A stretch of DNA of 35,717 nucleotides from Pleurocapsales cyanobacterium LEGE 06147 (GTDB lineage: Bacteria; Cyanobacteriota; Cyanobacteriia; Cyanobacteriales; Xenococcaceae): positions 1-35,717 of the forward strand of contig JADEWQ010000055.1 of NCBI GenBank assembly GCA_015207585.1. The letters run 5' to 3'. The position numbers were made by a program, and so were the translations under genes. Below, piece by piece: positions 1 through 35,717 of this stretch. The notes below the pieces were generated by a model. The model did no database searches. It was given only the letters and a program-made list of their open reading frames with translations, and was not told the origin of the DNA. Numbering within the stretch: position 1 is the first letter of the stretch; the number at the start of each line of letters is the position of its first letter.

Positions 1-96
1 AATGTGCCATGACGCAAGAGCGCGAGCGCACTTTAATCTGTTTCCTTTTTTAGTTTAAAATGCCCTTGATGCTTCTATTTCTATATACTTGACAAT

Positions 97-1245
97 TTGT
101 ACATTTTCTTAACTTGTCACCAATGGGCAATTAGTTATGTCCTGCATCGCTTCTATCGCATCATCCAAGGTTGGTTGATTGTTTATCACAAGGCTCGACT
201 CGCGGGGACTTGGCTCTGGGGAACCTCCGTTGGACTATTTATTGTTGGCAATGCTCTAGCCCTAGCAGTCAGCACCTATCTGTGGAATCAACAAGCAATT
301 ACAATCGGTGGCGTTTACTTACTCTTTCACTACAGCAATCTCCTGCGCGACCCAATCGAGAAAATTCGAGAAGAATTAGAAGACTTACAAAAAGCCGAAG
401 CTAGTATTTACCGCATTCAAGAATTACTGCAAATTCAACCTCAATTAAGTGCAGGGGGCGATCGCTCTCTGCCAAAAGGAGCCTTGGCGGTAACTTTTGA
501 GGAAGTTTGCTTCAGTTATGAAAGCCAACGGGTAGAGGGAAAAGAAGAACGAGAACCCGTGCTGCAAGGAATTTCCTTTCATCTGCCGCCCGGACAGATG
601 TTAGGCATCCTGGGACGCACCGGAAGTGGCAAGACAACTCTGGCACGGTTATTACTGAGACTCTACGAGCCTCAATCCGGCACCATTCGTTTAGGAAATA
701 TAGGGATTGACTCGACCCCATTAATCGAGCTACCGCAATATGTTGGCATCGTCACTCAGGACGTAAAACTGTTTCAAACCACAGTCCGAAATAACTTGAC
801 CCTGTTCAACCCGAAAATTGGCGAGGAGCAGATTCTGCAGGTTCTAGAGGAGATGGGATTATTAACCTGGTTGCAATCCTTACCACAAGGCTTAGAAACC
901 CAATTAGGAGCAGATAATGGCAGCTTATCCGCCGGTCAGGCACAGTTACTTGCCTTCGCTCGCATTTTTCTTAAAGATCCGGGGTTAGTGATTTTAGATG
1001 AAGCCTCCTCACGCCTAGATCCGTTCACCGAGACACTGATTGAGCAAGCCGTAGACAAATTACTACAAGGACGGACTGGTGTAATTATTGCTCACCGCCT
1101 CAAAACAATACAGCGTGCCGACCAAATTTTGATTTTAGAAAAGGGCAAAGTCATTGAATACGGTCCGCGCGAACAGTTGAAGAATGATGCCAACTCTCGA
1201 TTTTCCCAGTTATTACAAACGAGTTTGATGGAGGTCTTAGCATAA
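97..1245 (+). CDS. ABC transporter half-molecule, 5'-truncated (end of membrane domain plus ATPase)
   Basis: This is the C-terminal two thirds of an ABC exporter-type half-transporter (TMD-NBD order). Residues about 12-105 look like the last membrane helices and coupling region of the transmembrane domain; residues about 130-375 are a complete ATPase: Walker A GRTGSGKTT (Lys179), signature LSAGQ, Walker B LVILDEAS, and the switch His in IIAHRL. Such half-transporters are usually about 580 residues, so roughly 200 residues of membrane domain are missing. The listed start is a TTG; an in-frame TGA lies at 67-69, and neither of the other two plus-strand frames of bases 1-96 encodes membrane-like sequence. 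The homologous part begins near 125. It lies 17 bp upstream of a second, complete half-transporter, so the original pair was probably a heterodimeric exporter of unknown substrate. The ATPase motifs are intact, so the loss may be recent. It could be a pseudogene or a rearranged gene. Confidence 0.75.
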   Translation: MYIFLTCHQWAISYVLHRFYRIIQGWLIVYHKARLAGTWLWGTSVGLFIVGNALALAVSTYLWNQQAITIGGVYLLFHYSNLLRDPIEKIREELEDLQKAEASIYRIQELLQIQPQLSAGGDRSLPKGALAVTFEEVCFSYESQRVEGKEEREPVLQGISFHLPPGQMLGILGRTGSGKTTLARLLLRLYEPQSGTIRLGNIGIDSTPLIELPQYVGIVTQDVKLFQTTVRNNLTLFNPKIGEEQILQVLEEMGLLTWLQSLPQGLETQLGADNGSLSAGQAQLLAFARIFLKDPGLVILDEASSRLDPFTETLIEQAVDKLLQGRTGVIIAHRLKTIQRADQILILEKGKVIEYGPREQLKNDANSRFSQLLQTSLMEVLA

Positions 1246-1262
1246 CCCATGACGAGAACCTT

Positions 1263-3086
1263 ATGACAACCAAACAAAAGCTGCCAACTCGGACATTGTT
1301 GTGGCGTATCATTCTCTACGACCCCAAGCTCTATGCGATCGACAGCATCATCTGGGTGTTTGGCATGGGGCTGCCGATTTTACCAGGACTGATTATTCAG
1401 GCATTTTTTGACACCCTAACGGGTGAATCGACATTAAGGTTTTCTCCTTGGGCAATTATTGCTTTGTTACTAGCTACTGGTTTAGCCCGGATTGTCTTTA
1501 TCTTTGTGGGTCGTTTTACCAACACTCAATATCGGTTCCTCACCAGTTCATTGTTACAACGCAATCTCCTGGAACATTTGTTAAACCGTCCCGGTGCCCA
1601 ACCTCTGGTGGAAGGAGAGGAGGCGAGTCAAACAGTATCTACGGGTGAAGCGATCAGTTACTTCCGAGATGACATCTCGCAAATCGAAGAAACGGTAGCT
1701 TGGATTGGCAGTATCCCTGGCTATGCACTGATTGTCCTCGGTTCGGTCGCCATACTACTGAGCATTAATGTTCGCATCACGGTGTTTGTTTTCCTTCCCC
1801 TGGCGGTAATTGCTGGGATTGTCCAAAGCGCAGAAACTCGACTGAAACGATATCGACAGGCGAGCCGCAACGCAACTCAACAAGTGACAGGGATTGTGGG
1901 TGACATCTTTGCTGGGGTTCAGACGATTAAGGTCGCTGGAGCGCAAACTGATGTGCTGAATTATTTTAAGGGGCTGAACGAGCAACGTCGTCAGATGATG
2001 TTAAAAGACCGGGTGCTGACGGCAGTTTTAGAGTCGGTTTTGCAGAATATTGTCAATCTGGGGACGGGAGGAATTTTACTCCTGGTGGCGCGATCGCTGC
2101 AATCCGGACTCGGTCCGCTGAGCGTCGGTGATTTTGCTCTATTTGTCTACTACCTATCCTTTATCACTGGTTTTTTAGACTATCTGGGCAGATTCATGAT
2201 GCTTTGCAAGCAAACGGAGGTTTCCTTCGAGCGCCTAGCAGCTTTACTCTCCGGCACGCCCGCTCGGACTTTAGTTGCCCATCATAACCTTTACCTGAAC
2301 TATCCTCTAACTCGCCAACCCGCACTGCCGCCTATCGCCCAACCTGTTTGGGATGAAAACTTGCGGTTGCGTGAATTGACGGCTTTTAACCTCACCTACC
2401 ATTATCCGGGTACCAAGCAAGGGATTAGCGGCATCGATCTGAAGCTAGTTCGAGGCAGCCTAACGGTTATTACCGGTCGGGTTGGCGCAGGCAAGACAAC
2501 GCTGTTGCGGGTGCTGCTAGGATTATTACCCCTGGAAGCAGGTTCAATTTACTGGAATGGCTGCAAGGTTGAGAACCCCACCGAGTTCTTTCGTCCTCCT
2601 CGTAGTGCTTATACACCGCAAATTCCGCAGTTTTTTAGTACCTCACTCCAGGAGAATATTCTACTGGGTCTAGAGAAGGATGAAAGGGCTATTGAAAAGG
2701 CGATCTATCAAGCGGTTTTTGAACCGGATTTAGCTGCCATGAGCCAGGGACTCGCTACCATCGTGGGACCGAGAGGCGTGCGGCTCTCTGGAGGGCAGTT
2801 GCAACGGGCTGCTGCTGCTCGCATGTTCGTGCGTCAACCGGAGTTGTTGGTGTTTGACGATCTCTCTAGTGCCCTGGATGTGGAGACGGAACGAAAATTA
2901 TGGTCCCGTTTGTTTGCCACAAAAAGGGAAGTGGGCAATGGAGAGCGGACCCCAACCTGCCTGGTTGTTTCTCACCGACCTTGGGTTCTGCGTCATGCGG
3001 ATTGTGTCATCGTTTTACGAGACGGTGAAATAGAAGCCCAAGGCAAGTTCGATGATGTTCGTCAGATTTGTGTTGAGCTGCAATAG
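1263..3086 (+). CDS. ABC transporter half-molecule (permease-ATPase fusion)
   Basis: A complete 607-residue exporter-type half-transporter. Residues about 20-330 form the membrane domain with several hydrophobic segments; the ATPase follows from about residue 365 with Walker A GRVGAGKTT (Lys411), signature LSGGQLQRAAAAR, Walker B LLVFDDLSSALD and the switch His in VVSHRPW. The residue after Walker B is Asp where most ABC ATPases have catalytic Glu, a pattern typical of the degenerate site in heterodimeric exporters; the upstream partner has Glu at this place (ILDEAS). This supports the idea that the two genes encode a heterodimer whose competent site depends on the upstream, now truncated, protein. 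An ATG at 1249 is in another frame and stops at once, so 1263 is the start. The substrate is not evident. Confidence 0.85.
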   Translation: MTTKQKLPTRTLLWRIILYDPKLYAIDSIIWVFGMGLPILPGLIIQAFFDTLTGESTLRFSPWAIIALLLATGLARIVFIFVGRFTNTQYRFLTSSLLQRNLLEHLLNRPGAQPLVEGEEASQTVSTGEAISYFRDDISQIEETVAWIGSIPGYALIVLGSVAILLSINVRITVFVFLPLAVIAGIVQSAETRLKRYRQASRNATQQVTGIVGDIFAGVQTIKVAGAQTDVLNYFKGLNEQRRQMMLKDRVLTAVLESVLQNIVNLGTGGILLLVARSLQSGLGPLSVGDFALFVYYLSFITGFLDYLGRFMMLCKQTEVSFERLAALLSGTPARTLVAHHNLYLNYPLTRQPALPPIAQPVWDENLRLRELTAFNLTYHYPGTKQGISGIDLKLVRGSLTVITGRVGAGKTTLLRVLLGLLPLEAGSIYWNGCKVENPTEFFRPPRSAYTPQIPQFFSTSLQENILLGLEKDERAIEKAIYQAVFEPDLAAMSQGLATIVGPRGVRLSGGQLQRAAAARMFVRQPELLVFDDLSSALDVETERKLWSRLFATKREVGNGERTPTCLVVSHRPWVLRHADCVIVLRDGEIEAQGKFDDVRQICVELQ

Positions 3087-3354
3087 TCAACGTTTAGAAC
3101 TATCGCTATGCTCAGAGGGTTGTGTCGCCAAAATCGCTGCCTGATAGAGCGGCGCAAGACCATCGCTTCATCAAAAAATTGGTCAATCCTAGCTTTGGAT
3201 TCAAATTCTTTCACAAATATCTGTACAGATACTGTATTAACAGGCGCTCTATTCGGTTTCCTCCAAGTATGAACCAAAAAGCGGGAAACCTCTTACCCCA
3301 TTTAAGATAATAGAAGCAATAATAATTTGCTAGTTGGCAAATCCAAAGTAGAGC

Positions 3355-4725
3355 ATGACCCAAGACACAGTAACAGTAATTGGTGGTGGATTGGCAGGAA
3401 CCGAAGCTGCTTGGCAAATAGCACGAGCGGGAATTCCTGTAATTTTATACGAAATGCGTCCGACACGCCATACCCCCGCCCATCATACGGCGGAATTGGC
3501 AGAATTAGTTTGTAGTAATTCTTTTGGTGCAATGGCAAGCGATCGCGCTGCGGGATTACTTCACGAAGAGTTGCGCCGTCTGGATTCGATTATTATCCGT
3601 ACTGCCGACAGACATGCCGTTCCTGCTGGAGGTGCTTTAGCCGTAGATCGAGCCGTATTTAGCCACGAACTAACTACTACTCTGGCAAGTCATCCTCTGA
3701 TCGAACTGCGACGAGAAGAAATCGGCGAAATTCCCCGAGAAGGTATAGTTGTTTTGACTACCGGACCTTTAACTACTCCGGCTTTAGCCGAGAATCTGCA
3801 ACGCTTCACTGGGATGGAATATCTGAGCTTTTTTGATGCTGCCAGTCCGATTGTAGTGGGAGAATCGATCGCGCGCGATATTGCTTTTCTTGCCTCTCGT
3901 TACGACAAAGGAGAAGCTGCCTACCTCAACTGTCCAATGAATAAGGAACGGTATCTCCATTTTTGGCAGGAATTAGCTAACGCCGAACAAGCAGAACTGA
4001 AAGACTTTGAACGGGAAAACGCCAAATTTTTTGAAGGCTGTCTCCCCATTGAAGAATTGGCGCGGCGGGGAGAAGATACCATGCGCTATGGACCTCTTAA
4101 ACCAGTGGGTTTGTTTGACTCTCGTCTTGGAGATTTTAGTGACCCTACCAATCGAGACAAACGACCTTACGCAGTGGTACAGCTACGTCAGGAGGATAAG
4201 GCGGGGCAATTGTGGAACATGGTTGGCTTCCAAACTAATTTACGCTGGGGCGAGCAAAAACGGGTTTTCCGACTGATTCCCGGGTTAGAAAATGCGGAGT
4301 TCGTTCGCATGGGAGTGATGCACCGCAATACCTTCATTAACTCTCCTCAGTTATTACATCCTACTTTGCAATTTAAAGAAAGAAATACTCTATTAGCAGC
4401 AGGACAACTGATAGGAACGGAGGGTTATACTGCTGCTGCGGCAGGAGGTTGGCTGGCAGGAACCAATGCAGCCAGATTGATTTTGGGGCGAGAACCGCTA
4501 ACTATTCCCCCAACAACGATGATGGGTGCGTTGTTTGAATTCATTAGTTCTGCTTCCCCCAAACATTTTCAACCCATGCCCCCCAATTTTGGTATCTTGC
4601 CACAGCTAGAGCAAAAAATTCGTAACAAACGAGAACGTTATGGAAAATATGGCGATCGCGCTTTAAGGGATTTAGAGAGTTGGCGGATTCAACTTTTTAG
4701 TCTTCCCCAAGCTGTGGTAAATTGA
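3355..4725 (+). CDS. trmFO: Methylenetetrahydrofolate--tRNA-(uracil-5-)-methyltransferase TrmFO
   Basis: TrmFO makes 5-methyluridine at position 54 of the tRNA T-loop, using methylene-tetrahydrofolate as carbon donor and FAD as cofactor; it is cytosolic. The 456-residue protein opens with the FAD-binding glycine motif [11 protein letters not shown] (residues about 10-20), followed by the family-typical blocks [13 protein letters not shown] and GALAVDR. A C-terminal [16 protein letters not shown] block is characteristic of this family and of the related GidA/MnmG flavoproteins; the shorter length and the SNSFG block separate it from MnmG. Length is normal for the family. It follows the ABC genes after a 268-bp gap and appears to have its own transcription start. 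Confidence 0.95.
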
Positions 4726-4810
4726 GTGCGCTTTCACCTTGCTCGATATAGTTGTCGTTATTCTCAGGCAGCAGAAAGTTGAGATAATAGTCGTATTTAA
4801 ATGTAGATCG

Positions 4811-5053
4811 ATGAAGGAACAGTTGCTTACCTGGCTCAATCGCTTGTTAATTGCCGATGTTTTTTTAGTTATATTTGCTTTTTTTTGGTTTGCGATCGCT
4901 CTTGTCGGTCGTTCTCTTGGTGTTTCCCTCGGTTTCGACCTTTGGTATCAACTCTGGCAACCCGTTTTTAATCCTGCCATTGGCATTCTTTTTCTGGGTG
5001 CTCTTCTCAGTTGGTTAATTAAAAAGATTTCTCAAAGATTCGGTTCTAGTTAA
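4811..5053 (+). CDS. Small two-helix membrane protein, function unknown
   Basis: An 80-residue protein with a short N-terminal amphipathic part and two hydrophobic segments (residues about 13-33 and 50-70), ending in a basic tail (KKISQRFGSS). I chose the ATG at 4811 because the upstream in-frame extension from 4739 is short, unlike a protein domain, and would start from a non-ATG codon. The protein resembles the small conserved membrane proteins often found in cyanobacteria, but I cannot name a family. It converges with the hydrolase gene at 5062, leaving 8 bp between the stop codons, and no terminator hairpin is visible between them. Confidence 0.6.
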   Translation: MKEQLLTWLNRLLIADVFLVIFAFFWFAIALVGRSLGVSLGFDLWYQLWQPVFNPAIGILFLGALLSWLIKKISQRFGSS

Positions 5054-5061
5054 TATTTGCT

Positions 5062-5982
5062 CTAGAAGAAATCGATTTGCGCCTCGATCTCTGCTAGGGT
5101 TTTGCGTAGATCGTGAGCGTGCAGCCAACCGACATAACCGGCATAAAGACACTTATCATTTTTGTCAGCGACGAAAACATAATCTACACCCAAGAGATTT
5201 TTCCAGATATGTAGGGTAATTCCATTGGCAAAACTAAGATAAACTTGCCCAAAAGCAAAATCGCCCCAATGAGCATCAGTCATTCCTGGTGTAGATTGTA
5301 AACGCCCAATCAATTTAGTTGCTAAATCTTCTGCTGGGGATGTTAACAGCTGTGGATTGCTCCAAAAATTCTTAATAATAGAAACTAAAGAGGGATGACA
5401 TTTGAGAGCTGCATGAGTGATATCCGGCAAACAGATAAACTGAGAATGGACAAACTTGGTTGCTCCTACGGGAACTAAACCATCACTGCCGTTACCCAAA
5501 TCGCTAGCGATCGCCAAAGTGGGGATATTTCGAGCAATTTTTTCGGCTAGCCAACGGCGGTTTTCACCTAAATCTCTTGCTATCCCGATACCAATATTTA
5601 GTGGATCGATGATGCGCGATATATCCGATCCGCCAATAGGCGAACCGAGTAACACTAAAGAGTCTACTTTTTGCCACCACTCGGGATGGCGATGAAGCAC
5701 TTCTAACCAGATCAATCCTCCCATGGAATGACCAATAATTCGGATTGGTTTGGCTGGATATTTCTTAATTGTTGCCGTGGCAATTTGCTCCACTTGTTGA
5801 ATCAAGGGTTCTATAGTCCACCAAGTTCTCAGCTTACCCAAACTGGGAGCGATCGCGACAGTAGAAGGACTAGTTAAAGCTCTGGCTAATCGACTAATAT
5901 CCTTATTATCATCCGTCCATCCATGTTGGACAAAAACCAAAAAATCTGAATTTTCTCGATCTATTTTGATAACTGTTTGCAT
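5062..5982 (-). CDS. Alpha/beta hydrolase (lipase-like), substrate unknown
   Basis: A 306-residue alpha/beta-hydrolase. The nucleophile elbow is GHSMGG with Ser86; the oxyanion-side motif is in VFVQHGWTDD near residue 20; a later acidic residue and the His in DITHAALK (residues about 215-222) are candidates for the remaining triad members. There is no signal peptide or membrane helix, so it is probably cytosolic. The last 85 residues are not typical of the hydrolase core and may be a family-specific domain. Its ATG (5980-5982) directly abuts the stop codon of the upstream HAD gene with no spacing, so the two are almost certainly cotranscribed and translationally coupled. The substrate cannot be told from sequence; an esterase or lipase acting on a small metabolite or lipid is the safest reading. 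Confidence 0.75.
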   Translation of the reverse strand: MQTVIKIDRENSDFLVFVQHGWTDDNKDISRLARALTSPSTVAIAPSLGKLRTWWTIEPLIQQVEQIATATIKKYPAKPIRIIGHSMGGLIWLEVLHRHPEWWQKVDSLVLLGSPIGGSDISRIIDPLNIGIGIARDLGENRRWLAEKIARNIPTLAIASDLGNGSDGLVPVGATKFVHSQFICLPDITHAALKCHPSLVSIIKNFWSNPQLLTSPAEDLATKLIGRLQSTPGMTDAHWGDFAFGQVYLSFANGITLHIWKNLLGVDYVFVADKNDKCLYAGYVGWLHAHDLRKTLAEIEAQIDFF

Positions 5983-6654
5983 TTAACTCTTACTTTGAAG
6001 TTGCTTTTGCCAAGAATTATTCCAACTGGCGATCGCCTCGATTAGTTCTGTTGGTTGTTCGATTAAAAAATCTGGTTGATGTTCGGCTAAAATAGCTGCT
6101 GAATTAAATCCCCAACTTACCGCAATTACTGGTATGCCACTTTTTCTTGCCGATCTGATATCTCTCGTTTCATCTCCTACATAAATTGCTTCTTCTTTAC
6201 TTACCTCATATTGTTTAATTACTGTATTAATCGCTCGATGTTTACCAAAAATAGTTATCTTGGGATAAATAAAATCAAATAAGTTTTCTAGTTTATGATT
6301 GAATAAAAAATCAACTACATTATTTTTACTATTAGAAGTAACAATTCCCAAATAATATCCCTGCGATTCTAATTCATATAAAGCCGAGCTTATTCCTGTA
6401 ATTGGTTTCAATTTGTTAATATCTTTTCCTAATTCTAGGTGAACTCTGCGCAAGAGAAACGGAATTTTAAAAAGAGAAATTTTGGACTGCTTAACTATTT
6501 CTTGGGAACTCAAATTTTTCAGCTGTAATAACTCTTCTTTGTCGACGGATTTGTAGCCAAATTCATCTGCTAATTGATTAGCAATCTTAACGATTGCTTC
6601 GTAGGTATCGGCAAGCGTGCCGTCGAAATCAAAGATAATTATTTTGCCAGTCAT
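5983..6654 (-). CDS. HAD-superfamily phosphatase (phosphoglycolate phosphatase-like)
   Basis: A 223-residue haloacid dehalogenase-type hydrolase. Motif I is IIFDFDGTLADT with nucleophile Asp9 and acid/base Asp11; motif II is the Thr in GIVTSNSK; the Mg-binding motif IV is YVGDETRDIRSA. The helical cap sits between motifs I and II (residues about 20-95), as in phosphoglycolate phosphatase, beta-phosphoglucomutase and pyrophosphatase subfamilies. The precise substrate cannot be assigned; HAD proteins of this size in cyanobacteria have been called phosphoglycolate phosphatase mostly by similarity. It lies 49 bp downstream of queG and directly upstream of the alpha/beta hydrolase gene, in one likely operon. 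Confidence 0.8.
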   Translation of the reverse strand: MTGKIIIFDFDGTLADTYEAIVKIANQLADEFGYKSVDKEELLQLKNLSSQEIVKQSKISLFKIPFLLRRVHLELGKDINKLKPITGISSALYELESQGYYLGIVTSNSKNNVVDFLFNHKLENLFDFIYPKITIFGKHRAINTVIKQYEVSKEEAIYVGDETRDIRSARKSGIPVIAVSWGFNSAAILAEHQPDFLIEQPTELIEAIASWNNSWQKQLQSKS

Positions 6655-6703
6655 TGAATCTTAAATGGTTGAGTGAAGAGCGAACAGAGATCTCGATCGT
6701 GTT

Positions 6704-7666
6704 TTACGAAACATCTTTCTTTGATTTTAAGTTAGCACGAGCATTACGCCGCAACATCTCTGGTTTAATTCTTCTTAAGGCAGATGCGCGAAAGCGTCGA
6801 TCCCAATCTCGTTCGGAAATTTCTGCCAATTCGGCTAACTCGGGCTTGATATTCCAGGGATAAGGTTGGAAATCTTCTATATCCGTCTCTCTGGCAAAAC
6901 GCTGATTCCAAGGACAAACATCTTGACAGATATCACAACCAGCTACCCAACCTTTGAGATGAGGCTTAATTGACTCTGGTAACTCTTCTGCCCGATTTTC
7001 GATCGTGTGATAGGCAATGCAACGATTAGCATCGACTACAAACGGCTGAGTAATTGCTCCGGTAGGACAAGCCTCCAAACAGCGAGTACAGGTACCGCAA
7101 TGTTGAGTATGGGGACGATCTGGAGTTAATTCCAAATTAGTCAATACTTCTCCTAGAAATACCCAACTACCATATTCACGGGTAATCACATTACCATTTT
7201 TAGCAATCCAGCCAATACCCGCCCTCTGCGCCCAAACTTTATCTTGTATCGGTCCTGTATCTCCATAGTAGCGCGTTTTGATTCCTTCTCCTTGGGCTTG
7301 CAACCAGTCAGAGAATGCTTTTAGCTTTTTGTTCATTACTTTGTGATAGTCTCTTCCCCAACCATAGCGAGAAATCTTGCCGTACTCTCGTTCATCAGCA
7401 TGTTGATAGGGAGTGTAATAGTTGAGGGCAACGCAGATAAGCGATCGCACTTCCTTCATACAGCTGTGAATATCTGTCCGCTTGGGATTGTTCATCCAAG
7501 CCATATCCGCATGGTAACCCAACGCCAGCCATGCTTGTAAATGGGCAACAGCATTATCTTCGTAATTTGCTGCTACCGAAGCAATACCTACTTTGTGAAA
7601 GCCAAAAGATTTTGCTGCCGCTTTGATTTGACTGCTGTCGAGAGACAATCTTTCTGTCGTTAACAT
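6704..7666 (-). CDS. queG: Epoxyqueuosine reductase QueG
   Basis: QueG carries out the last step of queuosine synthesis, reducing epoxyqueuosine to queuosine in the wobble position of tRNAs with GUN anticodons; it uses cobalamin and two [4Fe-4S] clusters. Visible signatures: the catalytic Asp136 in RYYGDTGPI, followed by the conserved RAGIGWIAKN block; the first cluster set C190-C193-C196-C200 followed by Pro; and the second set with C216, C244, C247 and C251 followed by Pro. At 320 residues it is shorter than the E. coli and B. subtilis enzymes (about 380) because it ends after a single HEAT-like helical pair (residues about 285-310). It is the first gene of a likely operon with the HAD phosphatase and hydrolase. 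The start codon is set by the conserved N-terminal helix. Confidence 0.95.
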   Translation of the reverse strand: MLTTERLSLDSSQIKAAAKSFGFHKVGIASVAANYEDNAVAHLQAWLALGYHADMAWMNNPKRTDIHSCMKEVRSLICVALNYYTPYQHADEREYGKISRYGWGRDYHKVMNKKLKAFSDWLQAQGEGIKTRYYGDTGPIQDKVWAQRAGIGWIAKNGNVITREYGSWVFLGEVLTNLELTPDRPHTQHCGTCTRCLEACPTGAITQPFVVDANRCIAYHTIENRAEELPESIKPHLKGWVAGCDICQDVCPWNQRFARETDIEDFQPYPWNIKPELAELAEISERDWDRRFRASALRRIKPEMLRRNARANLKSKKDVS

Positions 7667-7834
7667 GAGTCGCTACTAATGAAATTGATTATCAAATTTA
7701 AACTGTTGATTTGTAAATTTTATTTGCAATTCATGAATTTTTGTTACACAATAATAACCAAGGAGACAAAACTAGCAATCTAGTGCCTCCTGTTAACTCA
7801 GAAGTCGTCAACAGAAGAAACCTTCTCAAGTACC
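7667..7834 (+). promoter_or_regulatory. Divergent promoter region between queG and the carotenoid-protein genes
   Basis: This 168-bp AT-rich spacer lies between divergent queG (minus) and the helical carotenoid protein gene (plus). It must contain both promoters. The long untranslated stretch before the plus-strand gene includes an AAGGAG run near 7759, too far from the ATG at 7835 to be its ribosome binding site. No clear -10/-35 pair or operator can be defended by eye. Confidence 0.35.
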
Positions 7835-8341
7835 ATGGCTTACACTTATAATTCTGCTCTCAACTATTTCGCAAATCCTCAGTTGGCAGACGCTGTTCCC
7901 GCCACAATCTCTCTCTTTAAGCGTCTTAACACTGATGACCAGCTAGCATTACTCTGGTTTGCTTACACACAGATGGGTAAGTCTATTACTCCTGCTGCCA
8001 CCGGTGCTGCCCGACTACAATTTGCTGAAGGTTTACTCGACCAATTCAAGCAAATGTCTCATGAAGAGCAGCTACAGGTAATGCGCGATATTACTAACAA
8101 AGCTAATACCCCCATTAGTCGCTCTTACGGCATCTTAACTAATAATAATAAGCTAGCTTTTTGGTATCAGCTGGCGGAATTAATGAAAGAAGGAGTAGTG
8201 ATTCCCGTCCCCTCTTACTATAAGATGAGTTCCGATGTCAGCAATTTGCTAGCGGCAATCGAAAGATTGGACTTTTCTCAGCAAATTACCGTATTGCGCC
8301 AAGTAGTAGCTGATATGGGAATCGATCCTTTCGCTAGCTAA
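7835..8341 (+). CDS. Helical carotenoid protein (HCP; OCP N-terminal-domain homolog)
   Basis: A 168-residue all-helical carotenoid-binding protein equal in length and sequence to the N-terminal domain of the orange carotenoid protein (OCP), with no C-terminal domain fused. Residues that contact carotenoid in OCP are kept at the same numbers: Tyr44 in LLWFAY and Trp110 in LAFWYQ. Arg155, which in OCP makes the salt bridge to the C-terminal domain, is also kept (TVLRQ). HCPs quench singlet oxygen and some clades quench phycobilisome fluorescence; they receive carotenoid from the stand-alone C-terminal homolog. Here that partner lies just downstream on the same strand, so this looks like a split OCP module. 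Whether it can dock on phycobilisomes cannot be read from sequence. The ATG sits in a CCATGG context with no strong Shine-Dalgarno sequence. Confidence 0.93.
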   Translation: MAYTYNSALNYFANPQLADAVPATISLFKRLNTDDQLALLWFAYTQMGKSITPAATGAARLQFAEGLLDQFKQMSHEEQLQVMRDITNKANTPISRSYGILTNNNKLAFWYQLAELMKEGVVIPVPSYYKMSSDVSNLLAAIERLDFSQQITVLRQVVADMGIDPFAS

Positions 8342-8386
8342 ATCTATCTTGGGGTTTATTTTTCAATTTCTCTAAATCTCTCTGTT

Positions 8387-8411
8387 GGAGCAGGAAAAAC
8401 CTGCTCCTTTG
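8387..8411 (+). terminator. Terminator-like hairpin between the HCP and CTDH genes
   Basis: A perfect 8-bp inverted repeat, GGAGCAGG at 8387-8394 and CCTGCTCC at 8400-8407, encloses an AAAAA loop and is followed by TTTGATTT. It lies 46 bp after the HCP stop and 44 bp before the CTDH start, so it could end or attenuate HCP transcripts and lower CTDH expression, or stabilise the 3' end of a processed HCP message. Confidence 0.65.
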
Positions 8412-8454
8412 ATTTACACTGCGATGCAATAATTATAGTTAAGAGTTCGATTCT

Positions 8455-8874
8455 ATGACTTTTTCCGTTTCTACCACTGCATATTGCAATAGCGTCACCA
8501 TTGATGGCATTACCGAACCAGTTATTTTAAACTACTTTGCCACTCTCAATGGCGGTGAATTTACTGAAACGGCAGCTTTATTTGCCGAAAATGGAGCTTT
8601 GCACGCACCATTTGAATCTCCAATTGTAGGTAGAGAGGCGATCGCTACCTATTTGGAAGCGGAAGCAAAAGGAATGAAGTTACTTCCTCGGGAGGGAATT
8701 AAAGAAACAGTAGAAGAAGATTTACAACTGGTTCAAGTTACGGGTAAAGTAGAGACACCTTTATTTGGAGTAAACGTTTCCTGGAAATTCTTAATTACTC
8801 CAGAAGACGAAATTCTAGCAGTTAAAATCAAGTTACTTGCTTCTCCTCAAGAGCTATTAAAACTTCGCCGTTAA
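8455..8874 (+). CDS. OCP C-terminal-domain homolog (CTDH), carotenoid carrier
   Basis: A 139-residue NTF2-like protein matching the C-terminal domain of OCP. CTDHs form carotenoid-binding homodimers and hand the pigment to HCPs. Aligned by eye to Synechocystis OCP, Tyr27 in VILNYF corresponds to Tyr201 and Trp110 in NVSWKF to Trp288, the two residues that hydrogen-bond the keto group; Glu70 corresponds to Glu244, the salt-bridge partner of Arg155. The OCP Trp277 position is Leu103 here, and a four-residue loop of OCP is missing between it and Trp110. The only Cys is Cys11, in an N-terminal tail not present in the OCP domain core. The gene follows HCP by 113 bp and its stop codon overlaps that of the convergent gene at 8871. 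Confidence 0.92.
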   Translation: MTFSVSTTAYCNSVTIDGITEPVILNYFATLNGGEFTETAALFAENGALHAPFESPIVGREAIATYLEAEAKGMKLLPREGIKETVEEDLQLVQVTGKVETPLFGVNVSWKFLITPEDEILAVKIKLLASPQELLKLRR

Positions 8875-9314
8875 AAAACTCCTGCCACTGACGATTGAGC
8901 AAAGGTTTTACTCAATAGTTTGCGCCCTAAATTGATATGCTGTGATGCACATTGCCAATCTGGATGAGCAGTCATTAAAAAACTTTCTATACTTTCGCGA
9001 TCGAATAAGTGCCAAACAGCAGCATCCTCAATCCGATGCTCGATCGCGTAACAATTAGAGCTAATGCATGTAATTAAACAACCATCGGCTGCTCTATCAA
9101 TGGACATTTGTTGTCCCGGTTCAAGAGAACGAAATCGCAAAATATTTTGTTTCCATTCATCTATTGATAATACGGCTAACCCTGGAATTGCTACTTCTAT
9201 CTCTCTATCTCCATTAACCATAATCCAGTAGTGCCGCGAAGGATCGATTCCTTTCAACCAAGGGGATTCGTCATCTAAACGATACCGAGGAGAGAGAATA
9301 AATGGGTTAGTCAT
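8871..9314 (-). CDS. Conserved-looking hypothetical protein, 147 residues
   Basis: I do not recognise a family. The protein is soluble with no signal peptide, rich in Ile, Trp and acidic residues, and has several Cys (CLITCISSNC near residue 80 and one near 122). Codon use and GCGATCGC-type content resemble the neighbours, and the reading frame is well populated, so it is probably a real gene. Its 3' end overlaps the CTDH stop by 3 bases in convergent orientation. Its upstream region (9315-9423) contains a TAACTAA/TTAGTTA inverted repeat at 9385-9407 with a 9-base loop, of unknown meaning. Confidence 0.6.
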   Translation of the reverse strand: MTNPFILSPRYRLDDESPWLKGIDPSRHYWIMVNGDREIEVAIPGLAVLSIDEWKQNILRFRSLEPGQQMSIDRAADGCLITCISSNCYAIEHRIEDAAVWHLFDRESIESFLMTAHPDWQCASQHINLGRKLLSKTFAQSSVAGVF

Positions 9315-9423
9315 CTGCTCTATTCTTAATATTTGTTTACAATTAAATCGACTTTAATGAGATTTTTAAAAAGACAAGTTTTGCTAACTAAATGTATTTG
9401 TTAGTTAAATATCAGAGTAATAA

Positions 9424-10443
9424 TTAACCTTTAGTAATGTAAATCAAATTAATAAAACTTAAAAATATGGGGGATTGGCTCAAACAGGATTTGGGTGATA
9501 ATGGGCTGTCAACCAAAAATGATAGGTAAAGGGCGACGCGGAGAAGAGGAGACGCGGTGACGCGGCGATTACCCATACTTGATGACTGATAACTGTTCCT
9601 TTGTGCCAGTCTAAGTTTAGCCGAGCGAGAGCGAGGATTTTCTTGAAGCTCGTCTGCTTGGGGAACAATTGGTTTTTTGGTTAATACTTCTAATAATTCA
9701 GAGTGACGGAATTTCTGTTTAACGATGCGATCTTCCAAGCTATGAAAACTAATAATACCAATTCTTCCTCCTGGTTTGAGCCAATAGGGTGCTCGTTCGA
9801 GGAATTTTTCGAGGGATGATAGTTCTTCGTTAACTGCAATTCGCAATGCTTGAAATACACGGGTTGCTGGATGGATTCTGCCATGACGATATTTAGGAGG
9901 AACAGAACGAGCGATCGCTTCAGCTAATTGTGTCGTAGTTTGCAAGGGACGTTGTTGCACAATTCGTTTGGCAATTCGCCGCGAAAACCGTTCCTCTCCA
10001 TAGTGAAAAAATAAATCGGCTAATTTGTTTTCATCCCAATGGTTAATAATCTCAGCCGCCGTCAATAACTGACTTCGATCCATACGCATATCTAAAGGGG
10101 CGCTATGGCGAAAACTAAAGCCTCGCTCTGCTATATCTAGCTGAGGAGAACTAACTCCGAGATCGGCGATGATGCCATCAAATAATAAGCCATTTGGCTC
10201 ATAATTAGCAAAATTACCGTGCCAAAATTGTAAGCGTTGAGGATAGTAGGAGAAGAGTCGAGTTTTAGCAATAGAGAGAACTTCTAGATCGCGATCGATC
10301 CCTATTACGCTCACATTAGAATGGGCAGCTAAAATTAGCTTACTATGTCCTCCATTCCCTACTGTTGCGTCTAAATAAAGCCCCCCTGGAACGATATTTA
10401 ATCCAGCTATCAATTCTCGACTCAGGACGGATATATGATTCAT
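9424..10443 (-). CDS. rsmH: 16S rRNA (cytosine(1402)-N4)-methyltransferase RsmH, with extended C-terminus
   Basis: RsmH (MraW) methylates N4 of C1402 in the decoding centre of 16S rRNA using S-adenosylmethionine. Typical blocks are all present: [12 protein letters not shown] at the start, the SAM motif [10 protein letters not shown] (residues about 25-34), [37 protein letters not shown], and the end block [14 protein letters not shown]. In this family the protein ends within a few residues of that block, near residue 285. Here the frame continues for about 55 further residues that lack any family resemblance. The DNA for the tail consists of dispersed-repeat-like sequence (see the repeat at 9534), so the natural stop was probably lost or replaced by insertion. 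Catalytic parts are intact and function is likely retained. Confidence 0.93.
9534..9566. repeat. GACGCG-rich direct-repeat cluster inside the 3' extension of rsmH
   Basis: Several near-copies of GACGCGG occur within 33 bp (GACGCGGAGAAG, AGACGCGG, TGACGCGG), bounded on the right by a stretch (about 9575-9598) resembling TTGATGACTGATAACTG spacer repeats common between cyanobacterial genes. This segment is read through as the tail of RsmH. It is GC-rich against an AT-rich background. Confidence 0.6.
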
Positions 10444-10650
10444 TAAGCATTAATTACCAAACTTCTCTCCCGTTTCCGTGTTGGTTACGATAGATAATTA
10501 TTCCCTATTGCTTAAAAAAAAATTTATAAGATTAGTTGCAGAGAACACCACGCTAGCAGACGCGAGCCGTTAAGATTATACTAGAAGAGTATAAAATAGT
10601 AAAATCTCTTTACCATTTAGAAAACTAGTTCGAATTAATCATTGTTTTAT

Positions 10651-10842
10651 ATGGAATCCAGCAGTCAATCAGGTAATAACTCCGATTCTCCCTACCATAG
10701 GTGGTCGGGAATACTAGGAACGATAGTTGCTGTACTAACTTTGACTGTGCCGTTACTCATGATTGGTTACTACTCTCCATTTACTACTAATGCCGAGCCT
10801 CTGCCAGAACAGATATATTCGTTACCGCCAAGAGGTAATTAA
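10651..10842 (+). CDS. Small single-helix membrane protein, function unknown
   Basis: A 63-residue protein with a hydrophilic Ser/Asn-rich N-terminus, one hydrophobic helix (residues about 21-42, ending in GYYSPF) and a Pro-rich tail ending LPPRGN. I prefer the ATG at 10651 over a TTG three codons upstream. Short proteins of this shape occur in many cyanobacteria, but I cannot assign a function. A strong terminator hairpin 50 bp downstream supports transcription as an independent unit. Confidence 0.6.
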   Translation: MESSSQSGNNSDSPYHRWSGILGTIVAVLTLTVPLLMIGYYSPFTTNAEPLPEQIYSLPPRGN

Positions 10843-10891
10843 AAAGAATTAAATCCCCATGTAATACTTCAATCACACTCTCTAGATTATT

Positions 10892-10914
10892 AACGTTTTT
10901 TTGGAAAAAACGTT
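10892..10914. terminator. Bidirectional intrinsic terminator
   Basis: A perfect 10-bp inverted repeat, AACGTTTTTT and AAAAAACGTT, with a 3-base TGG loop and T-rich flanks on the plus strand (TTTTAATT). It lies between the convergent genes ending at 10842 (plus) and 10960 (minus) and can serve both. Confidence 0.75.
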
Positions 10915-10959
10915 TTAATTGAGCTAGGCGAAAAATGAACGAGAATAACACTACTGTGG

Positions 10960-11247
10960 CTATTCTCCGTCATTAAAATTACTGTTAACTGCACCCAACT
11001 GTTGACGGACATCATCGATCGCCGTATTTAACTGGGCGATTTTATCTTCTAGACTACGACGAGCGATTTCGATGCTTTCTTCCGTGCCCAACTTAGTTGC
11101 CGTGTCAGACTGCAAAAGAGATTTGTCTTGTTTAATAGTTCTATTCTCACTGCGGGAAGCCAAGAGAGTTCCTAATACACCGCCAATGACTCCACCGACA
11201 ATTGAACCTAGAATAAATCCTCCACTAAAATTATTCCGTTCGCTCAT
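10960..11247 (-). CDS. YtxH-like glycine-zipper membrane protein
   Basis: A 95-residue protein. Residues about 8-32 form one Gly-rich hydrophobic helix with GxxxG spacing (SIVGGVIGGVLGTLLASR), followed by a charged linker and a coiled-coil segment (about residues 55-90, heptad-like LEDKIAQLNTAIDDVRQQL). This layout is that of YtxH/gas-vesicle-protein-like small proteins, which are often linked to stress, but the assignment rests on architecture only. An AGGAG-type site sits a few bases upstream of the ATG on the minus strand (GAGGAGATAGTC), supporting the start. Confidence 0.7.
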   Translation of the reverse strand: MSERNNFSGGFILGSIVGGVIGGVLGTLLASRSENRTIKQDKSLLQSDTATKLGTEESIEIARRSLEDKIAQLNTAIDDVRQQLGAVNSNFNDGE

Positions 11248-11370
11248 ATGACTATCTCCTCTTCTGTTCTCAACTTTGCCGATCCCTAATGGAATGGTTA
11301 TTGCTTTTGCGGTTGCCGCCGATCGACAAAGATTTAAGTAGCTGCTACTCGGCTGGGTAATAAGCAGACT

Positions 11371-12021
11371 TTATGTGCCAAAAGCGCGATCGCCTGCATC
11401 TCCCAAACCAGGAACGATATAACCGCGACTGTTTAGACCTTCATCAATGATAGCAGTATAAACATTCAGACTTGGAAATTGTTCGCCCAGCCTTCGCAAT
11501 GCAGGTGGTGCAGCTACAACGGAAACAATACGAACTAAAGTTGGATCGATTCCCCGACTGGTTAATTCTTTCATTGCTAACATAACTGAACCTCCTGTTG
11601 CTAGCATGGGTTCGAGAATAATTATTCGTGTTTGCGGTTTGAATTGGGTGGGTAATTTATTAAGATAGCAACTTGGTTCTAGGGTTTGTTCATCGCGAAC
11701 CAACCCTAAATGATAAATTGAGGCAATGGGTAAAATATTCTGCGCGCCTTCTAACAAGACCAAACCTGCTCTCAAAATCGGTACTATGGCAATCGGTGCT
11801 TCTGGATTAACGAAAGTAGCACTACATTCGGCTAGAGGAGTTTGTACCCTAGTTTCTATAGTAGGTAACCAGTTGCGCGTTGCTTCATAGCACAACCATC
11901 GTCCCAGTTCTGTCATTGCACTTTTAAATAAAACAGAGGGAGTACTAGCGTCACGAGCAACAGCCAGCCAATGTTTAATCAGAGGATGTTCGGGAACATA
12001 AACTCGCAGTTGTAAAGTCAT
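11371..12021 (-). CDS. upp: Uracil phosphoribosyltransferase
   Basis: Upp salvages uracil by converting it with PRPP to UMP. The 216-residue protein has the expected blocks: IVPILRAGLVLLEGA (residues about 80-94), the PRPP-binding loop in EPMLATGGS, and the uracil-binding C-terminus YIVPGLGDAGDRAFGT. The first acidic residue of the PRPP motif is Glu where the E. coli enzyme has Asp, a conservative change. I start at the ATG at 12021 (MTLQLRVYVP) rather than the one 24 bp upstream, because the family N-terminus begins there. The gene lies 41 bp downstream of the polysaccharide copolymerase gene in the same direction and may be cotranscribed with it, although the functions are unrelated. Confidence 0.93.
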   Translation of the reverse strand: MTLQLRVYVPEHPLIKHWLAVARDASTPSVLFKSAMTELGRWLCYEATRNWLPTIETRVQTPLAECSATFVNPEAPIAIVPILRAGLVLLEGAQNILPIASIYHLGLVRDEQTLEPSCYLNKLPTQFKPQTRIIILEPMLATGGSVMLAMKELTSRGIDPTLVRIVSVVAAPPALRRLGEQFPSLNVYTAIIDEGLNSRGYIVPGLGDAGDRAFGT

Positions 12022-12062
12022 GGAGGCGATCGCTTTTACTAACAATGAAGAGTGAACCTGAC

Positions 12063-14330
12063 TTATAATATCCTGTTTAGTTTTTGCATTCCAGCCTCTT
12101 TGGCGGTCCCATTATTTTCTGGATTAGAAGATCGGCGAGATAAATAACGCTTTGCATATTTAGCATAGTAAGAGTAACGTTCGAACTCCTTAGCCTTAAC
12201 CCCATTAACTACCATACCCAGGATCGGTTTTCCAGTAATTGCTAGAGTTTCCTTGGCCCGAGCTGCGCTCTCTTCGTCTACCACTCCCGGTCGGCTGACG
12301 AACAAAATGCCATCTACCATTGTACTGAGAGTTAGAACATCGGCCGTAATGGGTAAAGGAGGGGCATCAATCACTATTAAATCGTATTCTTGTCTTGCTC
12401 TAGCTACCAGGTCGTTCATCTTATCTGAATCTAACAAGGCTAGAGGATTAGATGGTACCTGTCCGGCAGTCAGCATATCTAAATGCTCTAGTGGTTTAAA
12501 TAAGACTGAATCTAATGGTTTTTGAACGGTTAAAACATCTTTGAGTCCTATTTGATTATTGCAGTTCCACAGACGATGCTGAGATGGATTTCTCAAATCC
12601 CCATCGATCAGCAAAACGCGACGACCCAATTGCGCGACTGCAGCAGCTAAGTTAGCTGAAACAGTTGATTTACCCTCTTCTGGTACGGAACTGGTAAGTA
12701 AAATTACTTTGAGTGGCTGTTGTAAACCGAGAAATTTCAAATTGGCTTGGATCATCCGGTAGAGTTCGCTGACGAAGGAGTCTGGTTGCTTCTCTACAAT
12801 AACTCCAGCAGCATGTTCCTCTTCTTTAGGAATAATGCCCAAAATAGGGTACGGAAATTTTTGTTTAATTTCAGCGACAGTTTTAAGGCTGCGATCTTGC
12901 ATCTCCAGCAGCATTACTGATAAGTTAGACAAAAATAGCCCTAACAAAATTCCCAGAGCCATTACTGCCAGTCTACCCGAGCTACCTTCCTCTGGGATTA
13001 AAGCTGTCTCTATAATCTGGGCATTACCCGATTGCTGATTTTCTGCTAGTTGTACTTCCTGCAAACTACCCAGAAGAGTTTCGTAGGTAGAGCGTGCTGC
13101 TTGAACCTGCCGCAGCAAGACTTGTTCTTGTTTTTCTAGTTCTGGTAATTGTTTTGCCCTGACAAGGGCGTTTTGCTGAGATTCGGATAGAGAGGCTAGT
13201 TGTCTTTGCAGCTTTAGTCTATCAATTTCTAAGTTAATATATTTTTCTAGTTGATTTTCTTTGAGATTGTCAGTTTTGAGTAAGCCTTCGGCAATCTCAA
13301 CTCCCTGACCTACTTTTTGAGCTACTTGCTGTTGTAGTTGCTCGTTTAAAGAGGTTTGCTTGTCTCTCAAACTAATGACGCTAGGATGGTTGTCGCGAAA
13401 TCTTTGTCTTTCATTGGCAAGCTGTGATTCGACATTACCTAATTCAGTGAGAATTGCTTGAATGACAGGAGAGCTTCCTAATTGATTAGCCGAGATCGCC
13501 TGATCGAGATTTAAGCCTAACTGACTTCGCATGGCAGCAGATTGCGCTTCTACCCCTTGCAATTCGGCACCAACATCTATCATTTGTCGATTGAGAGCGG
13601 CAAGCTCGACTACAGTGGTTTCTGCTTCTTTTGTGAGATTGACAACGTTATTAGTTTCTTTAAATTCTCGCAGTTTTGATTCGGCTTGGGCTACTTTTGC
13701 TTCTACCTGTGGTAATTGTTTATTAATAAATTCTTTAGCAGTGGCTGGTTCTGCCTGAATATTACGAATTTGCCTTTGAATATAAACATCCATAAGGGTA
13801 TTAACAACATTGGCGGCAACTTTTGGGTCAGGATTCCTGTAGCTAATCTCAACCACATCACTCCCGCCAATCAATTTAATGTTTAACCTTTGTCTTAAGT
13901 CATCTGGTTTAAGGAGTTCGCCCTCTTCATTTTTTAGTTGTAGTTCCTCGATGGTTTCTTGCAGAACAGGTCCGGAAGTGATGACTTCCACCTGGGTACT
14001 TAGGGGAGACTGGTTATTAAGCAACGGCTTTAGCTCTCCCACTTCTTTATCTAAACCAACCAAAGAAGGGAGTCTATCTTGTTTAAAGAGGAGTTTGCCT
14101 TCTGCAGCGTAGTTTTTCTTTAGGAACATACTCCCAATTGCCGTAGCGGTCACTGTCAGAAGAAATATTGCTAAAGCAGGTTTCCAACGTCGCTTCAATT
14201 TAAGCAAATAACCGCTTAAATTTACGTCTATCGCTTCTCTAAACTCCATTGATTGTTCTGCAGTTGAATTAGGGTAATTGGGATAATTGGGATAAGTAGA
14301 GTTGTGGTTGTTAGAGTTAAAATTCAGCAT
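12063..14330 (-). CDS. Polysaccharide copolymerase / BY-kinase (Wzc-like)
   Basis: A 755-residue inner-membrane protein that controls chain length and export of extracellular polysaccharide. Order: a low-complexity N-terminus; Wzz domain with first membrane helix at about 54-70; a long periplasmic coiled-coil region (about 175-440); second helix at about 458-478; and a cytoplasmic P-loop kinase domain with Walker A SVPEEGKST (Lys554), Walker A' LLIDGDLRNPS and Walker B LIVIDAPPLP. The C-terminus has a tyrosine cluster (RYSYYAKYAKRY, five Tyr), the autophosphorylation tail of BY-kinases. It is about 2.9 kb from the second copolymerase of the window and on the same strand. The N-terminal YPNYPNYPN comes from a 9-bp tandem repeat. 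Confidence 0.88.
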   Translation of the reverse strand: MLNFNSNNHNSTYPNYPNYPNSTAEQSMEFREAIDVNLSGYLLKLKRRWKPALAIFLLTVTATAIGSMFLKKNYAAEGKLLFKQDRLPSLVGLDKEVGELKPLLNNQSPLSTQVEVITSGPVLQETIEELQLKNEEGELLKPDDLRQRLNIKLIGGSDVVEISYRNPDPKVAANVVNTLMDVYIQRQIRNIQAEPATAKEFINKQLPQVEAKVAQAESKLREFKETNNVVNLTKEAETTVVELAALNRQMIDVGAELQGVEAQSAAMRSQLGLNLDQAISANQLGSSPVIQAILTELGNVESQLANERQRFRDNHPSVISLRDKQTSLNEQLQQQVAQKVGQGVEIAEGLLKTDNLKENQLEKYINLEIDRLKLQRQLASLSESQQNALVRAKQLPELEKQEQVLLRQVQAARSTYETLLGSLQEVQLAENQQSGNAQIIETALIPEEGSSGRLAVMALGILLGLFLSNLSVMLLEMQDRSLKTVAEIKQKFPYPILGIIPKEEEHAAGVIVEKQPDSFVSELYRMIQANLKFLGLQQPLKVILLTSSVPEEGKSTVSANLAAAVAQLGRRVLLIDGDLRNPSQHRLWNCNNQIGLKDVLTVQKPLDSVLFKPLEHLDMLTAGQVPSNPLALLDSDKMNDLVARARQEYDLIVIDAPPLPITADVLTLSTMVDGILFVSRPGVVDEESAARAKETLAITGKPILGMVVNGVKAKEFERYSYYAKYAKRYLSRRSSNPENNGTAKEAGMQKLNRIL
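14272..14298. repeat. 9-bp tandem repeat coding YPN triplets
   Basis: Three consecutive 9-bp units (GGGTAATTG, GGATAATTG, GGATAAGTA) lie in the first codons of the copolymerase gene and are read as YPN three times on the minus strand. Copy number could change without frame loss. Confidence 0.75.
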
Positions 14331-14581
14331 AGCTATAGGACTAAGGGTGATTTTTTGATTTATTTTGGTATTTTAGATATTTTTAACTATTTTGTTCGGT
14401 ATTTTCTTCATCATATTCGTATTTTTACGGTAAAGAAGATGTAAAGACGTCAAGAAGTAAAAAAGCAAGAATATATCATGGGATACAAAAACCAAGTCTC
14501 TAAATATGCATACTTTTTCTAAAATAAGATATTGATTTAACAAGTACATCAAAGAGTAAAAAGCTGTTATTCGAAAAAGTT
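14331..14581. promoter_or_regulatory. Divergent intergenic region, copolymerase / sirohydrochlorin chelatase
   Basis: A 251-bp AT-rich spacer between divergently transcribed genes that must hold both promoters. No strong inverted repeat, RNA gene or operator is apparent. The plus-strand frame of the chelatase is open back to 14528 but offers no ATG. Confidence 0.3.
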
Positions 14582-15388
14582 TTGACCTCGTATTCTGCCT
14601 ACTTACTGGTATCTCATGGAAGCCGCGACAGTCGAGCTCGACTAGCTTTGTGGCAATTAACTCAGCTAGTACGCTGGCAATTAAAAACTAATGTCATCCT
14701 AACTCAGGGAAATTATATAGAACAACAATTACATAATTTGCCAAATAAAAAAACCGTAACCACCGTCAACCAAGAGCGATGCCCGCTAGTTAGTAGTGCC
14801 TGTCTTGAATTAACTACTGTACCTTTACACGAGCAGATTACTCAATTTGCTCGACAAGCAAATCGAGCTAACTGCCAACAAATTCAAATATTCCCGTTGT
14901 TTTTATTACCAGGAGCTCATGTACGAGAGGATATTCCGGCTGAAGTCGCTAAAGCTCAACAAGTTTTAGGAGCAACAGTAAACCTTCAATTGCGCCCATA
15001 TTTGGGCAGTCGCGTTGGCATGTTGGAATTATTGAGAGAGCAGTTTGCACAAATGCCAAGTGATGGGCGTATCCTTCTTGCTCATGGTAGTCGCATACCA
15101 GGCAGTAATCAAATTAGCGAAGTCCTAGCGGCACAGTTAAAGGCAATACCAGCTTATTGGTCGGTATTTCCCAGTTTGGCAGAACAGATAGAGACTTTAT
15201 TGGGTGCGGGCAAACACAAGATAGCAATTCTACCTTATTTTCTCTTTTCTGGCAAAATTACAGAAGCGATCGCTACTCGAGTGCAACAATTACAACAAAC
15301 CTTTTCTACAGTTGAATTGATTCTCGGTCATCCTTTAGGTCCAACCAAAGAATTAGCTAAGCTCGTCCTTGAGGAAGTAGCACAATGA
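14582..15388 (+). CDS. Sirohydrochlorin chelatase, CbiX/SirB type, long form
   Basis: Inserts Fe2+ (siroheme) or Co2+ (cobalamin) into sirohydrochlorin. The 268-residue protein has two tandem CbiX-like halves. The first has both metal-site His residues: His12 in LLVSHGSRD and His113 in FLLPGAHVRED. The second half keeps the first (LLAHGSR) but has FLFSGKITEAI in place of the second, so it appears catalytically degenerate. No ATG is available near the conserved start; a TTG at 14582 gives MTSYSAYLLVSHG, fitting the family. The stop overlaps the start of cobA (ATGA at 15385), so the two genes, which act on successive steps from uroporphyrinogen III, are translationally coupled. Confidence 0.88.
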   Translation: MTSYSAYLLVSHGSRDSRARLALWQLTQLVRWQLKTNVILTQGNYIEQQLHNLPNKKTVTTVNQERCPLVSSACLELTTVPLHEQITQFARQANRANCQQIQIFPLFLLPGAHVREDIPAEVAKAQQVLGATVNLQLRPYLGSRVGMLELLREQFAQMPSDGRILLAHGSRIPGSNQISEVLAAQLKAIPAYWSVFPSLAEQIETLLGAGKHKIAILPYFLFSGKITEAIATRVQQLQQTFSTVELILGHPLGPTKELAKLVLEEVAQ

Positions 15389-16155
15389 ATCAACAACAAC
15401 AGTGTAGAGGAAAAGTTTATTTAGTAGGTGCAGGTCCGGGAGACCCAGGCTTGATGACTCTCAAGGGCAAAAGTTTATTAGAACACGCTGATGTCGTAGT
15501 TTATGATGCTTTGGTTAGTCCGGCTATTTTAGGGATGATTAATGCGAAAGCAGAAAAGATCGATGCCGGTAAGCGGCGAGGTCGTCACTCCAAGCTGCAA
15601 GCAGAAACTACCAAGCTACTGATTGAAAAGGCACGGACTAATGCAGTAGTGGTCAGGCTCAAAGGCGGCGATCCCTTCGTATTTGGACGAGGTGGAGAAG
15701 AAATGAGCGATTTGATTGGGGCAGGAGTTCCAGTAGAAGTCGTACCCGGGATCACCTCTGGCATTGCCGCACCTGCCTATGCAGGTATTCCTATAACTCA
15801 CCGTGATTATACTTCCTCTGTCACTTTCGTTACCGGACACGAAGCAGCAGGCAAATATCGTCCAGAAGTCAATTGGCAGGCACTTGCTCGGGGATCGGAA
15901 ACAATAGTTATCTACATGGGGGTTCACAATTTGTCTAGAATTATCCCGCAACTGATAGCAGGGGGTCTACCAGCAAAAACTCCCATAGCTTTGATCCGTT
16001 GGGGAACTCGTCGAGAACAAGAAGAATTAATCGGTACTCTCGCAACGATTGTCGAGCGAATAGAGGAAACTAATTTTGAGGCACCAGCGATCGCTGTAAT
16101 TGGGAATGTAGTTAGTCTCCATTCTTGCTTATCTGCTAGTCGTCCTTCAGTTTGA
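15385..16155 (+). CDS. cobA: Uroporphyrinogen-III C-methyltransferase
   Basis: Methylates uroporphyrinogen III at C2 and C7 with two SAM molecules to give precorrin-2, the entry to siroheme and cobalamin. The 256-residue protein has the tetrapyrrole methylase blocks VGAGPGDPGLMTLKG, VRLKGGDPFVFGRGGEE, PGITSGIAAPAYAGIPITHRD and a late ALIRWGTRREQ. There is no fused uroporphyrinogen-III synthase or precorrin-2 dehydrogenase domain. It overlaps the chelatase gene by 4 bp. Siroheme is needed by nitrite and sulfite reductases. Confidence 0.95.
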   Translation: MNQQQQCRGKVYLVGAGPGDPGLMTLKGKSLLEHADVVVYDALVSPAILGMINAKAEKIDAGKRRGRHSKLQAETTKLLIEKARTNAVVVRLKGGDPFVFGRGGEEMSDLIGAGVPVEVVPGITSGIAAPAYAGIPITHRDYTSSVTFVTGHEAAGKYRPEVNWQALARGSETIVIYMGVHNLSRIIPQLIAGGLPAKTPIALIRWGTRREQEELIGTLATIVERIEETNFEAPAIAVIGNVVSLHSCLSASRPSV

Positions 16156-16258
16156 AGGGGAAAAACTAACCATTTTGCGGCAATGGTGTCGGTTGAATGG
16201 CATGATATTTTATGGTAAGCAGTCGATCTTTCCTCTTTGACAGATACAAATCATAACT

Positions 16259-16480
16259 ATGGGTTTTGCCGATCTCTCAATCGCGGAAATAGCAGCAGAA
16301 TACCGTCTTACCCCAGAGCAAGTGTTTCAACTTTGCGATAGGCTCAAAATTGCCTATAAAGACCGAAATACTTGCTTGCCGTTAGAAGATGCTAAGGCTG
16401 TTATTTCTCTAATTTTGTCCGATCGATCCGATTGGGAAGGAGAGAAAACGGAGAATTCGTCCTCGCGCTCTCCTGCTTGA
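16259..16480 (+). CDS. Small helical protein with IF2-N/HTH-like fold, function unknown
   Basis: A 73-residue protein, mostly helical, with a helix-turn-helix-like pattern at residues 7-35 (SIAEIAAEYRLTPEQVFQLC) and a disordered acidic/serine tail. The pattern recalls the IF-2 N-terminal small domain and other nucleic-acid-binding helices. It sits between cobA and psbV on the same strand with no visible terminator, so cotranscription with either neighbour is possible. Function is not assignable. Confidence 0.6.
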   Translation: MGFADLSIAEIAAEYRLTPEQVFQLCDRLKIAYKDRNTCLPLEDAKAVISLILSDRSDWEGEKTENSSSRSPA

Positions 16481-16636
16481 TAGAATCGCTCTGGATCGGT
16501 TCAATTATTGCTGTAAACTAACGGATTGTGATTGTCTGTCAATCTACTGTTTGCTTTTAATACTGATTAAGTGGAGATTAATTTAGTGGTGCATACCGTA
16601 TGCCCCATAGATAAGCAAAAATCGTCGAGGAGAACA

Positions 16637-17125
16637 ATGTTGAAGCGATTAATATTTGCTGTAGCGACTATATTTTTCATTTTTCAATTTAACATTTGCA
16701 GTGCGGCTGCCGTAGAGCTTACGGAAGATATCCGTACGGTTAAATTAAACGAACAAGGAGACGAGATTGTTCTCAATCTTAAAGAAGTTCAACAAGGTCA
16801 ACGTTTGTTTAATGACACTTGTAGCTCTTGTCATAAAGCGGGTACAACCAAAACCAATCCCAATGTTGGACTAGGACTTGAGGCTTTAGCTAATGCCGAA
16901 CCACCTAGAGATAATATTGAAGGGTTGGTTGATTATCTAAAACATCCTACCACCTATGATGGAGAAGCAAGTATCCTGGAATTACATCCCAATACTACTC
17001 GTTCGGATCTTTATCCCATGATGCGCAATCTCACCGACGAAGACCTCAAAGAAATCGCCGGTCACATTCTGATTCAGCCCAAAATTCGTGGAGTTATGTG
17101 GGGAGGCGGCAAAGTATACAATTAG
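16637..17125 (+). CDS. psbV: Cytochrome c550 of photosystem II (PsbV) precursor
   Basis: An extrinsic lumenal subunit that stabilises the Mn4CaO5 cluster of photosystem II. The 162-residue precursor has a signal peptide (MLKRLIFAV and a hydrophobic run, cleaved after CSAAA at residue 25), giving a mature protein of 137 residues, the usual size. Haem attachment is C62-S-S-C65-H66; His103 in LKHPTTYDG is at the place of the second axial ligand of this bis-His cytochrome. The frame is open further upstream (to 16571), but I use the ATG at 16637 because of the signal peptide and the AGGAG at 16628-16632. A strong terminator follows. Confidence 0.96.
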   Translation: MLKRLIFAVATIFFIFQFNICSAAAVELTEDIRTVKLNEQGDEIVLNLKEVQQGQRLFNDTCSSCHKAGTTKTNPNVGLGLEALANAEPPRDNIEGLVDYLKHPTTYDGEASILELHPNTTRSDLYPMMRNLTDEDLKEIAGHILIQPKIRGVMWGGGKVYN

Positions 17126-17168
17126 ACTTTTCTCGTTCCCATTTTGGCTAACAAAACAACAATAAGTC

Positions 17169-17216
17169 GGGAATTTAGTCTTGTGCGGACTGAATTCCCT
17201 CTTATTTTAGTTTTTC
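17169..17216 (+). terminator. Strong intrinsic terminator after psbV
   Basis: A 12-bp stem (17169-17180 paired with 17188-17199, one T-G wobble) around the 7-base loop TTGTGCG, followed by TCTTATTTTAGTTTTT. It lies between the convergent psbV and copolymerase genes. The T-tract favours termination of psbV. Confidence 0.85.
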
Positions 17217-17233
17217 GACATCGATGTAAAAAC

Positions 17234-19399
17234 TTAGGTAACTGAAGACTGCAGTTGATTATCGTCTTCTCTACTAAGGGTTCTGTGAGCATAGGAATCT
17301 GGCAAATTGATGGCTTCGGAGCCATTAATAACTGCTCCCAACAATGGGATCTCTGTTTCCGTAAACTGGTCGATTGTTTCTCCCAGCATACTCGCACGGG
17401 AAATTCCTGGTCTAGTTACCAAGATAATGCCATCTGTAATAGACTCGAGTAACAGTGCATCATTACATTTCGATAGAGAAGGAGAATCGATGACGACCAC
17501 ATCAAAGCGACCGCGAGCATCTTCAATGAGTCGGCGTAATTCGTTTGACTCAATGATGGCAGCTACTTGACGCAAAGGTCCGAGACTGGGAACTAAGTAC
17601 AAATTGGTAATTCCCGGAACCAAACGGATGGTCTCGCCGCGATCGCCATAATAGTTGAGAGGGTCATCGTTATACTTTGGCAAGGGTTCGAGCCGTACAG
17701 TATCTGCCAGGGAAGGAGAACGCAAGTCAGCTTCAAGAAGAAGAGTACGCTTACCAGCATTGGCAGAGGCGATCGCCAAATTATAGGCAGTTAAGCTTTT
17801 ACCCTCTTCCTGACTTACGCTCGTAATTAAAATTACTTTAGAAGACTGAGAACCGAAACGACGTAGATTGCTACGCACCCGTTCGTAAAAAGTCAAATAA
17901 AGAGAATCAACATCCATGAGAATGGAGGTTTCCTTACCCTCAAAATCGTAGCAACTAACATAGGGAATTTTCCCCAGTAGCGGTACTTCCCGTTCGCTTA
18001 ATAAATCCTGTATTTCTCTAGCTGTATAAAGTCGGTCATCTAAAGTCGCCAGTAAAAAGATAATACCTGCTGCTGCTATCAATCCGAGCCCTCCACCAGC
18101 CGCTAGAATCAGCAAACGGTTAGTTGAAGCAAAGGTAGAGGGGAGCAGTTCTTGATATTGAGGAGCTTGAGCTATGGCTAAGCTGCTAGTAGTTTCTGCT
18201 TCAGCTGATTGAGCATCGACTAAAGCAGTAAGAATAGTTTGATAGAGAGCTTTTTGAGTCTCTACTTCTTGTCCCAAGCGAGTTTGCTGTAGTTGTTGGT
18301 TGGGAAATTGTTCGTATTGCTGCCGCAATTGTCTTTCCGTACGCTTGACAGATTCTAGTTGTCTTTGAACACCTTCTCGCTGAGTTTGTAGCGTAATTAA
18401 AGTATTGGCAAGCTGTTGTCGGGCAGGATCGAGACTGCTATCTTGCCTTAACTGACTGGGCAAAGGCTTTAACTTACCATCTCCACCAAGCACTTCTGCA
18501 GCTCGTTCTCGAAACAGTTGTTCATTAGCTTGTTGCCGTTTGCGTAGGTCAACCATCGTGGGATGTTCTGGACGTAAATCTTTTTCTATCAATTTAATTT
18601 GTGCTTCATTTTGTAGTATTTGCCCTCGTAGATTCGCCAAAATTGGATCGGCACTGAGAGCGGCTGCAGTATAAGCTTCTTTTGGATTTAAACCCAACTG
18701 GTCGATCAAACTAGCGATTTGACCATCAATTTCTTCAAGCATTAGCTGTAGCTGTCTTTGCTGTTGCTGACTGCCAGTAAGACCGTTGAATAAACTGCCA
18801 TCTTGAACGGCTAGTAGAGGTGCACCTTCGGTAGTAATGAACTGATAATATGCTTCTTCGGCTGTTGCTAGTTCTTGTTGTACCTCGATCGATCGCTCTT
18901 TGAGAGCTTGAATTCTATTTCTTAGTTGAGAGGTGTTGAGCAAACGACTTTGCTCGATCGCTTCTTTCATAAAAATCCCTAGAAATCTTACACCTTCTTC
19001 AGCAGTAGCAGAGTTGTTGTATTCTAAGGTAATTAACTGGTTATTTTCCTTTTGCTCGGGAATATCAATTGTCAGTTTTTTCTCGACTATTTCTTGTAGT
19101 TGTTGCCCGCTCAGTTGTAGTTGCTCTCTAACCTTTTCTAATACAAGTGGACTTTGAATAATATTAATCCCAACTTCTCGTCCTTGTTGTTGTAGTTGCT
19201 CTCCCGTACTGGTGAATAAAGGTGGAGGGTTGCTATAAGATAGCTGTCCAGTAGCTTTATAGGTTGCAGATGGTTTTGGCGGTGAGGGTTGTAGTGCGAT
19301 AATTCCCGATACGCCCAGACAGAATAAAAAGATGAAAACTCCAAGTAATTGATGTTGTTGGCAAGCAATTAAAAAGCGTTTAACAATTGATGGTGTCAT
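17234..19399 (-). CDS. Polysaccharide copolymerase with P-loop domain, no tyrosine tail
   Basis: A 721-residue Wzz/Wzc-type inner-membrane protein, last in the minus-strand exosortase/export run. First membrane helix at about residues 18-36, a long periplasmic Gln-rich coiled-coil region (about 110-410), second helix at about 428-450, then a cytoplasmic P-loop domain with Walker A SVSQEEGKSLTAYN (Lys534), Walker A' LLLEADLRSPS and Walker B VVVIDSPSL. The C-terminus (AHRTLSREDDNQLQSSVT) has no tyrosine cluster, so tyrosine-kinase cycling is unlikely; an ATP-dependent regulatory role remains possible. It follows the Wza-like gene by 97 bp. Exosortase loci commonly encode a copolymerase/ATPase of this kind. 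Confidence 0.87.
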   Translation of the reverse strand: MTPSIVKRFLIACQQHQLLGVFIFLFCLGVSGIIALQPSPPKPSATYKATGQLSYSNPPPLFTSTGEQLQQQGREVGINIIQSPLVLEKVREQLQLSGQQLQEIVEKKLTIDIPEQKENNQLITLEYNNSATAEEGVRFLGIFMKEAIEQSRLLNTSQLRNRIQALKERSIEVQQELATAEEAYYQFITTEGAPLLAVQDGSLFNGLTGSQQQQRQLQLMLEEIDGQIASLIDQLGLNPKEAYTAAALSADPILANLRGQILQNEAQIKLIEKDLRPEHPTMVDLRKRQQANEQLFRERAAEVLGGDGKLKPLPSQLRQDSSLDPARQQLANTLITLQTQREGVQRQLESVKRTERQLRQQYEQFPNQQLQQTRLGQEVETQKALYQTILTALVDAQSAEAETTSSLAIAQAPQYQELLPSTFASTNRLLILAAGGGLGLIAAAGIIFLLATLDDRLYTAREIQDLLSEREVPLLGKIPYVSCYDFEGKETSILMDVDSLYLTFYERVRSNLRRFGSQSSKVILITSVSQEEGKSLTAYNLAIASANAGKRTLLLEADLRSPSLADTVRLEPLPKYNDDPLNYYGDRGETIRLVPGITNLYLVPSLGPLRQVAAIIESNELRRLIEDARGRFDVVVIDSPSLSKCNDALLLESITDGIILVTRPGISRASMLGETIDQFTETEIPLLGAVINGSEAINLPDSYAHRTLSREDDNQLQSSVT

Positions 19400-19496
19400 A
19401 ATTATCCAGCCAAACTCAAAAATGATATTAGTAATGAGTTAATGGTGAAAAGCAACATAAAATTAGACTGAGTATGTGAAGGGTAAAGGATACTTC

Positions 19497-20726
19497 TCAG
19501 TTATTAAAAATAAAATCAAAGAAAGCACGGAAGCCTAAGATATCGCGGATCGGTCGAGTAATAACATTAAAGAAATTGAAGGCTTTGCCAATCAAAGTAC
19601 GACTCACAATAATGACATCTTCATCTTGAAGGGGAATATTTTGGGCAATATCGCCGTTGAGTGCTTTTTTTGTATTGAGTTGTTGAGTAATTACCTTTCC
19701 GCGTTCGGGGTCGAATCGCATCAGAGCTATTTCCTCTACTCTGATTAACAAACCATCTCCTGCAGGAAGAGAAGCGATCGCATCGAGAAAAGTGCTGCCG
19801 TTAGGCAAGTTCAGATTGCGTAGGGCTGTTCCTCCTTGAGGGGTAGGGGCTACTAAGCGGATGACAATTGTTTGCTGTGGCAGAGTCGTACGAGCTACTA
19901 ACGCTCGGTCGTAATCTCGGTCTTGACCTACTTCTAGTTTTGGTACGATAATCGTATCTCCTCCTTGCAAGCGTACGTCGGGTAATGCTTTGCCACTAAT
20001 CAGTGGCGTGTATAGATCTACTTCTTCTTCAATGACGTTACCGTCAGCTAGAGAACGACGTAACATTACCGAGCGCAAATCTGCTCTCTGGGTACTTCCT
20101 CCTGCTGCTTGGAGAGCAACGGTCAACGGAGAACCAGAAACGAAGGCATAGAAACCCGGTTTAACTACTTCTCCCAAGAGGGTTATCTGAGCCGGACGAG
20201 GAGCAGTTAAAGTTATAAATACTTCTGGTCTATTTTGGAGAAAACGAGTACTTAGTTCGTAACTGATTTTTTGTTCTGCTTCTGCTAAAGTTAGACCTGT
20301 CAGAGATATCCGACCGATAATGGGCAAAATGGCATTACCTTCCCCGTCAATGGTAGCTGCGGTACTAAACTCGGCAAATTGAGGTACGTTAATATTCAGA
20401 CCGTCTCCCGTATCGAGACGATAAAGATTAAACTGTGCCGCATTAGTCCTGTCCAAAGAGGGCAAGGGGTGGTTAACAGAAGAAAGATTTTCTGGATTAG
20501 AGGATGAGGCAGAGGATTGAGTAGATAATCTTTTTTGAACGGGGGATTTTTCAGTTTTTGGCACAGAAAGAGAAGTTTGACCGAGACTGACAGGAGCAAA
20601 TACTCCCGATTCAATTGTCCACAATAACACTGCACCGCAGGACAAAGAAAATAACCACTTCTGTTTTCTTCGGTTCAAAGAACCAGAAGCGATCGCATGA
20701 GGTTGAGGTTGAGTCACTGTATGCAT
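19497..20726 (-). CDS. Polysaccharide export protein (Wza-like, SLBB domains)
   Basis: A 409-residue export protein. A hydrophobic segment at about 24-44 acts as signal sequence (Cys30 is not in a convincing lipobox). The polysaccharide export domain starts at about residue 100 (YRLDTGDGLNINVPQFAEF), followed by SLBB-type beta-grasp repeats (ITLLGEVVKPGFYAF, and a later IPLQDEDVIIVSRT). The protein forms the outer-membrane or periplasmic part of the capsule/EPS export channel, working with the copolymerase. The N-terminal 100 residues are Ser/Pro-rich and probably disordered. It lies 49 bp downstream of the exosortase-associated gene on the same strand. Confidence 0.88.
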   Translation of the reverse strand: MHTVTQPQPHAIASGSLNRRKQKWLFSLSCGAVLLWTIESGVFAPVSLGQTSLSVPKTEKSPVQKRLSTQSSASSSNPENLSSVNHPLPSLDRTNAAQFNLYRLDTGDGLNINVPQFAEFSTAATIDGEGNAILPIIGRISLTGLTLAEAEQKISYELSTRFLQNRPEVFITLTAPRPAQITLLGEVVKPGFYAFVSGSPLTVALQAAGGSTQRADLRSVMLRRSLADGNVIEEEVDLYTPLISGKALPDVRLQGGDTIIVPKLEVGQDRDYDRALVARTTLPQQTIVIRLVAPTPQGGTALRNLNLPNGSTFLDAIASLPAGDGLLIRVEEIALMRFDPERGKVITQQLNTKKALNGDIAQNIPLQDEDVIIVSRTLIGKAFNFFNVITRPIRDILGFRAFFDFIFNN

Positions 20727-20775
20727 GATTAGCTAGAAACTAACAAAAATTCAAGCACTCATGAGGAGCAAACTT

Positions 20776-21477
20776 CTAGGAAATATTACTAAAAGTACTT
20801 GCTTGCAAATGAGCTTGTACTGTTATGGCAAGGGATTCAGCTACAGATTCAGCTGCACTCAGCTTCCCTAAAGGTTCGATAGGAATTTTGAGACAGACAG
20901 CAACCCAAGCAACTCGACGACGATGTAATTGGGCTAGTCGATCTTGCCAAAACCACTGTGCTGGAGAATAGTGACCTCCATGGGGAAAAGCGTACCATTG
21001 GACTACTGCAAATGTCTGCTGGCGATTCCACGCACGAAAGAAACGAGCCGTGACTCCTAAGCTTTGACCGTCTTGTTGTACGGTAAAATGTAATTTACGA
21101 TAAGAATCTGTTTTCCATCGCTCCAGTCCATTAATATCCATCCAATCGACTTCTGGTTTATCGAGATAATAATTTTGTGGTCGCAACAACAGCATGACAG
21201 GCTTTTGCTGGGGTTTTTGCATAACCTGAACCGACCACTGACGACCCCCAATACGTACTTCTTGTTGTTGGAGTGTTTGCCAATCTGGAAGTTCTAATCC
21301 AGATTGCCGTAGACTTCTAATTTGATTGATATTAGAAACTTGAGGAACGTCCAACCAAGACCGCTTTCCTTCTTGCCAATATCCAGGAATAGTTTCTACT
21401 AATATTAGAATAATTAACCCTAATATAAGGGCGATATGGACTAGCGACCACCTTTGTTGAAAGCGAGATAGATTCAT
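20776..21477 (-). CDS. Cyanoexosortase-associated protein
   Basis: A 233-residue protein with one N-terminal membrane helix (about 13-30) and an extracytoplasmic domain rich in Trp and Gln (for example RPQNYYLDKPEVDW and VVQWYAFPHGGHYSPAQWFW). Position directly after the exosortase gene and this layout match the exosortase system-associated proteins of cyanobacteria, which take the place of EpsI in other bacteria. Its biochemical role is not established. It probably acts with the exosortase at the plasma membrane. The 54-bp spacing to the exosortase gene and same orientation support one operon. Confidence 0.8.
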   Translation of the reverse strand: MNLSRFQQRWSLVHIALILGLIILILVETIPGYWQEGKRSWLDVPQVSNINQIRSLRQSGLELPDWQTLQQQEVRIGGRQWSVQVMQKPQQKPVMLLLRPQNYYLDKPEVDWMDINGLERWKTDSYRKLHFTVQQDGQSLGVTARFFRAWNRQQTFAVVQWYAFPHGGHYSPAQWFWQDRLAQLHRRRVAWVAVCLKIPIEPLGKLSAAESVAESLAITVQAHLQASTFSNIS

Positions 21478-21531
21478 AAATAAATTTTTATTTAACTTAA
21501 AAATATTCAGAGAAAATAAATATTCATTACC

Positions 21532-22398
21532 TTAAGTTTGTTCGTTAAACTTTTCAATAATCTTCAATAATAAAACAATAATTCCTAACATCATAACCGA
21601 ATAAAGATCGCCTCCCCAACCATCGTGTAACCACGTAAATAATTCGTCTTTTTCTGTGCCATGAAACCAGGCAAGTATGGTATTCCGAATAATATTAGCA
21701 GTGATACTGATGAGAGTAGAACCAATTAACAAAAGAGTTGTTCGACGGCGATCGCTTAAATTGCCCGTCCAATAAAGCAAAATTAACCCTACATATAAGC
21801 TAGTAAATAACATTTTTAATCCCGCACAATAGGGAGCGACCTCGACTAATCTTCCTCCTACCGATAAGTAAATTTGCTCGACAGTAACATCCAGACCAAA
21901 TTGCATCAGAATAAAGCCTGCACTGACAGCGATAAATTTTTGCAAGGGTAAGGTTAAAGGAGTTATTAAATAGGGAAGAGAATTGGGTGTTGCTAATAAG
22001 ACCAGTAGTAAGGGGAAACCTTGTAATTTAAATCCAGGTATTCCTTTGAGCCATAAACATATTCCAGCTAGGATCGCCGGAAAGGATAAATTAACTAATT
22101 CAGAAACTCCAGTTGTATACAAAAATCCACCAATACCTAATAAAAAAACTCCGATTGGATGAATCCGATCTGCTAATTTATGCCACTTTTTTCGTTGAAG
22201 CCAACAGATGTAAACAGCAAAGGGTAAACCAATGATTCCGTGACTAAAATATTCGTGTTCGATACTAATACTTTTATTTAACCAGCCATCATACCAATGA
22301 ACGATCGGAGGACCATAAAGAATAGTTAATAAAACAATAATTATGTAATCAAAAAAATAGCCCTTTAGAGATAAAGAAAATTTATTACTAATTTGCAT
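21532..22398 (-). CDS. crtB: Cyanoexosortase (exosortase B type), membrane transpeptidase
   Basis: A 288-residue polytopic membrane protein of the exosortase/archaeosortase family, which cleaves PEP-CTERM-type sorting signals and is thought to pass the protein on to a surface attachment. The triad is visible: Cys191 in VEVAPYCAGLK, Arg238 in TANIIRNTILA and His258 in WLHDGWGGD. About eight hydrophobic segments are present. The gene name crtB used for cyanoexosortase B is shared with phytoene synthase and should not be confused with it; the B-type call rests on the neighbouring associated protein and is less certain than the family. No obvious PEP-CTERM substrate gene is in the window. It is the second gene of the run starting with the aminotransferase. 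Confidence 0.88.
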   Translation of the reverse strand: MQISNKFSLSLKGYFFDYIIIVLLTILYGPPIVHWYDGWLNKSISIEHEYFSHGIIGLPFAVYICWLQRKKWHKLADRIHPIGVFLLGIGGFLYTTGVSELVNLSFPAILAGICLWLKGIPGFKLQGFPLLLVLLATPNSLPYLITPLTLPLQKFIAVSAGFILMQFGLDVTVEQIYLSVGGRLVEVAPYCAGLKMLFTSLYVGLILLYWTGNLSDRRRTTLLLIGSTLISITANIIRNTILAWFHGTEKDELFTWLHDGWGGDLYSVMMLGIIVLLLKIIEKFNEQT

Positions 22399-22414
22399 AA
22401 TTTTTGGGTTAAGT

Positions 22415-23593
22415 TTACTCGCTCGTTAAGGTATCAGAGCAAGCTACTGTCAGATTAGCGGCGACTAAAGACAACTGTTGGCTTACCCATTCAATTTGCT
22501 CTTTGGTTATACCCGGATACATGGGTAAAGATAAGATTTGCTGAGAGAGTTTTTCTGCACGAGGAAAATCTCCCTTTTGGTACCCCAAATATCGATAACC
22601 AGGTTGTAAATGACAGGGGATAGGATAATGAATACTAGTTTGAATTCCTCGCTCGGCAAGTTGTTGTTGGATTTTTTCTCGCTTATTGGCTAATAATTTA
22701 CTCAATTGAATGACGTAGAGGTGGTAAACGTGACCCGTACCGCTTCGGTTTTCAATGGGAAGGGTGTCTTGTAATTCCAGCGATTGAAGATAGCGATCGT
22801 AATGGTAGGCTGCTTGATTACGTTCTAGATTCCAGCCAGATAAATAAGGTAATTTGATGTTGAGAATGGCTGCTTGTAAAGTATCTAAGCGGCTATTTGT
22901 TCCTCGTTCGGTATGAAAATATTTGTGTGTTGCACCGTAGTTACGTAAACTGCGTACTCTTCGGGCAACGGTTTCATCGTTGGTGACAACTATACCACCG
23001 CTACCAAAAGCACCGAGGTTTTTACTGGGATAGAAACTAAAACCAGCCGCTAGCCCTACCGAACCAGCAAAATAGCCATCTCGTCGAGCTAAATGAGCTT
23101 GAGCCGCATCTTCAAAAATTAGTAGCTTATAGATAGCGGCAAAATCCAACAACTTTTGGGGTGCGACCATTTGTCCGTAGAGATGAACCGGTACGATCGC
23201 TTTAGTTTTTGGTGTAATTGCTTTGGCTGCTGCTTCGAGATCGATCAGGGCAGTATTTTGTTCGCAGTCAACTAATACTGGAGTTGCTCCTGCTTGGATC
23301 GCACCGATAACAGTAGCAATAAATGTATTAGCTGGAATAAGTACTTCATCTCCCGCACCGATACCGCAGGCTTGTAAACCCAGGGCGATCGCATCTGTAC
23401 CAGAGGCAACTCCAACCCCATAGCTAACTCCACAAGCACGAGCAAAAGAGGCTTCAAATTGGGCTAATGCTTCACCTAAAATAAAGTCTCCTCGTTGAAT
23501 TACCTCGCTAATAGCTCGGTTTATCTCTATCTGAATGGGCAGATGTTGCCAGTTAAGGTCAACAAAAGGAACTTTTACCGAGATTGGAGTCAT
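22415..23593 (-). CDS. DegT/DnrJ/EryC1/StrS sugar aminotransferase
   Basis: A 392-residue PLP enzyme of the sugar nucleotide aminotransferase family. The PLP Schiff-base Lys191 lies in FSFYPSKNLGAFG, the PLP-ring Asp in IFEDAAQAHLA, and the phosphate-binding GTDA in VASGTDAIALG. Family members transfer an amino group from Glu or Gln to keto-sugar nucleotides used in polysaccharides or glycans. The product sugar cannot be determined. It is first in the minus-strand run with exosortase, export protein and copolymerase, 16 bp from the exosortase gene, suggesting that the amino sugar goes into the exported polymer or protein-linked glycan. Confidence 0.9.
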   Translation of the reverse strand: MTPISVKVPFVDLNWQHLPIQIEINRAISEVIQRGDFILGEALAQFEASFARACGVSYGVGVASGTDAIALGLQACGIGAGDEVLIPANTFIATVIGAIQAGATPVLVDCEQNTALIDLEAAAKAITPKTKAIVPVHLYGQMVAPQKLLDFAAIYKLLIFEDAAQAHLARRDGYFAGSVGLAAGFSFYPSKNLGAFGSGGIVVTNDETVARRVRSLRNYGATHKYFHTERGTNSRLDTLQAAILNIKLPYLSGWNLERNQAAYHYDRYLQSLELQDTLPIENRSGTGHVYHLYVIQLSKLLANKREKIQQQLAERGIQTSIHYPIPCHLQPGYRYLGYQKGDFPRAEKLSQQILSLPMYPGITKEQIEWVSQQLSLVAANLTVACSDTLTSE

Positions 23594-23741
23594 AAGGCAG
23601 AAGATGTAAGTGTATAGCGATCTGTTCTAACAACAAAAGCAAAAATCCGCCTTATTTCAACTCACAATTTGGAATAGATAATTGGTAATGGGGAAAAGGG
23701 AACAGGGAATAGATATATAGGTGTTAGGTGAATTATTATTA

Positions 23742-23769
23742 AACCTAAAACCTAAAGCCTAATACCTGA
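23742..23769. repeat. Degenerate 7-bp tandem repeat at the kinase gene 3' end
   Basis: Four head-to-tail heptamers (AACCTAA, AACCTAA, AGCCTAA, TACCTGA) abut the stop codon of the kinase gene at 23770. The kinase's last codons (VTSEQ) are in TGCTCACTGGTCAC, another type of cyanobacterial spacer repeat. Similar short tandemly repeated heptamers occur between cyanobacterial genes. Confidence 0.6.
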
Positions 23770-26616
23770 TTACTGCTCACTGGTCACTTGATTCATAATT
23801 CCTGCTGCTATCTGAATAACTTGTACGAGATCGGCTAAATTTCTTTGGTCAGCAGGGACTAGACAGGGAAAAACAGAAAGACCGTCTACTTGATTTGCTG
23901 CTTCTGTAGTTTTGGCATCTAAAGTTACTAGAGGCAAAGCTGCCAAAGACTTGCATTTTCTAAGGGAATACAAATATTGAAGCGGTTGTGAGAGTAAACT
24001 GCCATCTAGTAATATTACATCTAACTGCCAAATTCGTGCCAGAATTTCTCCTTGTTCTAAACTATCAGCTTCAATTACTCGATGATGAAGACGGTATAAG
24101 CGATCGTTAAGTCCAAAATCGCCGTTGGAATTGTCCGTCATTGTTGGGTTATTAGGAATCCCGCTTTGCGGGTGCTGCCGCACCGCATCTGCACCTGGAT
24201 AAAGGCGGAGAATCATTAGACTTTTTTTCTCAGACAAAGACTGTTCTTTTATAGGAGATAATACCCGAGCTAATACTTGCTTATCTATTGGCAAACTAAG
24301 TAAGCCATTAATTTGCCCAGTTTTTTGTTCTTGGTTTTGTTTATCTTCAGCAGTAAGCCATACGGGAATGTTTGCAGTACGAGGATCTGATTTTAATAGA
24401 GTTAAAATATCATCTCCCGACAGCAGAGAAAAGGAAGAATTGAGCAAAATTTTGCTTGGCTTTAATTGACGAGCCTTATACAAAGCTTCTATACCAGTAC
24501 GAGCAATTATGGGATGATAACCCAATTCTTCTAACTGGCTAGCCAAATCATTAATACGGTGGGAAACTGCCTCAACCACTAATACCAAAGAATTACTTTG
24601 GCGATCGCAGATCCTCTTATTGTTGTTTAATACAACTCGAGCTTCAGACTGCAAATTCTGACTGGAATTCTCCGCACAAAAAGGGAGTAGCAAAGTAAAC
24701 TCACTACCTCTATCCACTCTAGAAATAAAGGAAATATCTCCTCCGTGCGCTCTAGCTAATTGTTGAGCTAAAACTAACCCCAATCCCTTATCCCATTCAA
24801 CAGGAGAAGTTTCTGACCGAAAAAATTGCTCTAAAACTAGAGGTTGGGATACTTCTGAACTACTTCTACCAGTATCCCAAACAATGATGGCGATCCATTT
24901 CGTCCACAGAGTAACAGAAATTCCAACTTCTCCTTCTGGCGGAATCAACTTGAGTGCATTGTCTAAAAGATGAATCAAAATCTGACACAGACGCAGTTTA
25001 TCGGCTAAAATCGTCTCCAAACCAGGCTCAATATTAAGCTTAAATTTATGTTTGGAGCAGAAAACATCGCGAGCTCGATCTGCTGCTGCCTGTCTGGCGA
25101 TAACTTGCTGGTATACTTCTTCACAAATAGTTTTAATCTTGACTGGTTCTAGGTTCAGTTTGAGCTTACCCGTAACCAAACGACTCCAATCGAGTAAATC
25201 GTTAACTATATTCATCAATTGTCGTCCACTACGGTAAATTAGCTCGGCGTAGCGAAATTGACGTTGGTTGAGAGTTCCTAATTTTTGCTCTTTGAGAAGA
25301 CTTGAGAGACCGACAATGGCAGTGAGGGGCGATTTTAGTTCGTGACTGATGCTGGCTAAATATTCGTCTTTTAAACGATTCAACTCGCTCAATTCGGCAT
25401 CTTTTGCTGCTGCTTCTTGACGGGGCGTACAAGCCGAGGGGTCGTGGACTGTTCCCGCAGGGTCCGTATCGTATTCCGCGACCGCCTCCTCCCCTTGTGC
25501 CCTCGAAGAGGCGCGGAGCGCACCCCGTTCGCCCTTGAAGGACAAGGTCAGCCCCTCACTAAATTGTCGAGTTTGGCAATTTGGTATTGCTAATACTAGC
25601 CAACATTTTTGTGAATAGTTTGTCGGAAAACACTGATAATTAGTCCAATCAATGGGAAGTTTAATGTATTGCCAAATTTTAGAGCTAACTTTAACTGGTA
25701 CTGCTAGAGAAGTAAAAGACTTTGGAGAAGAATTTTGGTTTTCTTCATCAATCCGAAAGCGATCGCCACTTAATTCTGAAGTAAGGCTAGATAAGCTCCC
25801 TAGAGACTGAGCCGTTATAGGTGGTTGCCATAAAGAGGGAAGGGTTGAAGCCCAACCATAGTTGCCTTTAAGACAGTAAGGGTAGAGTTCTGGTTTTGGT
25901 TGCCAATTATCCTCAGTCAAGAGTGATGGCTGCTGTTGTGGGAGAGAAACTGCAGTTTTTTCTGGCTGGTTTGACTCTTTAATGTTACTTACTTGCTCTC
26001 GCCAACAACGATTCTGATACAAAATTTGTCCTTCAGTAGCTTGTAACGTAACGGGTAGAGGAGTTTGTTCCAATAGCTCGAAGAACCAATGACTGTAAGC
26101 TTGGTTTTTTGAAATTGTTGTATCGGTATTTTGCCAGTTCCATAACAGCGTTTCTATCAAACAGTGAACATCTAAAAGTCCCAGCAATTTTCCTTTGTCA
26201 TCAACTAGAATATAATGTTGAGAACTTTCTTTCGTCTTTACTTGTCCCTCAAAACAGGATAGAAATTCTTGTATCCCCATCTGGGATGATAAGCTAACAA
26301 TAGGCTCTTTTAGGGAGGTTAAGTCCAAGCTTTGGGTGAAAATACCCGAGCGATCCCGCTTTGCGGGTGCTGCCGCACCGCCAACTCTATCCGATCCAAC
26401 AGAAGGGGTAAAGCGGTTGAGCAAATGTTCGGCTATCAGTGGCAGTAAACGACGATAGTCAAGCACTCCTATAGGTTGCTGCTTTCGATCGACTACAATC
26501 ATAGTTGTATGCTGACTTGAGCGAACGAGTGCTAGCACCGTTTCTAGAGTTACTTCCTGTTGACAGGTAGGAACGCGACGAACAAACTCTTTCAAAGTAA
26601 TATGAGAACTAGACAT
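23770..26616 (-). CDS. CBS-PAS histidine kinase with two degenerate receivers, divergent from kaiA
   Basis: A 948-residue soluble sensor kinase. Order: two CBS-like repeats (about residues 5-65 and 105-165); a PAS-like segment (about 170-215); a poorly conserved middle; DHp with His425 in SISHELKSPL; HATPase with N-box HLLDNALK, G1 DTG and G2 GLGLVLAQQ (to about 655); receiver-like domain 1 (about 674-785) and receiver-like domain 2 (about 795-945). In domain 1 the phospho-acceptor Asp is Asn726 (ILLNSS), the acidic pair is EA, and the conserved Lys is Leu, so it is a pseudo-receiver. Domain 2 keeps Asp871 (ILLDGS) but lacks the acidic pair and Lys. The gene is divergent from kaiA with a 266-bp shared spacer, and its layout recalls the clock input kinase CikA, although the sensor part differs. 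It carries in-frame GC-rich repeat elements at three places. Confidence 0.8.
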   Translation of the reverse strand: MSSSHITLKEFVRRVPTCQQEVTLETVLALVRSSQHTTMIVVDRKQQPIGVLDYRRLLPLIAEHLLNRFTPSVGSDRVGGAAAPAKRDRSGIFTQSLDLTSLKEPIVSLSSQMGIQEFLSCFEGQVKTKESSQHYILVDDKGKLLGLLDVHCLIETLLWNWQNTDTTISKNQAYSHWFFELLEQTPLPVTLQATEGQILYQNRCWREQVSNIKESNQPEKTAVSLPQQQPSLLTEDNWQPKPELYPYCLKGNYGWASTLPSLWQPPITAQSLGSLSSLTSELSGDRFRIDEENQNSSPKSFTSLAVPVKVSSKIWQYIKLPIDWTNYQCFPTNYSQKCWLVLAIPNCQTRQFSEGLTLSFKGERGALRASSRAQGEEAVAEYDTDPAGTVHDPSACTPRQEAAAKDAELSELNRLKDEYLASISHELKSPLTAIVGLSSLLKEQKLGTLNQRQFRYAELIYRSGRQLMNIVNDLLDWSRLVTGKLKLNLEPVKIKTICEEVYQQVIARQAAADRARDVFCSKHKFKLNIEPGLETILADKLRLCQILIHLLDNALKLIPPEGEVGISVTLWTKWIAIIVWDTGRSSSEVSQPLVLEQFFRSETSPVEWDKGLGLVLAQQLARAHGGDISFISRVDRGSEFTLLLPFCAENSSQNLQSEARVVLNNNKRICDRQSNSLVLVVEAVSHRINDLASQLEELGYHPIIARTGIEALYKARQLKPSKILLNSSFSLLSGDDILTLLKSDPRTANIPVWLTAEDKQNQEQKTGQINGLLSLPIDKQVLARVLSPIKEQSLSEKKSLMILRLYPGADAVRQHPQSGIPNNPTMTDNSNGDFGLNDRLYRLHHRVIEADSLEQGEILARIWQLDVILLDGSLLSQPLQYLYSLRKCKSLAALPLVTLDAKTTEAANQVDGLSVFPCLVPADQRNLADLVQVIQIAAGIMNQVTSEQ
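24159..24187. repeat. GC-rich palindromic element, copy B (in kinase receiver-like domain 2)
   Basis: A 29-bp stretch made of two overlapping hairpins, CCCGC-TTT-GCGGG and GGTGC-TGCC-GCACC. It is identical over 29 bp to the copy at 26353 but translated in a different frame (as DAVRQHPQSGI). It falls just after beta strand 1 of the second receiver-like domain. Confidence 0.85.
25421..25545. repeat. Large GC-rich structured insert, copy D (before the phospho-accepting His)
   Basis: About 125 bp of GC-rich DNA in an AT-rich gene, with nested inverted repeats (GGTCG with CGACC; GGAC with GTCC). Bases 25450-25468 match 18 of 19 bases of the module in kaiA at 27242-27260. It encodes kinase residues about 358-399 (rich in Ala, Arg, Gly), ending some 25 residues before His425, in the place of the usual coiled-coil linker. 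Confidence 0.7.
26353..26381. repeat. GC-rich palindromic element, copy A (between the kinase CBS repeats)
   Basis: The same 29-bp double hairpin as at 24159, here read as GGAAAPAKRD in the linker between the two CBS-like repeats (residues about 80-89). The flanking GGAAAPA and RDR are the same as in the KaiA insert. Confidence 0.85.
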
Positions 26617-26882
26617 GAATTTTTATGTAATTCTCACTAAAAGTAGCTCGAAAATAATTCTGCTTATTTGACGATGATTTTTTAGTTAAATTAGCCGCTT
26701 TTGACTAGCATTAACTTTGCTCGAGTTAATCATCGGTAACAGTTTAATTATTACGCCAAATTCTCAATATTGAAACCCGATTACTCAATAATTAATTATG
26801 ATTTGCAAAAAAGGTCAATAAATGTTAATTTTTTCTTAATTTTTTATAGGAGGATAAACAAAAGTATTTAATTCTCTACTAA
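26617..26882. promoter_or_regulatory. Divergent promoter region, histidine kinase / kaiA
   Basis: A 266-bp very AT-rich spacer with start codons of the kinase and kaiA at its two ends. A GGAGG at 26849-26853 is 29 bases before the kaiA ATG, too far to be a standard ribosome binding site, and a TAA directly precedes the ATG. No operator can be defended by eye. Confidence 0.4.
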
Positions 26883-27971
26883 ATGTCAGACAATCAAAAA
26901 ATAAACGCTCTTTTAAATACTTCTTTGCTCAGTCGATTATTCATTTGTCTGTTTCTAACTGATGAAAAGCTAACTCAGTGGTTAACTCGTTTACTGAGAG
27001 AAGATCGCTATTGCTTAAATTACATTAGCATGGCAGGTAAATTTATCAATTATATTGAACATTATAAAGAACAAATAGATTGTCTTATTTGTCCGGATAA
27101 CTTAGCTGTACAGAGTTTGCTTTCCCAGTTGTACGAACGAGGAACTTTATTGCCCATCGTAATTATCGAACAAAATAAATCTTCAGATATTGTGTCACAA
27201 ACGTCGACAGCAAATCGACAAGGTGGTGCTGCCGCACCCGCTGTTCCCGAAGGGTCCGTACTGCCCGAAGACGCTCCGCGTAGAAAAGCGTCGGGCGCGC
27301 GGGATCGCCTTTCAAATTTTCAGGAAAAAACCCAAGTAATTTCTACTTTTTACCATAGTGCAGAAGTAAGACTTCCTGAGGTGAATTTAGAGCAGATAAC
27401 TACCTACATCAATTTAGCTATTACTAAATTTCTGAATCTTGCTCCTAGTTGTGCTCTCCAAGACAAACCTACAAAACCCAAAATCGAGCGACAGGAAAAT
27501 AGTCAAAATTTTTTAATTCTTCAACAAAGGAGATTAGCAGAAAAGTTAAAAGAAAGACTGGGTTATTTAGGAGTTTATTACAAACGCAATTTTCAAGATT
27601 TTTATCGTAATTTATCTCCTGAAAAAAAACAAGAATTTATTCAAAAATTAAGTGCAGATTATCGTCAAATTATTCTTAATTATTTTTCTCAAGAACAAGA
27701 TATTAATCAAGCGATCGATCGATTTGTTAATCAAGCTTTTTTTGCCGATTTATCCGTATCTCAAATCTTAGAAATACATATGGACTTAATGGATGAATTT
27801 GCTCAACAATTAAAATTAGAGGGAAGAAGTGAAGAAATTTTATTAGATTATCGTTTGGCTTTAATTGATATTATTGCTCATTTAGGTGAGATGTATCGTC
27901 GTTCAATTCCGCGAGAAGACATTCCTTTTGAACTGTTGTTTCAAGACGATCGAGGTAGACATTCACGATAA
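26883..27971 (+). CDS. kaiA: Circadian clock protein KaiA, with an insertion in the pseudo-receiver
   Basis: KaiA binds the C-terminal tail of KaiC and stimulates its autophosphorylation. The 362-residue protein has an N-terminal pseudo-receiver (about 15-170) lacking the phospho-acceptor and a C-terminal four-helix dimerisation/KaiC-binding domain (about 215-350) with highly conserved blocks ERLGYLGVYYKR, AFFADLSVSQILEIHM and GRSEEILLDYRLALIDIIAH. Synechococcus KaiA is 284 residues. The extra length comes partly from a 29-codon GC-rich insert (residues 114-142) and flanking sequence between VIIEQ and YHSAE in the pseudo-receiver. Position corresponds to the loop GDRDSEDPDEPAK of the Synechococcus protein. 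The start is fixed by a TAA immediately upstream and by homology. It precedes kaiB by 116 bp. Confidence 0.95.
   Translation: MSDNQKINALLNTSLLSRLFICLFLTDEKLTQWLTRLLREDRYCLNYISMAGKFINYIEHYKEQIDCLICPDNLAVQSLLSQLYERGTLLPIVIIEQNKSSDIVSQTSTANRQGGAAAPAVPEGSVLPEDAPRRKASGARDRLSNFQEKTQVISTFYHSAEVRLPEVNLEQITTYINLAITKFLNLAPSCALQDKPTKPKIERQENSQNFLILQQRRLAEKLKERLGYLGVYYKRNFQDFYRNLSPEKKQEFIQKLSADYRQIILNYFSQEQDINQAIDRFVNQAFFADLSVSQILEIHMDLMDEFAQQLKLEGRSEEILLDYRLALIDIIAHLGEMYRRSIPREDIPFELLFQDDRGRHSR
27222..27308. repeat. Composite GC-rich palindromic element, copy C (inside kaiA)
   Basis: Exactly 87 bp (29 codons). The left end has hairpin GGTGC-TGCC-GCACC overlapping CCCGC; the right end is GCGGGATCGC. Between them, where copies A and B have only AAA, lies a 57-bp module (27242-27298) with an inner stem GACGC/GCGTC flanked by GCCC and GGGC. 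The outer ends encode GGAAAPA and RDR, as copy A does. Confidence 0.85.
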
Positions 27972-28010
27972 TCATCCATTGAGTTAGAAAAACCAAAAAG
28001 CCCAAAAACA

Positions 28011-28042
28011 TGCTTGTCAAGAAATCAAGCAATACTTTATAT
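28011..28042 (+). terminator. Weak hairpin between kaiA and kaiB
   Basis: TGCTTG at 28011-28016 pairs with CAAGCA at 28026-28031 around a 9-base loop, followed by ATACTTTATATA. It may partly separate kaiA from the kaiBC transcript. The stem is only 6 bp, so the call is weak. Confidence 0.35.
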
Positions 28043-28087
28043 ATAAAAAATATTTTTGCCTATCTGTTTTAACCATTATATATTCTT

Positions 28088-28402
28088 ATGACTAAATTTA
28101 GAAAAACTTATGTTTTGAAATTATATGTTGCTGGCAATACACCCAACTCCGTCAGAGCTTTAAAAACTTTAAAAAATATACTAGAAAAGGATTTTCAAGG
28201 AGTATATGCTCTAAAAGTCATTGATGTTCTGAAAAATCCGCAATTAGCTGAAGAAGATAAAATTTTGGCAACCCCTACCCTATCAAAAGTCTTACCCCCA
28301 CCAGTACGTAAAATTATCGGCGATCTTTCAGATCGAGAAAAAGTTTTGATTGGTTTAGATCTTCTTTATGAAGAAATTAAAGAACGAGAGGGAGAAATCT
28401 AG
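28088..28402 (+). CDS. kaiB: Circadian clock protein KaiB
   Basis: KaiB binds the CI ring of KaiC at night, sequesters KaiA and recruits CikA/displaces SasA; it does so after switching from its tetrameric ground state to a thioredoxin-like fold. The 104-residue protein shows the diagnostic blocks [58 protein letters not shown] and a Glu-rich C-terminus. There is no kinase domain, so it is KaiB and not SasA. It lies 116 bp after kaiA and 117 bp before kaiC, on the same strand. Confidence 0.98.
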
Positions 28403-28519
28403 CATCATTAAACAGATTAGCTCCTTCTACTATATGGTTTAATTGAAAGCGGCGTACCGCTAACTAGATAATCTAAGTTTTTTTAACAAGATAAAACTTA
28501 TTTTTTCCTAAGCGCAGAT

Positions 28520-30082
28520 ATGAACCAACCCAATCCCAATAGTCAACAACAACAAGAACTATCTACTAAGGGAATTCAGAAAATCCGGACGATGATTGAA
28601 GGATTTGATGAAATCACTCATGGTGGCTTACCAGAAGGTAGAACTACTTTGGTTAGCGGTACATCTGGTACGGGAAAAACTTTATTAGCAATTCAATTTC
28701 TTTACCACGGCATCAAATATTTTGATTATCCCGGTTTATTTGTTACTTTTGAAGAATCTCCTAGAGATATAATCCAAAATGCTTACAGCTTTGGTTGGGA
28801 TTTACAAAGTTTAATTGAACGGGGCAAATTGTTTATCCTCGATGCTTCTCCCGATCCTGACGGACAAGAAGTAGTAGGTAATTTCGATCTTTCTGCTTTA
28901 ATTGAGCGAATTCAGTACGCCATCCGCAAGTATAAAGCTAAGTTAGTCTCCATCGACTCGGTTACTGCAGTATTTCAACAGTACGACGCGGCTTCAGTTG
29001 TTAGAAGAGAAATTTTCCGTCTCGTCGCTCGACTAAAACAACTACAAGTGACTTCTATTATGACTACAGAGCGAGTAGAAGAATACGGGGCGATCGCTCG
29101 CTTTGGAGTAGAAGAATTTGTTTCTGATAATGTAGTTATCGTGCGTAATGTTTTAGAAGGAGAACGTCGTCGTCGCACGGTCGAAATTCTTAAATTGCGC
29201 GGCACAACCCATATGAAAGGAGAATACCCCTTTACGATTACCAACGATGGGATCAATATTTTTCCTCTTGGTGCGATGCGACTTACCCAACGTTCTTCCA
29301 ATGTCCGCATTTCCTCCGGAATCGAAACCCTCGATCGCATGTGTGGTGGTGGTTTCTTCAAAGATTCGATTATTTTAGCAACGGGGGCAACGGGTACGGG
29401 TAAAACTTTACTGGTGAGTAAATTTCTCGAAGAAGGTTGCCGTAGGGGTGAAAGAGCAATTTTGTTTGCCTACGAAGAGTCGAGAGCACAATTATCTCGT
29501 AATGCTTATTCTTGGGGAATTAACTTTGAGGAGATGGAGAAAAAAGGTTTGCTCAAGTTATTTTGTAACTATCCAGAATCAGCAGGATTAGAAGACCACC
29601 TGCAAATGATTAAAACCGAAATTTCTCTGTTTAAACCTTCACGTATTGCCATCGATTCGCTATCTGCTTTAGCTAGAGGCGTTACTAACAATGCCTTCCG
29701 CCAATTTGTCATTGGCGTGACTGGTTACGCCAAGCAGGAAGAAATTACTGGTTTCTTTACCAATACTACCGACCAGTTTATGGGTACTCATTCAATTACC
29801 GAGTCCCACATTTCAACAATTACCGATTCTATTTTGTTACTGCAATACGTAGAAATACGCGGCGAAATGTCTCGTGCTATCAACGTTTTTAAAATGCGCG
29901 GTTCTTGGCACGATAAAGGTATTCGCGAGTATGTCATTAGCGAGGCCGGGGCAGAAATTAAAGATTCCTTCCGTAACTACGAACGGATTATTAGTGGCTC
30001 GCCAACGCGAATTAGTGTAGACGAGAAAAGCGAACTTTCTCGCATCGTGCGGGGAGTAAAAGATAAATCAATGCAAGAATAA
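28520..30082 (+). CDS. kaiC: Circadian clock ATPase/kinase KaiC
   Basis: The core oscillator protein, a double-domain RecA-like hexamer with ATPase, autokinase and autophosphatase activity. The 520-residue protein is one longer than the Synechococcus protein. CI has Walker A GTSGTGKT (Lys53) and catalytic EE in FVTFEESPRD; CII has Walker A GATGTGKT and catalytic EE in FAYEESRAQ. Phosphorylation sites Ser432 and Thr433 lie in SHISTITDS (431/432 in Synechococcus). The C-terminal tail bound by KaiA (SGSPTRISVDEKSELSRI) is intact. All key residues are present, so a working oscillator is expected. No strong Shine-Dalgarno sequence precedes the ATG. Confidence 0.98.
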   Translation: MNQPNPNSQQQQELSTKGIQKIRTMIEGFDEITHGGLPEGRTTLVSGTSGTGKTLLAIQFLYHGIKYFDYPGLFVTFEESPRDIIQNAYSFGWDLQSLIERGKLFILDASPDPDGQEVVGNFDLSALIERIQYAIRKYKAKLVSIDSVTAVFQQYDAASVVRREIFRLVARLKQLQVTSIMTTERVEEYGAIARFGVEEFVSDNVVIVRNVLEGERRRRTVEILKLRGTTHMKGEYPFTITNDGINIFPLGAMRLTQRSSNVRISSGIETLDRMCGGGFFKDSIILATGATGTGKTLLVSKFLEEGCRRGERAILFAYEESRAQLSRNAYSWGINFEEMEKKGLLKLFCNYPESAGLEDHLQMIKTEISLFKPSRIAIDSLSALARGVTNNAFRQFVIGVTGYAKQEEITGFFTNTTDQFMGTHSITESHISTITDSILLLQYVEIRGEMSRAINVFKMRGSWHDKGIREYVISEAGAEIKDSFRNYERIISGSPTRISVDEKSELSRIVRGVKDKSMQE

Positions 30083-30085
30083 TTT

Positions 30086-30367
30086 CTATCTTTCTCCTTT
30101 TTTTTGCTCTTTCGAGTTTTGATTTGGATTTAAGAACTCTGTTGAGCGAGGATAATAAACTAAATGCAAGCAACTCTGATGCTTTTTGGCGTAAACTTGG
30201 CGAGATGATTGTAGCCTCTTAAGACAAATTTGCACCATAGAAACAGGACGATTGAGAGAACAACATATTTCCTTGACAGTTATGCCTTGAGGATGAGCCA
30301 AAATTAGTTCTAAAATCTTTTCTGTAGTAGTAAGACCTGGTGTAGGTTTAACAATTTGGATAGACAA
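30086..30367 (-). CDS. Small winged-helix-like protein
   Basis: A 93-residue basic protein. Residues about 13-62 match the pattern of a winged helix-turn-helix: TTEKILELILAHPQG, then ITVKEICCSLNRPVSMVQICLKRL and a beta-wing-like QVYAKKHQSCLHLVYY. It is likely a DNA-binding regulator, but no family can be named and no partner site is seen. Its stop codon is 3 bp from the kaiC stop in convergent orientation, so antisense transcription into kaiC is possible. The C-terminal 20 residues are Asn/Lys-rich and probably disordered. Confidence 0.6.
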   Translation of the reverse strand: MSIQIVKPTPGLTTTEKILELILAHPQGITVKEICCSLNRPVSMVQICLKRLQSSRQVYAKKHQSCLHLVYYPRSTEFLNPNQNSKEQKKGER

Positions 30368-30488
30368 GGTTTACCTTCGAGCCTCTACCGCCCTAGCATT
30401 CCCTATCTTCCCTGAAAACTAACATTATTTATCTATTAAGCAATTCAAAATTGGGAAATTTAAGGCAAAAGGTTATTACTGAGCGAGT

Positions 30489-30929
30489 TTAAATTTGCTC
30501 CCAAAACTTCTTAGTCAACAAAGCTTCTACATTTTGCTCAAAGGGACAGAGATCGGGAAAATAAACATCAGGATAGCTATCTGTAACATTTTCTAAAGCC
30601 ATTTCATAGCTTTTAGGCAGTATTTCTAAGACAAAATTTTTCAAGCTCGGTGAATCATCTAATTCAATTTGTAACCTCTGTCTAAAATTCCTGATTTCAA
30701 TTTCCCAACTTCGATAGCAGTCAGACATCGGCACATAACAACGCTTCAATAAATGCTCTAATAGACGCACCAAAAAACTTCGCACCGCCTTACGCTGACT
30801 TTTTCCCAAAGATTCTACCTCTTCAATTAAATTCTCCCAATCCAAATGTTCCGTGTCTCGCTGTTTAAGACAGTTAACCGTCTCTTCAATCCAAAGGGCA
30901 AAATCGCGATCGTAAAGGTTTTTAATCAT
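30489..30929 (-). CDS. DUF29 family protein
   Basis: A 146-residue helical protein with the features of the DUF29 family, common and multi-copy in cyanobacteria: NLYDRDFALWIEETVNCL at the N-terminus, WENLIEEVESLGKSQRKAVRSFL, and a conserved C-terminal FPDLCPFEQNVEALL. The function is unknown. I choose the ATG at 30929 (MIKNLYDRDF) because family members begin there; an ATG 18 bp upstream is in the same frame. Confidence 0.85.
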   Translation of the reverse strand: MIKNLYDRDFALWIEETVNCLKQRDTEHLDWENLIEEVESLGKSQRKAVRSFLVRLLEHLLKRCYVPMSDCYRSWEIEIRNFRQRLQIELDDSPSLKNFVLEILPKSYEMALENVTDSYPDVYFPDLCPFEQNVEALLTKKFWEQI

Positions 30930-31090
30930 AGCTTTTCTTTCTCCCAAAATTTTTTACTCAAAGAAAGATAGCGGTCCTCAAATCGAAGAAGTAGACATCT
31001 AAAACAAAACATTATTGTCAGGTATATTGGATTTAGGCGTACTTCTCTCAAAGTAAAACCGCTAGATCGATATTTTTCAGAAAAAAGCAA

Positions 31091-32305
31091 TCAGGAAAGT
31101 CCTTCTAATTGCGCAGTACGTACGGTTAACTGCACGCTGCGATCGCCCCGTTGGATTTGGAATTGAAGATTGCGATCGATACCGCTTCTCTCAACGATTG
31201 ATTGCAATTGACCGGCATTAGTAATCTTCTCACCGTTGACAGCGACAATGACATCTCCTCGCCGAATTCCGGCTCTTTCTGCTGGGGTATTTGGCATTAC
31301 TCCCATAACCAAAACTCCTTCAATTTCTGGGATAATCAAAGGAGAGTTAGGATCTCGATTGTTTTCCCGAGCTAGTTCGGGTGTCAGAGTTATCATTTGA
31401 ACTCCTACATAGGGATGGGGTACTTGTTTTCCAGCAGCAAGGACATCTTTGAGTGTTTTAGCTTTATTAATAGGAATTGCAAAACCGATACCCGTAGCAT
31501 CGGCACGAATAGCGGTATTGATACCGATAACTTCTCCACGCTCATTTAGCAGGGGTCCGCCGGAATTACCGGGATTGATGGCTGCGTCGGTTTGCAAAAA
31601 GTCGATCCGCTTATCGGGAATGCCTACTTGAGCTGAAGAACGTTCTAAGGTACTGATAATTCCTAAAGTAACAGTATTATTCAAACCCACTGGGTTACCC
31701 ACAGCAATTGCCCAATCTCCTACCTGTACTTGAGAAGAATCGCCCAAAGGAGCGATCGGTAAATCTGCTCCCTTAGGATCGACTTTGACTACAGCTAGAT
31801 CGGTTACTTCGTCCGTTCCAGTAACTTTACCTTCAAACTCCCGTCCATCCCTAAGAGTAACAGTCACTCTATCTGCCCCACTAACGACGTGAGCATTAGT
31901 AAGAATAATCCCACTCTTATCGGTGATAAAACCAGACCCTTGACCCCGCACTTGTCTTTCTCTAGGAATTTCTGGAGCAAAGCGATCGCCAAAAAATTGA
32001 CGAAAAAAGGGATCGTCAAAAAATGGGTCTACTCTGCGCGTAATCGTCCTTTCTGTATCTATTCTCACCACTGCCGGTCCGGTTCGGGCTATGGCGATCC
32101 CGACAAAGCTTGTGGAAGCGGGAATAGAGTTATTAGGCTCTGATTGAAGCGCAATAGTGTTAGCCTGCTCGTTTACTGGAGATGATAATAATAAAGGTTC
32201 TGCCTGAGAAGACATTACTTTGAGGCTACCAAAGGTCAAGGCGACTCCCAACAAAAGTGCCACTAAATGGCTAGCAATTTTGCTAAGAAATCTCGACTTT
32301 TTCAT
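31091..32305 (-). CDS. HtrA/Deg-type serine protease with PDZ domain
   Basis: A 404-residue periplasmic or lumenal protease for misfolded proteins, of the HhoA/HhoB/HtrA group. It has an N-terminal signal or anchor helix (about 8-30). The trypsin-like triad is His139 in LTNAHVVSG, Asp169 in EVTDLAVVKVD and Ser248 in INPGNSGGPLL. One PDZ domain follows (about 300-395; VMGVMPNTPAERAGIRRGDVIVAVNG). Which of the three cyanobacterial paralogs it is cannot be decided by eye. It is divergent from the Hsp70-like gene, a pairing of two protein-quality factors. Confidence 0.93.
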   Translation of the reverse strand: MKKSRFLSKIASHLVALLLGVALTFGSLKVMSSQAEPLLLSSPVNEQANTIALQSEPNNSIPASTSFVGIAIARTGPAVVRIDTERTITRRVDPFFDDPFFRQFFGDRFAPEIPRERQVRGQGSGFITDKSGIILTNAHVVSGADRVTVTLRDGREFEGKVTGTDEVTDLAVVKVDPKGADLPIAPLGDSSQVQVGDWAIAVGNPVGLNNTVTLGIISTLERSSAQVGIPDKRIDFLQTDAAINPGNSGGPLLNERGEVIGINTAIRADATGIGFAIPINKAKTLKDVLAAGKQVPHPYVGVQMITLTPELARENNRDPNSPLIIPEIEGVLVMGVMPNTPAERAGIRRGDVIVAVNGEKITNAGQLQSIVERSGIDRNLQFQIQRGDRSVQLTVRTAQLEGLS

Positions 32306-32594
32306 AGATGGCTAGAGATTTTTATCGTTTAAGTAGTATATTAATTTTTATTTATCTCAATCATAGCTCGTGACTGTCAAATACGTGGAGTGCTTTTCTT
32401 CTTACCTATTATGATGGAATAACTATTATGAGAATCAAGACCTAAAACGCGATTATGGCAATCCTTCTGTCTTCATAACAAATTGGTATTTTAAAGTTTA
32501 TTGCGATTAAATATCAAAAACCCAGGACAAGATCGACTAAAATCCTAAATAAACCAACTACCTTTAACTAAACCTCGTTCTACCCACTGACTTA
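32306..32594. promoter_or_regulatory. Divergent promoter region, Deg protease / Hsp70-like protein
   Basis: A 289-bp AT-rich spacer between two divergent stress-type genes. No perfect CIRCE-type inverted repeat (TTAGCACTC-N9-GAGTGCTAA) or other operator is present. A GAGTGCT half-like word occurs around 32387 without its partner. Confidence 0.3.
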
Positions 32595-34214
32595 ATGGCA
32601 ACCGATTCAATTCAAATCAACAACACCTACGCTATCGATTTTGGAACCAGCAATACAGTAATCGCTCGTTGGAATACAGCTGCAGAAAAAATAGAAACGG
32701 TTAAATTACCAGGACTTTCGCAGCAAATAGATAATAATCCACCGTTGATTCCGAGCTTGGTGTATGTTAAAAATGCCAGTCAGGAGGAAGTTATTGTCGG
32801 ACAGACAGTGCGCGATCGCGGATTTGACGTGAACAACGATTCCCGTTTCTTTCGCGGCTTCAAGCGGGGAATTGGCACGCAAATTCAAGGTTTTTTGCCC
32901 CAATTGGATGAAAAAATCGTTACGTTTGAGCAAGTAGGAAAATGGTTTCTGCAAGAGTTAATAACTCAATTGCAAACTAATGTTCCAGCCTCTCCCGAGT
33001 CTTTAATTTTAACCGTACCTGTCGATAGTTTTGAAGCTTACCGTCACTGGCTGACAGGAGTTTGTCAGTCTTTGTCTGTAGAGCAGGTACGCATGCTAGA
33101 CGAACCGACAGCAGCAGCTTTAGGTTATGGTGTAGCCGATGGGGAATTACTGTTAGTTATAGATTTTGGTGGGGGAACGGTCGATCTGTCTGTGGTGCAA
33201 CTATCAGCTCGCAACAAACAAACTCAAGGGTTTATTCTCAAATGGGGCAAAAAATTATTAGGGGAAAGTTCGTCCCAAAAAGCTGCCAGCGCTCGCGTAT
33301 TGGCTAAAGCAGGACAAAATTTAGGTGGTGCAGATATTGATAATTGGCTGATAGATTATTTTGTTGCTACTCAAGGATTGCCCAAAACTTCTCTTACTAT
33401 TCGTTTGGCAGAAAAATTAAAAATTCAGTTGTCTTCACAAATAGAGACAAGTGAAATTTATTTCAACGATGAAACTTTAGAAAGTTACGAGCTAAATTTA
33501 GATCGAAAGCAATTCGAGCATATTCTCCAGCAACAACAGTTTTTTACTCGATTAGATGAGTTAATGACTCAGGTGTTGCAGCAAGCTAGAAGCAACGGAA
33601 TTGAAGCTAGCGATCTCGATGCTGTTTTGTTAGTTGGCGGTACAGCTCAAATTCCTGCTGTCCAAAACTGGATTAGACATTATTTTGACGAGGCAAAAAT
33701 TCGTTGCGATCGCCCTTTTGAAGCAATCGCTACTGGGGCATTACAAATAGCTATTGGATGGGAGGTAAAAGACTTTCTTTATCACAGCTACGGTATTCGT
33801 TACTGGAATCGGAAACAAAATTGTCATAGTTGGCATCCAATAATTAAAACAGGACAGCCCTATCCAATGGAAAAACCAGTAGAGTTAATTTTAGGTGCTT
33901 CGAGCGAAAATCAACCAAGTATAGAACTAATTATTGGGGAAATGGGTGCCGAAGCGGGAGGATATGAAGTTTATTTTGATGGTGATCGTCTAGTTACTCG
34001 CACTCTTAATTCAGAAGCAACTATAGTTCAACCTCTAAACGATCGCGATGGAGCGAGAACTATTGCTCGACTCAATCCTTTAGGCAATCCTGGCAGTGAT
34101 CGAATTAAACTATTATTTCGTGTCGATCGACAACGTTATCTTCAAATTACTGTGGAGGATCTTTTAACTAATGCAACTCTACTAGAAAATAAAATAGTGG
34201 CTCAGTTGAGTTAA
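32595..34214 (+). CDS. Hsp70-like (DnaK-family) ATPase
   Basis: A 539-residue actin-fold ATPase of the Hsp70 family. The phosphate-1 motif is YAIDFGTSNTVIARW (residues 12-26), the phosphate-2 motif LLVIDFGGGTVDLSVV, and the adenosine motif AVLLVGGTAQIPAV. The protein is about 100 residues shorter than DnaK; the substrate domain after residue 390 is reduced and there is no helical lid or EEVD-like tail, so it is probably not the housekeeping chaperone. Similar proteins are common in cyanobacteria with unassigned function. It is divergent from the Deg protease. Confidence 0.88.
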   Translation: MATDSIQINNTYAIDFGTSNTVIARWNTAAEKIETVKLPGLSQQIDNNPPLIPSLVYVKNASQEEVIVGQTVRDRGFDVNNDSRFFRGFKRGIGTQIQGFLPQLDEKIVTFEQVGKWFLQELITQLQTNVPASPESLILTVPVDSFEAYRHWLTGVCQSLSVEQVRMLDEPTAAALGYGVADGELLLVIDFGGGTVDLSVVQLSARNKQTQGFILKWGKKLLGESSSQKAASARVLAKAGQNLGGADIDNWLIDYFVATQGLPKTSLTIRLAEKLKIQLSSQIETSEIYFNDETLESYELNLDRKQFEHILQQQQFFTRLDELMTQVLQQARSNGIEASDLDAVLLVGGTAQIPAVQNWIRHYFDEAKIRCDRPFEAIATGALQIAIGWEVKDFLYHSYGIRYWNRKQNCHSWHPIIKTGQPYPMEKPVELILGASSENQPSIELIIGEMGAEAGGYEVYFDGDRLVTRTLNSEATIVQPLNDRDGARTIARLNPLGNPGSDRIKLLFRVDRQRYLQITVEDLLTNATLLENKIVAQLS

Positions 34215-34611
34215 ATTCCGATTTTATGATATGTTTAATTAAACAAATTTGAGGGGTAACGCTCACAACATATAATGAGAGCGACATCAACTATCATCTT
34301 CATAGAACTTCCCAGGCAAATTTACACTATATTACCGAAATTACCAAGTTAACTATTTTTCATTTAGTTATTTTGAGAGAGATTGGCTAATTTGAGATAG
34401 TCAGACCTTGATAATTCATGGTTTCATTTTCTTGCTCGAGAAGGATTTGTTCACGAATTATTAACAATATACTGTTAACTGTATTAATATACACAAAATT
34501 CCTTCTGGCTAATTTTACTTAAATAGAAATTAGTTTTTTGTCTAGGTACATAAAAAAGCAAAGTCAGACATAGATAAAGAAAGGAAGCGAAACTACAATA
34601 CTTGGCGAGGT
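34215..34611. other. Intergenic region of 397 bp, no gene seen
   Basis: AT-rich DNA with no reading frame of note. A weak inverted repeat, CGCTC at 34260-34264 with GAGCG at 34279-34283, lies shortly after the Hsp70-like gene. The right half must carry the glycosyltransferase promoter; an AAGGAAGCGAAAC run precedes the ATG. No RNA gene is recognised. Confidence 0.4.
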
Positions 34612-35424
34612 ATGAAAGTGGATCGAGTTAATATACTGAGTGTCTCTATTGACAACTTCAGCATGTCAGAGTTGCTTGAAAAACTCAAGCACGGTGGAAT
34701 TGTTTTTACCCCCAATGTGGATCATTTAATTAAGCTACAAAAAGATCGGGATTTTTATCGCGTATATAATGCCGCAGATTATCGTGTATGTGATAGTCAA
34801 ATGCTAATGTTCGCATCAAAGTTTCTCGGTCAACCATTACGGGAAAAAATTTCCGGTTCGGATTTGTTTCCTGCTTTTTACCGATATTATCGTAAAGATG
34901 AAAACATCAAGATATTTTTACTCGGCGGTCCTGAAGGAGTAGCCGAGCTAGCTCGTCAAAAAATTAATACAAGAGTTGGTCGAGAAATAGTAATTGCTTC
35001 TTACTCTCCATCATTAGGTTTTGAAACTGATGAATCTGAGTGTCAAAAAATTGTCGATTTAATCAATAATTCGGGAGCAACGGTTTTAGCAGTTGGTTTG
35101 GGTGCTCCCAAACAAGAAAAATGGATTTACCAATACAAAGATAAGCTTAAAAATATCAAAATCTTCTTTGCCCTTGGTGCAACAATCGAATTTGAAGCAG
35201 GCTATCGTCAGCGAGCTCCAAAATGGATGAGTGTAGCTGGATTAGAATGGCTTTTTCGGTTGCTTTTAGAGCCTAAGCGACTTTCTAAAAGATATTTAAT
35301 TGAAGATATTCCGTTCTTTTTGTTGGTATTGCGGCAAAAATTCAATTTCTATTCTCAAAAAAATTATCGGCAAAATTCCAGCTCGAAAAAGCAGATGGCA
35401 TTGCCATTAAAAAACTCTCGTTAA
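34612..35424 (+). CDS. WecG/TagA/CpsF-family glycosyltransferase
   Basis: A 270-residue glycosyltransferase of fold GT-E. Family members add N-acetylmannosamine or its uronate to a lipid-linked sugar in the synthesis of enterobacterial common antigen, teichoic acid linkage units or exopolysaccharide. Visible blocks: FTPNVDHLIKL (residues 32-42), Asp61 in VCDSQML at the place of the proposed catalytic Asp of TagA, IFLLGGPEGVAELA, and VGLGAPKQEKWIYQ (about 160-173). The C-terminal appendage (PKRLSKRYLIEDIPFFLLVL) is an amphipathic membrane-binding tail as in TagA. It may serve the polysaccharide pathway of the exosortase region 11 kb away, but there is no operon link. Confidence 0.9.
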   Translation: MKVDRVNILSVSIDNFSMSELLEKLKHGGIVFTPNVDHLIKLQKDRDFYRVYNAADYRVCDSQMLMFASKFLGQPLREKISGSDLFPAFYRYYRKDENIKIFLLGGPEGVAELARQKINTRVGREIVIASYSPSLGFETDESECQKIVDLINNSGATVLAVGLGAPKQEKWIYQYKDKLKNIKIFFALGATIEFEAGYRQRAPKWMSVAGLEWLFRLLLEPKRLSKRYLIEDIPFFLLVLRQKFNFYSQKNYRQNSSSKKQMALPLKNSR

Positions 35425-35717
35425 TCAAATGGCTGTAGAGTTTTTCATTGAAATAGAACCTAACTAAATTTATTAGTAAATTTGCTGATAAAGCTTATTC
35501 TTCATCAAAAATATTCTCATACTATTATTAACCGAAATGTTATTTCGCTCGAGAAAAAAATGATATAACTTTCAGAAAGTTTATGATTAGAGTCAACTAC
35601 CCACCGCTAATGGCTAAGAGCAATTTAGCGGGGGCTTGCAAAGAACTAAATGCCAATTAGTTCCAGCAGGACAAAACAGTTGTCTAGCCTGTGCGGAAAA
35701 CGTAACCTGAGCTAACT
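35425..35717. other. Terminal non-coding region
   Basis: No complete gene. It contains a near-perfect 15-bp palindrome AACTTTCAGAAAGTT at 35567-35581, directly left of the possible insertion-element end at 35588. Everything right of 35636 may be part of that element. Confidence 0.4.
35588..35717 (-). mobile_element. Possible right end of an IS200/IS605-type (tnpB) element, continuing beyond the window
   Basis: An imperfect hairpin pairs CCACCGCTAA at 35601-35610 with TTAGCGGGGG at 35625-35634 (one mismatch) around a 14-base loop. Such subterminal hairpins mark the ends of IS200/IS605 elements. On the minus strand, the DNA entering from the window edge is open (reading through LFCPAGTNWHLVLCKPPL) to a stop inside the hairpin, which would suit the degraded 3' end of a tnpB-like gene. 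I cannot confirm the gene from this short piece. Confidence 0.35.

Follow-up and report, generated by a model that had tools for sequence, protein, structure and literature searches.

A hybrid histidine kinase family with pseudo-receivers, encoded divergently from kaiA, as a candidate clock component in Cyanobacteriales

The window, which is the whole stretch of DNA analyzed here, comprises 35,717 nucleotides of contig JADEWQ010000055.1 from Pleurocapsales cyanobacterium LEGE 06147. It contains a hybrid histidine kinase of 948 amino acids on the minus strand (23770..26616) and, on the plus strand, kaiA (26883..27971), kaiB (28088..28402; NCBIfam circ_KaiB, above the cut-off), and kaiC (28520..30082; NCBIfam circ_KaiC, 1008 bits). 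Since all three kai genes are on the plus strand and the kinase is on the minus strand, the kinase is divergent from kaiA over a shared intergenic region of 266 bp (26617..26882), as a preliminary description of the sequence had stated. The kaiA gene has an in-frame insert within its pseudo-receiver (PsR) domain at about residues 112-145. Two copies of a genome repeat are in frame in the kinase, one between its two CBS repeats (26353..26381) and one in the β1-β2 loop of its second receiver-like domain (24158..24186), and the reading frame stays open despite these inserts. The domain order of the family is CBS-CBS-PAS-like-HisKA-HATPase-RR1-RR2, and roughly half of the examined members have a third receiver-like domain (RR3) as well.

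The first CBS repeat (residues 8-62; 26431..26595, minus strand) is matched by Pfam CBS at residues 13-61 with an E-value of 3.4e-6, and a Pfam CBS match was found in 18 of 21 family members. The second repeat (residues 97-160; 26137..26328, minus strand) has no Pfam match in the window protein and is identified from its profile match to the first (family profiles: probability 95.7, E 8.8e-9) and from solved CBS proteins, which the family N-terminal profile matches, in one case across positions 13-157. The segment that follows appears PAS-like; its start (residues 170-225; 25942..26109, minus strand) is recognized from the conserved family pattern LLEQLPLPLMLQTxxGxxLxxNxxWR together with a low-confidence structure model, and is followed by a variable stretch. 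The N-terminal model is poor (pLDDT 36.6), and only the order of strands and helices was taken from it. No GAF domain was matched in the kinase by Pfam at E-values up to 1; a CBS pair and an apparently PAS-like segment take its place, as the preliminary description had proposed.

The transmitter core consists of HisKA (25177..25371, minus strand; Pfam 416-480, E 1.4e-16), with the phospho-acceptor His425 that is kept in all 46 aligned members, and HATPase_c (24679..25002, minus strand; Pfam 539-646, E 1.6e-17). These 46 open reading frames (ORFs), like the 40 kinase-kaiA gaps considered below, come from chosen loci (best matches first, then spread over families) rather than a random sample, and were selected for having a kinase core and RR2. 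RR1 (residues 678-785; 24262..24585, minus strand) is a pseudo-receiver with Asn726 at the acceptor place, and its Pfam Response_reg match in the window protein (678-782, E 0.02) is below the family cut-off. RR2 (residues 799-942; 23791..24222, minus strand) is a pseudo-receiver without a Pfam match in the window protein. A residue check confirmed what had been read from the window, namely Asn726, the Glu-Ala pair (E682-A683), and the loss of Lys (L775 in its place) in RR1, which also has T755, and Asp871 in RR2. The losses in RR1 are family-wide and so are more than chance: the acceptor place is Asn in 39 of 41 members, the first acidic place is Glu in 38 of 41, and the Lys column has Lys in none of 41 and Leu in 28, with one member having Lys one place earlier. 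The acceptor place of RR2 is more varied (Asp in 31, Asn in 8, Glu in 6, and Thr in 1 of 46), and acidic residues are absent from the positions that follow its first strand.

RR1 is missing in 4 of the 46 kinase ORFs. Because these ORFs were selected for RR2, retention of that domain was judged from genome-wide matches, where, of 150 genomes matched strongly at the N terminus, 149 also gave a strong RR2 match; RR2 loss is rarer than RR1 loss across the family. Among seven members of the family of the window, mean identity is 61.6% for RR2, 40.5% for RR1, and 43.3% for HATPase. RR1 is closer to one ordinary CheY-like receiver (E 2e-19, probability 99) than to the CikA PsR (E 6e-11, probability 97), and RR2 scores low, with profile probabilities of 22 against the CikA PsR and 3 against the KaiA PsR, compared with 2 between KaiA and CikA themselves; a specific relationship of RR1 or RR2 to the CikA or KaiA PsR is therefore unsupported. 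Foldseek returned no PDB match to the RR2 model at an E-value of 0.001 or better, the top entries being a uroporphyrinogen III synthase (0.018) and then KdpE receivers. In VIA-align, receivers matched the RR2 model with Z up to 7.6 (3.2 Å over 97 residues) and an unrelated CoA mutase chain reached 7.5, all below the Z of 8 under which matches are weak; CikA and KaiA PsR chains were absent from the 50 matches listed, which excludes nothing. The RR2 model has no helix α1, and the β2-α2 and β4-β5 regions are conserved. In CikA, helix α1 is reported to form part of the PsR surface to which KaiB binds (PMC12632262).

A profile search of 195 sampled genomes of the order gave strong matches to the kinase family in 152; an earlier single-sequence search had given 124 of 195, the later profiles being more sensitive. 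Among the matches listed, both genes were placed in 150 genomes, and in 139 of these the kinase gene is divergently oriented to kaiA and no more than 4 kb away from it; the linkage, whose conservation the preliminary description had asked to be checked, is conserved. In the remaining 11 the genes are on different contigs (nine genomes, some of which may reflect assembly breaks) or far apart on one contig (two). A further 20 kinase genomes had no KaiA among the matches listed, and 3 of them, out of the 195 genomes, truly have no KaiA match; 2 of these 3 have KaiC, and G002 has the kinase without the KaiA C-terminal domain and without an intact KaiC match. The kinase also adjoins kaiA in L084-L086, whose short KaiA frames span 129-202 amino acids. 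Conversely, KaiA is present in 39 genomes that give no strong match to the kinase, which indicates that the clock can do without the kinase. Among the 15 loci counted as kinase-less, L072 has a divergent 626-amino acid ORF with weak HisKA, RR1, and RR2 traces that is probably a far-diverged relative, and L064 and L075 have receiver-only ORFs. The distal neighbors of the kinase, which a crude test took as the longest ORF within 1.5 kb, form 26 clusters in 41 loci, the largest with 10, and this variability argues that the kaiA linkage is not general synteny.

In many loci the intergenic region contains a direct repeat of 18 bp that is similar to HLR1, the site of RpaB. It is present in 21 of 40 kinase-kaiA gaps, all in one orientation, against a Markov mean of 0.05, and occurs before none of 38 kaiB genes, one of 37 kaiC genes, and none of 15 kaiA genes in loci without a clear kinase. 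The window gap has a degraded copy with five mismatches. Since the repeat was found and counted in the same 40 gaps, the independent tests are the unlinked genomes and genome-wide sites. Nine of the 11 unlinked genomes were checked: in G088, G129, and G105 the repeat adjoins the kinase rather than kaiA (0, 0, and 3 mismatches, not necessarily in that order), G109 has a four-mismatch site at the kinase, and five unlinked kinases have none (one stretch, in G080, ends at a contig end). None was found at the kinases of G126 and G190. In a genome-wide search of 24 chosen genomes, many of them taken because their gap has the repeat, 15 of 18 sites with at most one mismatch are at the kinase. Outside the gaps, 31 sites were counted in 776 kb, which is an upper bound because overlapping loci hold the same gaps. 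Like HLR1, the element is built from two TTACA half-sites that recur with a period of 10 bp (TTACA-N5-TTACA in 14 of 40 gaps); however, C or A mostly occupies the (G/T) places that precede TTACA, the exact consensus (G/T)TTACA(T/A)(T/A)NN(G/T)TTACA(T/A)(T/A) is found in none of the 40 gaps, and in the genomes searched the 18-bp form is nearly unique to the kinase gene.

The kinase had been called CikA-like, and it does share with CikA a HisKA core, a C-terminal end in a receiver that has lost its chemistry, and a clock connection, here by gene position beside kaiABC. That it is the CikA of this organism is nevertheless refuted at the level of kinship. CikA has a GAF-HK-PsR architecture, while this family has a CBS pair, a PAS-like segment, and two or three receiver-like domains, with no special likeness of its pseudo-receivers to that of CikA; in a kinase-core tree, 45 family rows form one clade (SH-aLRT 100) against 22 CikA and other rows, with five CikA rows falling outside the family clade; and a canonical CikA with a receiver-like C-terminus coexists with the kinase on another contig of the genome (G000:C21:2120-4069, minus strand, E 2.9e-133). 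The name thus holds by analogy at most. The preliminary description had itself held that a canonical CikA elsewhere, combined with a lack of conserved linkage to kaiA, would speak against its reading; such a CikA was found, and linkage is conserved in 139 of the 150 genomes placed among the matches listed. SasA, which binds KaiC, is likewise a clock-connected HisKA kinase, but it differs from the present kinase, which has C-terminal receivers and no Pfam match to the KaiB-like (thioredoxin-like) N-terminal domain of SasA. The best NCBIfam match is to HrmK-type hybrid kinases (NF038297, 195.2 bits, covering the kinase and RR1), although this is far below the 725-bit family cut-off and the sensory part differs. 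Adenylate sensing by the CBS pair as a clock input, also suggested in the preliminary description, now seems improbable. The pair is present and the family N-terminal profile has a weak likeness to AMPK gamma (E 0.001), but the Asp of the GxxTxxD motif, which contacts ribose, occurs in none of 21 members in either repeat, and sensing at the classical CBS site is therefore unsupported. Decay to a pseudokinase or scaffold in this genome, with His and RR2 kept and the use of ATP going, is unlikely, if less so. The second Gly of the G1 box is replaced by Ser in the window protein (DTGRSS); 10 of 46 members have lost this Gly and 9 of 46 the N-box Asn, L044, L045, and L063 of the family of the window are degraded in the ATP-binding boxes, and the kinase has internal stops in G182 and is split into two ORFs in G046. 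Against this, the window protein still has Asn553, the Asp and first Gly of G1, and the glycines of G2, and its reading frame is open.

The conserved linkage and the family-wide pseudo-receivers make a clock-linked kinase plausible, and we tentatively favor, at a little under an even chance, an orphan hybrid kinase family beside kaiA, distinct from CikA and SasA, whose pseudo-receivers dock a putative partner or inhibit the kinase. The CBS/PAS part would sense a cytosolic state, and the transmitter would alter how a separate response regulator is phosphorylated, with RpaA and RpaB as the likeliest candidates. RR1 and RR2 would not relay phosphate; they would restrain the transmitter and dock a partner, most likely a Kai complex, with RR2 as the presumed essential dock. 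In the window lineage, where some members are losing the ATP lid, the protein may act more as a phosphatase or scaffold than as a kinase. Of the earlier suggestion of an undescribed, energy-responsive clock kinase, the clock link stands as plausible and a search of open papers gave no description of the family, whereas the energy-responsive part is weakened. Counted against the favored reading are the kinases without a KaiA match, the KaiA genomes without a strong kinase match, the low RR2-CikA PsR probability, the absence of helix α1 from the RR2 model, the five mismatches in the window gap, and the 6 of 9 unlinked kinases checked that are without the 18-bp repeat. A kinase working outside the clock, and beside kaiA merely through a shared divergent promoter region, is a possible but rather unlikely explanation; the unlinked genomes, the kinases without KaiA, and an element that goes with the kinase and not with kaiA agree with it, but kaiA and the kinase stay linked in many families even as the distal neighbor changes, and the element is similar to the site of RpaB, which is a regulator connected with light and clock output. 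The fuller version of the clock reading is doubtful, though conceivable: a third clock kinase, old in cyanobacteria, whose RR2 would dock a Kai complex and link a metabolic state, sensed by CBS/PAS, to the output of the clock, and whose own near-unique direct-repeat promoter element would close a feedback loop through an OmpR-type regulator.

The input and output of the cyanobacterial clock have been worked out largely in Synechococcus elongatus, and a close relative of that species has no kinase gene beside kaiA and no family match. A reduced kinase does lie next to kaiA in a genome of Thermosynechococcus or a very near relative, which allows a direct in vitro test against well-studied Kai proteins. 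The kaiA-adjacent kinase makes a good candidate clock part, and if it is one, the standard wiring would miss a component in the 152 sampled genomes of the order that have it.

The hybrid histidine kinase of LEGE 06147 (948 aa; 23770-26616, minus strand) is encoded divergently from kaiA (26883-27971, plus strand), with 266 bp between the two starts, and kaiB (28088-28402) and kaiC (28520-30082) are also on the plus strand. Pfam matches its CBS, HisKA, and HATPase_c domains; its first receiver falls below the cut-off (E 0.02), its second has no Pfam match, and its top NCBIfam match, HrmK, scores 195 bits, below the cut-off of 725. The preliminary description had reported a kinase with pseudo-receivers beside kaiABC, and this arrangement is real and conserved more widely than that description could know. 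An N-terminal profile matched 167 of the 195 genomes of the order (150 at E below 1e-10), a profile of the second receiver-like domain (RR2) matched 156 (151 at E below 1e-10), and strong matches to either establish a family in 152 of the 195; KaiA is present in 188. Conservation of the neighbourhood, proposed earlier as a check, is likewise established: the kinase is divergent from kaiA and less than 4 kb away in 139 of the 150 genomes, from order and phylum samples, with both among the matches listed, and other orders of the class are also represented among the 139. In the rest, the two are on different contigs (n = 9) or far apart on the same contig (n = 2). The distal neighbour of the kinase varies, with 41 neighbours forming 26 clusters, the largest of 10. 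In the window, an aminotransferase gene of DegT-type appearance by ORF reading lies beyond the kinase (22415-23593), and exopolysaccharide-export-like genes, with names read from ORFs (Wzc-like, polysaccharide export, exosortase-like), lie downstream (12063-22398).

Fifteen kaiA loci were taken from genomes without the kinase among the matches listed, and in 14 of these no family member was seen beside kaiA; two of the 14 (L064 and L075) have receiver-only ORFs. Locus L072 has a divergent ORF of 626 aa with weak traces of HisKA and the first two receiver-like domains (RR1 and RR2). Another of the 14 is genome G222, which is a close relative of the S. elongatus model strain, and not that strain, based on a KaiA that matches the solved S. 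elongatus protein over its full length with a minority of positions changed, and on a CikA pseudo-receiver matching 2j48. Its kaiA neighbours are ribosomal protein genes and a truB-like gene (from translations) and a CheY-like gene (Pfam). In genome G258 the kinase beside kaiA is reduced to 715 aa; this genome is Thermosynechococcus or very near, judging from a KaiA C-terminal half almost identical to 5jwr and a CikA with C630, I641, and L654, residues reviewed for the published pseudo-receiver-KaiB complex (PMC6378743). Genome G023 (L077), without the kinase, has a DegT-type aminotransferase gene divergent from kaiA, perhaps a trace of kinase loss or perhaps chance. Two genomes, G126 and G190 (L164 and L165), have the kinase and KaiC with no match to the KaiA C-terminal domain in the whole genome. 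In G002 (L056) the kinase is intact, the adjoining kaiA is an ORF of the N-terminal domain only, and just scraps of kaiC were found; the clock may be decaying there while the kinase is retained.

Although the observation behind the preliminary description is real, the CikA kinship it proposed is wrong and its ligand is doubtful. With the G222 CikA (L104), its pseudo-receiver confirmed by 2j48, as query, the canonical CikA of LEGE 06147 was found on another contig (G000:C21:2120-4069, E 2.9e-133; next match in the genome 1.4e-61), where a frame of 781 aa encodes a 770-aa kinase with a receiver-like C-terminus. A kinase-core tree places 45 family members on one side of a branch with SH-aLRT 100 and leaves 5 CikA (one row duplicated under a second label) and 17 other rows outside it. 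As for the ligand, adenylate sensing had been proposed from the CBS repeats. These are present: the first is a CBS domain in Pfam (match in 18 of 21 members), profile comparison links the second to it, and the pair is linked to solved CBS proteins. The Asp of the GxxTxxD motif is a ribose contact, and it is found in none of the 21 members at either repeat, so that classical adenylate binding is doubtful.

The receiver residues described earlier for the window kinase are correct (acidic pair E682-A683, acceptor N726, Lys replaced by L775, and D871 in the second domain), and the family comparison establishes both domains as pseudo-receivers. In RR1 the acceptor place is Asn in 39 of 41 members, the first acidic place is Glu in 38 of 41, and no Lys occurs in the usual column among the 41. 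RR1 is absent from 4 of 46 ORFs. It derives from an ordinary receiver: its profile matches one CheY-like protein at E 2e-19 and a CikA pseudo-receiver profile of four sequences at 6e-11. RR2 lacks the acidic pair, keeps an acceptor Asp in 31 of 46 members, and is conserved in beta2-alpha2, beta4, and the beta5 stretch VFPCL; a strong RR2 match occurs in 149 of the 150 genomes having a strong N-terminal match. When seven members from the same family as the window are compared, RR2 (61.6% identity) is second only to HisKA (66.9%) in conservation, ahead of HATPase (43.3%) and RR1 (40.5%). The RR2 model (mean pLDDT 67.9; residues 51 to 150 in blocks of 70-91) has the strand and helix order of a receiver, with alpha1 replaced by a low-confidence stretch where the window insert falls and family conservation is poor, and the structures it matches, all weakly, are for the most part ordinary receivers. 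A third receiver-like domain is at the C-terminus of 22 of the 46 members examined, which are 929-1230 aa long (L050, L051, L054-L060, L079, L082, L084-L091, and others). The phospho-acceptor His is conserved in 46 of 46 and ATP-box residues in 36-38 of 46; the G1 box of the window kinase is without the second Gly.

A GC-rich repeat occurs in frame twice in the window kinase (24158-24186 and 26353-26381), and a related longer piece lies in the KaiA pseudo-receiver domain (about 27218-27310, about aa 112-145). Its 17-mer core has 63 exact copies in the LEGE 06147 genome (reversed control 0) and none in 4 other genomes searched. Eleven of 20 copies examined are within stop-to-stop frames over 250 aa; these eleven use several reading frames, and some are close to frame ends.

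An 18-bp direct repeat, TTACAATTAATTACAATT, indicated by word counts over 40 kinase-kaiA gaps, is established as a conserved element, present with up to 3 mismatches and in constant orientation in 21 of the 40 (Markov shuffles: mean 0.05, maximum 1, 20 runs); the window gap has only a remnant with 5 mismatches. It was found before kaiB in 0 of 38 regions, before kaiC in 1 of 37, and before kaiA in 0 of 15 loci without a clear kinase. The element goes with the kinase: in three genomes outside the discovery set with unlinked kinases (G088, G129, and G105) it adjoins the kinase with 0, 0, and 3 mismatches, while in nine kaiA regions from unlinked genomes every match has at least 4 mismatches. Of the remaining six unlinked kinases checked, five lack the element and the sixth, that of G109, has a site with 4 mismatches. 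Across 24 chosen whole genomes, a limit of 1 mismatch gave 18 sites, 15 of them before the kinase, and the reversed element gave 3. In its half-sites and 10-bp period the element resembles HLR1, the RpaB site (PMC11633204, PMC6331805); however, the exact HLR1 consensus is met in 0 of 40 gaps.

The open-access papers searched on the kinase, the clock and HLR1 gave no recognisable account of the family, although other locus names or sources could hold one. In the available parts of the sources, alr2884 is the Anabaena kaiA (PMC8064755), all2883 turned up only among tabulated CRP-site predictions (PMC2633013), and a study of kaiA1B1C1 synteny names no kinase (PMC11372060). A C. watsonii preprint states, in its available part, that a CikA homologue is absent and that identification of a sensor filling that role is still awaited (PMC12265555). 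The N. punctiforme diel study sought CikA-like kinases through GAF and kinase domains (PMC12691664), a criterion that would miss the kaiA-adjacent family, for which we infer a part in the clock from position and anatomy.
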